Source: Gossypium raimondii (lineage: Eukaryota; Streptophyta; Magnoliopsida; Malvales; Malvaceae). Taken from it: a stretch of 64,000 bases of DNA. The DNA lies in NCBI RefSeq assembly GCF_025698545.1, contig NC_068575.1:53949980-54013979 (forward strand), given 5' to 3'. Position numbers and translations under genes: made by a program. Shown piece by piece: positions 1 to 64,000 of this stretch (position 1 is its first letter; each line of letters opens with the position of its first letter). Below the pieces are notes generated by a model, which saw nothing but the letters and a program-made list of their open reading frames with translations, did no database searches and was not told the origin of the DNA.

Positions 1-410
1 CGATTCGTTTTAGTGATACTGGATAAGGGATCGCCATACGTACTAGTGGAATCTGCAACCCCGTGCTTTGATGTATTCACCGTAGGGGTTTCTCCTTCAT
101 GTTGAATTCGAGCCTTAGAAGATTGAGAAAAATAACCAGAGCCTGGGAAATTCTTTTTAGGTATCTTCGACGACAAACCTCGAATCAGATTTTGATCATT
201 CTCCCATGCGTGCTCCACGAAATTTGGATCACACCTGCATTAGAATTTAGGAACCTTCATTAATAACCTAAAGAAGAAAACTGTCAGAAGAAACACCTTG
301 AAAATACATTGTTATAGCTTGAAATATATATATACATACATGGATGATAAATTAGGGAAGGGAGTTGTGATCCTGCGAGGGATTGATTCAGGGGTCGGTT
401 TTTCTGCCAT
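1..410 (-). CDS. 5' end of an unidentified gene, possibly PIF/PIL-type bHLH (partial)
   Basis: Two exons join in frame on the minus strand: exon 1 at 410-340 (ATG at 410, donor gtatgt) and exon 2 from 234 (acceptor gcag) to the window edge. The split codon AT|G is restored exactly and the joined frame stays open for about 100 residues, so this is a real gene start. The protein begins MAEKPTPESIPRRI and holds the segment FVEHAWENDQNLIRG near residues 27-41. That segment loosely resembles the active-phytochrome-binding motif of PIF factors (E-L-x-W-x-N-G-Q) followed by SSK/SSR. The Arabidopsis neighbour of ASY3 and IAA20 is PIL1, which fits the position. The bHLH domain would lie outside the window, so the family name is a hypothesis; the exon structure is much surer. 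Confidence 0.5.
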
Positions 411-1389
411 TTGAGGATGATATCCAGAATGCGTTTCGAGTTACTTAAAAAAAAAAAAAAAAGAGAACCCGAGAAGTTCAACGGTTAACCCGTCCTTAAT
501 TTACTCCTTTTGGTGTTGCAGTTGAATACGTAGCCTTACTAAGTTAAACCTAGACCAAGAACACTCGACACTGAGTTAAGAACATCAAATCAAATACTGC
601 AAAATAGAATGAGTGGAATTCTTAAGAAAAATATTTATAAAACAGTAGTGATAAGACGATGAGGCATCCACAACATTGAAGGTTGTCACTAACCTTTAAA
701 TATGTTCTTGGCCCACATTTTGTGCCCCACTACCTAAAAAGATAGGATTTTTGAACCATTATCATTTACTGCCAAAAGAAAAAATATTACAAAAACCTTT
801 TTCCTTTTTTACGAAATAGTCCGTTTTTACTTATTAGAATATTCACCGTTCAATCCTGACTATTTAATAAAAAGATATCGAGGATGATACTTATTTTAAA
901 ATATAATATTATTTATCTTAAAAAAAATATTGTCAATTAAGTCTTTATTCATTTGGTATCAATATTGTTATCACTATAGGAGGGCGTGAGTTCGAATGCT
1001 CTGTAACGTATTGTCCGGGTTAGGGAAGGGCTAAATGCACTATAAAGTTTATCATAATGTTGTTGCAATTAATGGAAGTAATAGAATATGCACGATATAA
1101 TTAAAATGTAAAATATAATATTAAAATAAAATTTTGAACATTTAATGGAAAAATTAATGTGTTGTTGTAAATAGCACATGTAAAATTTTTATTAGGTTTT
1201 TAAAAAATAAAAAGATTAAAATACACTCGTATAATATTAACTTACTTTAATTACGAAAAGATATATTTAATTTTTCTAACTAAGTTGGTGACACCAATTC
1301 AGTCAAGAGCTTAAATAATAATAAAGATATATAATTGGTGAAGGTAATAAAATATGCATTATCATTAGATAAATTTGTTCCCCTCAATC
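411..1389. other. Intergenic, AT-rich; likely upstream region of the left-edge gene
   Basis: No coding sequence is recognised. The stretch is AT-rich with scattered poly-A/T runs. It contains the upstream flank of the minus-strand gene that starts at 410 and the 3' flank of the LINE. Nothing specific was found beyond a weak tRNA-B-box-like string near 990. Confidence 0.5.
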
Positions 1390-2758
1390 CGGAGTCTCTG
1401 TCATCGTTGGTCAATTTACACCACCGCGTTAGCAAAGCTGGGCACTTCATTCATTAGATAAGTTTGTTCCATCCTTTTTTATCCCTTCAGTTGTATGAAA
1501 TTCTTTATTTAAACTTTTTGCATCCTTTATGTAGGCCGAGATTTCAGATCTATCTTCCTCATCCATCTGAGCCTTCTTTACACAGTCAGTAAATCCTCTT
1601 CGACCTCCATCACCCTTATACCTAGATTCAAATCCATCAACATTGCTTGGATGCAAGCCAGCGCTTTAGTCGCAAACGCCAAAAGTATGTTTTCGTTAAT
1701 CACTATTTTCGAGTCTATCACATATCCTCTTGAATCCCTAATAACAATACTAGAACATGACCTCTTTTCTTGATTTCTATATGCAACATCAAAATTTAAC
1801 TTAACGCATGGGTTTTCCGGTGTCTTCCATTACTCAATCACCTCCCTCTTCTCCGGTAACTTATTGCTTAGATTATCCAACTCCTTAAGATAATTCTTAA
1901 TAAAGTTTTCAGTGACTAATCCATCTTTTTTCTCACTTTCGTGCACCCATTTTTTTATGTCCATCCAAATTGCCCTTAGAGCACATACAAATACTCTACA
2001 CTGATTTTTCAAATTCTGTTAAAAATGTAGGCAATTCATTCTCTATTTCCCATGTCTGCAATAGTTTGAAACACATGTTCTGTTGTTTCTACCTCCTTTG
2101 TAATTTGACAGTCATGCATCACATGTTTTGTTGTTTCTGTTTCCTCTTTGCATCTAGTACAAACTGTCGTTCCAATCAGCCTTTTGTGACGTAGATTATT
2201 AAATGTAGGAAGAAAATTACAGGCTATTCTCCATGTTATAATTTTTATTTTTAGTGGTTGATTCAATAGCCATATTTTCTTATAAAGATTCTCTCTCGTG
2301 TTCTAATTGTAACTAGCATTAAGATTTGTGAGTCATTGTACTAGAAGCTTGTAACCACTACGAACAGAGTACTCGCCTGATGCTTTACCTTTCCATACCC
2401 TATGTTCATTGTATGGACATCGTGCCAATGGAATACGAAGAATTCTTTCTACATCCCTTTAACTAAAGGTATTGGTAATTAGATCAACTTTCCATCTTTT
2501 AATAATAAGCTCTATCAAATCAGCTACTAACTTAATATCCTATAGACTAATTAAATCTTGTATTTTGTAGTCCACACTTCCCAGTACCCAAGCATCTTCC
2601 ATTATCGAGATAGAAGTCCTTATACTCACCTGCCAGCACAAGCCCACCTGTAGGAGACCCTTGGTATCCCACACATTTTGCCAGGTATAAGAAGGCAAAT
2701 TACTTAAACCTGCATTAATAAAATCTATCAATGGATAATTTTTTTTCCTTTAGGGTAT
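1390..2758 (-). pseudogene. LINE ORF2 C-terminus: zf-RVT and RNase H remnant
   Basis: The order on the minus strand is GLSNLPSYTWQNVWDTKGLL (2731-2540 frame), then the zf-RVT block TWRIACNFLPTFNNLRHKRL with a CxxC-H-C pattern (2266-2036), then an RNase H block with ACIQAMLMDLNLGIRVMEVE. Stops and frame changes are frequent. The end after VPSFANAV near 1400 resembles the usual C-terminus of these proteins. Confidence 0.75.
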
Positions 2759-5451
2759 TGTCGAAACCACCTTTTTTTGAAAACAAAAAAGTTTAGTAGT
2801 CGACCTAAAAACGAAAATTGGAGTCGCCACCGATCTTTTAAAGAGGTGTGATTAGATCACCTTGAAAACGATTTTAGGTCTACGAATTTTGAGAAAATAG
2901 GTTCGAGAGTCAGTTACGCACGAGGAAGGGTTAGCACCCTCATAACGCCCAAAATTAGTACCGAATTGATTGTTTAATGTCTTAGTGTCGAGAATTTGAA
3001 AAGATTTTAAAATACGATCCTTTCCATTTTATTAATGTTGATTTTATAAAAGATGCTTGGATAAATCGAGGCGAATGCTAAAAGACCTTCTCGTCTCAGA
3101 GTAATAAAATTTCATGCCCAATACATTAGGACACGACATTTTTAGTCCTCGAGAATAAGCTTGTCTTTTGATTTTCAAAACTCTTGCAGTGAAGTTAAAA
3201 AGGAATATTCAATTACCTTAAGTCAGATGAAAAACCGAAACCCAATACGTTAGGGCACGATTCCTCAAAATTCCTAGCATTGAATATTGCCCTTATTATT
3301 TTTTTAAAATCTTCATTTCGAGAAAACGACATGTCACATCCAATACATTAGGACACGACGTATCGAATTCCCGAGAATGAGTTTTTATTTATGTGTTTTG
3401 ATTAAAGAAAATTTTCAATTATTTAGATTCAACGAGGAAAATTGGAACCCAATACGTTAGGGCTCAATTCTCTCGAGGATTCTAAATTTCGAGTATTGCG
3501 TTATTTTTTAAAACTTTTTGAATAAAAATGCTCTCGATACTTGAATGATATTAAACGAAACTTTTGAACGAATAAAGCGCAATGGATTAGCAATATACAA
3601 TACGAAACGATAATTTGTGAACCGAAATGTATTCTAATGAACTACGAATAATTAATAAATACATATAAGCAATACAATACGCATAAGAGCAATAATCTCA
3701 TACCATATATTATGCTAACATTCAAAGACTAATGAATCTAAAGTCAATCAAAATACCAAACAAATTAACACAAATGAAATTGCACAAACTCTTAAAATAA
3801 TTTAAGAAATATGAAAGAAGGAAATTATAGATTTAAAATAAATAATATTTATGTACGTGAAAATTTGAAATAAATCAAAATATAGTTAAAATAAACACTA
3901 CATAAAATAATAGTATCTAAATAAATTTTAAAATAAATATTATATGAAAAAGAAAATCAAATACATAAAATAATATATTTATTAATTTAAATAAGTTATG
4001 CATATGGAATGAAAAAACTTCGTGTAAATAATAGTATATAGCAATATATATATATAAATAGGTAAAGAAAAATATAACTAAATATAATAGTATCAATAAT
4101 AATATGAGTAATAATAATAATAATAATAACAATAATAATAATGAAAATATTAAACTAATCAAAAGAAGCAAATAACACAAAAAGAGGACTAAATTGCAAC
4201 TAAAACGAAATTAATCGGAAATAGTATAAATAAGCAAAATAAGGGCCATTGTGCAATGCGCGAATAATATGGGGGCGAGTGGAAATATCTCGCTTCCCAA
4301 ACGCTGCAAAGATAACATGGACCCAGATGAAATCAACAACAAATTATGCTGCTCAAAATTAAAGAAATTAAAAGGATCGAATTGAAACACAGCGCAAAAT
4401 AAGGACTTAGCGCGCAATTATCCCTCTCCATACCAAAATGCGCAGATCTAGCCGCGGTTGGATCGGGTCATCGGGTATGTCGCTAAACGGCGTCGTATCA
4501 TGGCCACTGCTCAGGCTCTGAACGACGTCGTTTCTTTAGTCAAAATAAAGGCTAAATTAAGCCTAAAATCAGCAGACATTTGAAACTCACAAATCAACCC
4601 TAAAAAAACTAATCCCTTCCCCTTCATGCGCCGTTTCAGACTCAGTCGCTCGAAGGCTCTCCGATCCCACACCCGATCTCCGATTACGACGAAGAGGGTG
4701 AGGACTCGGCTTCGCAACAAAGGTAAAATCCTTCACTTTCCTTCCGTTTCCCTTTCTCAAACAATAAATAAAAAGAAAAGAAAAAGGATCAAAAAATTAT
4801 AAAAGAACCAGATAAAAGAAACTCGAAATCACCTTTAAGAAATTACTTTTTCTCTATTGCTTTTTTCAGAATTTTTGATACAATCTCCGTGTGTAAAAAA
4901 AAACCCTTGCAAACGTTAAGAAATGACCTTATATAGTCGAATCGAAAAGAAAAATAAATAAATAAATAAATCAAAATACATCTATTTTTCTCTGCCATCT
5001 TTTCCTATTTTCTTTTTGTCGCTCATTTTTTCGTTTTTCTCTTCGTTTTGCTGCTTGGTTTCGTTTGTTTTGGTTGTTGCAGGTACAAGGCCAGCCTGGA
5101 GATGTACACGCGGACTTATACGAGGCGCAAAGACGCATGAGGATCTGGTTTATCACAGGCCAAGGGCGTAAAGTCAAAGCTAGGGTTTCACTTGGAATCG
5201 GGCCATGTAAACTGGGTTAGAGTATTTTGGGCTCGGGTTTGATGTAATGTATTTTGGGTTTGGTTATTTAATTTCTAGTATGTAATTAGGTGGTGTATTG
5301 GGCTGACTAGGTTAGGTATTAGGAAATTTGGATTGGGCTATTTTGGGCCTGCTATTGTAATAAAAAACTGAACATTTTATTTATTTTATATATATCTATT
5401 TTATATTTTGGTTTTACTTGGGCTCGGGCCGGGCAAAATTTGGGTATTACA
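2759..5451 (+). mobile_element. Solo LTR, Ty3/Gypsy-like (family A), TSD GGTAT
   Basis: The element starts TGTCGAAACC and ends GGTATTACA. It is flanked by the perfect 5-bp duplication GGTAT (2754-2758 and 5452-5456) and has no internal region, so it is a solo LTR of about 2.69 kb. Diagnostic segments are 'gagtcgccacc' near the start, 'gggttagcaccctcataacgccc', and GC-rich 'cggcgtcgt' motifs before the transcript region. It is inserted in the LINE. The same family recurs at 42185-43349, 46769-49479 and 49512-52135. Assignment to Gypsy (possibly Tat/Ogre-like) is from memory. Confidence 0.85.
3110..3475 (+). repeat. Four-fold CCCAATACRTTAGGRCACGA motif inside LTR family A
   Basis: The motif occurs near 3117, 3240, 3338 and 3450, about 100-120 bp apart. 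Similar spaced copies occur in reverse orientation at about 48765-49110 and forward at about 49885-50025 in the other family A LTRs. The regular spacing is a property of the LTR family. Confidence 0.75.
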
Positions 5452-5792
5452 GGTATGCGCAAGGAAGGAATTAGGATAACAAGTTAATCGCTATCCTTGT
5501 TTTGCTAATAGTGCTAAATTAAACTCGGTTAAGCTCCTAAAGTCAAGAGCTCTATTTTCTTTTAGTTCTCACGATTGTCTCTATTCACACCAACGAATCC
5601 CACGTTTCTTATGACTTTTTGCCACTAAAACTTTCCCATAAGATTTTCCATTCCCACGAAAAGAGATTTTGGGAGAGGAAAACAAGACATAGAATATGTC
5701 GGAATTGCTTGCAATATGGATTTTATATAAACCTCTTTTTTTTCCCTGTAATAAAAACTTGGTGCTCCAACTATCAATTTTACTTTTAATGC
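5452..5792 (-). pseudogene. LINE RT C-terminal segment between two solo LTRs
   Basis: This short island encodes SIKSKIDSWSTKFL and KSHKKRGIRWCE, the standard sequence after the catalytic core of plant LINE reverse transcriptases. It lies between two solo LTRs and reads on into 2757-1390 once the LTR at 2759-5451 is ignored, which confirms that both LTRs landed inside one LINE. Confidence 0.85.
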
Positions 5793-7093
5793 TGTAATGA
5801 CCCAAAATTCACGGGCATCGGAAAAGTATAATATCGGGCCTCCGTCTTAGTAAACTGAGTCTGAAAATAATTATTAAAAATATTTACTAGACTAGTTGTG
5901 TATTTAATTAGGTTTTAAAAAGGTGAATTTAGCTTAATTAACAGTAATTAAGAAAAGGGATTAAAATGAATAAAGGGTAAAAGTCTAATTATAAATCAAA
6001 AGAAAATAAAAGGGACTAAATAGGTAAATAAGCCAATGGCTTAAGAATAGGCGGCAATACATGGGAAAAATCTTAGATATTTATATTATTTATTTATATA
6101 ATATATAAATTAATTATAAAGTATATTATTAAATTAATTATATTATAAATATTATATTAAGAAATAAATTAAATAAGGACAAATGTATAGTGATGATAAT
6201 AGACAAGTGGGTGGTGTTGGTAAATACATGTGTAATAATAATAAACATATGTATTTAAGAATAAAATATATTACTTATTAATTAAGTAAATATATTATTA
6301 TATTGTTATAATTAAAACAATAAAGTAAATAAAAGAAAGTAAAGAAATAAAAACAAAAGAAAAGAAACAGAATAGAAAGAACAAAGAAACAGAGAAGCAA
6401 ACGAAACAGGGAAGAAAGAAGAAAAAGAAAGAAAAAGGGAAAATAGATTTTAAAGCTTGGAGTTAATTTGGTAAGTCAATTAAGCCCTTTTATTTAGTTT
6501 TGATGATTTAGAAGTTTTAAAACAAAGTTTTGATGAAATTAAGTTGATAGTTTGGAAGTTTATAGTTTTTTTAAGCATGATTCATGTTGAATAAAGTGTT
6601 GAATTAGAGATTTAATTGAATAAATTTCAAGTTAGAATTGATAAAAGGATTAAATTATAAAAGAAACTATAAGTTTTATGTGTTAGGGACTAAATTGGGG
6701 AAAATTCAAAATTAGGAAAATATGCTGAAATTTTAATAGTTAAATTTTAAGTTTGGATGAAATTTGAATAGAAATAGAGTGTGAATTGAATTAGGAAAGT
6801 AAGCGGATTTAGTTAGGATTAAATTGAGAATAATGAAGAAATTGAATAGAAATTTAATTATTTATCATAATTAGTGTTGAAATTAATAGTATAAATTATT
6901 ATTATTTTCGTAGCTAACAAAGAACCGGAGGCATCGGCATCAAAAGGAAAAGGGAAAGCTATCGAGGACTAAAGCGGGAGATTCACGGTTTGTATTACTA
7001 TAATTCAAGTTATTTATTATTAAATGCTAAATTTTAATTTATGTGTCTAGTAAATGAAATGTGAGGTAAGTATTAATATTAGTATTATTATTT

Positions 7094-7137
<44 letters not shown>
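7094..7137. repeat. (ATT)n microsatellite
   Basis: About fourteen consecutive TTA/ATT triplets lie inside solo LTR family B. Smaller AAT/ATT tracts are found near 4100-4140 and 47947-47972 in family A LTRs. Confidence 0.95.
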
Positions 7138-7447
7138 GAGTGGGAATTAAATTGAATAGTTGATATGAATTAATATTTGAATTGTTTGTTGATTGAAAGC
7201 GGGAAATGAATTTGAATCGAATTGTGAATAGTATTAAATTGTATGAAAATGTATTGAGTTGTGAAAATGTGTGACTTTGTGAAATAATTATTGATTGAAA
7301 GGTGGAAAAATGATTGAATTGAAAATGTGAGGAATTGTGATTGAATTGAGAATATATGTGATTTAAATACCCTATTAACTAGTCGGGCTGAGTCGGATAT
7401 AGTTGGCATGCCATAGGATTGGAAGAGTTCAGGATACTTGACCTCGA

Positions 7448-7585
7448 GTCGATGAGACACTGGTGTCACAATATTTCTTCGGATAGATTCGATGAGGTAC
7501 TGGTACCAACTTTCTTGACTTGGCCGATGAGACACTGGGTGTCAACTATTGCTTCGAACTATCCGATGAGGCACTGGATGCCATT
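7448..7585 (+). repeat. Four short repeats CGATGAGRYACTGG
   Basis: Copies begin near 7449, 7490, 7526 and 7562. Each reads CGATGAG followed by ACACTGG, GTACTGG or GCACTGG and then a TGTCA/TACCA/TGCCA-type end. Spacing is about 36-41 bp. They lie in the middle of the solo LTR. Confidence 0.8.
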
Positions 7586-8480
7586 CTGGTGTGTTTGGTT
7601 GGATCCGTGTATCCGCCAAAGTCTGAGTTTTGTTAACAGGGTAAATGATGAAATGATAAACCGAACGAGTTGGTCAAACGAGCTATTGAAATGATATGAA
7701 AAAGTTGAATTGTGAATTGAAATGTGAAATGAGATTGAGAAATGAACCTAAGGTTCATGATTTGTTCAAACTCAAATTGTGGATATATGATATTGGTTGA
7801 TGAATTGTTACTGTTGAGATATTGAATTTAAATTGTATATACGAATTATGCATTACATGTTTATTATTGTTATAATTTGAATTATGGTAATACCACTGAG
7901 TATGAAATACTCAGCGTACGGTTGTTTTCGTGCGCAGGTCGATAGAAGTCAAAGGTCCCGGTTCAGCATCCAGACTAATCCCGACTTCAGCATAACTTTG
8001 GTGATATATATTTTCCTTTGGGTAATGTGGCATGTACATAGGATGTGTATAAAGGTTATTATGTTTTATTATAAATGGTTAAAAATGTTAGTATTATAAG
8101 TTTAAGATTTATAATGAAAGAAGTTTATCTATTTTGATTTATTTATTACCTTGTTAAATTTAAATTGATATTATATCGATTGAGTTTGATTAGAAGGAAT
8201 TTAGAATAGAAAATGAGAATGTGACATGAATTGGTTGATTTTATTTTATTTGAAAATGTTATGATTTTAAATTGCAGGGGGTTTGATGTAAAAATAAGCA
8301 GAAATGATGCCGAAATTTTTCTAAAAATGAATGAAATCAATTAGTAAAATTTATAACAATTTATGAATTATTTTAATAGGTTGGTTATTTATTTAAGAAT
8401 TATTTGTAAATTGCTTGGTATGTTCGGTAATGCCTCGTAACCCTGTTCTGACGACGGTTTGGGGTTAGGGGGTGTTACAA

Positions 8481-9409
8481 ATGTGGTCATTTAAAGCTTG
8501 GAGCACCCCACGTTTTGCCCGTCCCACAATGCTGGGAAGCCCCAAATATTTTTTTGAATTTTCAAAACTTCTAACACCAAGAATATTTGCTAGTAAATTT
8601 CTTTCTCGATCGTTAACATTTGAACTATAAAAACCTGTAGACTTCTCAAAATTGACATATTGTCCAATGCACCATTCATACTCCTTCAGAATGTTTTTGA
8701 GAACATTGGCCCCATTCTTATTTGCCTCCCCAAATAAAATACGATCGTCTGCAAATATAATATGCATTATCTGAGGACCTCTACGACAAACCTTAACCCC
8801 TTTCAATAAACTTTCCTCCTGAGCTAATCTTATTAAAGAGGACAAGCCTTCACCACATAACAGAAATAAATAAGGGCTCAATGGGTCTCCTTGATGCAGC
8901 CCATTCGTTGGATGAAACACCTCTCCCGCTTCCCTATTAATAATTATTGTGTAGGATATTGTGGAAATTCATTGCATAATGAAGTCTATCCACTTTTCAT
9001 CAAAACCCAATTTTGACATGATCCTCTTAAGAAAACTCCATTCAACCCGGTCATAGGCTTTACTCATATCCAACTTTAGAGCCAAAAAACTCTTTCGACT
9101 CGTCCTTTTTCTTTTAAAGTGTGTAAAATCTCATAGCCAAGCAATACATTATCAGTTATCAAAAGCCTAGGAACAAACACACTTTACGCTTCATCAATAC
9201 AAAGGTCCAAAATTTTTTAAAGTCTATTAGCAACAGTCTTAGAGATCGTTTTATAAATAACTATACATAAACTTATAAGATGGAAGTTTGTTAAATTTTT
9301 CGGGTGGGAAATATTTGGGATCAATACAATATTTGTAATATTAATGGGTTCCAATGACATACCTCGATTTAGGATTTCCAGACAGTGAGAGCTGACATCC
9401 CATCCCAAA
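8481..9409 (-). pseudogene. LINE reverse transcriptase core remnant
   Basis: The frame at 9408-9217 carries INITNIVLIPNISHPKNLTNF followed by PISL-like and ISKTVANRL blocks, equivalent to RT motifs 1-2 of plant LINEs. The 8920-8465 frame carries GLHQGDPLSPYLFLLCGEGL and the catalytic FADD block as IIFADDRILFGEA, then YLGLPSIVGR. The middle is frameshifted. A solo LTR is inserted at 8479, and the RT thumb continues beyond it at 5792-5581. Confidence 0.85.
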
Positions 9410-10793
9410 ATATGCCAAAACTTTTAGAAAAATAGTGTTGGGTATCCATCTGTTCCCAATGCCTTTGTTGGTCTCATTCCTTTCAACACCATATATAATT
9501 CCTCCTCCTTATATTCTGCAGTTATCATCTTATTCATGCTTTCAGTGATACACCTCTTTACTCTCGAAAGAATATGATTCGGGTTTTCAGTACTTTTTAT
9601 GATAAAAAGTTCATGAAAATAATTTTGTGCAATCTTCTTTATCGCTCCACCTTTCGAAGTCGCCCTACATTCTCATATTGCAGACTACGAATTTTATTCA
9701 TTCATCGACGTTGAGAAGCAAAGTTATGAAAAAACATCTTTTTTTTATCCCATTTATGTAACCAATTTGCACATGCCCCCTGTTTCCAATAAAACTTTTC
9801 TTTCTCGATTTTTGAATTAAGGTGCAACTTGACTTCCAATAATTCCGCAAGCGTTTCCTCATCCCTATCCTAATTGTTTAAATAATCCAACTTTCTTGTG
9901 AGGTCTTGCATAAGCACGCCTCGTTTCGTTCAGACTTTCCTCTCTCAATATTTCAAGCCCCTTTGCAATATAGTCAATTTCTCCATTGCATTACCTGCAC
10001 TTACCTCCCATAATCTTCGGGCTTCCCCTTCACATGTTTCCTCTAAAATCCACTAAGCCTTAATACGGAAAATTTTCTTTATTCGCCTTACATCTTTTTG
10101 AATTGTTTGAATATATAATAGACAATGATCCGAGAAAGAGTGAGGTAAATAACTAATCAAAAAATCAAGAAACAAAGCCACTACTCAACGTTAGCAACAC
10201 CTCTATTGAGCCTTTCTCTAATATTCGTATTCGAAAGGTTTCCCTTCTCCCACGTGAACCAAGATCCCAAATATCCAACATTCACTACAGGACATTCTTC
10301 AAGCACCATGCGAAATTTATCCATTCGTCTCTCTTCTCTTGGTACTCATTTTTTTCATAAGCATACGATATTTCATTGAAGTCCCCATAAACCATCCACA
10401 GATAGTTTTAATCCATTCCTAACTACCTCAAGATATTCCACGTTTCCTCTTTGTTACAAATATCGGTGCCCTGTAAAACCCTGTTGTCCTCCATTCAAGA
10501 CTTTCGCCCTCTTCTTTAATGATCACATCAATATAATTTTTCGAATAACTTCAAAGTTAAACCTTGATACCTTATTTCCAAGCTAAAAATATACCTCACT
10601 GTGTTCCTTCAGCTGGAAACACAATACCAGTTTAAAACCCACATCTTTTATGCAACATTTCCATTCGAGGGCTATTTAACTTCGTCTCCATGAAGAAGAA
10701 AATTTGGGAATAATATTTCTTTAACATATGTTGAAGCCTTCTAATAGTCCATAAGTTCTCCAGTCCGCGGACATTCCAACTTAAGAGTTTCAT
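9410..10793 (-). pseudogene. LINE ORF2 N-terminus: AP-endonuclease remnant
   Basis: The start MKLLSWNVRGLENLWTIRRL lies at 10793 on the minus strand. It is followed by FFMETKLNS, a typical EN-domain METK block, and SWFTWEKGNLSNTNIRERL, the usual plant LINE endonuclease block. Stops fall between these blocks, so no protein is made. The linker region toward the reverse transcriptase (about 9410-9900) is recognisable only by position. Confidence 0.75.
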
Positions 10794-11099
10794 TACTCCC
10801 GGTCTGCTTGCCTATTGACAGCCGCCACTCTTTGTTGTACTTGAGCAATAATCCGCTCATTAGTGGACCTTAATGAATCTACAAAAACGGAAACGTTAAA
10901 AACCATATTTTCAGACGAGCCTTTTCTTCCCATCCCTACTTTCTATCAGGCTATCTTCCATGTCCTTCTCCATATCGACCCGATCTATCCCATTAGAGGA
11001 TCCCGCCTTAACTTTATCAGCTTGATTTTTGAATCCTTTCAAATTAAATCCTAATATGGAATTTATTGATTTCCCCCATTCTCTACTTATCACATCCCT

Positions 11100-11898
11100 T
11101 GAATTCTGCCTCATATCACACTTTTCCCAAATTGCATATTCTTCCTCACGGAGCTAAAACTATCCACACTTGTAGCTTTTCTTGTTAATGCCCTCAAAGA
11201 CAAGTCCCAACCCATATTTATTTCTTTCATAACTTGATTAAGTTTGATTGGACAAAAATTATCTCCATGACCTAGACATCTATACAAGAAACAAAAAAGG
11301 ATTAATCTTTCATACCGAAATTGCACATAAGTAAATTTCGATTGAGAGATCATAATTTTCTTTCTTCGCTTCAAAGGCCTTCAGACATCTATCTGCACTC
11401 GGATTCAAAGAAAATTTTTCATCCCTCAATTCAACTGTTTTGTATCATATTCTATGAACTTTCCAACAAAATCACCGAATTGTTTCGCAATATTTTCTAA
11501 AAAAAAACCCGGTGGGAGATCGTGAGCTTGAATCCAAAACGATGAGAAAATAAGAGAAACCTCCATCGGCTCTTCATCTTCCTATAAGCGGTGAAAAAAA
11601 TAATAAATGGTTATTAAAAGTCTATGGAGCCCCATTAATCTTGCTCAATATCCAACTCATGAAAAATTTTGAACAAATAGCATTTTTCTCCGAAATCTGA
11701 TATCTAAACTCGTCTCAAAGGGTGCCAAAGGTTAGCCATCGTGTTTCTCATAATCGAGAAGTGCACCACACTCGCCGTTTGAAAATATCCTACCAAACAA
11801 AGCTCGTAAACTGATTTTCGCAATTCAACATCAATGGGAAGAAACCATTCTTCTTCTTCTCTATCCTCTATGCTAAGACTCTCAATTTATTTTTCCAT
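11100..11898 (-). pseudogene. LINE ORF1 remnant (DUF4283 + CCHC zinc knuckle)
   Basis: The probable ATG is at 11898. Decayed frames give strings typical of plant LINE ORF1 proteins, such as NTMANLWHP and GEKRYLFKIFHELD, then a knuckle with CFLYRCLGHGDNFCP (11111-11374 frame). The first knuckle cysteine appears replaced by F in this copy. ORF1 proteins bind element RNA. Several frame changes separate the conserved blocks. It lies directly upstream of the endonuclease part of ORF2, as in an intact L1. Confidence 0.75.
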
Positions 11899-12000
11899 GT
11901 CGAAAACAAAACTAGTAAAGAACACCGATGAAAACCATAGAAACTAGAAAACAATGAAATAAACATAAATCACAAAAACATGATACAGATAGCAAACATA

Positions 12001-13428
12001 TACATGCTACAGAGAGTAGACCACTTTTAAAATCACCCAATTTTTAAACAGTCCAATTCGATCAGAAAAATTTGATTTTTTTAGATCCTGATTGAATTTA
12101 GTGTCTACATGCATAATAATAAGATGTATGAAATATAGTACCTTAAGGATTTAGTTGAGAGGTAAAATTAAGTTTTTTTTTAATGAAAATGATATGAGTT
12201 CAAATCCCATTCTAAGTAAATTTTTATTTTCTTTTTAAATAAAAGACTAAAGTGTCATTGAACAACTTAACATATTTTAAAAACGAAATGAAATTTTTAG
12301 AATTTTCCTTATTGAGTTAGTGCCTAGTTGACTTATAACTCAAATTCAGTTAGAAATTTAAATAATATTATAGATAACAAAAAAAAATTGAGTATTTCTC
12401 AAATGAATTAAACAAACAAAATACATTTAGAATAAATTATAAGTTTACTGAATTAGATGAACAAAATATAATTACAAATGTAAAAAAGGCAAATCATCGA
12501 GAACGTCATGCCGAATGCATGCCACAAACCATAGAGACGGTGATGGCAGATAAATGTGGTTGTTAGGATTTAGTGTTCTAAGTGTAATTTATTCATCATT
12601 TGTACTTATAATTTTTTAAATAGATTGATTTAATAAGATTTTATTATTCACATTAATATCATTTGTATTTGTTTCCAACGTCTTTTGCATGTAAAACAAA
12701 ATGTAAGCAAATATCGACGTACTGGTTACCTAACATTTAACTAATACTAAGTTGCATTAAAAATATTGGATTACGCATCGTGATTGCCTCTAGAAAATGC
12801 ACTACAATTATTTATCATTGTATTGATGTAACGTTTAAAATAAAAATTTACTCGATTGACAACAATGTAACTAGAAAAATGATATTATAATGAATATGAA
12901 TTTAATAAAATAATTTTAACAATATTAACAATTAGATTTGAATTTTAAAATTTAAAAATTTAAAAATAAAAGTATAGGAATTATAAAGAATAGGTGAATA
13001 TATTTTGCAATTTTGGTAGGAAAAATATTAGATGAGAATCTAAGTAGATACATATTTGCAAGTATCTAAGGGTATATTTTATTCTTTGACTTTTCCATAT
13101 ACACTTGTACCCGAAAACTTTAAAGTGTCCAAACAGATTTCTTTTATCTTGTAAGATAAAATAAATTTACATGGGTTAATCCATTTTTAAGCCTCCACAT
13201 TGTAATAATTTCTATATTGGGTTAAATTTAGCCCATTTTAATGTTTTTATATTTAAGATTGAATTTATTCAATCTAACTTCATTCTTACGCTTAACCTTT
13301 TATTTCAAAAAAATGTTCAAGTCTCAATATGGATGTAATTGTTAAATTTAGAGACTAATTTAAATAAAGAAAAGTTTAAGCTCCAATGTAAAAATAATTT
13401 TTAAGTTCAAAATCTAACTTGAAAAAAA
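12001..13428. other. Intergenic, AT-rich
   Basis: No gene is recognised between the 5' side of the LINE and the Mutator-like element. The sequence is AT-rich with no long open frame. A weak tRNA-like B-box string near 12190 was not convincing. Confidence 0.5.
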
Positions 13429-13539
13429 ATTAAACCCGGGCAAATTACCAATAAAAGTCCTTTTATTTTTAAAATTACCGAAATGGGTCATTTCCCCTAA
13501 AAACGCGTTCACGTCAGCGCGTTGTCAGGGGATAAAGCA

Positions 13540-13655
13540 GGAAAATGCTTCCTCAAGAAAGCGCTTTGTCCACGTGGACAAAAAACGCTTCCTTGAGGGC
13601 GTGCTTTGTGTCCACGTGGACAAAGTGCTTCCTTGAGGAAGCGTTTTCCCCGTGT
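13540..13655. repeat. Internal inverted repeats around GCTTCCT / CCACGTGG
   Basis: Next to the left MULE TIR, GCTTCCTCAAGAAAGC, two copies of GTCCACGTGGAC and GCTTCCTTGAGGAAGC form overlapping palindromes. They can fold into hairpins and include perfect CACGTG cores. They could be subterminal transposase-binding repeats. Confidence 0.6.
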
Positions 13656-13879
13656 CTGTACCAACGGCTATTTTTTTTACCGTTGGTAACCCCCCAACAG
13701 TAAAAAAAAACTATAAGCCCCCTTTCATTTTTTTCACACTTAAATCCTTTCCATCTTCAATTTTTTTAATATTCTCTCAAATTCCTCTCAAAGCTCTCTT
13801 TAATTTTTTTTCGAAAAAACTCTAATTTTATTTTTTTTTGAATTTATTTTTTTAAATAAAAAAATTGATCGTGTTAGCA

Positions 13880-13939
13880 ATGGCCGGAGAATTAATTTGT
13901 CTCGATGATAAACACATATCCGTCGAACAAATGAAAATG
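13880..13939 (+). pseudogene. First exon of a MAIN-like/plant mobile domain (PMD) protein inside the MULE
   Basis: ATG at 13880 opens a 20-codon exon (MAGELICLDDKHIS...) ending exactly at a GTAAGT donor. The string L-I-C-L-D-D-K-H-I-S matches the N-terminus of MAIN-like proteins (also annotated as serine/threonine phosphatase 7 long-form homologues) that are abundant in Malvaceae genomes as I remember them. No further PMD exon lies inside the element, so only the first exon was carried. Confidence 0.65.
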
Positions 13940-14511
13940 GTAAGTGTTAAATTTAATTTTTAAATATTATTTAATATTTTTTTCATTTATGCAATTTTAA
14001 TTAATTTACTCAAGTAACCCTAAACCCTAATTTATTTGATTTTTCCTTAAAACCATAAACACTAAACCCTAATCTAACTTTTTAAAATTAATAATTAATT
14101 TAATTAAGAAATCGTAAACGGTAAACCCTCATTTATTTAATTTTTTTCTTAAAACTTTAAAATCTAAAAACTCAAAAACTCCAAGCCCTAACCCTAATTG
14201 TAGAAAACCCTAACCCTAAAAAATAGAAAAATGAAGCGTTTTCCTGCTTTATCCCCTGACAACGCGCTAACGTGGACGCATTTTGGGGGAAATTGACCCA
14301 TTTCCATAATTTTGAAAATAAAGGGGCTTTTATTGGTGATTTCCCCATTAAACCCTAATATAAAATTAACTACAAAAGTCTAACCCCAATTAATACATCA
14401 ATCCTAAAAATATCACCAAATCAAAAGTTAAAAGAATGGAATGTCTAAAAAAAGAATGGAGTGCAAGTTGCTGGGTCAAGAAGGGTTGGATAAAGCATTA
14501 ATACATTAATT

Positions 14512-14613
14512 GATTAATTGAAAGCCACACCAAAATGGTGATTGAGTTGACAGTTAGTAGGTGATTAATTGAAAGCCACACCAAAATGGTAATTCAGTTG
14601 ACAATCAGCATGA
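14512..14613. repeat. 51-bp tandem duplication
   Basis: Two adjacent copies of a 51-bp unit begin GATTAATTGAAAGCCACACC at 14512 and 14563. The second copy has a few substitutions. No gene is attached to it. Confidence 0.85.
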
Positions 14614-16158
14614 ATAAGAAGAATGCCAATGAACGAACAGTGGCGATCATTTTCATTATCTTCATCATCTTGAAATGGAAAACGAATGTTCAAAACGTGA
14701 CGAAGACATAGGCCAACATATTTGGGGGAGCCCCACCAAGGAATCTATGACACTCACTCACGTGGATGGGGGGTCAGGACCAGGAGTAGCCACAGTCCCA
14801 AGTGGAGCCACCGCCCTCCAATAACCCATTTCTATAGTTAGTCGCGCTCACTAGCATCTAATCAAATCCTCCCCTCGCATCGCATGGTAGAACTGACCAA
14901 ATATTGAAGAAAAAAGCGTGTACATCACGTGATCAACCCTATGGTTCACGTGCCCCTATGTTTTCTTGCCTTGTACTTTTCTTCTTTTTTTTTCTATTCC
15001 TTTTTCTTTTGGTGGAAATTTTCGTCTTTCAGGCAGAAATTAACAGGGTCGACGAAGCAAAACCATGACCAACCAATCCTCTAGGAGAAAACAGACAGAT
15101 AGATAGAGAGCGACAGTGCTAAGGAGGGTCTCAGGCCCCCACACTCATGACTACGATGAAAGCCCCAAACTCAACCAACATTAAATGCATGTCAATTGGA
15201 GAACCTAATTCCATATTCAATGCGCCCGATTTTCGAAGCCTTTCGTTTTCAAGACTGGCGTGTCTGCCTGAGAAACCCCAGAAATTTCCTCACCTGGTCT
15301 CTTGCAACAGTGTTCCGCCAAATAAAAGACCATATTGTCTTCTATTTTATTTTATTTTATTTGGGTTTGCTTTTTTCTTTGGTCCCATCACCCATGCTGA
15401 TGAAAAAGACCAGAATGGCAAATTAGTTTCGTTATATCACACCGAACAGCGGATGGTGGGGCATAGAAAAAGGAGTGGTGGAATAGCGTGAAATATGAAG
15501 AAACTAACTCCATAACCGGCCCCTGGACACAAACATACTTTTTAAGTTAAATAATTCAACACAACAAGTATAATGCCAAGGATAAGGTCACCGGGATTAT
15601 CGCTCCCGCTAATGTCTGCAAATGTGCAGTGGCGAACAACATTACAACAAAGAAAATTGTACCATCGTTTTCCTTCATTTACGATGATCTTGGAAAGATA
15701 ACCGACCAAAATACCAGTGGCTCCATCTCAGTTCGCAGATAAAAGCCAACAAAAGAGTTACTACAGATATAATGTACTTATAATCAATATTGGAATCTCC
15801 AAAATGCTTTCTGCATTCAAAATCCTATAAAAATGCTTGGGAGGAAAAGTCTCATCATTGCGGGCCATAAATCTAATTATCCGTAGTCACAGAGATTCTT
15901 TACATTTTTTATCTAAAAGAATAAAAATCTATCACTACTCCAGCACCATAGGCATCAAGAACGGAAGTACAGTCCACGCAAACAAAAAGTGATTGTCCAC
16001 TATTACAGATAAGGTTCTAATTCTATTGGGTAAACTAAAGTGAATAATCAAGGAGCTAAAGTAGAGTAAGGTATTAGGAAAATATATGGACATGCAAAAT
16101 TTTCCAAGTCAAACTTCTTATGTCATAGGATGTCAAGTCAATCTTCAGGCCTCTCAGT
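14614..16158. other. Intergenic and ASY3 3' flank
   Basis: This is the sequence downstream of minus-strand ASY3 up to the tandem repeat. Two open frames near 15147-15491 have no family resemblance, overlap each other and lack splice context, so they are treated as chance. The 3' untranslated region of ASY3 should lie in the upper part. Confidence 0.5.
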
Positions 16159-19100
16159 TTAGCATATACCGTTCAAGCACTCAGCTATTACATGTTTCAG
16201 CTGGAGCATCTTTTCCCTCGCCGACTGCATTAAATCAGGACGATAAACATGTATGTTATTCAGGGTATAAAACATTCAGTTATAAAACACAAATGAAGAA
16301 TTTGAGTGCTAAAAATGAATGGTCTATGAAGAATATCCCAAGTATGAGGACTCAGCAGAAAGTGGGTAGCAACTGATAGATTCCAGCATAAACTTGTTAA
16401 CCATCAGTACTTAGTGATGAAACTCCATATAAAAGCGTGCTGTATACCCAAGAGCATAGATTACCAGGCCCACACAAATCTTACAGTCTAGTGGCGCCCA
16501 TTTAATATATCTAAACCTACTCGCCAAGGTTTGGTAACCGTATCACCATATTTCCAGAACCAAGCATTTGGGCAGTGGGTGCCCAACGTAATATGTGGAT
16601 TACACATGTGCCTGAATTGTGGAAAAGCTAGCGCTAATATAAACAGAAACAAAAAACTTGCCTCACGGACAGCTTTGATTCTTTTTTCAGCATTACTGAG
16701 TTTGATTTTAGCTGTTTCTTCCGCATGCATGAGAAGCTTCTGGTGTGACACTTCTGTAATATGACTATACATCAGGCATTCAAAATGCACAATATTGTTT
16801 AATCATAATACTATCTATATATATGCACTAAAGACTGTCAAACTCAAACATAATTCTATGACTATACATCGAATTCTAATTTCAAATGAACTGTTAGCTG
16901 CTTCTAAATCTAAGTAAGCGGTTTAATGTTGCAGTGCAGCCAGTTTTTAAAATGTTACAGCCTGCAATAAATAATTCTAAAATATGAGAATATGGCGGTG
17001 AAATTCATAAATACTATATTCCTGAATGCAACCACTAATGCTGAGTTTTCGAAACGTAAGTGTTAATGGGACCTAGAACACCATGGTCTTTATTAATCCT
17101 TTAGACCAATGTTCATAATTGAGATGCATCGCAATACCCTAGATGAGGTCATATCCAAGAAACACTGAAATAAAAGTAATTTATGTAAAAACGAAATAGC
17201 CATGCATTAAGAATCAATCAATATCCCAATGAATCCCAGATGTCCCAAGAAATATCCCACATAAAATTACTTCATAACCACCAACGAAAAGTTCAATGGA
17301 AATAGCTTCACCACCAGGAGTCAGTGGCAAGGAAAGCATGCTGTCTTGTAATGGGGCAAATGGAGTCACATTTTTGCTTAAGCAAAAAGGAAACATCTAC
17401 AAAAACAATATGCAATAACGCAGTCATAGTTAAGGAATTTATTCAAAATAATTAAAAGTTGTCATACTTTGTTTCTTCATGATTCCCTTTAGTTCATTTT
17501 GGTGAGCTTCCATCCCTTCAAGGATACTACTGCAATCCAACAGATGACGATGAATATCCTCCTTGAACTTTTCAAGTATCAGCTTCAATAGTTCTTGTTG
17601 CTCTGTGAGAAAATAAAGCAAATCAAAAAGAAAATCATCAATGCCTCCTTGACAGTTAAATTTACTAAGATAAATATAAAATAAGAGAATCCATAAGACC
17701 GATAGCACTCCTGTCTGAAGGTTATTATAATACAAGTGCAAATGAAAAGAAAAGAAAGGTCAAACTGTGTTAGCACGGATACACTAGCATCACTTGCTTT
17801 CCACCATATACCAGTAATCATGTTTCTCACAGAAAGTAGGATCCCCATACATGCCTTTTGGTAAATGCATGTGCGTTCTCAATAAAAACATGACTGCATG
17901 TTAATAGCATGCCTCTGATACAAAACCTTGTATGTCATGCTTAATCCATTGGCACATATGTGTGCTACCAAAGTAGACATTCAAACACCAAGGCTAAATG
18001 TAGCTCATTGTGCCAGACCAGTGAACTAAAAGTAGAAAGGCACGTATTTGGGGCTCTCAATCTGTAACATCGAGATTGGTAAAATAAACAAATAGTTTAG
18101 TTCATGATACATATAAGAACTTTTTCAATACAAATAGGAGCCAAGGGAATCTTATTAAGGTCAATCAAGCTAATTAGTTAATAAAAAAAATGTCACCTTG
18201 CAATCTTGTTTCCAGGCGTTTCCTTTTTGTTTTACTGAGACTAGTCAATTTCCCTCTGAAAGATTATGAAAAACAAAGCTTAAGTATCAAAATGTTGGGT
18301 AAGCAAAGCTTTCAGCTTTAAATACATACACATCAGATTCAATCTGAGCCTCAGCATTCAGCAACATTGACTTCATCTTCTCAGAAATGGACATCAAAAT
18401 TTCAGTGGATTTCTTTGTAGTAGATGAGTCTATTTTGCGTTTAAATGTTTCTAAAGCCAAAGGTAACAATGTAATAGCCCTGAAACATTACCAAGCAAAA
18501 GTCAACTCAATCAAGAAGATGGTCCACATATACTAAAAGCAGGTATTACTTAATCTTTGTTTAGATATAAATGAGGACCTTGTCAATTCATCTTCTTGGT
18601 CTTGTTCCAAGTGTTCCTGGAACCAATAGCTTTCTCCAATTCCTCCCCCTTCTGAAGAAAAATAGAGAAGAACTACTTTAGAAAGAAAGCTATGGGTAGG
18701 TAAGAAGAGCAGTAGATGTTCAAATGTTAAGAAGTTGTGCCTTTTGGGGAGGATGAGGTGGGACTGAATTGACTAAGTTTGACATCTTCATTTCGAAGCC
18801 GTTTGATTGGGCAATGCACGAAATTTGGTTTGTCAGAAATAACAGTCTCTGGTGAGATCAGATTTTCTCTGTGACCTTGACAACATCATCGGATAAATAA
18901 TCAAAGGAGTATCCATTAAGAAGGAGAATTTAGAAATCAGAAAAGAAGAATCTATGCTGATGCATACACCGTACACAATGAACAGTGGGTTGAGCATGTG
19001 AAGTTAATTAAGCATGTATATTGAGAAACACAGCCAAGTAGCCTAAGAAAACTTGGAGCAATTATGGGACAGGTTACCAAAAATTCTTCTCCAAAGGATA

Positions 19101-22006
19101 AGTTACCATGAATTTAATAGTTTAATCGTTCATGGCACGATATTAAAATAACTAACAGCAATCCCAAAGGTTAAGTAGTTTTATGATATGATTTTTGCTC
19201 TAAACAGTTTCCTTAGAGAGAATACAAACGTTCAATTATAAAGACATATGCAGAGGGTGTGGTATCAAGAAAGAGGCCAAAATTGAACTGCAACTTTCCA
19301 ATCTTTCTAATTATGGAAAATGCAACAACTGATAATGAATCAGTCAGCAGTAATAAATCGGGTAGAATGTCTAGCATGTGAGCCAGAAGGGCACATATGA
19401 ACTCTTCTCGTCCAATTAATTTATTATTTAGAAGTAATTACCGGTAAGTCATATCCCAAATGGAGTTCCCTAATAAATGTTAGGAGAAATACATATATTG
19501 TGTTTCAGAGGAGCATTTTATATACTTACAATCATAGTTTTTAATAATGGGTGATCCTTCTTCAAAGTTCCCTGACCACTGCTGTTCTGATGTCGATGAT
19601 GATTCAGAATGCTCATTTACTGCATCAATTGTTTCCTTACCAGGCATTGGCTCCCTGAGGGAAGAATTAGTATACTTCACTGTATCTTCCTGGAACTCAA
19701 TAAGGAAGCACAAACTCAAGTCTATATATATAAATTCAACTCCCATATCAGAATCCTGAAAGATTAGTTAAGGATACAGGTGACTGAGCTTCTGCATTGG
19801 ATTTAGTGCTAAAAGGTCCAGAAGTTTTGAAAGTCCTGAAGCTCCTAAAATTTCCAATGGTAAGTCCTCTCTCAAAGGGTACAGGACTGCAAGTACCTTG
19901 CTCTATCTCAACAGTTTTTGGTGTTGGGCTCGCAGAAGTATTTAGAATAGGTGTTATGAATCCAAAAGTTGGACTTTGGAAATCATCTTGTGTTTGTACA
20001 AAATTCCTCAAGGATGTATTTCCCTTATCTTCTTGTTTATCCCCTTTTTCTGGTGATGGTGGATTGTCAAAATTACTCTGCCGGTGTGTCTCATTGGTCA
20101 ATGGAGAATGAAAAGTGTCCTTTTCTTGAACCTTCTCAAAGTTTTCCCTCCCCTTCTCACTATAGGAGTCAGGAAGGCTTTCGATCTTATTACCAAGTAT
20201 AGAAGTCTTCTCTGCAGGAAGTGGAGTTTCACTCCTACATGTTGTTTGCTTAATCTCATCTGCATTGTTTTCTTCAGGAAAACAGAACTGATGTGGATCA
20301 ATTTTAGAACTTTTCTTCTCAGTTCCCTTTTTCTGGGGCAACAATGAACCACCATTGACAGTACCAGCTAGCTTTGCAGGCGGTGGAGTTTCAGTCCTAT
20401 ATGTTGTTTGCTTAATCTCATCTGCAGCGTTTTCTTCAGGAAAACAGACCTGGTGTGGATCAATTTTAGAACTTTTCTTTGCAGGTTTTCTTTTCCGGGG
20501 CAACAATGAACCACCATTGACAGTACCATCTAGCTTTGCAGATCTTCCTTCACCAAAAGAGAAGATGTTATCTCCATGTTTCTGCTTGGAGGATAACCCA
20601 ATTTTAGTGTTGGCAAACTTCACTTTTGCGGGAGATCGCTTTTGGATCAAGGGACAGGTTACTGGCCTCTTAACAGTCTTATTAGGATTGTCTGAAACAA
20701 TTGCTACAGTAACTGAATTTTGTCTCGGCTTTACAGCTGTGTCCACCACATGATCAGCACTTCTCTCTTGTTTTGAATTATTGGCAGTGACCTTATGAGA
20801 CTGTAAACTAGATTGCAGACTTTTTGGTGAAGAAACAGTGCCAAACAGCTCCTGCAGCTTCTGTTTCAAAGTTTCAGTTTGTATGTTTTGAGTTTTACCT
20901 GCCTTGTGCTTTAACTCCACTTTACCTTTCGATGCATTTGCAAAATTTAACTCCTCCACCCTCTGTGAGTTGCCATCCTTCCAGACTTTCCTTTGGTAGG
21001 CAAAGCCATTAATGAGGCCAAATTTATTCTGCTTGCTACCAACATTATGTGCATTAAAGTTTTGGTTTGGAGAACAAGGAGCTGAATATGTTTCTGGCAC
21101 ATCCTCCGCTGTATTAAGTTTTGTCTGTCTTGGGTTGGAAGATTCTTCCCGTAAAGAGGCAGTCTCTGGAGCAAGAGCCTTTCTATGCAAGGATCTGGGA
21201 GTAATCCATGGAGATTTCACCTGCCCAGCATCTTCAGTTTGCTTCCCCTCAGAAGTTGTGACAGCGTCCCCTTTGTTTTTTCCCTCTAAGGAAATTCCAA
21301 TGCTAGGTTTGATTCTTTCTGCATTCGCCCGTTTATCCTGATCTTCCTTGGTGCATCCAGGTTTTCTCTTAGCTAAATAATCTACCATAACTCCTATCGA
21401 AATCTTTCTAGATTGGCTGGATGGATGAAAATTGCTGCCAAAACTTCGACAGTCACTCATCTGATCCTGAAAGGGAAAAAAGTTGCTAGGCATTAGACAC
21501 TAACTTTCTTGCAGCAGTTATTGGAGTTGCTGTACTGGAATCTTAATGCAGTAACAAGAATACCAGTTCACTGTTATAAATTTTGCTCTATAAACTATAA
21601 ATTAAACCAATTAAAATTAAAATAGTATTCAAAAGTGTCAAAATGAAGTAACTTAGACATTCCAGGAAAACAAGACCTACAAACTGCAATAACTGGAAAA
21701 TAATCTACTCATGAAAAACAATGCACGTAATTGAAAAGAACAGCAGAACTAATTAAGTACTATTTAAGTACCATCATGTACTATTTAAAGAAAATAATAG
21801 ATATTCTAAAACTAACATGTTAATCCAATAAAACTTATGATAAGCAGGCCCTCTAGCAACAAAAACTGCAAATCTGTAAGTTATTGAGTACAAACCATTG
21901 GAGCAAGAAAGAGGCGAGATGGTTCAATAAAAGGAAAATGAAGCTTAAGAAACTGAAACTTTTTCCTACTTACTTCTCGTAAGCTTTGCCTCACGTCTAC
22001 TGCCAT
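16159..22006 (-). CDS. ASY3: Meiotic chromosome axis protein ASY3 (ASYNAPTIC 3)
   Basis: Ten coding exons can be joined into about 863 codons: 22006-21974, ~21466-19778, 19689-19530, 18875-~18741, 18651-18579, 18479-18330, 18255-18197, 17602-17468, 16753-16662 and 16224-16159. All phases agree. The start MAVDVRQSLRE splices to DQMSDCRSFGSNFHPSSQS, then KISIGVMVDYLAKRKPG, the conserved N-terminal block of plant ASY3. The large central exon is basic, serine-rich and probably disordered. The last exons form a coiled coil (ALETFKRKIDSSTTKK ... MLQLKHVIAECL). ASY3 is a lateral-element protein that works with ASY1 for synapsis and crossover formation. The last intron begins GC (GAG|GCAAGT), and the fourth exon's donor is uncertain (possibly also GC). 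The central exon has a 162-bp in-frame tandem repeat. The short frame at 17396-17214 is intronic. Confidence 0.88.
16656..16661 (-). other. ASY3: GC-type 5' splice site of the last ASY3 intron
   Basis: The penultimate exon ends KAVRE with GAG, followed by GCAAGT, the canonical GC-donor consensus. The last exon begins after GCAG with TCG GCG AGG (SARE). No GT donor gives the conserved KAVRESAREKMLQL reading, so this is a GC-AG intron of about 440 bp. Confidence 0.8.
20214..20537 (-). repeat. ASY3: 162-bp in-frame tandem duplication in the ASY3 central exon
   Basis: Units 20214-20375 and 20376-20537 each encode 54 residues that share AKL-GTVNGGSLLP, KKSSKIDPHQ-CFPEEN and ADEIKQTT-R-ETP. Their similarity suggests a fairly recent duplication that lengthened the disordered region without breaking the frame. 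Confidence 0.95.
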
Positions 22007-23176
22007 TCTCACAATTTTCTCTTGAAATGCACAATTCAGACACTGCTACTAGAAGCAACTTGTAGGGTGAGCAATTGAGAAAATACAAATTTCAAATTCA
22101 TGGTTCAACTCCGTTCGAGATATAATCTTAGGAGATCTCTCTATTTCCTCGTGAGATGCCAAGCTTTTAGCTGTTTTTTCTCTGATTTTGTTCTCTCCCT
22201 CCAACCAAACAAACCCTAGAGCAAAGGAAGAAGCACCAAATCATCAGGTCTCAAAGGAAATCATAAAAAAAATATATAGATATTTAACTCAAAATCGATC
22301 ATCCCATACTACAAGAAAACCAGAAAAAATATACAACGCGAATGATTCAACTCTAATTGTTCACAATCACAATAAAAAATCATGAACAGTAAAACTAGAA
22401 GAAAAGAAAAATCAACAGCATAAATTTGAATCAAAACAGTATAAGAAAGATTAAAAAAAAAGTATGGGGTAAAATCAAGGAAAATGGTGAAAGTCATAAA
22501 CCGAAAAAAAAATGAGAGATCACCGCCATAGATTCACAACATAATTAAATTTAGATCCAAAAGAAAACGTGAAATAACATTTAGAAGGATATCCGATCCG
22601 AGAATAATTGAAATTGAGAGAGATGTAATTTCTAACGGCTCACTTTTCAGCGGATAATTAAAGTGCGCTGGATTTTCGATTTTGCTCGGCGACTTTGAAC
22701 GACAGTTGAAAGAAGCGAAGAGAAAAGTGGACTGGCAGAGTAATACTCGTAGGGTGAGAGGGGGGAAAATGGTCAGTTTTCGAGTAAATTTCTGCAAATG
22801 AGGAAAAGAAGCGGGAAAAGGGAAATCTATGTCTTGTTGTGAGCTTCTTGGAACTGGAAACGCCAAAATTGCAACGTATTGGAAAGTATTATCGTATGCG
22901 TGGTGCGTAATGCGCATGTTTCTGAGGCCAGTCAATTGTCTAGACTGTCCCTGTAATCCTTTTCTTATTACAACCGAGGTTTAGATGCCCAACGGATGAT
23001 GGGGCGGCCCACCTAACAGATTTCATCCCCTCCGTGGAAATCTGTTATATTATCATAACAAAATTCCAATTTATCATCCTATTCTTTTATTTCCTTCAAA
23101 TTTTGCATTGTATTCTAATTTATCTCCGCAAATGGGATTACTGAATACCGACACAAAATATCAAGATTCAGAATTA
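22007..23176. promoter_or_regulatory. Upstream region of ASY3 (5' UTR and promoter), otherwise non-coding
   Basis: About 1.2 kb lies upstream of the ASY3 ATG. An open minus-strand frame at 22935-22534 has no family resemblance. The transcription start probably lies near 22200-22900, but no clear TATA box was fixed. Confidence 0.4.
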
Positions 23177-23190
23177 AATTTTACGTTGAT

Positions 23191-23647
23191 TTTTTTTTTC
23201 TTTTTTGGCCAGAAAGAATCAGAATTTATTGATCATCAAACATCAACGGTACACTACACAGTATTGGAAAATTACCAAGAGAAAACAACACGCAGTAACA
23301 GACTAAACTCTCACCACAACCAAGTACACTAGAGAAAGACAACAAGCTTCTCCTATACCAAAGAATCAAACATTCTCGGGAGGCGCCGGTAAACCATCCT
23401 TATCAAGAATGAAGACCAAATTCCCACTGTTATCAATACACATATCCTTTTTATACCTGGATGCAATCCAGTCTGCAGCCTGGTTAGTACTCCTGCGTAC
23501 AAAACTCAATTTACACTACTGAAAACTTGTCTTTAACCGTCAATCTTATATACAATTGGTGCAAGCCTCCATTTCTTCCTAACTTTCCAACTACTCATTT
23601 CTTCATACGTTGATGTTTTATTTAATCGAGTTTATATTAAAGAAGCC
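23191..23647 (-). mobile_element. 5'-truncated LINE copy with poly-A tail and 14-bp target duplication
   Basis: On the minus strand the insert ends with AATAAA and an A-rich tail (T-run at 23191-23215). It is flanked by AATTTTACGTTGAT (23177-23190) and AATTTTACATTGAT (23648-23661), 13 of 14 identical, as target-primed insertion gives. Its only coding part is the RNase H C-terminus STNQAADWIASRYKKDM through DKDGLPAPPENV with a stop near 23370. This open end suggests a fairly young copy. Confidence 0.85.
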
Positions 23648-23661
23648 AATTTTACATTGAT

Positions 23662-24645
23662 ATCTGTATTGGTTTGTAAATTTTGTTTCTTGAAAAAGCG
23701 TCATAATAATTAGATTTGAGTAGTGCTGGAAACTCACATAATAATTTAATTTGGGTGTAATTGTTTATAATTATACTTTTCAATTCTTAAGAAGAAGGAT
23801 GAGAATTAAAGTAATTAACAGCTAACTGCATTCAAAACTAATTTTAAAAATTATTTTATGCAAGTTATAAAATTATATTATAAGTATAAACACATATAAG
23901 TGTTTAGAATGGTTATAGCAAAAATATATATATTATAAAAATAATTTGTGTATTTATAAAATTATAACAAAAATATATATTATTTAAATTCTAAAAAATT
24001 CTAAAGTTATGGTCAAAAATTTGTTTTTTAATTGTTATAAAAATGTTATAATATATTTATTTATAAAAGTTATTATCAAGTATGGACATAATTTATTTAT
24101 GTATCCTTGTTATATATTATAATTATATATATATACTTATTCATAAAAGATATTATAGTTTTTATCATAATTTATTTATAAAAATAATTTTCTAAAATTA
24201 TGACAAAAATTATATTATTTATAATAAGTGTTATGAAAGTTTATAAAGGTTATATATATTATAAATTTTATATTTTTAATTTTATTTACGTATTATAAAA
24301 AGGCATATAACTTAATATAAGTGTTTTTCCAAATTAAATTTATATAAGTTTTTATAATTAAAGCTGCAAACTACTTGAACTGTTAACTCAAATATTATAA
24401 GGTCGATGTTGATTATGCAAATAGAAAATGTTTTCTTATACCGTATGTGGGGTATGATACTATTTGAGATAATGGTGCCAAGCAGGAACACCATAAACAA
24501 CTCGTAAATTCTTTAATTTAAAACATTCAAGACTTTAAAATGTGGTTGAAAATATATTTTTCGTTCTAGGAAAATATTTCTCGTATTAACAACTTTACCT
24601 TAATATAACATGAAAAAATGTTAAATTATACTAGCATGTTGCATA
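23662..24645. other. Very AT-rich intergenic spacer
   Basis: There are many short repeats of ATTATAAAAATA and TTATTTATAAAA type and no open frame of interest. No defined element ends were found. Confidence 0.6.
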
Positions 24646-24972
24646 TTTCATAATTTTGGTAGATAAGAATCTCGTAAAAACTTCTTTCGAGAAATAGGTT
24701 AGACCAAGCCACTTCTCAAGAACAATAGCTAAGGGATCTACTACTACCACTTGGATCTGGAACCTACATGTTGATCCTCACGATTTCGATAGCCATACCA
24801 GTGATTTGGAGGAGATCTCTCGCAAAATATTTAGTGCCCATTTTGGTTAACTCTCCATCATCTTTCTTTGGCTAAGCAACATGTATTTCCACAATGCTTA
24901 TTTTTCCAGTTATGAAGCATGGCTTAATGATCCTACTCACATTGGACCTAGAGCTTAGGTGGTTTGGCCAAC
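24646..24972 (+). pseudogene. Plastid insert (NUPT): psaA 5' part
   Basis: The plus-strand frame reads as decayed PsaA of photosystem [74 protein letters not shown] and VVWP. These match residues of about 10-135 of chloroplast PsaA in order. Three in-frame stops (FEK*, HFG*, RA*) and several replacements show it is a dead nuclear copy. Similarity ends abruptly after VVWP. The intact gene is plastid-encoded. Confidence 0.92.
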
Positions 24973-25641
24973 TTCAATTATAAGTGGAATTGAGATGATC
25001 TATACTTAGCACATGGAAGAAGGAAATCTTGATGATCTTAATGATGCAGATTCAAATTTAGATAATGATAAACCCAGGCAATGACTAATAGATGATGATA
25101 GTAAGCTTATGTTAAATGCTAAGGAGGGAATAATCATATAGATATGTACCAAAACAATTAGATAAAATTGCATCTAATGTTTATTTTTCTTGTTATTTTA
25201 TTAGTATCATTTTATCAACTACTTTTTAGACTAATATAATGCATATGAGTATTTTATTTTAATTTTGTTACTTGCTTATAAAATATTTTTATCATGCTAA
25301 TAATTTTTATAATAAATAGTATTTTTAAACAATATAAATTATGTAACTATGTAATTACAATTTGTACTACCAAACATGACATAGAGAATTACAATGTAAT
25401 TACACCCTATCACTAAACATGTATAGGAAATTACAATTTTTCTAATTACTACTCTAAGAGTAGTAATTACGCTTTCATTCAATTACTCTGTGTTGTCCAA
25501 ACAATTTTAACTTTACTTTTCTTTTAGTGTAACTTTTGGTTTGTCTTGACTTATATCATTCGAGATATGATATACATGTCGACAGAAATTAAATTAAAAA
25601 AAATCTTTGATTTGTTTTATCTATAATGGTCATATTAGACT
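24973..25641. other. Intergenic, AT-rich
   Basis: This is the spacer between the psaA insert and the putative Pack-MULE. The string HMEEGNLDDLNDADSNLDND follows the plastid insert in an open frame of unknown origin (25012-25085). The 25345-25500 part has AATTAC-rich inverted segments that could be an old MITE. Confidence 0.45.
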
Positions 25642-25650
25642 AACAAAAAA

Positions 25651-27070
25651 AAAGTAAACTATCAAAATAGTCACATTTGTTTGCCTCAAATTACATTTTA
25701 GTCACTTATGTTTGAAATGTTACGTTTTAGTCACATCATCGGGTTGTAACGTTTTAGTCACTAAGTCGTTAATTGTTGTTAACAATGTAACGGTAAGTTG
25801 ACGTGGCACGTTAAATCATTATTTCAAATGAAAATTTTAGGTTAAATTATACAATTTGGTCCGTATATTTTTTCATTTTGAACAATTTAATTTTTTTTCC
25901 TTTTATGTTCTTTTAACTTTCTTTTTTTTTCTTCATTTTCCATTTTCTTCTGTTTCTCATTTTGTTTTCCTCCTTTCTCCATTTCTCTTAATGTAATTTT
26001 TCTATATTTTTCATTTGTTAAAACTAAACCCTATACTTTTATTTTTTGAACAATTTAATTTTTTTTCTTATTATTTATATGATATCTATATAAACACTTG
26101 ATAACAGTGAGTTTTAACATCATTTTATTCTTCATTGTTGTTTTTTCCATCGATACTAATGTCCACCCTCACTGTAAGACTACTACGAAAGCACCCATTA
26201 CAACTATTGCCAACTTCAAAATAAAAACAAATTGACTAAGAGAAATCGTTTTGCATAAATTGGAAAAAGAAAACATAAAAAGCAAACAATACGACAATAA
26301 TGAAACCGAAAGAAACAGTAGCAGAAAAGGAAAAAGGAATTGATCGAAGAAATATGAATGACACATTTAAACCCTTCATTAAAATTAGCGGCTACTGCGA
26401 GGACACATTTAAGCACCGCCGCTGCCGCCATATCTGCCTCCACCACCATCGCCACCCTGCCTACATTCCCATGCTAAATGGCCTATCTCACCACACTTAT
26501 AACATCCTCCACCACTTCCACCGTATCCGCCTCTCCTTCCCCCTCCACCGATCTGCCGCCGCCGCCACTGTGTCTGAATTTGAAGGAGCAACTAACAGGG
26601 TTGCCGTTGGGGCCAGTAACCTCAACAGCCTTGGGGTGACCTTCAAAAGACTCGACAACGTACTCGACCTCTTCACCATCAGCAAGGCTACGGTAACCCT
26701 CAGAACGGATGTTTTAACAAATGGAAAACATAGAAAAACTATGTTAAAAGAAATAGAGAAGGGAGGAAAACAAAGGGAGAAGTAGAAGAGAATGGAAAAT
26801 TAAAAAAAGGAAAGTCAAAAGAACATAAAAGAATAAAATGCTCAAAAAAAATATAGGGACTAATTGTATAATATAACCTAAAAATTTCATTTGAAATTAT
26901 GATTTAACGTGTCACATCAATTTACCGTTATACCGTTAACGATAATTAACGGTTCAGTAACTAAAATGTTACAACACGATAATGTAAGTGACTAAAACGT
27001 AACATTTTAAACATAAGTGACTAAAATATAACTTGAGGCAAACGAGGGTGACTATTTTAATAGTTTACCA
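25651..27070. mobile_element. Putative Pack-MULE with ~230-bp terminal inverted repeats
   Basis: The left end (GTAAACTATCAAAATAGTCAC) and right end (GTGACTATTTTAATAGTTTACC) are inverted copies, and the similarity extends inward about 230 bp past a shared 'cgtggcacgttaaatcat' block. Flanks AACAAAAAA at 25642-25650 and 27071-27079 give a 9-bp duplication, though in low-complexity sequence. No transposase is present. The interior contains a fragment of a cold-shock/zinc-knuckle gene (minus strand), which makes it a Pack-MULE candidate. Confidence 0.75.
26160..26718 (-). pseudogene. Captured fragment of a cold-shock-domain / CCHC glycine-rich RNA-binding protein gene
   Basis: On the minus strand from 26717 the frame reads IRSEGYRSLADGEEVEYVVE then GHPKAVEVTGPNGN, which is the second half of a plant cold-shock domain. 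In a shifted frame a glycine-rich part with the knuckle [14 protein letters not shown] (CX2CX4HX4C) and further GGGG runs follows. This is the layout of GRP2/CSP-type RNA chaperones. The first half of the cold-shock domain is missing and the frame shifts between the parts, so it is not functional as that protein. Sequence 26160-26400 looks like its 3' UTR. Confidence 0.8.
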
Positions 27071-27079
27071 AACAAAAAA

Positions 27080-27950
27080 TGAGTTAATCAACATCGAGAG
27101 ACATTAAGTTCTTGAACATTTAAAGTATACAGAATGAATTTAAAACAATAAGAAAAAAAATGAAATTTATTGTATTGGATTCTTTCATGTTTCAATTTTG
27201 CTATATTTTCGATCAAATTCAATTGATAAATTTGTTTTTTAGTTTTTAGGTGGAAGGGTTACAAAGAAAGAAAAACTATAAAATGATCAAATTACACTAT
27301 ATGTAAATGTTTAGGGTTAATTTTTTAAAATTAAGACTAAATTTACATAATGCATAAATATTTAGAATTAAAATTATTGTAATACCAATTTTAAAACTGA
27401 CACATCGTGATTGTAAGAAAAGATAAAATTAAATAATTAAATTATATTTTATAAATTTTTATAAGTAAATAAGTAAAAAGAAATTTAGCAGAGTAAATAA
27501 TATAGTTTACCCTTGTATCAATTCATTTTCATAATATAATAACTAAAAATCATTTCATCACGAGAAATTTTCGTTTTATCATTTTAAACGAGGCAGGGGA
27601 GAGTAAAACATTTTGAAGTGCTTAACTCAAATTATGAAAGCTGGTCAGATCTGATTAACAAGGAAAATTGAAAGTTATGATCGATCTTAACGTCGACTCG
27701 AGCACCACCAAATTCAACTTCTGAAAAAATCATTAACAACCACAGGACAAATTCCATAATACGTACGCCGGTACGCACAGAATTTGACTGATTACCAGCT
27801 CAGAGGTGCGAGTAATCACACTCGATATTTCCTCTTGAAGATAACACAATCTCGCCAACCTCCCTACTTTCAACTTTCAATCGCTAGTTATTTTAATTCC
27901 AGCGCCTTTTTCTTCCCATCCCTCTCGCTCGCCTGGCCCCACCACCAATC
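27080..27950. promoter_or_regulatory. Upstream region of PPO1
   Basis: AT-rich spacer becomes less AT-rich near 27640-27950 just before the PPO1 start, where promoter and 5' UTR should lie. No gene is seen. Confidence 0.4.
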
Positions 27951-30900
27951 ATGACGGCTCTAATCGACCTTTCTCTTCTCCGTTCCTCGCCCTCCGTTTC
28001 CCCTTTCTCCATACCCCACCACCAGCATCCGCCCCGCTTTCGTAAACCTTTCAAGCTCCGATGCTCCCTCGCCGAGGGTCCCACGATTTCCTCATCTAAA
28101 ATCGACGGGGGAGAATCATCCATCGCGGATTGCGTCATCGTTGGAGGTGGTATCAGTGGACTTTGCATTGCTCAAGCTCTCGCCACCAAGCACCGTGACG
28201 TCGCTTCCAATGTGATTGTGACGGAGGCCAGAGACCGTGTTGGTGGCAACATCACTACCGTTGAGAGAGATGGATATCTGTGGGAAGAAGGCCCCAACAG
28301 TTTTCAGCCCTCCGATCCTATTCTAACCATGGCCGTAGGTTTCTCTTAACCTACATTTTCCCGAATTGCATTTTCGTAATTCTTTTCGTATTACTGTAAT
28401 TAATTATGCGATTTGTTTTATATTTTGCTGCTCAATCGCACTTCATTAAACCAGGAATTTCAGGTCACTAATTATGTTAGTGTCCATATGAATGTGTATG
28501 TGTGTTTATTGTTGTAGGTGGATAGTGGATTGAAGGACGATTTGGTTTTAGGTGACCCTAATGCACCGCGATTTGTACTATGGGAGGGAAAACTAAGGCC
28601 TGTGCCCTCCAAGCCAACCGACTTGCCGTTTTTTGATTTGATGAGCATTGCTGGAAAACTTAGGGCTGGGTTCGGGGCTATTGGCATTCGGCCTCCTCCT
28701 CCGGTTTGTCCACTTTACTTTTCTTATAAGCTTTTTTCTTTCATTTGGTTATGCATCAAAAGTATAACGTTGTATATGCATAATGTTTGTATATATTGAA
28801 GGTTCTCATATAGCAGAATTTTGACAAAGGTGACAGGGTTATGAAGAATCGGTGGAGGAGTTTGTGCGCCGTAATCTTGGTGCTGAGGTTTTTGAACGCT
28901 TTATTGAACCATTTTGTTCAGGTGATGATTGATATCTTTATTCTCTATTATTTATTCTTTTTTTCAAGTTTTTTCTTGTAGGAAACATTTGTTATTTAAT
29001 CACTTCTGCGCCGAGCGCCAATTATTATATTCTTTTCAGTCTAAATTACCTTGTCATCATGGCTTGTTAATTGTCCTTAATATCTACGGGCTCTACTGGT
29101 CCTTTCATATAAAAATATTTGGGACATTTCTCTGTTTTATTTGCATTGTTATCAGTTATCACATATATATTTGGGTTAGTTCCGTGGGGTCTTGTTTAGA
29201 TGCATGTTGATTCCATTCTTTTTATGTGTTCACTTATCTGTAAAGATGTACTTAATATTTTGTTTTCTTAAGACATTTTCAACCAATAAGTTATACCCTC
29301 AGTTTATTACTGGTACAATAGTGAACCACCTTCAATTTAGCATTTTCTGATCAAGAAGTTCTTGAACCTAGGACTGATATTTAAGGTCTTGTTTTCTTTA
29401 ACCACTTCTCAATTGTTATACTTGAAAAGTTGTTATTGCTGCAGGTGTTTATGCAGGGGATCCTTCAAAATTAAGCATGAAAGCAGCATTTGGAAGAGTA
29501 TGGAAGCTAGAAGAGATTGGTGGCAGCATCATTGGTGGCACTTTCAAGACAATCCAGGAGAGAAATAAGACACCTAAGCCACCCAGAGACCCGTAATTTT
29601 GAATATACTGATGCTTCTTTCGTGATATTTATTTCCATCACCCTGAATAGTTATCTTGCAGGCGTCTGCCAAAACCGAAGGGCCAAACAGTTGGATCTTT
29701 TAGGAAGGGACTTACCATGCTGCCCGAGGCAATTGCTAACAGGTGGCCTTGTCTCTATAATAGCTATAGCCTCTGTAGTGGTTCTAAATTGTCAATATGC
29801 TTTTATGCCCATCTTTACATTTCAGGAATGAGGGTCCTAATTAGTTGTCTTGAGTTGGCAGTTTGGGTAGCAATGTAAAATTATCTTGGAAGCTTTCCAG
29901 TATTACCAAATTGGGCAATGGAGGGTATAACTTGCAATTTGAAACACCTGAAGGAATGGTATCTCTTCAGAGTAGAAGTGTTGTAATGACCATTCCATCC
30001 CATGTTGCCAGTAACTTGTTGCATCCTCTCTCGGTATGTTTCATATCTTCCTACTCCTTGCTAGACAACTTTTTATAGATGCTATTAGCATCTAGCATAG
30101 AGGATTCACTCATTTATGTTGCAATGTCTAGGATGCTAAATTATTAAAAAGCAAGTTCGTCTGCCTCTATCTATATAGTTCTTCTCCTAAATTTGACAGA
30201 GCACACTCTTGGCCAGGCTTGGACTACTGAATTGGGCGTCTTTTATGTGGTGTGTCAGTATGCTGAATGATTGAAGATATTCTACTTTGTGCAAGTCCAC
30301 TTTCTTGAAAAATGTTCCATGTACTCTATGTTGTTTGTGGATCTGCTATACTTTCTTGGTATACTAGTAATGTGTATTCAATACCTAAAAGTAACTTTTC
30401 CCAACAAGGGAAAATGTCTGAAGGAAATTGTTCTCTAAAAGAGTTATTGAGGCCTTGTTCTTAACTAGTTTAGTTGACTTCAGAGTTTTACTATTATTTC
30501 TCTGATCCAGTTTTGTGTCCTCTTTGCAGGCTGCTGCTGCAGATGCATTATCCCAATTTTATTATCCTCCAGTTGCATCAGTCACAGTCTCCTATCCAAA
30601 AGAAGCCATTCGAAAAGAATGTTTGATTGATGGTGAACTTAAGGGGTTTGGCCAGTTGCACCCACGCAGCCAAGGAATCGAAACTTTAGGTAACTCCATT
30701 CTTCCTAAAGTAACATATCTAGTATCATACTGAATTTGTTTGCAGTAAAAGTTCGCTTTTAGAAATTTGATTGATTAACAAAACAACTTGCAGGGACGAT
30801 ATACAGTTCATCACTTTTCCCCAATCGAGCTCCATCTGGCAGGGTGTTGCTCTTGAACTACATAGGAGGAGCTACCAACACTGGAATTTTGTCCAAGGTA

Positions 30901-31477
30901 GACATCTTTTAAGATCTATAATTTGAGTTTTTGTTGAGGACAACACAATTTTGGATAAGGACAGAGATTGTGGTAGATGTAATCCCTCTAGAGGGTATTA
31001 AAGACCTGTATGATCATGGAATAATTACCCGGTCTGCCAGCAATCTTTAAATATAGGATGGTCAAGATTATTGAAGGTCCAAATTTTTTTCACTAACTAT
31101 GATTTGTCACATGAACCTACAAATAATGTTTTCCATGATTTTGCATGATACTTACTGATGCTGTATTTTTCCTGCAGACTGAAGGGGAACTTGTAGAAGC
31201 AGTTGATCGTGATTTGAGAAAAATGCTTATAAATCCTAATGCAAAGGATCCTCTTGTTTTGGGTGTAAGAGTATGGCCAAAAGCCATTCCACAGTTCTTG
31301 GTTGGTCATTTGGATCTCCTTGATAGTGCAAAAATGGCTCTCAGGGATTCTGGGTTTCATGGACTATTTCTTGGGGGCAACTATGTATCTGGTGTGGCAT
31401 TAGGTCGGTGTGTGGAAGGTGCTTACGAGGTTGCAGCTGAAGTGAAGGAATTCCTGTCACAATATGCATACAAATAA
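27951..31477 (+). CDS. PPO1: Protoporphyrinogen IX oxidase, chloroplast (PPO1/HEMG1)
   Basis: Nine exons join without frame conflict: 27951-28334, 28518-28703, 28837-28921, 29445-29592, 29662-29742, 29862-30033, 30530-30689, 30794-30897 and 31178-31477. They give 1620 nt and 539 residues, against 537 in Arabidopsis PPO1 as I recall it. Residues 1-45 are rich in S, P and basic residues, as in a chloroplast transit peptide. Next is the FAD-binding dinucleotide motif [17 protein letters not shown], then EARDRVGGN, then the PPOX core ([33 protein letters not shown]), ending [22 protein letters not shown]. The enzyme oxidises protoporphyrinogen IX to protoporphyrin IX with FAD and oxygen, the last step shared by haem and chlorophyll synthesis. 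All introns are GT-AG. The gene looks intact. Confidence 0.96.
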
Positions 31478-31925
31478 TATTGAAATTCTTGTCAGGCTGC
31501 AAATGTAGAAGTCAGTTATTGGATAGTATCTCTTTAGCTAAAAAATTGGGTAGGGTTTTTTTTGTTAGTTCCTTGACCACTTTTTGGGGTTTTCATTAGA
31601 ACTTCATATTTGTATATCATGTTGCAATATCATACTCGATAGCAGTGTTAATTTTCTCATCCCATGATCAGTACCGATACTAGGCATTTGAGGCATCACG
31701 TATCAAAACATTTCATCTTCCTAACATTCTCTTTTACCGTTGATCATACATGCTGTTTATCAAGGTTGCTCCTGTTCCTCTAGAAAGGGCTTGAGTTAGG
31801 GCTAATTGCTTTGATCAGTCAAGCTGACAGGTTCAATAGGTCATAATTGGTTCTTGAATAGCGGATTCTTGCTGCTGGTCTCTTCCGTTTCATGTAATCC
31901 TAACACCCAAGTCCCTTAATTGGGT
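31478..31925. other. PPO1 3' flank
   Basis: This contains the 3' untranslated region of PPO1 and ends at a TIR element. No other feature was recognised. Confidence 0.5.
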
Positions 31926-32947
31926 TTAAACAACAAAATGGTACGTAACTTGTACTAGTTTTTTCAAATTGGTACTTAAATTATTTTGGTCAAAACTGGT
32001 ATAAAATTATTCAACTGTTACTCATTTTACCTCAACTGTTAGTCCGGTTAGAAAATTTTTTTTATTACAACTTGTCACGTAGACTTTATTCATTTTACAG
32101 CATTTGTTTTAGTGTTGATTTTATCATATTTGCTTATATTTTTTTCTCATCAAACAATTTTTACCAAATTTTCTTACATTTTCTCATCTTCAAGCTTTAA
32201 CTACTTCTATCATCTTCAAGCTTCCGGTCCTCTTCGTTCTTCACCAGATTCTTTCCTTATACAATGAGGTAGAAAACCCAAAATGATCTTTAATTAAAGA
32301 GAACGCATAAAAAAGAAGAAGTCAAATCTTCACTTCCATAGAGATTCCTAAAAAAGAAGAAGCAGTTTTTGAATAATGAAAAAGTAATTGAGATCAATTT
32401 GTAGATTTGTTCAACTAAAATTTTTGGCTCGTTTTCTTCTTCTCTTTCTTTTCTTTGTTTGAGCACCAAAAGCATTGCTATTTCTTTTGAATCGATTCAT
32501 TATTGCTGTTTAACTCGATTCTTTTGAATAGATTCAAATGTCAATGCCATTTTAGTATCTAATCCTTTAATTCCATTAACATTTCAGTAACAAAAAAAAA
32601 AAAAACTTATAAAATGGAAACACCCCAAAACAAACGGTGAAGAAAGAAGAAGATTGAAAGTTTGAAGAAGGTAGAAGTAGTTGAAACTTGAAGATAATAA
32701 ATGATGGAAGCTTTGTACAATGAAGCAATCAATTTTTTGTTAGTTGTTTGGTTGATGAGAAAATGTAAGATAAAAATTATTTGACAATAAGAAAATATAA
32801 GAAAATTTGGTAATACGTGGCAAGTTGTGATTGATTAATTTTTTTTTTCTAATGGTGCTAACAGTTAGATAAAATAGGTAACAATCTAATAGTTTAGATA
32901 CTAATTTGAGAAAACTAATATAATTTAAGTATAATTTTGTTGTTTAA
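31926..32947. mobile_element. TIR element without coding capacity (~1.0 kb)
   Basis: The ends are TTAAACAACAAAAT and ATTTTGTTGTTTAA, a perfect 14-bp inverted pair. Similarity between the arms goes on for about 150 bp (e.g. AACTGTTA...TTAG, acttgccacgt). No target duplication was found, so the superfamily is unclear (MULE-like by arm length). The interior is non-coding. Confidence 0.7.
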
Positions 32948-34299
32948 TGTTTGTTCTTTTGGAAGCCGAATGAGGAGTCATTCTAAAATTATTGCCAAGA
33001 AGAACATGCCTTGTGTTTTATTTCTCACCCAAAGTTCCCTTCTGCATGGAAATTTCTAGTTAGGTTTTTAAGGAAAGCTTCATGTTTAGCCTGAGACTGG
33101 GCGGCAGATTTCTTTTTTTTTTCTTTTTATTTTTGGTCATCGCTCATGAAGCAAAGGCACCTAAACTTATTGACGCTTTAAAAACGGAGTAATAATTTCA
33201 AAATAAAAGTCATTGAAATTAAAAAATTATAGGGAAAAAACCAGGGAAGAAAAAGTTTTAGCGCAAACCCTAAAATGGGATAATGCCCTCACCCCGGCCT
33301 ATCCTTGACAATTTTTGTATTCTGAAATATAAAGCAATAGCGACAATACTTGATTAAAAAACCCCCCACAAATTAACTGTAAATGAGGAAAAAAGTTTTT
33401 TTAAATAATATTAGAAATTTTAAAATTCGAATTTAGATGTCACTATTTCGTTGGCATGTTAAAAAACCTTTAGGTTCTAACAGTAGTGTGTTTAAAGGGA
33501 CAGAAAACAAGTGCAGGGAACAGTAAAACAAAAGGTTTCCCATCCCATGGCCCTTCGAAGCTAACATGGATTTGGGCAAGAAATGGTGGGGGACATCAGC
33601 TTTTGCTTTTGGTGCAAGCCAATCTTTCTTGTTCCCCTTTTTCTTAGAGTTAATTATTAACGTGATAGATACACAACGATGATAACCAAACCTTTTGTTT
33701 TTAAGGTAAAACAAGAGTCCCCTTTCCACGTGGGGAAAAAGATTTTGTTTTAAAAAGAACAACAATTGGAGTTTGAATGCATAACTTCATCATGATATCT
33801 TTTAAATTCTGTTTTATGGAAAATATAAATAATAATTAAAATAATTATATAATAAATACTATTTTACCATATAAAATTACTAATATTTCAATTCAAATAT
33901 GGTTTATCAAAAGAAAAATCAAACATTTATGCTATGAGGTGGTGACTAAATATAAATGCGGAAGGCTATAAAATTACCCGTGTGTTGTGCATGAACCCTT
34001 GAACTTGCACACAAGAGAAGCAAACGCAAAGCAGAACCCGCACATGGAGCCTCCTTGAATTAAACTCCCAAGAAACAAAAAGTTAAAATCATGAGATAAG
34101 ACGTATACATGTCGGCTGCTCTGACGACATATCATCCCAACCATGGCCAGGAATATGAAAGAACTGCCTCTCTTGATTCTCTACCAATACTTACTACCAC
34201 TGTTTTCCATTATATATCCAGTATTTCCTTCTCTTTCTGGTTATTTAAACCAAAGGTGGCGGCTTTTGTTCTTCGGTCTTCGTTCCCACATCTCAGAAA
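32948..34299. promoter_or_regulatory. Spacer and upstream region of the Aux/IAA gene
   Basis: No gene is recognised. The frame at 33765-33433 has no family features. The 300 bp before 34300 should contain the Aux/IAA promoter and includes TGTCGG at 34110-34115. Confidence 0.45.
34110..34115 (+). promoter_or_regulatory. Possible auxin response element TGTCGG
   Basis: TGTCGG is the high-affinity variant of the ARF-binding TGTCNN site. It lies 185 bp before the Aux/IAA start codon. A single hexamer can occur by chance, so this is only suggestive. Confidence 0.3.
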
Positions 34300-35117
34300 A
34301 TGAGAAGGGCAATTAGTTATTGTTCATCTTCTATAGGGAGCAGCAACCACTTTGATTCCTCAAGCACTGCTACTGCTGCTTCTTCCTCCTCGCAGAGGGA
34401 CCATAACACCGATCTTAGCCTTGGTCTTAGCATTTCAACCTCTCCTCTTTATGCAAGGTGCGTGTTTAGTTATTTACTCACCATCATCTTCAAAAGAAAC
34501 ACTACCATTTGTTTTGGGTAAATTGGTACGTATACATGTATATCAGGAAGCAAAGATCGCCAATAAAGCCGCTGCTAAGGCTGGAGCTTGCCGAACAAGA
34601 TGAGTGCAACAGCGCTACTTTTTATGTCAAGGTTTACATGGAAGGAATTCCTATTGGTAGAAAAGTAGACCTGTTGGATCGCCGGAGTTACTGTGACCTG
34701 ATAAAAACTCTTGAACATATGTTTAATACAAACCTCATATGTTAAGTTTCATCTTTCTACTTCTTTTGTTTCCTTCGTTAAAAAGGCAACAGCTGTTTTT
34801 TCTTTTCCCCCTGAACAAAAGTTTTGGCAAATCCATGCAGGGGCTGAGGCTGAGGTGAATGGTGATCATTTCGAGGAATATCATGTACTAACATATGAAG
34901 ACAAGGAAGGGGATTGGATGATGGTTGGTGATGTTCCTTGGCAGTAAGTAAACAACATTTACATATGTCAAAATTCTGTTATATCTTATATATGGTGATG
35001 ATGGTCATTCCTTATAGTACACCACAGCTGAAGCTGTTCAATCTATGCATGTACTGTAGGATGTTCTTGTCAGTTGTGAGGAGATTGAAGATAAGTAGAT
35101 CAAGTGCTGAACTTTGA
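34300..35117 (+). CDS. IAA20-like: Aux/IAA protein without degron (IAA20/30/31 type)
   Basis: Four exons (34300-34457, 34547-34740, 34841-34943, 35060-35117) give 513 nt and 170 residues, with all phases matching. The N-terminal part is serine-rich with the EAR repression motif DLSLGLSIS near residue 39. The PB1 (domain III/IV) part follows: [34 protein letters not shown], then [20 protein letters not shown] and [11 protein letters not shown]. The domain II degron core (GWPPV) is absent, as in Arabidopsis IAA20, IAA30 and IAA31. Such proteins repress ARF-activated auxin genes but are long-lived because TIR1/AFB does not recognise them. Adjacency to ASY3 in Arabidopsis (At2g46980-At2g46990) favours the IAA20/30 lineage. 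Confidence 0.92.
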
Positions 35118-35851
35118 TAAAAAAATTGTTTTTCTTTTCTTTTTGGTGGAGTGAAAATCAATAGGAGATGCGTAGGCAGAAAATATATGGTGAGATATGT
35201 TTAGGGTTTTTTCTAAAAAAAAATGTAACATGGACATACTAGAATGATTGAGTAACAAGCACCAGTCTTGTCTTTTGGTTGCAAATCTTTTATTGGTGAT
35301 GGATTGTGATGTTTTAACTTAAGGAAAGCCTTTTAATATTCTTACCTATAAGTCTCTTGTGTACAATCTCTTCAATAGTATTTAGTATTTACAATAAAGT
35401 CTTCACTAGCTCAGTAGCTTGTTGTCCTTTGAATTGTCTTCTATTCCTCTCTCTTCAGCCCAATAGTCCACTTAGAAGGAATAGGCGAGTGAAGGCCTGG
35501 AAACTTTTAGTTCTTGAGCTGTGGCTGCACCAAATAAATTAGCTGATTCGAACGTCATTGTCAGTTTATGCTTTGACGTTTTCTTCTTATAACCATGCTA
35601 TTTGCCTGCATGTTTCAGCCTTGATCATTAACGTCGGATTTTAGAATAATCTATTCATAAAATCTCACAGAGAATCAACCCTAAAACAAAACAAAAAGAA
35701 AATTCCATTGAGAAAAACCCTTTGCTCTTCCGTCAGAATAAACATTTACTATTATTATGGAAATTACAATTGTATCACAAGGTCACAACAAACAAGCACT
35801 GCCCTGTTTTATTATACAAGAAGAAAACAGAGGTAGGGAACCCCATTTTTG
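35118..35851. other. Convergent spacer between Aux/IAA and chitinase
   Basis: The two genes point toward each other, so this holds both 3' UTRs. No additional gene is seen. Confidence 0.5.
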
Positions 35852-36781
35852 TTAAAACGGCTTTTGATTCGCACAGTCTAGGTTAGGCCCTGTATCAACT
35901 TTAAATAACTGAGCATATCTCTCAAAGAATCCAATTCTGTCATTTACACGTGCATCGTTGGGTATTCCACACTCCAACCCACCGTTGATTATGTTGGTTA
36001 CCAACCCATATCCCGCCGTCCGATTAGCTGCCAAGTCGGCTTCCGTCGGGACATATTTACCAACCATGACATCGTGGCAAGACGGCTTTGGGCTCTGCTC
36101 CGTCATCCAGAACCAAAGCCCGGTTTTGAATGCGATCAAGGAGTTGTTGGCTACTATTTCTGGGTTCCTTAGCCCGTCAAAACCCACTGCCTTCCCAGCT
36201 GGTCCATAATTGTAATTCCTGTTATCAATAACACCAATCTATTCAGTTAAACCTTGCCTTGGCTTAATAGCTTCCAATAAAACACACGCGCAGTGCGCAC
36301 ACAAAATGCAATATCATTACCAGGATAGTTGAATGGGGCCTCTTCCATGGTATGATTTGCCAGGGTAGCAAGGCCATTGTGTGTTGGTAGAGTCACAGTA
36401 GTTGCTTTGAGGGTTGATTTCCTCTTTGAAGCACAAGCCCCAAGCGTATGGTCCGTCAGGTGCGGTGGCCCATCCGCCGGTGGTCTCGTGGGATATTTGA
36501 GCAAGAAAAGCTGCAATCTCACGCTTTCGGGTAGCTATATCCCCTGTGTTGCCAAAGCTTGGAAAGCATTTCGCGGCTTGAATAAAGAAGGTGTAATTGT
36601 AAAAGTTTCTTGCAGGGCATGCATTATCATCCTTGTGTAGAAATATGGAATTAAACAGATTTTCACTAATCAAATAAGAGATGGACGGAGGGGCTCTTCG
36701 AGCTTCGACTCCATTTGAACCAAAGAATAGTATACTAAAGCAAAAGAGCAATGAGAAGGAAATAAGAGAAGAGGATTCCAT
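35852..36781 (-). CDS. Class II endochitinase, glycoside hydrolase family 19
   Basis: Two exons (36781-36321 and 36218-35852) join as TG|G to give 828 nt and 275 residues. The N-terminus [20 protein letters not shown] is a signal peptide ending near EA-RR. There is no hevein chitin-binding domain, which makes this class II. Catalytic-domain landmarks are [18 protein letters not shown] (general acid Glu in HET), [10 protein letters not shown] (second Glu region), [32 protein letters not shown] and [11 protein letters not shown], ending [12 protein letters not shown]. It hydrolyses beta-1,4-GlcNAc chains of fungal walls in the apoplast; no vacuolar C-terminal extension is present. It looks intact. 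The intron lies before W-N-Y-N-Y. The Arabidopsis neighbour of PPO1, At4g01700, is also a GH19 chitinase. Confidence 0.95.
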
Positions 36782-36822
36782 AATCGTTTTTGTTGTATGA
36801 ACATGATGAAGGCAGCTCCTAT

Positions 36823-36830
36823 TATTTATA
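36823..36830 (-). promoter_or_regulatory. TATA box of the chitinase gene
   Basis: TATAAATA on the minus strand lies 42 bp upstream of the chitinase ATG, implying a very short 5' UTR. Confidence 0.55.
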
Positions 36831-36839
36831 CACACTATA

Positions 36840-37470
36840 CGTCCCATGTGAACATGCGGACAAGATGGAGGGGGTTATTAAACCCCATAAACAAGCCAGC
36901 CAGCCATGTCGAGCTTTTGACTTTGTTTTAAACTTAAAAAATAATAATCATTAAAATCATATTTTGACAAGTCAATGTCAATCCATTTGAGATGGTCGTA
37001 ATATGTAAAGAGTTGACCCAATCACTTCCAGAGATAGGTTTGATGCAACTAATTATTCCTCCTTTCTCTATGTAGTGGAAATGTCCACATACGATGACTT
37101 TCTTCCCAGTTCCAGGTTGAGCATGTAAATGCTAGGGAAGCTTAATGTCTATTCATTACGTTTTCTAATATATCGTGAAATTAAAAGATGGGTAGCGGGA
37201 AACCTAATTCTGCCTAATTAACCCAAGTTAATGTAATCGGTAAAAGGGGTTGGGAGGACTCTGTCAAATGTATTCACAGTGTGATTCAACCAATTTTTTG
37301 GTGTTATATTGACTAGTACTGGAATCTATATTTTAAAAATAATTCGGTGGGAGTTTGGAATTAGTCGTTAATGATCACAGATTTTTTTTAAGTTACCATT
37401 CGTCAATTTGGGAGGGAAAAGAACAATACTTTGGAGAAAAAATAAAACCCCTAGTCGTTAAGATCTAAAC
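36840..37470. promoter_or_regulatory. Chitinase upstream region
   Basis: The chitinase promoter should lie here. No gene or repeat was recognised before the Harbinger-like element. Confidence 0.4.
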
Positions 37471-37473
37471 TAA

Positions 37474-40400
37474 GAGCACGTTTGGTTCGCTGTATTGGAA
37501 TAGATAGATTAGAGGCGTAATGGAATAGAGACGTAATAGCAAATCAATTGTTTGGTTGAATGTAATGGAATAGAGGCGTAATAGTAATCTTGTGTTTGGT
37601 TGAATGGAATAGAGTTGTAATAACATAATGGAAAAAAACTAAAATGACTAAAATACCCTTACCATAAATTTGTTTTGGTAAATAATTATTGTTATTGTTA
37701 TTTAAATTTTAATAAGATTATTAATATCAATAATAAATAATTTAATCATATTTAAACATAATTATTATTAAATATATTATAATTAAAATATATAATTTAA
37801 TAAAATTCTTAATAATCAATATTCTTATATAAATTTACTCAAATCATAATATATGATACTATAAAATATAAATTAACATAATTATTATTAAATATATTAT
37901 AATTAAAATATATAATTTAATAAAATTCTTAATAATTAATATTCTTATATGAATTTACTCAAATCATAATATATGATACTATAAAAGATAATTTGAAATA
38001 ATTAATATTAAATATATTTTAATTAAAATATATGATTTAATAAAATTTAAAATAATTATAACTAATAAATTATCTTATATGAATTTGTATAATTTAAAAT
38101 AATTATTATTACATATAATTAATAATAATATATAATTTCATAAAATTCTTAATAATAAATTTTCTTATATGAATTTATACAATTTAAAATAATTCGGATC
38201 AATCACACCTTCATTACTAAAAAGTTACATTTGCTGCATTATAATTCGCAATCTGCTAAAATAGTTTATATACAAGATCCACCGCTTAAAAATATGGACT
38301 CTTCCTCGAGCATAACTAAGCTTGAATTTCATTAAATTACTTTCAAATTTTCATTAAATTACTTTCAAAGTTAAGGATCAACATTTAACTACAAATTTTG
38401 AGTTTGCTAGTTTACAAAATTGAATTATTTTGGGAATTTGTTTCGACTTGAACATCCTCGTCGAGTAACAATCGAACTTGAGAATCTTCGAAGTCGAGCG
38501 ACCGGTTTTACTTGCTTTCTGAGCTTGATTTGGATCTAGTATATATTTGCTCGAGAAGAGATTTGCCTCGATGGACTGTCTCTTCATGTACTACAGTGAA
38601 GCTTCAGTAAATCATAATTTCACACACAAGTTATTAATTCATGCAATGCAAAATGTTTGAAAGCAGAATAAACCAAGAGGCGACCTATGTTACTGATGAA
38701 GTTCAACTCTTGGAACACAACATGTATGCACAAACATGCCAAAATCTATCATGGATTTATCGTGTCACAAACTATATAACACCTTAAATGCAATACGACA
38801 TAGAAAAATAATAATAACACGACAAGAATGCCTGGATTGTACAAGTAACTTGCTATTCCGCTATGCAAGGGGCAAGAAGATGATAACAAAGAGAGAATAG
38901 GATGGAGTAAGTTAACCAAGTCCCGGTTTAGCTCAAAGTAAGTATAACAGGAAATATTGCTCACCATCTTCAGAGAAAACAAAGCAAGTCCCAATTATTT
39001 CTTCATATTCGGACTTTTCAGTTTCTTTATGTATACATAACATATTCAGACACTAGTGTGGAGGAATGGTCCTCCAAATATAGAGAAAACATAGAAAATT
39101 TTGGTAAATCCATGTCACGTCATGATCCACATCGACCTTGACCTTGATTTAAATAATATAGCAAGATTTGCAAAGTTAACAACTCACCGACTTCACTTTT
39201 TGTCTATGATTAATATTGGATTCATCGTATCCAGACCACGACATTCATAACAATCTGATCATCACAATATGATAAATCAAAGAAAAAGGGTTAAAACAAC
39301 AATCAAACCTTGTTCAAAAGCGACAAAAAAATACCAAGAAATCAAGTAAGCAATATTTCCAAGCAAGAATATCGCTAAACAAATAATTAGAAGCTTACAA
39401 TTACACACCAAAATCAAATTAAGTATTCATCTATGCGAGCTCCAATCAAAGAACAAAAACATATATAGGTTGATTTTATTAAGATTAATCATATTGCAAA
39501 CTAAATGAATAAGCAAATGTAAGAAATTTTATATGATACAAATTATAAACTTGCCAAATTTTATATAAATATATAACACCATAAATCTTTGAAATGCAGA
39601 TTGCCGAATCTAATGTTTATTAAATCCAACAAGTACAAAGCAAGTACATACATAATCTAAACACGATTTATCTAGATTAAGTTCTCCATAGTTAAAGCAA
39701 TCACACGGATAGCTAGTATTATATATCTAGATGAAGATCTCTATCAACACATTAAAATTCCCTAATCCTCATAAGCTGACCAGTAAAAATATGAGAGCTT
39801 TCGTTTCATGAATTAACAAATATAAAATGAACATCGAGCAACAAAAACCAAAGGCAAAGCTTTCTTCTCGGGTTCTTAGTTTTTTTTAAAATATTTGTAT
39901 CTGTCATATGTATTCAAGATACTGCAAAACAAACAAAATAAATTTTCAGAAGAATAGTTGAAAAAATATGAATTTTTATTTAGTTGTATTTGAGATAGAT
40001 TAAGAGAAGTTCCATTGCATACGACGCCCAAACAGATTAAGAGAAGTCAAAGAAGAAGAAAGATTCATCAAGCAACTAGGATTAACTGATAACAATGTCC
40101 ATTCCATATAGAAAACTAAACCAATCTATAAGAATTAGATATCTTCTCCCAAGTTCAAAATTTTTCGCAAAAATATATATATTGGGGGGACTTGCAGAGA
40201 TGGAGACATTTAACTTTGTAGTGATTTTAAGCTAACCCCAAATAATTTTGATCAACATAAATAGAGAACTGTTAAGACCTAAACATACTCTACCTCAAAA
40301 GCATAGTAAACAAAAGAAAAACAAAATATATTACCCATTATCCTTACCTTGCGATTTTAGGCGAGAGTTAAGGATTTCCGAGGGAGAGGAACCCCAGTCG

Positions 40401-40736
40401 TCGGTAAGATTCAACAACCAAACGTGCTTCGAGAGGAAAAATGAAGCAGTGGGAAATGGGAGGAGAAATGATGGGGACAGAAAAAGGAGAGGGTGGAGGT
40501 AGATTTCGGGTAGGGAGGGAGGGTAAAACAGAGAGTTGGGAAGGGAAGCCGGACGTAATAGGTAATCTGGGATTTGGGAAGGGAATAGAAAAGCAGGGAA
40601 TTTGGGGATTAGGTCGGGATTGTATTATGCGCGTAATATCTATTATAGCGAACCAAACGCCGGAATAGGGGCGTAATGTAATAGGCGGGTAATCGGGGCG
40701 TAATGGATTACCTATTACACTGAACCAAACACAGTG
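37474..40736. mobile_element. PIF/Harbinger-like element (3.26 kb), TSD TAA
   Basis: The left end GAGCACGTTTGGTTCGCTG and the right end (reverse complement CACTGTGTTTGGTTCAGTG) share CGTTTGGTTC-type termini. Both sides have TAA (37471-37473 and 40737-40739), the usual Harbinger duplication. Subterminal GGCGTAAT motifs recur at both ends (near 37507, 37574, 40669 and 40699). No transposase frame was recognised in the interior, so it is a large non-autonomous element; the origin of the 38200-40200 core is unknown. Confidence 0.7.
37757..38190. repeat. 120-bp AT-rich tandem repeat inside the Harbinger-like element
   Basis: A 120-bp unit beginning CATAATTATTATTAAATATA repeats at 37757 and 37877 almost perfectly, with a third copy from about 37997 more diverged, then shorter 80-100-bp derivatives to about 38190. 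Confidence 0.9.
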
Positions 40737-40737
40737 T

Positions 40738-40937
40738 AAGTGACATCCAGAGCTAGCTGGTTCTCCTTGAAATGCATTGAGGCACAGTTGATTGGACATT
40801 TAGAGGTAAAGTACTGTTTCGGTACAGGCCACGAGAGCGGTACCAAATCGAGGTAAACTCTAAATATTAGATATGACCTCAAAATAACAAGGGTTGAGGT
40901 CAGCCAATGAGATAATAGGGGATAAATTTCTTCCGAA
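40738..40937 (+). pseudogene. Plastid insert (NUPT): 23S rRNA segment
   Basis: About 190 bp match plastid 23S rRNA as recalled: CAGAGCTAGCTGGTTCTCC, GGTAAAG-ACTGTTTCGGT, CACGAGAGCGGTACCAAATC, TAGATATGACCTCAAAATAA and TGAGATAATAGGGGATAA. Most differences read as C-to-T or G-to-A, and three bases appear deleted near CACAGTTG. The match starts within about 10 bp of the Harbinger-like terminus and fades near 40937. It is not a functional rRNA gene. Confidence 0.9.
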
Positions 40938-41743
40938 AAAATTTAATTTGTTATTCTTCTATTAGAAATGGATAGAGATGACGTGAAATTACAATTTCAT
41001 ACAATACTTTCTCCCCTAATCATACCAATAATTTCATATCATAAAATAACAAATATTACTTAAATCTCAATCAAAATCATATGATATAATTTCTCAAAAT
41101 CACAATAAACGAGGCCTTAAAGGGGCGGCTAATATGATTTTACTTCTCCATGGATTAAAACGTAGCCCCTACACTAAGTAAGATGTCCAAATACAGTTTA
41201 TGTTAAAGTTGGAACTTTTTCTTTTATAAAGTGGTAGCCCAGCCCATAATTTTGGTGTAAAGGGCCTCTCTAATTTAAAAACCAATTAAATCCCTCGTTC
41301 AGAAGCAATCAATTGAGTCTTTAATCAAAAGTCTGTAATTAATTCAGTCCTTATAATATGATTTTTCGTTGAAGCCCTAGACAGACGTGAAATATAATAA
41401 TATGATGGCTAGCATGGCATTTAATATGAAAAATGCTGACGTGATGGAAGGCTTACTTAATTTTTTTATTATTTTAAGAGGGTATAATTGACTTTTTAAA
41501 TTGATTTTAAAATTATTAAAAATAAAAAATTATAAAATCTATAAAAGCATAAGTTCTAAAATTTTTATAACATAATATTTTAATAATCTCTAATAATTAA
41601 AAAAAACATTTTTAATAAAAAATTATTACTCATTATTGTTTTCATTCACACACTATCTTACATCATACCTCAATCTATTTTTATTGACTTCCCTCATATC
41701 ATCTCTCCTCAAATAAAACCATTACTATCACTCATCTTAAGTT
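40938..41743. other. Intergenic, AT-rich
   Basis: No gene is seen. The 41460-41640 part is almost pure A/T. Confidence 0.5.
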
Positions 41744-42121
41744 ACCAAACATCCCGGCCCGACAACCCGCCCGAAATATGGGAGGGTTCGGGTAAAAATA
41801 TAGTCCCGAAATATGGGTTTGGGCAAAAAAACGAGGCTCGTTTAGAAAACAGGTCGGGCCTTGGGCACCACTTTTTTGGCCCAGGCCCGACTCGGCCCGA
41901 ATATAATAAATATATATTTTTTATTTTTTATTCTTAAAATAAATTTTTTGTGTTTATTAAAAAATGGGTCGGGCCGGGCTGGGCTTAGGAATTTTTTCTG
42001 GGCCGGGCCTATACAAAATTCCAGGCCCATATTTCGGGCTGGGTCCTGGCCTAGGTCACAGGCCAAAATTTTTTCTGGGCCCGGCCCAAATTCGACCCGA
42101 CCCGGCCCATGGACACCTCTA
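41744..42121. mobile_element. GC-rich hAT-like MITE, copy 1
   Basis: This matches the element at 61096-61485 along its length (CCCGCCCGAAATATGGGAGG, then GGGTAAAAATATA, an AT-rich centre, and the right end GG-CACCTCTA). The left terminus is diverged and the 8-bp target duplication is not convincing, so the left limit is approximate. It holds no gene; the open frames across it come from its GGGCC-rich arms. Confidence 0.8.
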
Positions 42122-42184
42122 CTTAAAACAAATAATGTATAGAATGAAATATTGTATATAAAAAAAGTATTTTTATAAACAAAT

Positions 42185-43349
42185 ACCATACTAATAATAA
42201 TATTAATAATAGTAATAATAAAAATGATATCAAATCAATTATTTAAAAAAAAACACATGTACAAAAAGGATTAAATTAGTCCTAAAGCAAATGTTTGGGG
42301 AAAATTTGAAAATAAATAAAATAAAAGGGAACCGATTTGTAATTTGTTTGAAATTGAAGGGACTAATGCAGCAATTAAGCGCACCAGTCTAGGAAACCAG
42401 GTCAGATCATTGAAAACAGCATCGTTTTGGACATATGTATCCTCAACTGATAAGAGGATGAAATTGGAAACAAGATAAACTTATATGGCCGAAATTAAAA
42501 AAATGAAAGGGATTGAATCAAAACAAATCGAGAAAATAGGAGGATTCAATGCGCAAATAAATCATCAGTATAAAACACGCGGATCCTCTTTCTCGTATCG
42601 GGTCGGATCATCGGGTCTCGCCTCTTAAACGGCGTCGTTTTGAAGCTATTTGAACTGAGCTTAAACGGCGTCGTTTTGAAGCAAATCTGATATTCTACTC
42701 CATTTTCAGTAACAGCAGCCGCAAGAACTGCTGTATCCTCCCCTCTGCTCTTCATGCCGAAACCCCCCCTTTTCAACTTAGATTTTGACGAAGCAAATCA
42801 GGATGTCGACGGCGCGCCTATGTTGGTAAGGACCTCTCTTCTTCCTTTTATTTTCGTTTGGTGCACCAAGAAAAAAAAATCAAAGAGATAAAAGAGAAAG
42901 AAATAAAAGACGAAGAAAATCACCTATCAAAAAAACTTTTCTGCCTCGATTTTTTTTTTGTTTTCTTTCTTCAATATGCGTAAAAAAAAAATTTTGCAGA
43001 TGTCCATCGGTTTTTATAACCGAATCTTTACAGAGAAAAAAAAACAATCTCTTTTTCTATATTTCTGTTATTCTAGTGCTGTTCGTGGTTTGTTACAGAT
43101 GCACTGGAGGAGAACGTGCGTTGTGCGGGGGCGACGTGGCCCGATTCGTCTGCGGCGGAGGCGTGCGAGGGAGCCTTGCTGACGTGCGGCGCTGGGGCAA
43201 AGGGCTAGGTTTTTTCGGATGTGTGCTGTTAGGGCTAGGTATTTGGGCCGTTAGTATAATTGGGCCACATACATGTAAAAATGGACTGTTTATTATTTTA
43301 TTATTTTGATGTTTATTTATTTGGCCCGGGCTTAAAATTGGGTATTACA
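42185..43349 (+). mobile_element. Partial LTR, family A (3' portion)
   Basis: This matches the last 1.2 kb of family A LTRs: an (AAT)-rich start, 'caaattagtcc'-type text, two AAACGGCGTCGTTT motifs, 'tcgggtcatcgggtct', and the end GGGTATTACA. The 5' part is missing, so no target duplication can be judged. It directly precedes a possible broken exon at 43350. Confidence 0.75.
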
Positions 43350-43509
43350 GCTGTAGAACTCTTCGATCAACAAAGATGACTGGAGATGCAAGTGAGGAAG
43401 CTGTTCCCGAGATCAAATATGTTAGGACTTCAAATTCAGCTGAAGGTCACAGCGGTTGGGTTTTATCAAAGCAGGAGTAGCAAGCGGCAACTTCGGCTTC
43501 CGGACCGAG
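43350..43509 (+). pseudogene. Possible last exon of an unknown gene, cut off by the LTR
   Basis: Right after the LTR end the plus-strand frame reads STKMTGDASEEAVPEIKYV then RTSNSAEGHSGWVLSKQE, an in-frame TAG, then QAATSASGPSRKGPGL and a second stop. Codon use and composition look protein-like and the frame stays meaningful past the first stop. The family is not recognised. It could be a truncated gene's 3' end. Confidence 0.35.
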
Positions 43510-43855
43510 CAGAAAAGGCCCTGGTCTTTAGTACAAATCTCTCTCATTCGGATTTATGTTGCTCATTTTTTTCCTTTTGTCCTTCTGGTTTGTAATATTC
43601 AGGACTCTAGTATTGGTACATATGTTATATAAGTTGTGTTTCTAGCTGGCATGTGTACAGTTTAACCATCTGGTCTGGTAAACATGTGATCTTGAAAATG
43701 GTTGTTACATTATTATATTATACATCTTGCAGTTTAAACACTGTAATTGAAATGTCTTGCTTATGAAAGCAGTGCCAAATTTAATTCCAGATGTGAAACA
43801 TAGGGTAGAACAAAAAACATTACACCGGGAAACTTTGCTTTATAAACCAAATGAT

Positions 43856-46381
43856 TTATCTGGCTTCATCCATTTTCAATTGGGAGAAAACTCCACTTGC
43901 CGATGGGACTGAGTCAGATTCATCCTCCTTTATGATGGACATATCATCTCCCTCAAATTCGATATTTGTGGAAGGTAAACGCTGGATAACATGCAACGAT
44001 AGCATACCGTTAGTATTTGATGCACTGTCCTCGTGTGGCTCTTGGACAACTGCTGTTTGCTGGAGCTGTAACGCATACTCCAAGTCCCATGCCACATCAC
44101 CCATGCCAGGCCTATCACAGGCATCTTCTTGCAAACATTTCTCTGTTATCTCTGCAAATTTTCTTAATGAGTTGGGATTGATCTGATCTCTTATGGATGG
44201 ATCCACAATCTGATCAAGCAATCCTTTGTTCTTGCAACGCATTCCCCATTCTGCTAGGTTCACTTGCTCTCTTGGGAGTGCAGGATTGACAGCCGGCCTT
44301 GCACAGAGCACCTCAAGAAGAACCACTCCGAACGAATAAACATCGGATTTCTCTGTCAGCTGTTGTGTTTTAAAGTACTCAGGATCAAGATAACCAAAAG
44401 TTCCTTTAATGCCTGTGCTAACATGGGATTGATCCGGAGGACCTGATCTTGAAAGGCCAAAGTCAGCTACTTTGGCTACAAGGTTCTCATCGAGCAAGAT
44501 GTTTGTCGACTTGACATCACGGTGAATGATGCCCCCAGATGCACCTTTGTGAAGGTAATGAAGTCCTCTTGCAGCACCAATGCAAATATCGAGCCTTTGC
44601 TTCCAAGACAAGCAAGGTAGTTTTGCGTTATATAGGTGATCCCTCAAAGTTCCTTTCTCCATTAACTCGTACACAAGTATCATCTCAAGCCTTTCATCAC
44701 AATATCCGATCAAAGAAACAAGATGGCGATGTCGAATTTTTGATAAAACCATGATCTCCGTCTGAAATTCCGGTAGACCTTGACCTGACCCTGGCTGACT
44801 TCGTTTCACAGCCACTTTCAAGCCATTCCGGAGAGTCCCTTGATAGACAGTCCCAAATCCACCCTTACCAATCTGCAACTTCTTATTGAAGTTTTTTGTT
44901 GCCAACTGAATCTCGTCTAATGGTATCCTTAAACCAAGGTTCAAGTTAGGCACAGGAGAAGCAGTAATGGTTCCCTCTTTGCTTGGTGTCTTGGATTTAC
45001 CATGAGAACTTCCTTTAAATATAGGTAATGGTGACCATTCTGAAGTTTCAACAGGTTTTGGCTTCCTACGTCTCAGTCCAATAAACAATAGACCTCCAAA
45101 GATGCAGACAAGAACAAGACCTCCGAGGACCACACCAACAATAATGAAGGGAGACATATTGTTGGACTTATGTGTTACAGGGACCAAATTAGATTTCCCC
45201 ATCATTTCCATTATCTCAACGCCATTTAGAAAAGCATTTTGAACTAAAGAATTACTATCAGGCCCTATGGAGATGTTTATGAACCCTGAATCATCAGAAT
45301 CAACCACAAAGTCCATGAAAAATGGAGTCTCCAGTTTAACCACTTCTCGGTAAGGGTTAATGTTCTGGCTGAAGTTGCTATTTATATAGAGAAAAAAACT
45401 TAAAACATTCTGTGATACACTAATAACATCGCAGAAATGAACCCGAATCAAGTGCCTAGCATCTCTGGTTACATCATAAGACCAGGTTATATTGGAGTCG
45501 TTTGATGCCATCTCTTTGGAGGTCCTGTATACTAGATCTGGTGCAATAAAATCGGTAACAAGATCATAATTAGGCCTACCTGAGAAAACTTCACTATTCT
45601 TTGCAATGCCTGAATTGGTCAGATAACTATCATCAGGAAGCCATGTTCTTAACAAAGTATCATTATCTGGTGTAAGTGTAGGGCCTCCAACATTAATCCT
45701 ATGAATCGTCTGTAATGCTTGAGAGAGCAGGCCTTTGTAATCATTGCTGTTTCCAGTCCGACTAATCTGTGTAGGCTCATCAGAAATGGAATCTGGAGGG
45801 GCCGGAAAGACCTCGATGGCATTGATGAATGCGAAAGAAGATCCTTGCGGTACAAAGTAGATTAAAAATTTGCCTATTGGAATGCTCAAAATGAATTCCT
45901 TTGTTATGGTAGAGCTGCCAATTTTTTGGACAGTGAAATCATGCAAGAGGAGAAAACCTGAAGCTGAAACATTGAAAATAGCATCTGAGATATCAGTTGA
46001 GTTGGAGAAATGAAGGCGTACCAGGTAAGTGCCATTAGTATTGATTTTGAACTCATATGAAGACTGCTTCCGAAAAACTCTTGCAGTTTGATACAGAGGT
46101 GGTGTTTCTGATGCCTGCCTGTTGTATGTGACAAAGCTGTTTTGTTCCGTAAATGAAACATCCGAATTCGAGTCACTGACAAAGGTCTGGGAACTGACGT
46201 TTACGGCGATGTTTGATCCACAGTTGATGAAATACTTGTCTGGAAGCGTGTATGCTGAAGAAGGCAGCTGATATGAGAAGAAAATGACAAGATAAAGAAA
46301 AAGGCTTAAAGACTCATGATGTTTATCCCACTGAAACTTTCCCATTGATTTGCAGTATTTGGTTAAACTTTGTCTCTTCAA
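43856..46381 (-). CDS. CrRLK1L (malectin-like) receptor kinase, At2g23200 type, copy 1
   Basis: A single exon of 841 residues. Signal segment near 25-43 (LFLYLVIFFSYQLPSSA), then the family opening YTLPDKYFINCGS; tandem malectin-like ectodomain about 45-395 with many N-glycosylation sites; one membrane helix about 411-437 followed by RRRK. The kinase domain has GKGGFG (505-510), AVKR with Lys526, HRD at 620-622 and DFG at 640-642, so it should be active. It ends VFSQLKMDEAR, like the VFSQLKISDAR end I recall for Arabidopsis At2g23200. CrRLK1L proteins sit in the plasma membrane and sense wall state or RALF peptides. No intron, as usual for the family. Tandem partner at 52258-54765; a start at Met13 is also possible. 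Confidence 0.93.
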   Translation of the reverse strand: MKRQSLTKYCKSMGKFQWDKHHESLSLFLYLVIFFSYQLPSSAYTLPDKYFINCGSNIAVNVSSQTFVSDSNSDVSFTEQNSFVTYNRQASETPPLYQTARVFRKQSSYEFKINTNGTYLVRLHFSNSTDISDAIFNVSASGFLLLHDFTVQKIGSSTITKEFILSIPIGKFLIYFVPQGSSFAFINAIEVFPAPPDSISDEPTQISRTGNSNDYKGLLSQALQTIHRINVGGPTLTPDNDTLLRTWLPDDSYLTNSGIAKNSEVFSGRPNYDLVTDFIAPDLVYRTSKEMASNDSNITWSYDVTRDARHLIRVHFCDVISVSQNVLSFFLYINSNFSQNINPYREVVKLETPFFMDFVVDSDDSGFINISIGPDSNSLVQNAFLNGVEIMEMMGKSNLVPVTHKSNNMSPFIIVGVVLGGLVLVCIFGGLLFIGLRRRKPKPVETSEWSPLPIFKGSSHGKSKTPSKEGTITASPVPNLNLGLRIPLDEIQLATKNFNKKLQIGKGGFGTVYQGTLRNGLKVAVKRSQPGSGQGLPEFQTEIMVLSKIRHRHLVSLIGYCDERLEMILVYELMEKGTLRDHLYNAKLPCLSWKQRLDICIGAARGLHYLHKGASGGIIHRDVKSTNILLDENLVAKVADFGLSRSGPPDQSHVSTGIKGTFGYLDPEYFKTQQLTEKSDVYSFGVVLLEVLCARPAVNPALPREQVNLAEWGMRCKNKGLLDQIVDPSIRDQINPNSLRKFAEITEKCLQEDACDRPGMGDVAWDLEYALQLQQTAVVQEPHEDSASNTNGMLSLHVIQRLPSTNIEFEGDDMSIIKEDESDSVPSASGVFSQLKMDEAR

Positions 46382-46768
46382 AACAATTCCATTATGTGAA
46401 TCAATGATTCCTATTGAAGGATTGAAGATAAGTCAACAGGGAGCCTGAATTCGTTTATGAACCAAAACAGGCTCAGAGAAAATTCTAAGCCGTGTTGCAT
46501 TGGGAAATGCCTTAAATGCCCTCGTAATTGTAGACTTTGTTCATTCGGTAGAGGACATTTCTGGCTTTACAGGCATTTACTTGGTCAATGGAAACAGTGT
46601 GATGCTGATGTAAGCTTAAATGAATATAAAGACGATTTGTCTTCTTGCAATCTGGTCACATCAAAACTATATTCTTTTAAGATTCTTTCAATAATTTATA
46701 CTTATAGTTGTAACCTTCCAATCACCATTTCAGGAACCATTTGGCAGAAATTAACCTACTATCAGATT
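46382..46768. promoter_or_regulatory. Upstream region of receptor kinase copy 1
   Basis: About 390 bp lie between the kinase start and the solo LTR. This is what remains of the native promoter; farther upstream is LTR sequence. Confidence 0.45.
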
Positions 46769-49479
46769 TGTACAAGCCCAAATTTACCCGGGGCCCAAAA
46801 ACCCAATTACAACCAAAACTAAACATTTAAAAACCAAGCCCAATTACAATACCCGGCCCAATAACCCTAAGCCCAATTAACAGTAGCCCAAATCCCAACA
46901 TCAAATCAGAAACAGAAGAACGGTCAAACCCTAGCTGCCACTGTCACGTCGGTCACCGCCCACTTGCCACCGCTCAGCCACCTGCTCCACCCGCAAAAGA
47001 AAAGAAAACACGGAACAAAAGAAAGGAAAAATCTTGTATTTTCGGCTATAAGAGCCGAACCTCACTTTGTAAAAAGGGGGTCTTTTCCAGAAATAAAAAA
47101 GGAAGAAAAAATAAAAAACACCAAAACGGAGAAGTCTTTAGAAGGTTTACTGGGATTTTGCGTTTTAATTCTTTTTAATTTTGTTTTTTTTACTCTACCT
47201 TTTATCTATTGCTTTTTTTACATACGAGAAAAAAAGAAACAGGGGATCGAATACCAAAGGGTCTAAAGATCGGGTTTAAACAAAAAAGTTGACATTTTTC
47301 CATTTGTTTTGATTCTTAAAAGAGAAAATAAAACAAAATATTTACCCGTTTGTCGGTGTCCCACTCTCCGATTTGCAAGGCCACTTAATCCTCGGGGTTA
47401 GGCGAAAAGCCACAGCAAAAGGGGAGGCAGATCCAAAGATTTCCCTTTTTTTTGGTTTATTTGGCCTTAGATCGGGGTAGAGAGAATACTCTGTATTTTT
47501 TCTGAAAAAGAAGAAGAAATGAGTTTTGAAAAAAAATTAGCTTTTATAGTGTTACAAAACCGCACCGTTTCATTCAGGGTCTTTTAGTGCCAAAACGGCG
47601 CCGTTTTGCGCGACCCGACCCGCACCCAGGGATCCGCGTGTTTTCTTTTAAATTGGGACAATAGCCATCTTGGTCCTTCCGAATTTTACACCTGTTTCAA
47701 TTAGATCCTTTTGCTTGTTTTTATTTCTTTTAATTAAGCCCAATAATTTTATTTTATCATGATTCAGTCTCTAAGGGAACGGTGCTTTTTGGAGGATGGG
47801 ATTATTGCCCATTTGGCCCCTCCTCGTTAACCGCACGTTCAATTTGACCTTTCTTTTCTTTGTTTATTCCCGATTTCGCTCCTAAGATTTTATTTATTTC
47901 TAATTTAGCCCTTTTTCATTGTTATTTTATTATTATTAACTAATTAGATTATTATTATTATTATTATTATTGTAAGTATTATTGTTGTATTAATTTATAT
48001 ATTTGTTTACCCCTTTTATACATTATTTTATTTTATTATGTGCTATTATTTTAACTCTTTTATCATATATTATATTTCATAATGTATTAGTCTAGGTTTT
48101 ATACTAATTCAATATTGTCTATATATTTTAATGATTTTATTTTATAAATATATATTTTTAAAGAAAGGTTTATTTTATATACTTCTATGTTTAAAAATCA
48201 CTAATAGTTTTACACAATACTATTTTATTTATATATCTATATAAATGGTAGAAAGCTATTTTGATTTATATATATATTTATATCCTTTTCATACTTTATA
48301 ATTTACATATACATATATGCATATATATATTTTATAACTTATTTATATTCGTATATATATATACATAGTTATTTTTTGTATGTATTTTTATTTACATACA
48401 TATCTGTATATATCTATATACCTATTTTTTCATAAACACATACATATTTATCCTTTTATAATTCTATTCATTCTCTTTATTTGTTTATTTATTTATGTTT
48501 TCATCATTATTTTAAAAGAATGTTTTAAGCTTACTTGTTTATTATATTTGTTATTTTGCATGTTATTAATTTGTCCTTTTTATTCGTTCATTTTTATTTT
48601 TGTTGCTCGTATTATTTTTATACTATTGCATTCAATATTGCTTTGTACGCATGTTAATCTCGTGTTTTATTTCTACTATTTCAAGTTAGATTAATTTATC
48701 TCAACGTATAAGTTTCGACTTTCAAATAAGTAAAATTTCGTGTTTAGATTTGAGAGGATTGAGTCCTAACGTATTGGGTTTTAATTTTTTCATTGAATCT
48801 AAATAATCGAGAATGCTCTTTAATAAGAAAAACATAAAAAGCTCATTATCGGGAATTTAATATGTTGTGTCCTAACGCATTGGATATGACACGTTGTTTT
48901 CTTGAATTGAGAATTTTTAAAAAAATAATAATAAAGGCAATAGACAATGTTTAGAATTTTGAGAAATTGTGCCCTAACGTATTGAGAGCTGCGATTTTTT
49001 TATCTGACTTAAACAATTGAATATCTTTTTAAACTTTATTGCATTAGTTTTCGGACAAGCTCATTTTTTGAGGAGGTGAAATATCATACCCTAATTCATT
49101 AGGTATAACATTTTCTCTTTGAAATGAAAGGGTCTTAACGGCTAATTTGATTTATACAAGTTTTTTAATACAATGATCGTATTTTAAAATTTTTGCACAT
49201 CTTTTATATTAAGACACTAATTAATCAACTAGGTACTAATTTTTGGGCGTTACGAGGATGCTAATCCTTCCTCATACGTAACTGACTTTCGAACCTATCT
49301 TTCTGAATTTTGCAGACCAAAAGCATTATTTTAATAAATTTAAACTGTTTATTTAAAACAACTGTTTTACGAGGTGACCCGATCACACCTCATCAAAAAA
49401 AGATTGGTCGCGACTCTAATGTTCGTTTTTGTTTTCAAAAATCCAAGTCGACCCCGTTTTACAAAAAATGGTGTCAACA
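46769..49479 (-). mobile_element. Solo LTR, family A, reverse orientation, TSD AGATT
   Basis: Read on the minus strand it begins TGTTGACACC (49479) and ends TTGTACA (46769). The 5-bp duplication AGATT is perfect (46764-46768 and 49480-49484). There is no internal region. It contains the palindrome AAACGGCGCCGTTT and the spaced CCTAACGYATTGG motifs of the family. It lies 32 bp from a second solo LTR in opposite orientation. Confidence 0.9.
47591..47608. promoter_or_regulatory. 18-nt palindrome CAAAACGGCGCCGTTTTG in LTR family A
   Basis: This is a perfect palindrome. Related sites are AAACGGCGCCGTTT at 51276-51289 and AAACGGCGTCGTTT at 42627-42640 and 42663-42676. The conserved position within each LTR suggests a protein-binding site in the LTR promoter. 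Confidence 0.5.
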
Positions 49480-49511
49480 AGATTGATATCGAAACTAAAA
49501 ACAAGATCACT

Positions 49512-52135
49512 TGTTGACACTATTTTTTTGATAAAACGGGGTCGACTTGGATTTTGAAAAAAGTAAATGAATACGGGAGTCGCCACCAATTTTTTTAATG
49601 AGGTGTGATCGGGTCACCTCAAAAAGTGGTTGTTTTTAATAAATGATTTGGTTTTATTAAAACAACGATTTTGGTCCACGAAATTTAGAAAAACAGGTTC
49701 GGGAGTCGGTTACGTATGAGGAAGGATTAGCACCCTTGTAACGCCCAAAATTAGTACCTAGTTGATTATTTAGTGTCTTTAGTGCCGAAGATTGAAAACT
49801 TTGAAGAATTTTAAAAATACGATCCTAAAAAATTTTCGAATAATATGGGTTGGAATTTAGGATTCTCTTGTTTCGAAAGGATATCACATTCAGCACATTA
49901 GGATACGATACTTTAAACTCTCGAAACCAAGATCACCTTATAGTTTCCAAAATCCATACTTTGAAATTTTAAAAGGATATTAGGCTATTTGGCTAAACGA
50001 GAAATCAAAACCCAACACATTAGGGCACGTTTTCTTAAATTTCCAAACCCAAAATATTGCCTTAATTTAAAATTTTCTTTTTGTATTTGAATAAAAATTA
50101 TGCATGACGGAACAACAATTATAATAATATAAGTAAAAATGATATGAGCAAAACAAAAATAATAAAAGATAAATAAAAAACAAATCAATCATGTACACAA
50201 TAACAAGCAAATAAACAAGTAAAAAAAATAGAGCATTTAAAGTAATAATAATGAATATGTAGATAAATGAATAAATGAACATCAAGTGAATCAATAATAA
50301 CAACAAAGAAAATAGATAAAATTGTAAAATATAAAAGTATATGTGTACATATAAGAGAAATATATATGTATGTATATATATAAAATTATGAAAATATGAA
50401 AATATATGTATATATATGTATTTTAAAATTATTAAATATAAAAGTATATGTAAGTATGTATATACACGTATATGTACATAAAATTCTAAAAATATGTGTA
50501 CATATAAGAGAAATATATATGTATGTATATACATAAAATTATGAAAATATGAAAATATATGTATATATATGTATTTTAAAATTATTAAATATAAAAGTAT
50601 ATGTAAGTATGTATATACACGTATATGTACATAAAAATTATAAAAAAATATAAGTATGTATATATATATTCGTGAAAAAAAATATGTATATAGATATATG
50701 TATATGTATATATATATATGGATATGTATATAAATTATAAAAAATATGAGTATGTATGTATATATTAAATAAATTATAAAAATATATATGTGTACATATA
50801 TATATTATGAAAATGTATGTATGTATATATATATATATAGATATAAATATAAAAAAGAATTGATAATAAATGAGAACTGTATTAAAATGAAGTTAAAATA
50901 AAATTGAGAGCCCAAATTAAAAATAAAACGCGAAAGGGATTAAATTGAGAAAGAAATAAAATTAAAGATCCAAATTTAAAAAAAAAGAATCAGAGCCCCA
51001 ATCTGACGCGCGTAAAAATGGAGGGACCAAAATGAGAAATATTCCCACCCTCCAAAACATTGCGTTTCGGAATGGACCAGATTGTAAAGCAAGATAAATT
51101 ACATGGCGAATTTAAAAACAAAAAGAACTTGATTGCAAAATTATTTAAAAGCGGAAGGGCTGAAAGCGTAATTAGCCCTTCCGTTTTAAAAAACACGCGG
51201 ATCCTGGAGTTGACGGGTCGGGTAATCGGGTCTGACGCAAAACAACGCCATTTTGGGCGTTTTGGAGCTGGGCCAAAACGGCGCCGTTTCACGCTCCTAT
51301 ATATCCCAAAAAAATTCCCAAAAATTTCATTTTTTCTCTCTTTCAAAATGTTTTTTTTTTCAAAAACACTCTTTCAAATCCTCTCTCCACGATTTTCACC
51401 ACCTCCCATGAGGTTTCAACCATCGGCATTTACTGCCGGCAGTTGGTCATTGTTGTCGATGTTGCAGTGTCTGACGATTGGCGAAAATAAAAAGTGTCCC
51501 TTTTAAGCGCCTCTTCGCGAGGAGTTCCGTTTTGGGGCTAAAAATGTCGAGATCTCAACAAATCGGGCCGAAAGTGAGAAAAAACCTTTCGGTTCTCTCC
51601 TTTCACTGCCACCAAAATAGGTAAAACCCTAACCTTTTTTGTTTTTTTCTTTGTAAAATTATTAGAAAAAATAGTAAATAAATAACATAAGGAAAATCAC
51701 CTTAGAAATTCAATTGCTTTTTTATTTCTCCTCTGTTTTTTTTTTGTAACCCCCCCGAAACAACAAAGCTTTTTCAAGGCTTTTATAGCTGAAACATACA
51801 TGATTTATTTTTTGTTTTTTCTTTCTTGTTTCTACTTGCGTGTTTTCCTTCATTTTGCAGATGATTGATGGGCGGCGGAGCAGGTGAGCAGTGGCAAGTG
51901 GGCATGGCGATGGCGGCTGTGGCAGGGCAAGCGGACGACCCTAGGTGTGGCGCACCTAGGGTTAGGGTTACTGTTTTGCTATCCTTGTTTCTGCTGATGG
52001 GTATTGGGTTTGTGGGCTGTTGGGCTAGATCTAGTTGGTTTGGGTTTTGGGCCTGTAATGGGTTATTTGGGTATTGTAATTGGGTTTGGGTAGGTTTAAG
52101 TGAGTTTTTGGGCCTGGGCAAAATGGGCTTGTACA
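49512..52135 (+). mobile_element. Solo LTR, family A, forward orientation, TSD TCACT
   Basis: It begins TGTTGACACT and ends CTTGTACA, with a perfect duplication TCACT (49507-49511 and 52136-52140). It has the family landmarks 'gagtcgccacc', 'ggattagcacccttgtaacgccc' and AAACGGCGCCGTTT. Length is 2624 bp with no internal region. Open frames inside it near 51060-52185 arise by chance from the GC-rich 3' part. Confidence 0.9.
50343..50648. repeat. 153-bp tandem duplication of TATGTA-rich sequence in a solo LTR
   Basis: Unit 1 starts GTGTACATATAAGAGAAA at 50343 and unit 2 at 50496. The copies are nearly identical. They lie in a (TATATGTA)-rich low-complexity tract reaching about 50860. Confidence 0.85.
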
Positions 52136-52257
52136 TCACTCATGAGAAATTACTTTGTATTACTGCAGTGAAACATGTATATTGATGGGGTTCCCATTGT
52201 CCTACACCACTGAAATTCTTCTAAAAAAATGGGGTTTTTCCTTTAAACCAGTGGAGA

Positions 52258-54765
52258 TTATCTAGAATCACCAATCCTCAATTCTGTGAATACTTCACTA
52301 GCAGTTACATCTGAAGTATCATCAAATACTAGAGTAGTGTTGTCTTCATCAACAGCTGGAAAGCTATTAGACGGTAATTGATGGAGAACAGGCATCGAAA
52401 ATTCCAATGAAGCATTGGTTATACTATCTTCAAGCGGGCCTCTGTTGATTGGAGTAAGCTGAAGCTGCAATGCATATTCCAAGTCCCACAAAACATCACG
52501 CATGATTGGCCTTTCACTACCATATACCTTCAAACACTTCTCTGTTGTTTCAGCAAACTTCCTAAATGAGTTGGGATTAATAGTATCCACTAGTATTGGA
52601 TCAATAATATTATCAAGTTGACCTTTCCTCAGCCAATACATTCCCCATTCAGCTAAGTTCACTTCCTCCCTCCTGTTCGAGTTGATGACCGCTGGCCTGG
52701 CACAAAGGACTTCTAGAAGTACAACTCCGAAAGAATACACATCGGATTTATCTGTCAACTGTAGAGACATGAAGTATTCAGGGTCAAGATAACCAAAGGT
52801 ACCTTTTACATCGACGCTATGTTCTACATCAGGAATGCCTGATTTTGAAAGACCGAAATCAGCAACTTTGGCCACAAATTGTTCATCAAGCAAGATGTTT
52901 GTTGACTTAACATCACGGTGAATGATTCCTCCAGCTGCACCTGTGTGCAGGTAATTAAGGCCTTTAGCTGCACCGATGCAAATTTCTAGTCTTTGCTTCC
53001 AAGAGAATTCAGAACGTGCACTGTATGATTTCTCAAGATCGGCAGTTGAATAATAGAGATGATCTCTAAGAGTTCCTTGCTCCATGAATTCATAGACCAG
53101 TATCATTTCAAATCTTTCATCACAATATCCGATTAAGGAAACAAGATGACGATGGCGAATTTGAGATAAGACCACTATCTCGGTTTGGAACTCTAAAAGG
53201 CCTTGGCCATGTCCTGGTTCACTCCTTTTCACAGCCACTTTCATGCCACGAAACATTCCTTGATAGACTTTTCCGAATCCACCCTCCCCAATCACCAAGT
53301 TGGAATCGAAGTTCTTGGTTGATTGCTCAATTTCATGATATGATAATCTCAAAGCAAGGTTTAAATTGGAAGGTAACATATTAGAAGTCTTTTCAGACAT
53401 TCTATTGTAAGAACTGCTTCTTGCATAGAAAGGCCCTGAGAAAGGCCAACTTGAAGATTGTCCAGGCTTTACTTTTCTCCTTTTCAAACTCAGAAGCACT
53501 ATTGCTACCAAAATAATAACAAATGAACCCCCACCAATGGAGCCAACTATAGCAAACAGACTAGTCTTATTACTTTCAGGCTTCCCTGGCCACGAAACAA
53601 AATCTGATTTCTTCATTAACTGCATTATCTCTAGCCCATTCAGAAAGGCAGTTTGATTTTGAGAATCCGATCGAGGCCCTATACTTATGTTCATGATTCC
53701 AGACTCATCAGAATCAACCACAAAATCATAGTAAAATGGAGTAGCCAACTGACCCATTTTATCATATGGATTAATCCTCATACTAAACTTGTTGTAGATA
53801 TAGAGATCGAAGATTGTGACATTAAGAGATACACTAATTATGTCACAAAAGTGGACCCGAACGAAGTGACTAGAACTCTTGCTCACATTAAAACTCCATG
53901 TAACATTGAAGAAATTTAGTTGTCTGCTCTCATCTATATTCATTTCTTTTGCAGTCCTATACACAGGGCTTGGGGCAGTATATTCAGTGGCTCCTCCTTC
54001 TCGATAGTTAGGTGAATCAGGGAAGAAGTCACTGTTCCTTGCAGCCATTGGATTAAGCAAGAAACTATCATCTGGTATCCAGTTCCTCCACAATGTATCA
54101 TTTTCTGGTGTGAGGGTAAGCCCTCCAACATTAATCCTAAAAAGTGTATGCAACACCTGAGAAGGCAAACCATCAAAAGAAATTCTACTTCCTGCAGGAG
54201 TAACACGAGAAGCGGTATCGGGGATGAAATCCTCGGGGGTAAGAAAGACTTCGATGGCGTTTACGAAAGCCAAGTTTGATCCATGGGAAGGTATGAAGTA
54301 GATCCTAAATCTTTTTACATTGATGGTGACCAAAAAGTCTTTGATGACAGGTGAACTAATACTGTTCTTGAGAGTAAAGTCTGATAATAGCCAAAATCCT
54401 GAAGCTGAGACATTAAATTTAGCTGTGGCTAGATTAGAATCAGATGAAGAAACAAAGAAATGGAGACGTACAAAGTAGGTGCCGCTCTCATTAATTACAA
54501 ACTCGTAAAAGGAAGGGCGTCGATAGATTCTTGCGGATTGATAGAGTTGAGATGAGGAAGGATTTGCATAAGGGACAGGGCTGCTTTGCCCTACAAAGAA
54601 GGAAACACCGGAATTCAGGTCACCGACAAAGTTTCGACCTCCGCTGCCTGAGACGTTAGAATTAGATCCACAGTTGATGAAGTACTTATCTGGAGGCGTG
54701 TAAGCTGATGAAAGGGAAAGAAGCAGCAACAACTGGAGGAGGAGGAGGTTTTGAAGCTTTTCCAT
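52258..54765 (-). CDS. CrRLK1L (malectin-like) receptor kinase, At2g23200 type, copy 2
   Basis: An intronless frame. The open frame continues 42 codons upstream to 54891, but Met at 54765 is preferred because it begins a clear signal peptide (MEKLQNLLLLQLLLLLSLSS) right before AYTPPDKYFINCGS; this gives 835 residues. Malectin-like ectodomain about 22-385, membrane helix about 403-427 followed by KRRK. The kinase has GEGGFG (493-498), AVKR with Lys513, HRD at 616-618 and DFG at 636-638, so it should be active. It ends VFTELRIGDSR. Relative to copy 1 it has about ten extra residues between HLYYS and FSWKQ (STADLEKSYSARSE). Role as for the family: wall or RALF-linked signalling at the plasma membrane. 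It is the tandem paralogue of the 43856-46381 gene. Confidence 0.93.
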   Translation of the reverse strand: MEKLQNLLLLQLLLLLSLSSAYTPPDKYFINCGSNSNVSGSGGRNFVGDLNSGVSFFVGQSSPVPYANPSSSQLYQSARIYRRPSFYEFVINESGTYFVRLHFFVSSSDSNLATAKFNVSASGFWLLSDFTLKNSISSPVIKDFLVTINVKRFRIYFIPSHGSNLAFVNAIEVFLTPEDFIPDTASRVTPAGSRISFDGLPSQVLHTLFRINVGGLTLTPENDTLWRNWIPDDSFLLNPMAARNSDFFPDSPNYREGGATEYTAPSPVYRTAKEMNIDESRQLNFFNVTWSFNVSKSSSHFVRVHFCDIISVSLNVTIFDLYIYNKFSMRINPYDKMGQLATPFYYDFVVDSDESGIMNISIGPRSDSQNQTAFLNGLEIMQLMKKSDFVSWPGKPESNKTSLFAIVGSIGGGSFVIILVAIVLLSLKRRKVKPGQSSSWPFSGPFYARSSSYNRMSEKTSNMLPSNLNLALRLSYHEIEQSTKNFDSNLVIGEGGFGKVYQGMFRGMKVAVKRSEPGHGQGLLEFQTEIVVLSQIRHRHLVSLIGYCDERFEMILVYEFMEQGTLRDHLYYSTADLEKSYSARSEFSWKQRLEICIGAAKGLNYLHTGAAGGIIHRDVKSTNILLDEQFVAKVADFGLSKSGIPDVEHSVDVKGTFGYLDPEYFMSLQLTDKSDVYSFGVVLLEVLCARPAVINSNRREEVNLAEWGMYWLRKGQLDNIIDPILVDTINPNSFRKFAETTEKCLKVYGSERPIMRDVLWDLEYALQLQLTPINRGPLEDSITNASLEFSMPVLHQLPSNSFPAVDEDNTTLVFDDTSDVTASEVFTELRIGDSR

Positions 54766-55208
54766 TAGAGGAGTGAGATGGTAAAGGAGGCAAGTGTAAG
54801 TAAGAATAGAAGGTAGTAGACACCTTGAAACCGAATAAAGGAAATTGAGATAATTCATCTCCACTTTTTTGGTGTGGAAGTTGGAAAGCATTGCAATTTC
54901 CTTGAGATTTGGGAGCTAGTTAAAAGTTGATGAATTATTAGTGGGGGCAGTCTAAAAAGAAATATTATCTTTCTTTAACTTTAATAAAGAAGTAGGGTAT
55001 GTAAACCTAAAAGATTATCTTTCTTTAACTTTAATAAAGGAGTATGGTTATTGCGTTCATATTGCAATTCTTTATTTTTTACATTTCTTTTAGTATACTC
55101 TACCCACAAATTCTCTTTTGGTAGAAAAGAATAGCATAAATCGATTACAAAAAAACACCCGTCTCAGAACATATGAAAGCTCTTCTTATCAATTAATAGA
55201 AGTTATTG
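54766..55208. promoter_or_regulatory. Upstream region of receptor kinase copy 2, with a 50-bp tandem repeat
   Basis: A 50-bp unit (ATTATCTTTCTTTAACTTTA...) is repeated at 54964 and 55014 with minor changes, about 200 bp before the preferred start codon. Sequence 55135-55208 is the tail of a LINE remnant interrupted by the next solo LTR. Confidence 0.55.
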
Positions 55209-57292
55209 TGTAATACCCCAAAAAAAATTTTTTACAATAAGATATTATATTTGATATAATAAAATAAGGAAATAAAGCGACAAAAAGGGGAAATTTTGGA
55301 GTTATGTCAACATTGGGAAGTATATTATGACATACTAGTTTAAGAAAGGATTAAATCGCAAAAGAGAGAAAAATTTTGTTGCCCAAGAGTAAATACTCAA
55401 AATTTGAGGGGTGAAAGTGTAAATATGAAAAAGTTGAAGGACCAATGGTGTAAATATTTTAAGGGTGGAATGATCTAGAAACTAAGGAAAATGGATAGAT
55501 TAGGACCAAATTGAAAAAGGTGAAGAATTTTGAGGGACTAAATCGCAATTTTACCAAATTAAGTGATGACTCAAGGATGGAATTTTGAGAGATCATAAAG
55601 GGAAAAATGGTCAATTAGAAGAGAGAGAAATCTAGAAGTTAATGATGATATTGGAGATATTTTAGATTAATTAAATAAATAAATATTAGTTTATTAATAT
55701 TTTAATTTGATTTTTAAATAATATTTTATTATTTTATTAGTATTTGATTTAGTATATATATAAGAAAAGAAAGATGAAGAATCATCCAACCCACCATCTT
55801 TCCATGCATTTCACGTTAGAAGAGAAGAGAAGAAAGAAATTTTTGCTTTCTTTACAAATTGGTCATTCTACCAAAAATTTATCATTTTCACCTAGAAATC
55901 AAAAGAATTTCCATATCTCTCAAGAGAGAAAGATAACAAGGAGACTATGAGGAGCTAAAATATCAAGTTAGATTCGAGAAATAGAAGCTGGACGAGAGAG
56001 AAAATTAAGTTAAAGATTGAAATCAATATGACAAGGTAAGAACATCAAGATTTCAATATATTTTTAAGTTTGATATTATTGAAAAAGCATGGAAATGATG
56101 TTATAGTAGAGTTTTCTTATATAAGGTCTTATGTTCTTGATATATTAGTGAAGGAAATAAGTGAAAGTGATGGGAAATATTATAGAGAAAGGGAATAAGG
56201 AGTTATAAACTTAGTAATCAACATCTTGCACTAAAACAGTTTTGGATAGTAGCAGTAGGTTAAATTTGAAAAATCACCATAAATCATGCAAATTTAATTA
56301 GAGGATAATAAAAATATGTAATTAAATCTTATTGAGTCTAGTTTCTAATAGAAGAAACGGTGTAAGTAATGGAATTTTAAATCATGAAATATAATGAATT
56401 TTGTGAGACAAGGTCAGAATGAATTCAGGTTCCCTGTTCTGACTTTTGAAAATCATAAAAATTGGAGAAAAATAATTAGGGGTTAAAATTTACATTATTA
56501 AAATTATTAATGAGTCTATTTTAATATAAACAAATGAGAACATCATCTGTATCCCGTACGATGAGATAATTAATTTTAGTGAAGAAGGGTCAAAACTGTC
56601 AGACAACATAATAGGGATGAATTTAAAGAATAAACTGTACTTATTGAATAAACCAAAAATTCAGAAAATTTTATGGTAAAATATATGTGAGTCTAGTTTC
56701 ATATAAAATTTACTGATCTCAATTTGGAGTTCTGTAGCTTAAGATATAATTAATTTAGTGACTATGACTCAAGTGAACAACTTGTTATGAGTAAACAAGT
56801 AAATAGTGGTATTATGTATATATCAAGGATGTGGAATGGAGTGGAGGAGGAGGAAAATATATGTGAATATTCAGATAATATGAGTTTATTTTAAAATAGC
56901 TAATTTACATGTTTTAGGTTCAAGGACTAAATTGAATAAAAGTAAAATTTTAAGGAAATTTTATAAAATGTCAAAATGACCAAATTGCATGAAATGAATT
57001 GTTTTATTATTTAAATTAATAAATTGAATGAAATATTAAATTAGATCAAGATTGGGTGGAAATTCAAGGAAAATGAAAAATTATCAAAATGTCCCTGAAT
57101 TGTGGTATTTCTACAGTTTAGCCCGGTAAGTTCGTGTAACTTGAATTATATTCTTAAATGCTTGAAATGTTTGTTATTGATGTGAATATATTTGAATGTT
57201 AGATGAAATGAAATGTCTGAAAATTAATTTATAAATTTCGGTAATACTCCGTAACCCTGTTCCGGTGACAGATTCGGGTTAGGGGTGTTACA
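55209..57292 (+). mobile_element. Solo LTR, family B-like, TSD TATTG
   Basis: It begins TGTAATACCCC and ends AGGGGTGTTACA, with the perfect duplication TATTG (55204-55208 and 57293-57297). Length is 2084 bp with no internal region. The 3' end (ccgtaaccctgttcc ... gggttaggggtgttaca) is shared with the LTR at 5793-8479. It is inserted near the end of an RNase H remnant. Confidence 0.88.
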
Positions 57293-57800
57293 TATTGGAC
57301 CGATATTGAAGGTTATTAAAAAACCACTAGACTTGGAGCACCAGATACCGCAAGTCTTGCCCTATGACCAGCAACCGCGTTTTGGGATCTAGGAACATGG
57401 CACCTTTCACTTACGATTAAAGATACCATGAATCAAATGTAGCTCCACCATTCTTCTATTAACAGATCCACCAGCCAACAATGATTCAACTAGAAGTGCA
57501 TTATCACAGTCTACCTCAACCTATCGCAATCCTATCCCCCATGCAACACGCAAACCCTTTAGCACAACTCTCATTTCCACCTTGAAAATATTATCCTGCG
57601 GAAAGCGAATTAACATGTAGCCATGTCATTGTCATTGCTATCCTCGCCCAATACAGTCCCAAATTAGAGCTATCATCTTCCATGATTGAATTGAAACTTC
57701 AATGCCTCGATCAATATTATTCAATATTCCATTCACTGCCACTTCCAAGTCCACTGTAGATGGTTTATTTTGTAATACGGTCACTCCAAACCTGTTGCTC
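57293..57800 (-). pseudogene. RNase H-type (RVT_3) remnant of a LINE or related element
   Basis: On the minus strand the frame reads VEMRVVLKGLRVAWGIGLR, then VDCDNALLVESLLAGGSVNR, then VELHLIHGIFNRK, matching the RNase H fold of plant LINE-derived proteins (DNA-L-E and L-I-H-x-[IL] blocks). Several in-frame stops are present. The solo LTR at 55209-57292 sits at its 3' side and the tail seems to continue at 55208-55135. Confidence 0.7.
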
Positions 57801-58272
57801 AAGTTGTTGTCAATTGCCTTCTAGAGCTATTGCAATTTCAGTCTAATAGTGCTAATCATGCGTATTATAGATATGCGTACTAATTGTGCATTGGAAGCTT
57901 CAACGCCTCGTCTAATGGTGCTAATTGTGCAGATTATAAATATGTGTATTCTTTTTACTTCACTAAGATTTTTTTTCCACAGGGTTTTATACTTTAAATT
58001 CTAGTAGTCATTATTAGTAGAGTTTTATTTCATTTATACTTCTTATGGCTATAAATATAGACTCTAAAGAAGCATTGTAAAATATTCCTATTGATCAATA
58101 AAATACACTCTCTTTTTGCTCACCTATTTTCTTTTCTCTTTACTTTATGTCTTTTTATTTTATAAATGTCTTTTTTTAAATTATTATAGGTAAAGTTTAT
58201 AAAAATATATTTAAAAAGTTCAATGAAGTAGTTTTAAATATATTTTCCATAAAATGTATTTAATTAAATTAA
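57801..58272. other. Intergenic, AT-rich
   Basis: No gene or element was recognised. Confidence 0.5.
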
Positions 58273-58627
58273 GGATAAATATCAAAATTATACATGAACT
58301 TTGATCCAATGCGCAATCTCATGCATTAACTTTAAATTTGTGTGATGTTATATATTTTGATTCAATTTTCACAAATCACAAATCACAGACACCATTGTCA
58401 AATTAGCATCATTTTACATTCATGTATTGCATACACAAACAATTATATTATTCAATATAAAACAAATGTATGTATTTTTTCTTTAAATATGTACAATAGA
58501 ATGAAAATCAAAGTTCCATGTATGCATATAATTCCCAATTTAAATTTCATGTGTATAATTGCACCAAATCAAAATTCATGATCAAATTGCACATTAGACC
58601 AAAGTCCATGTATAATTTTATTTATCC
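58273..58627. mobile_element. Inverted-repeat MITE (~355 bp)
   Basis: The left arm (GGATAAATATCAAAATTATA...) and right arm (reverse complement GGATAAATAAAATTATACAT) pair over about 90 bp, sharing ATACATG-ACTTTG. The target duplication is not clear. The open frame across it is non-coding. Confidence 0.7.
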
Positions 58628-60689
58628 CAATAAATCATTTAAAATAATTGATCTCAAAGTTTAAAAATTTATCTAAAAATTTTAACTATGACATTTTGAT
58701 AAGATAAAAAAGTATATCACTTTATTATTAACCAAAAATTATAGCTATTCAAATATATTTCAATTCGAAAAATTATATATCTATTTAAATAGTAATATTT
58801 ATTCCTAAGAGAGGTGGCTATCTAAGAAAAGTTGTGTTCGCATAAACAAACTTGAAGTTTCCTATAAGACTCAAATCACTTGGATGGATGACTAAAACAT
58901 ATAAAAGGTATAAAACATATTTTCATTCTATTTTCCTCCATCTTATAATATTCATTGATTGCTCTAAAAAATATTTTTATCGTTATTTAATGTTTAATGT
59001 ACTATTTTCGTTAATGCAAAATATAGATAATCATTGGGTTTCTTTGTATCTTAAGATTTATTTTGTCTAGAACTCTTTTTGCACCAACATATACATGGAG
59101 ACAAATAGAACCTTAAAAAGTTGCACACCTTGAAACTTTCATTTAATTTCTCATAATTTTAAGCTTTCATTTTCATAAATTTATGAGATACTAAAAACAA
59201 AGAAGAAAAGATGTGTCTGTTCACTGTACATTCACATTCCATCGCAAGTTATAGTACTATGAATATGGTTAAAGATGATAAGGGTAACACTGAGGTTAGT
59301 GATCTTGTTAACTTTTTATTTTGAAGAAATCTTTGTACCAAGAAAAGGTACATCGAATTTGTTATTTTACTATTGTTGCATGAATTGGATTTCAATGGTT
59401 ATGTTTATTGAAGTTAGTTATTCTACCCTTTCATTTATCGTTATTGAAATACCATAAATATTTTAAAATATTTTAGAAAATATTAAAAAATATTATTTTC
59501 TTATATACAATTTGTATAATCAAGCTTGTTCTAAGATATGTATTGATAAATTTATATTTTGCATAATCAAACTTTCAAATGAAATTGAAAATTAGTACAT
59601 TTTCACCCACGCTTCGTTTTGAGTTAACTATTTAAATTTAATTTACAATTTGATACTTGAAATATACTTATTTTCCATTTTAGTATCTGAATTTTTTATC
59701 CAATTTGATATGTAAAGTATCATTCAGTTATATATTTTAATCCAAAACTTAACCCATGATAAAAATTCACCTAACCTAGACATGCCACATGTCTTTACTT
59801 ATTTAATTCATAAAATATTTTTATTACTTTTTTATTAAAAACATATTTTAACCAAAAAAAATAAACATATATTATTAAAAAGCTTAACTTAAACCCATCC
59901 CCTAGCCTCTCACGCATGCCTCCCTCATCTGATCTCTAACACATCAATGAAGAAAGAACAAAAAGAACAATGGTAAGAAGATCAAGAAAAATTGAGAAGA
60001 TAAATCTCTTTTTCTTTTGCTTTGGCTCTCCGATTTTGCAAAGAAAAATCCCTAGCCCATCCCACCTCACTTTTGCTTTGGCTCTCTAATTTCTTGGATA
60101 CAAGTCTCTTTTTTCCTTGACCCCATAAAGTTTTTTTTTTTTTTTCTCATTGTATTCAAGAATGAAGGTGATCCCATAAACCTTGTTACGGAGCTAATGG
60201 GGGGAAATTTTGGGTTTGTACAATGAAATTCTTAGATTACTTTAAACAATTTTAGTTTTGTCTAGGTTTGTTTGGGTGTATCATATTGATATATGGTTTC
60301 TAGAAAAATTTTAGGTTAGTACAATAGAATTTTTAGATTACTGTAAACAATTTCGGATTGTTTTCTGGGTTTGTCTTTGTTTATATTGAGTTTTTTGGTT
60401 TTAAATTTGCAAATGGAGAACAAATAGAGAAAGAGGAATTCTGGAAGAACATTATGAACATAAATTACCCAATTTGGGTTAAAACATTTAATTATTAAAT
60501 GGAATGAATGAATTTCTATTTTTATAATCTATAATTTATTTCTATTTTGTTATATATTTTTGAATTTTTATATATTTAATTCTATTTTCTATAAGTTTTA
60601 AAATATATTTGATAAAAATACATTTTAATTAATAATGCCATATGGCATATTTTTATTGGTCACTTCTATTTTTCTTTAATGACATTTAA
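58628..60689. other. Intergenic, gene-free
   Basis: AT-rich sequence with two short open frames (58852-59070 and 59275-59457) that show no family features. A repeated 'aatttttagattactgtaaacaat' phrase occurs near 60220 and 60330. A weak inverted pairing between about 59650 and 60740 may mark another old TIR element. Confidence 0.45.
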
Positions 60690-61900
60690 AAATTGGACCA
60701 AAAGGAATCAAACTTTATGTACCAAAACAGAAACATTGTTAGTTTGTGTTGACATGACATTCTTAGTTAGTTAAGATGGTGTCACATAACAACCTCTCAA
60801 TGACCAACATAAATAGAAGTAAAAAAAAATCTTTACAAATGTATAAATTACAAAAATATATATATGTTTTTAGTAATTTTATATATTTTAATTTATTTAT
60901 AAAATATTTTATTATTTATATTATTATTTTGAAACTAAATAATATATAAGTTTTTTTTATGAAAATTGAAATATATAAATTAATAAAAAAAATATAATTT
61001 TTTGCATAAAATGAATCTAGACAGATGGTTACTCAGATTCAATTGCATCTAGACAATCATTTGTCTAGAATCATTTGTCTAGAATGATTCTAGACTAGAG
61101 GTGATCACCCGACGGCCCGCCCGAAATATGGGAGGGTTCGGGTAAAAATATAGGCCCGAAATATGGGTTTGTACAAAAAAATAAGGCCCGTTTAGAAAAT
61201 GACCGGGCCTCGGGCACCACTTTTTTGGCCTGGGCCTCGCCTGGCCGGCCCGAATATATAATAAATATTTTTTTTATTTTTAAAATACTTTTTTTTATTT
61301 TTTATTTTTAAAATAAATTTTTGGTGTTTATTAAAAAAATAGCCCTGGCCGGGCCGGGCTCGGGCTTAGGAATTTTTTCCCGGGCCGGGCTTGGACAACA
61401 TTTTAAGCCCATATTTCGGGCTGGGTCGGGCCTAGGACGCGTGCCAAATTTTTTCTGGGCCCGGCCCGGCCCATGATCACCTCTATTCTAGACACACTGT
61501 TTAGTTTTTTATATACTTTTTTAAAATATTTTTAATATTTAATATTTAATTTTTTATAAATTTATAAATTATAATTTTTATATATATTTCAAAATAAGAA
61601 CATAAAATTTGATATTTTATTAAAAATTAAAAATATATAAATTTACTAAAAAATATATAGAATGAATATGAAAACAAATTGTTGTCCATGTACTTGATGC
61701 GAAAAGGATTATATTTTTTTATTAATTTAAATATTTTAAATATTTTTATTTAGGTTTTTTACGTGACATATTAAGAGGTTATCACATGGCACCACTAAAT
61801 TAGCTAGTAGTGTTACGTCAACACGAACTAACAGTGTTAGTACGGAAGTACCAACCTGGTTGATGGAATACAAGTTTAGGTATCAACTAGGTCATTTTGA
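60690..61900. mobile_element. Inverted-repeat element interrupted by a hAT-like MITE
   Basis: The arms at about 60700-60810 and 61745-61870 are inverted copies sharing GTTAGTTYGTGTTGACRT, ATGGYRYCA and AACCTCT-AAT blocks. The sequence between is AT-rich and non-coding and contains the MITE at 61096-61485. The exact termini and target duplication were not resolved. Confidence 0.6.
61096..61485. mobile_element. GC-rich hAT-like MITE, copy 2, perfect 8-bp TSD
   Basis: The element runs from TAGAGGTGATCA to TGATCACCTCTA, a perfect terminal inverted repeat of 12 bp. It is flanked by the perfect 8-bp duplication TTCTAGAC (61088-61095 and 61486-61493), which indicates the hAT superfamily. The arms are rich in GGGCCCGGCC and GCCCGAAATATGGG; the centre is AT-rich. 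It is a second copy of the 41744-42121 element. Confidence 0.92.
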
Positions 61901-64000
61901 ACTTAAAAAAGAAATACACACTTGGTATCTAGGAAACAAAAAAAATGGCATTATAATGGACTTGAACTTAATAGAAAATTTTAATGGTATTACAATTCTT
62001 AAAAGAATCACATCGGCATTTTAATCAAAATAAAATTTTAGATTAACTAATAACATTATAAAAATTGAGATATCAAATTTTATCGAAACTAAAGCAATAG
62101 AGAATATATTTCAAATTTGAGCTAAATACAAGGACCAAAATTGTACTTTAACCATTTTTATAACCTAAAAATATATATGTTTTAGAACTCAAATTTAGCC
62201 ATTATCTTCTCCTGTTAAAAAAAACACAATGTACAAGTGTCAAGTAAGGCCTTTCTTTTATATATAGTAATAATTATGCATAATTTTAAGAAATCAAAAT
62301 TACATTAGGAAATGTAACTAAGAATTGAAGGATTGGTAATGTGAATTTACCATAATGAATTGTATGATTAAAAGACTAAATTCACATTATGTTTAAAATA
62401 TTAGAATAAATGGTAACACATATATGTCAAATTTATTTAAATCTTATATAAACTAAATTGAATGGACTTAAAAACACAAAGTATTTAACTTTACAATATA
62501 CCATAAAACTGAAAAGGCTGGTCATATATGTAGAACTTGAATCGCTAGACCCAATATTCCTCACTCTTCATCTCTATTTCAGCAATTAACACTCAAAATT
62601 TTATGTAGTGTAGCAACATGTGCAATAATTTGATTTAGTAAAACTAGTCATATCTGCCATCTTTTTTCTTAAAGCCCTTTGGAGGGGGCTGAAATCACTT
62701 AGCCCAACATCTAATAGGCCCTGAAATGGGTATCATCTCAAACCAAAGTATTATATGATGTCTATTATCTAGTAGGAATCTTCACCATGGTACTATCAAC
62801 TCACAAGAGAGGTAGGGTGAAAGTAGATTAGGGAAGACTTATTCTAGCCCAAGAAAAGTGGTTCCCAAAACAGAAATATATTCGGACGGTCTGTAGTCAC
62901 ATTTCGATATGTACTCAAAATTTATAATTCTAGTCATATTTGTTAGCACAACCTAAACTTTATTCTATTTTTTGGATAATAAACACAAAATTACGTTATT
63001 TAAATAAATGCATGAAAACTTTTCATTTAAACTTTTAAAATTTTAAATTAATAAATTTTATTTTGGTCCCTAAAATGATAAAAATTAATTTAATCCTTTA
63101 AAAATTGTAAAGATTTAGGCTATTAAAATGATAAAGTTATATTTTTACTATCGTAAAAATTACAATTCAATTTCGCCCCCTCCAAACAAATTTTCTAACT
63201 TCGCCCTTGAATACACGATGGAAAGAAAGTGATTTTCAAAATAATCCGTCTTGTCTTCTTAGTTGCTATTAAAAGAAAAGAAAAAATCGAAATAAGATAA
63301 TGATAAATAGATTTATTTATTTTAAAATTTAATTCAAATGACATGTTATCACTTAAACCTTAATTTTAAAATTTTGTACCAAATAATAATCTAACGTTTT
63401 ATAATATGAAGAGTTTATGTCACAACTTAATTAGCTTCAATCCAGCCAACATTTTTATAAATCTTGACAGTGTTAAATTAGATTTATATATCTATCCTCT
63501 GTTGACTCATGTCATTAAATATTGATTTTTCATTTACTATGAAGTCACCAAAATTTCATTTTATAAATCCTAGCTTTGGGTTAATTCACCTGCATATAAA
63601 GAAATGAAAACCCAAGAGCGATTCTCAAGCTGAAATTACTTTATTCAAGAAAATTAATATTACAAATATAAATATGACATCAGCTGAGATCCTCAAAGAT
63701 AAGTAATGATATTTTCAAGCGTGTAGTGAGTTGACCTAAATTTGAGCCAAACGTAGAATTGTAGGCGGGGCTAGCTGTTAATCCATCGTCCCTCCCAATT
63801 GGGGAATTGGGTTTGGCTTTCAATTATACTAATCTCATTTCGGTTGGAGTCTAAATTTAAACATCCCCTCCTTATATTTTAATAAAAAAGAATGCCCTTT
63901 CAGCCATGCATGGCTGCCACTTTTTCTACCCTTTTTCATGTTTTGACTGTTAAACAAAAGGGTAAAGGCCGCCACTCTCACGTTGCATCATGCATGTGAC
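61901..64000. other. Intergenic; RY-type motifs near the right edge
   Basis: No gene is recognised. The 63901-63996 part has the palindrome CAGCCATGCATGGCTG and a further CATGCATG, which are RY-type motifs and could belong to the promoter of a gene outside the window. Confidence 0.45.
63901..63916. promoter_or_regulatory. RY-type palindrome CAGCCATGCATGGCTG
   Basis: This is a perfect 16-nt palindrome containing CATGCATG, the RY core bound by B3 factors (ABI3/FUS3/LEC2 type). A second CATGCATG is at 63989-63996. The target gene is not visible. Confidence 0.4.

Follow-up and report, generated by a model that had tools for sequence, protein, structure and literature searches.

An ASY3-PPO1-IAA20-like-chitinase gene order in Gossypium raimondii supports an ancestral block divided by gene loss in Arabidopsis

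In a 64,000-nucleotide stretch of Gossypium raimondii (C11:53949980-54013979), hereafter the window, genes for an ASY3-like meiotic axis protein, the plastid enzyme PPO1, an IAA20-like Aux/IAA protein and a GH19 chitinase follow one another in this order. We consider it very likely, with a probability of roughly 0.9, that the window represents an old eudicot block that was split by complementary loss in Arabidopsis and multiplied independently in the cotton lineage. In the Arabidopsis lineage the block would have been duplicated, with each of the two copies losing genes that the other retained; the block would also have been multiplied in the cotton lineage, leaving at least four copies, of which the one in the window would have kept the four-gene order while the others lost different genes. 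The first-pass annotation had proposed such an ancestral order, divided in Arabidopsis by reciprocal loss, and the proposal is supported by the locus numbers that excerpts of published gene lists give for poplar and grape, and by the further copies of the block in this genome.

The genome searched comprises 750.8 Mb in 281 contigs, and the window was read together with 80 kb of left flank and 120 kb of right flank (264 kb in all). All gene models were built by hand, without transcripts. Within 16159-36781, Pfam matches and hand-joined models confirm the order first annotated, ASY3 (minus strand), PPO1 (plus), the degron-less IAA20-like gene (plus) and the chitinase (minus), with the earlier coordinates correct to within a few bases:

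16159..21460, minus strand: ASY3-like meiotic axis protein gene (PF20435)
27951..31477, plus strand: PPO1 (plastid protoporphyrinogen oxidase), nine exons joined, 539-aa open frame
34300..35117, plus strand: IAA20-like Aux/IAA, four exons (170 aa), intron boundaries GT and AG
35852..36781, minus strand: GH19 chitinase, two exons, ATG at 36781 and stop at 35852-35854

The four genes are consecutive at the level checked, other open reading frames of at least 90 aa between them lying outside the Pfam scan. The large exon of ASY3, in the open frame 19751-21499 (minus), matches PF20435 with 147.1 bits against a cut-off of 25.7; the ATG at 21460 and the C-terminal exons, which run to a stop ending at 16159, were read by eye. 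The first and last exons of PPO1 match PF01593, and beyond this domain the PPO1 label is one that we presume. The two chitinase exons match PF00182 with 176.0 and 176.5 bits over profile positions 1-117 and 117-232, giving a complete GH19 domain; Pfam reports no chitin-binding domain in this protein. The IAA20-like protein matches PF02309 (46.2 bits) at profile positions 106-150, and also at 178-199, so that the C-terminal Aux/IAA domain is present, and it has an N-terminal LxLxL motif. The GWPP degron core is absent from the model and from all six frames of 34001-35300. The earlier description of this gene as a degron-less Aux/IAA is thus borne out, and it belongs to the non-canonical IAA20/30/31 type.

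Outside the four-gene core, the neighborhood contains the following features, for which positions below 1 or above 64 kb are in the flanks:

about -46.9 kb: R2R3-MYB (Pfam match)
1..230, minus strand: PIF-type bHLH gene (PIL1/PIF6-like), 5' part only, continuing into the left flank
43859..46432, minus strand: malectin-like receptor kinase (PF12819 95.8 bits, PF07714 168.3 bits)
52261..54915, minus strand: second malectin-like receptor kinase (PF12819 76.6 bits, PF07714 146.2 bits)
73-76 kb: WRKY gene (Pfam match)
84-87 kb: SEC23-like gene (Pfam match)
88-89 kb: LCD-like (aminotransferase class V) gene (Pfam match)
110-116 kb: ABC transporter (named by eye only)
130-131 kb: acyltransferase (Pfam match)
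136 kb: two-pore-type ion channel (Pfam match)
149-151 kb: NYN-domain protein (Pfam match)

Fragments of two further genes, one ABC1-like at -77 kb and the other at -66 kb, had no match in Pfam. The PIF-type gene reaches about 1.8 kb to the left of the window (open frame C11:53949229-53950209, minus strand). A 22-aa exon piece of its bHLH domain scores 20.2 bits with PF00010, just under the cut-off of 20.7, and we judged by eye that the gene carries an APB-like (active-phytochrome-binding) motif, the PIF label being presumed. The gene at the left edge, which had been suspected to be of the PIL1 type, is therefore PIF-type on this sub-threshold fragment and by eye. Each receptor kinase is one long open frame, and the chitinase and the WRKY gene flank the pair. 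A reverse transcriptase fragment, LINE-like by eye, occupies 8468-8968 (Pfam RVT_1, 38.6 bits). With the finer labels MYB55/61, WRKY47 and LCD, which are our assumption, the block here would read MYB55/61-like - PIF - ASY3 - PPO1 - IAA20-like - GH19 chitinase - (two receptor kinases) - WRKY47-like - SEC23-like - LCD-like - ABCB - acyltransferase - two-pore channel - NYN protein.

In Arabidopsis, we take At2g46980 (ASY3) to adjoin At2g46990 (IAA20) and At4g01690 (PPO1) to adjoin At4g01700 (a GH19 chitinase). The genes of the block presumably alternate between chromosome 4 (At4g01660-01840) and chromosomes 2 and 3 (At2g46970-47000, At3g62090-62200), the chromosome 2 copy having kept, on our assumption, PIL1, ASY3 and IAA20, and the chromosome 4 copy MYB55, PPO1, the chitinase and WRKY47. 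At2g46980 reportedly figures in the AtASY3 paper and At4g01690 in a PPO paper, while At4g01700 and At2g46990 are said to appear in chitinase and Aux/IAA papers, respectively. A literature search by co-mention of the Arabidopsis loci found no publication stating the interleaving seen here. ARPC5, which we take to be At4g01710, is absent from the block in this genome, its two matches lying at C11:61.65 Mb and C12:34.23 Mb.

Cotton, poplar and grape are three lineages without the Arabidopsis duplications, and AtMYB61 is a close relative of MYB55. For the outgroups, published locus numbers served as a stand-in for gene order, in place of outgroup DNA. In the excerpts of the poplar literature, Potri.014G111200 is a MYB gene whose Arabidopsis counterpart is given as AtMYB61, AT1G09540 (PMC11672743), Potri.014G111400 is PtPIF10 (PMC10888771), and Potri.014G111700 and Potri.002G186400 are IAA20/31 and IAA20, respectively (PMC9072461). 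Potri.002G186500 is a chitinase (PMC6523340, PMC5867875) and Potri.002G186600 is WRKY47 (PMC4575021). By locus number, poplar chromosome 14 thus reads MYB - PIF - IAA20 and chromosome 2 reads IAA20 - chitinase - WRKY47, and both have GH28 genes near the block (Potri.014G112100, Potri.002G186900). The match of the poplar MYB in print to AtMYB61, and not to MYB55 of chromosome 4, counts against our reading (PMC11672743, as excerpted).

The grape excerpts give VIT_07s0005g02480 as MYB86 (PMC7838568), VIT_07s0005g02490 as CYP709B2 (PMC6988314), VIT_07s0005g02510 in the "TF" slot of a gibberellin pathway beside PIF3 (PMC10235105), and VIT_07s0005g02570 as WRKY47-like (PMC3386993, PMC11172563). One paper labels VIT_07s0005g02570 as MYB15 and not WRKY47 (PMC9435441), and another grape MYB50/55/86 gene is placed on chromosome 17 (PMC6988314). 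If the numbering proceeds by tens, five more numbered genes would fit between 02510 and 02570. A chromosome 1 gene, VIT_01s0010g03930, was considered as the WRKY47 of the block and rejected as WRKY75-like. On these excerpted locus numbers, genes presumed to be of the Arabidopsis chromosome 2 type and chromosome 4 type alternate in both poplar and grape. In the gene-order comparison with outgroups, which had been put forward as the check, the alternation in the two species is thus one of marker genes, with ASY3 and PPO1 unplaced in both and the chitinase and the Aux/IAA gene unplaced in grape. The two Arabidopsis pairs falling on unrelated grape chromosomes had been named as the outcome that would speak against the proposal; the grape markers of the block in these sources lie together on chromosome 7, the four focal genes themselves being unplaced there.

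Provided that locus numbers in poplar and grape follow the order of the genes, the alternation recurs in three lineages without the Arabidopsis duplications, and an ancestral order followed by loss in Arabidopsis is the simplest account. The Arabidopsis split would then have taken this same route and would presumably date to the older (beta) of the two lineage-specific duplications. A later join, with PPO1 and the chitinase arriving in an ASY3-IAA20 region within the Malvaceae lineage and the interleaving being derived, appears quite improbable. It would leave unexplained the consecutive numbering of IAA20, chitinase and WRKY47 in the poplar excerpts, and it needs two separate insertions, one on either side of the IAA gene, at interleaved places. 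In addition, the Arabidopsis genes, as we take them to lie, pair in the way that loss predicts.

Evidence for an ancestral block also comes from within this genome. The MYB-IAA backbone is found at least four times, as collinear paralog segments on C11, C7, C12 and C8, with all four focal genes in the window copy only. For MYB, 59 matches had E values of at most 1e-10, with 114 of 213 candidates scored, and the four best loci are C11:53903000, C7:33001181, C8:41837597 and C12:38497852. Of 89 matches to PF02309 (all 127 candidates were scored), those starting at profile positions 96-106 were read in sequence to pick out the degron-less type. This leaves C11:53984581, C7:33096724 with 33098943, C8:41770854 and C12:38570973; matches starting at 110-114 (C8:17438278, C12:37155116, C11:54879837, C11:61354275) fall outside this count. 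Each of the four best MYB loci is 66-96 kb from the nearest degron-less Aux/IAA locus. By a rough, after-the-fact estimate, chance would bring each of three further MYB loci to within 100 kb of three given loci with a probability of about 1e-10 in all.

The copies differ in what they retain. C7 has MYB, PIF, ASY3, two IAA copies and WRKY, with PIF, ASY3 and WRKY (33147932) in the same order and on the same strands as on C11, and genome-wide searches found neither PPO1 nor a GH19 chitinase there. Searches with ASY3 and with a PIF query from which the bHLH domain was left out gave no match in the block on C12 or C8. The losses are thus complementary, C7 being without PPO1 and GH19, and C12 and C8 being without ASY3 and PIF. 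Indeed, ASY3 gave five matches in the genome and the PIF query three, in both cases on C11 and C7 only; the sole PIF relative found with that query lies at C7:33070394-33071107 (47% and 56% identity in two pieces). For PPO1, the genome yielded no copy besides that in the window (all 9 matches lie on C11), and the 60 GH19 matches (46 candidates scored) include none on C7, C8 or C12.

The markers seen on C8 are reversed in order and strand. WRKY matches, among those listed (150 of 259 candidates scored), include C11:54025294, C7:33147932 and C12:38625948. In the WRKY47-like genes at C11:54025294-54025467 and C7:33147932-33148105, the domain spans profile positions 2 to 59 in one open frame; several other WRKY loci among the matches listed end near profile position 40, and an intron loss in the WRKY47-like gene is possible. 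The SEC23-like gene has two matches, on C11 and C12 (38734255), that are 89% identical. GH28 matches lie beside the IAA-WRKY part on C12 (38698406) and C8 (41764941); on C11 the nearest among the matches listed, with 123 of 301 candidates scored, lies some 185 kb to the left of the window (53764613-53765448), in a different part of the block, and its match pattern differs. For LCD, the closest paralog (88%) is at 4.17 Mb on C8, 37.6 Mb from the C8 block. No P450 haem motif occurs in the 264 kb around the window, which means that CYP709B, present in the grape block, was not found here. None of the results for ARPC5, CYP709B, LCD, the poplar MYB or the IAA dS values given below contradicts an ancestral block; they indicate that even the window copy is incomplete.

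The C7 copy was compared with the window over a 26-kb stretch, 33073992-33099999, assembled from pieces. Window positions 15968-22699 align with 33074064-33080181, and the DNA over ASY3 and its flanks is 68-79% identical between C11 and C7 in five pieces of more than 600 bases. Window positions 34224-35275 align with both C7 IAA copies, and two short pieces of 33584-33636 align at C7:33082609-33082736. In C7:33073992-33099999, tblastn with PPO1 and the chitinase as queries found nothing at E up to 1; this stretch stops about 0.3 kb past the second IAA copy, so that the chitinase position is covered by the genome-wide GH19 search only. On C7, then, there is no PPO1 between ASY3 and IAA, and the interval holds a 477-aa frame (33084733-33086163) that is retrotransposon-like by eye. 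A sister copy that has ASY3 and IAA, and in which PPO1 and chitinase were not found, speaks for the later join, and taken alone it also fits a gain on C11. Under ancestral order and loss, this genome repeats the process: ASY3 on C7 is now next to IAA, as we take it to be in Arabidopsis, and PPO1 is gone.

The two IAA20-like copies within C7:33096377-33099666 are in tandem, about 2.2 kb apart (6378-7456 and 8595-9667 of the sub-piece), and are identical over the 77 codons compared, probably as a result of recent duplication. For the ASY3 pair on C11 and C7, dS is 0.40 (NG86) or 0.36 (YN00) and dN is 0.21-0.22 (502 aligned codons, 319 of the residues identical). Set against presumed reference values, a dS of about 0.4 is more in keeping with duplication within the cotton lineage than with the ancient eudicot triplication. 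The IAA values, on 77-79 codons, are noisy, ranging from 0.7 to 2.6 with one pair without a value, and the C12 and C8 copies therefore cannot be dated from them. The large exon of ASY3 in the window also contains an internal repeat:

20213..20541, minus strand: 162-bp tandem duplication, in frame, in the ASY3 large exon (TRF, 2.0 copies, 90% matches)

The protein repeat has two units in the C11 ASY3 and a single unit in that of C7, and the duplication is therefore either a gain on C11 that postdates the separation of the two copies or one that C7 has lost.

Two other explanations have to be weighed against this pattern. As the Aux/IAA, MYB, WRKY and GH19 families are all large, members of them might fall together by chance. 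However, it is the closest paralogs, not random family members, that recur together, and their recurrence at three sites besides the window places the four-gene grouping beyond chance. Non-coding DNA around and within ASY3 aligns as well, and with the four-copy pattern contradicting it, we give coincidence next to no weight. Alternatively, selection could hold the neighborhood together as a functional cluster, in keeping with the age of the order and with a window copy that has all four genes. This too is very improbable, since the supposed cluster is broken in Arabidopsis, as we take its gene order to be, and in the other three copies found here, and what is known of the families links them to unrelated processes (the meiotic axis, tetrapyrrole synthesis, auxin signalling and chitin breakdown).

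An ancestral block divided by loss provides one checkable case in which a single region accounts for two Arabidopsis neighborhoods, and the four sister copies in one genome make it possible to ask which genes go first after polyploidy. If correct, it also cautions against taking ASY3 and IAA20, or PPO1 and the chitinase, to be functionally linked because they adjoin in Arabidopsis. One may further ask whether the same partition was reached twice, since one Arabidopsis copy (presumably) and C7 both kept PIF, ASY3 and a degron-less Aux/IAA and lost PPO1 and the chitinase. Such a repeated outcome could mean that independent polyploids tend to lose the same genes of the block, PPO1 going back to single copy every time. 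We regard it as unlikely; the match is incomplete, C7 also keeping MYB and WRKY, which we place on the other copy in Arabidopsis.

The process described here is ordinary post-polyploid fractionation, a known kind of genome change. As in other cases, one region alternately matches two segments, each with a complementary subset of the genes, the Arabidopsis side being presumed. Nothing differs in kind; what is added are the independent losses on C7, C12 and C8. The polyploidy of the cotton lineage has reportedly been described as a decaploidization (PMC6324235), and the several copies of one block in the genome and the dS of about 0.4 for the ASY3 pair agree with such an event. At least four block copies were found here, not five, and it is among these four that the window copy alone holds ASY3, PPO1, the IAA20-like gene and the chitinase together.
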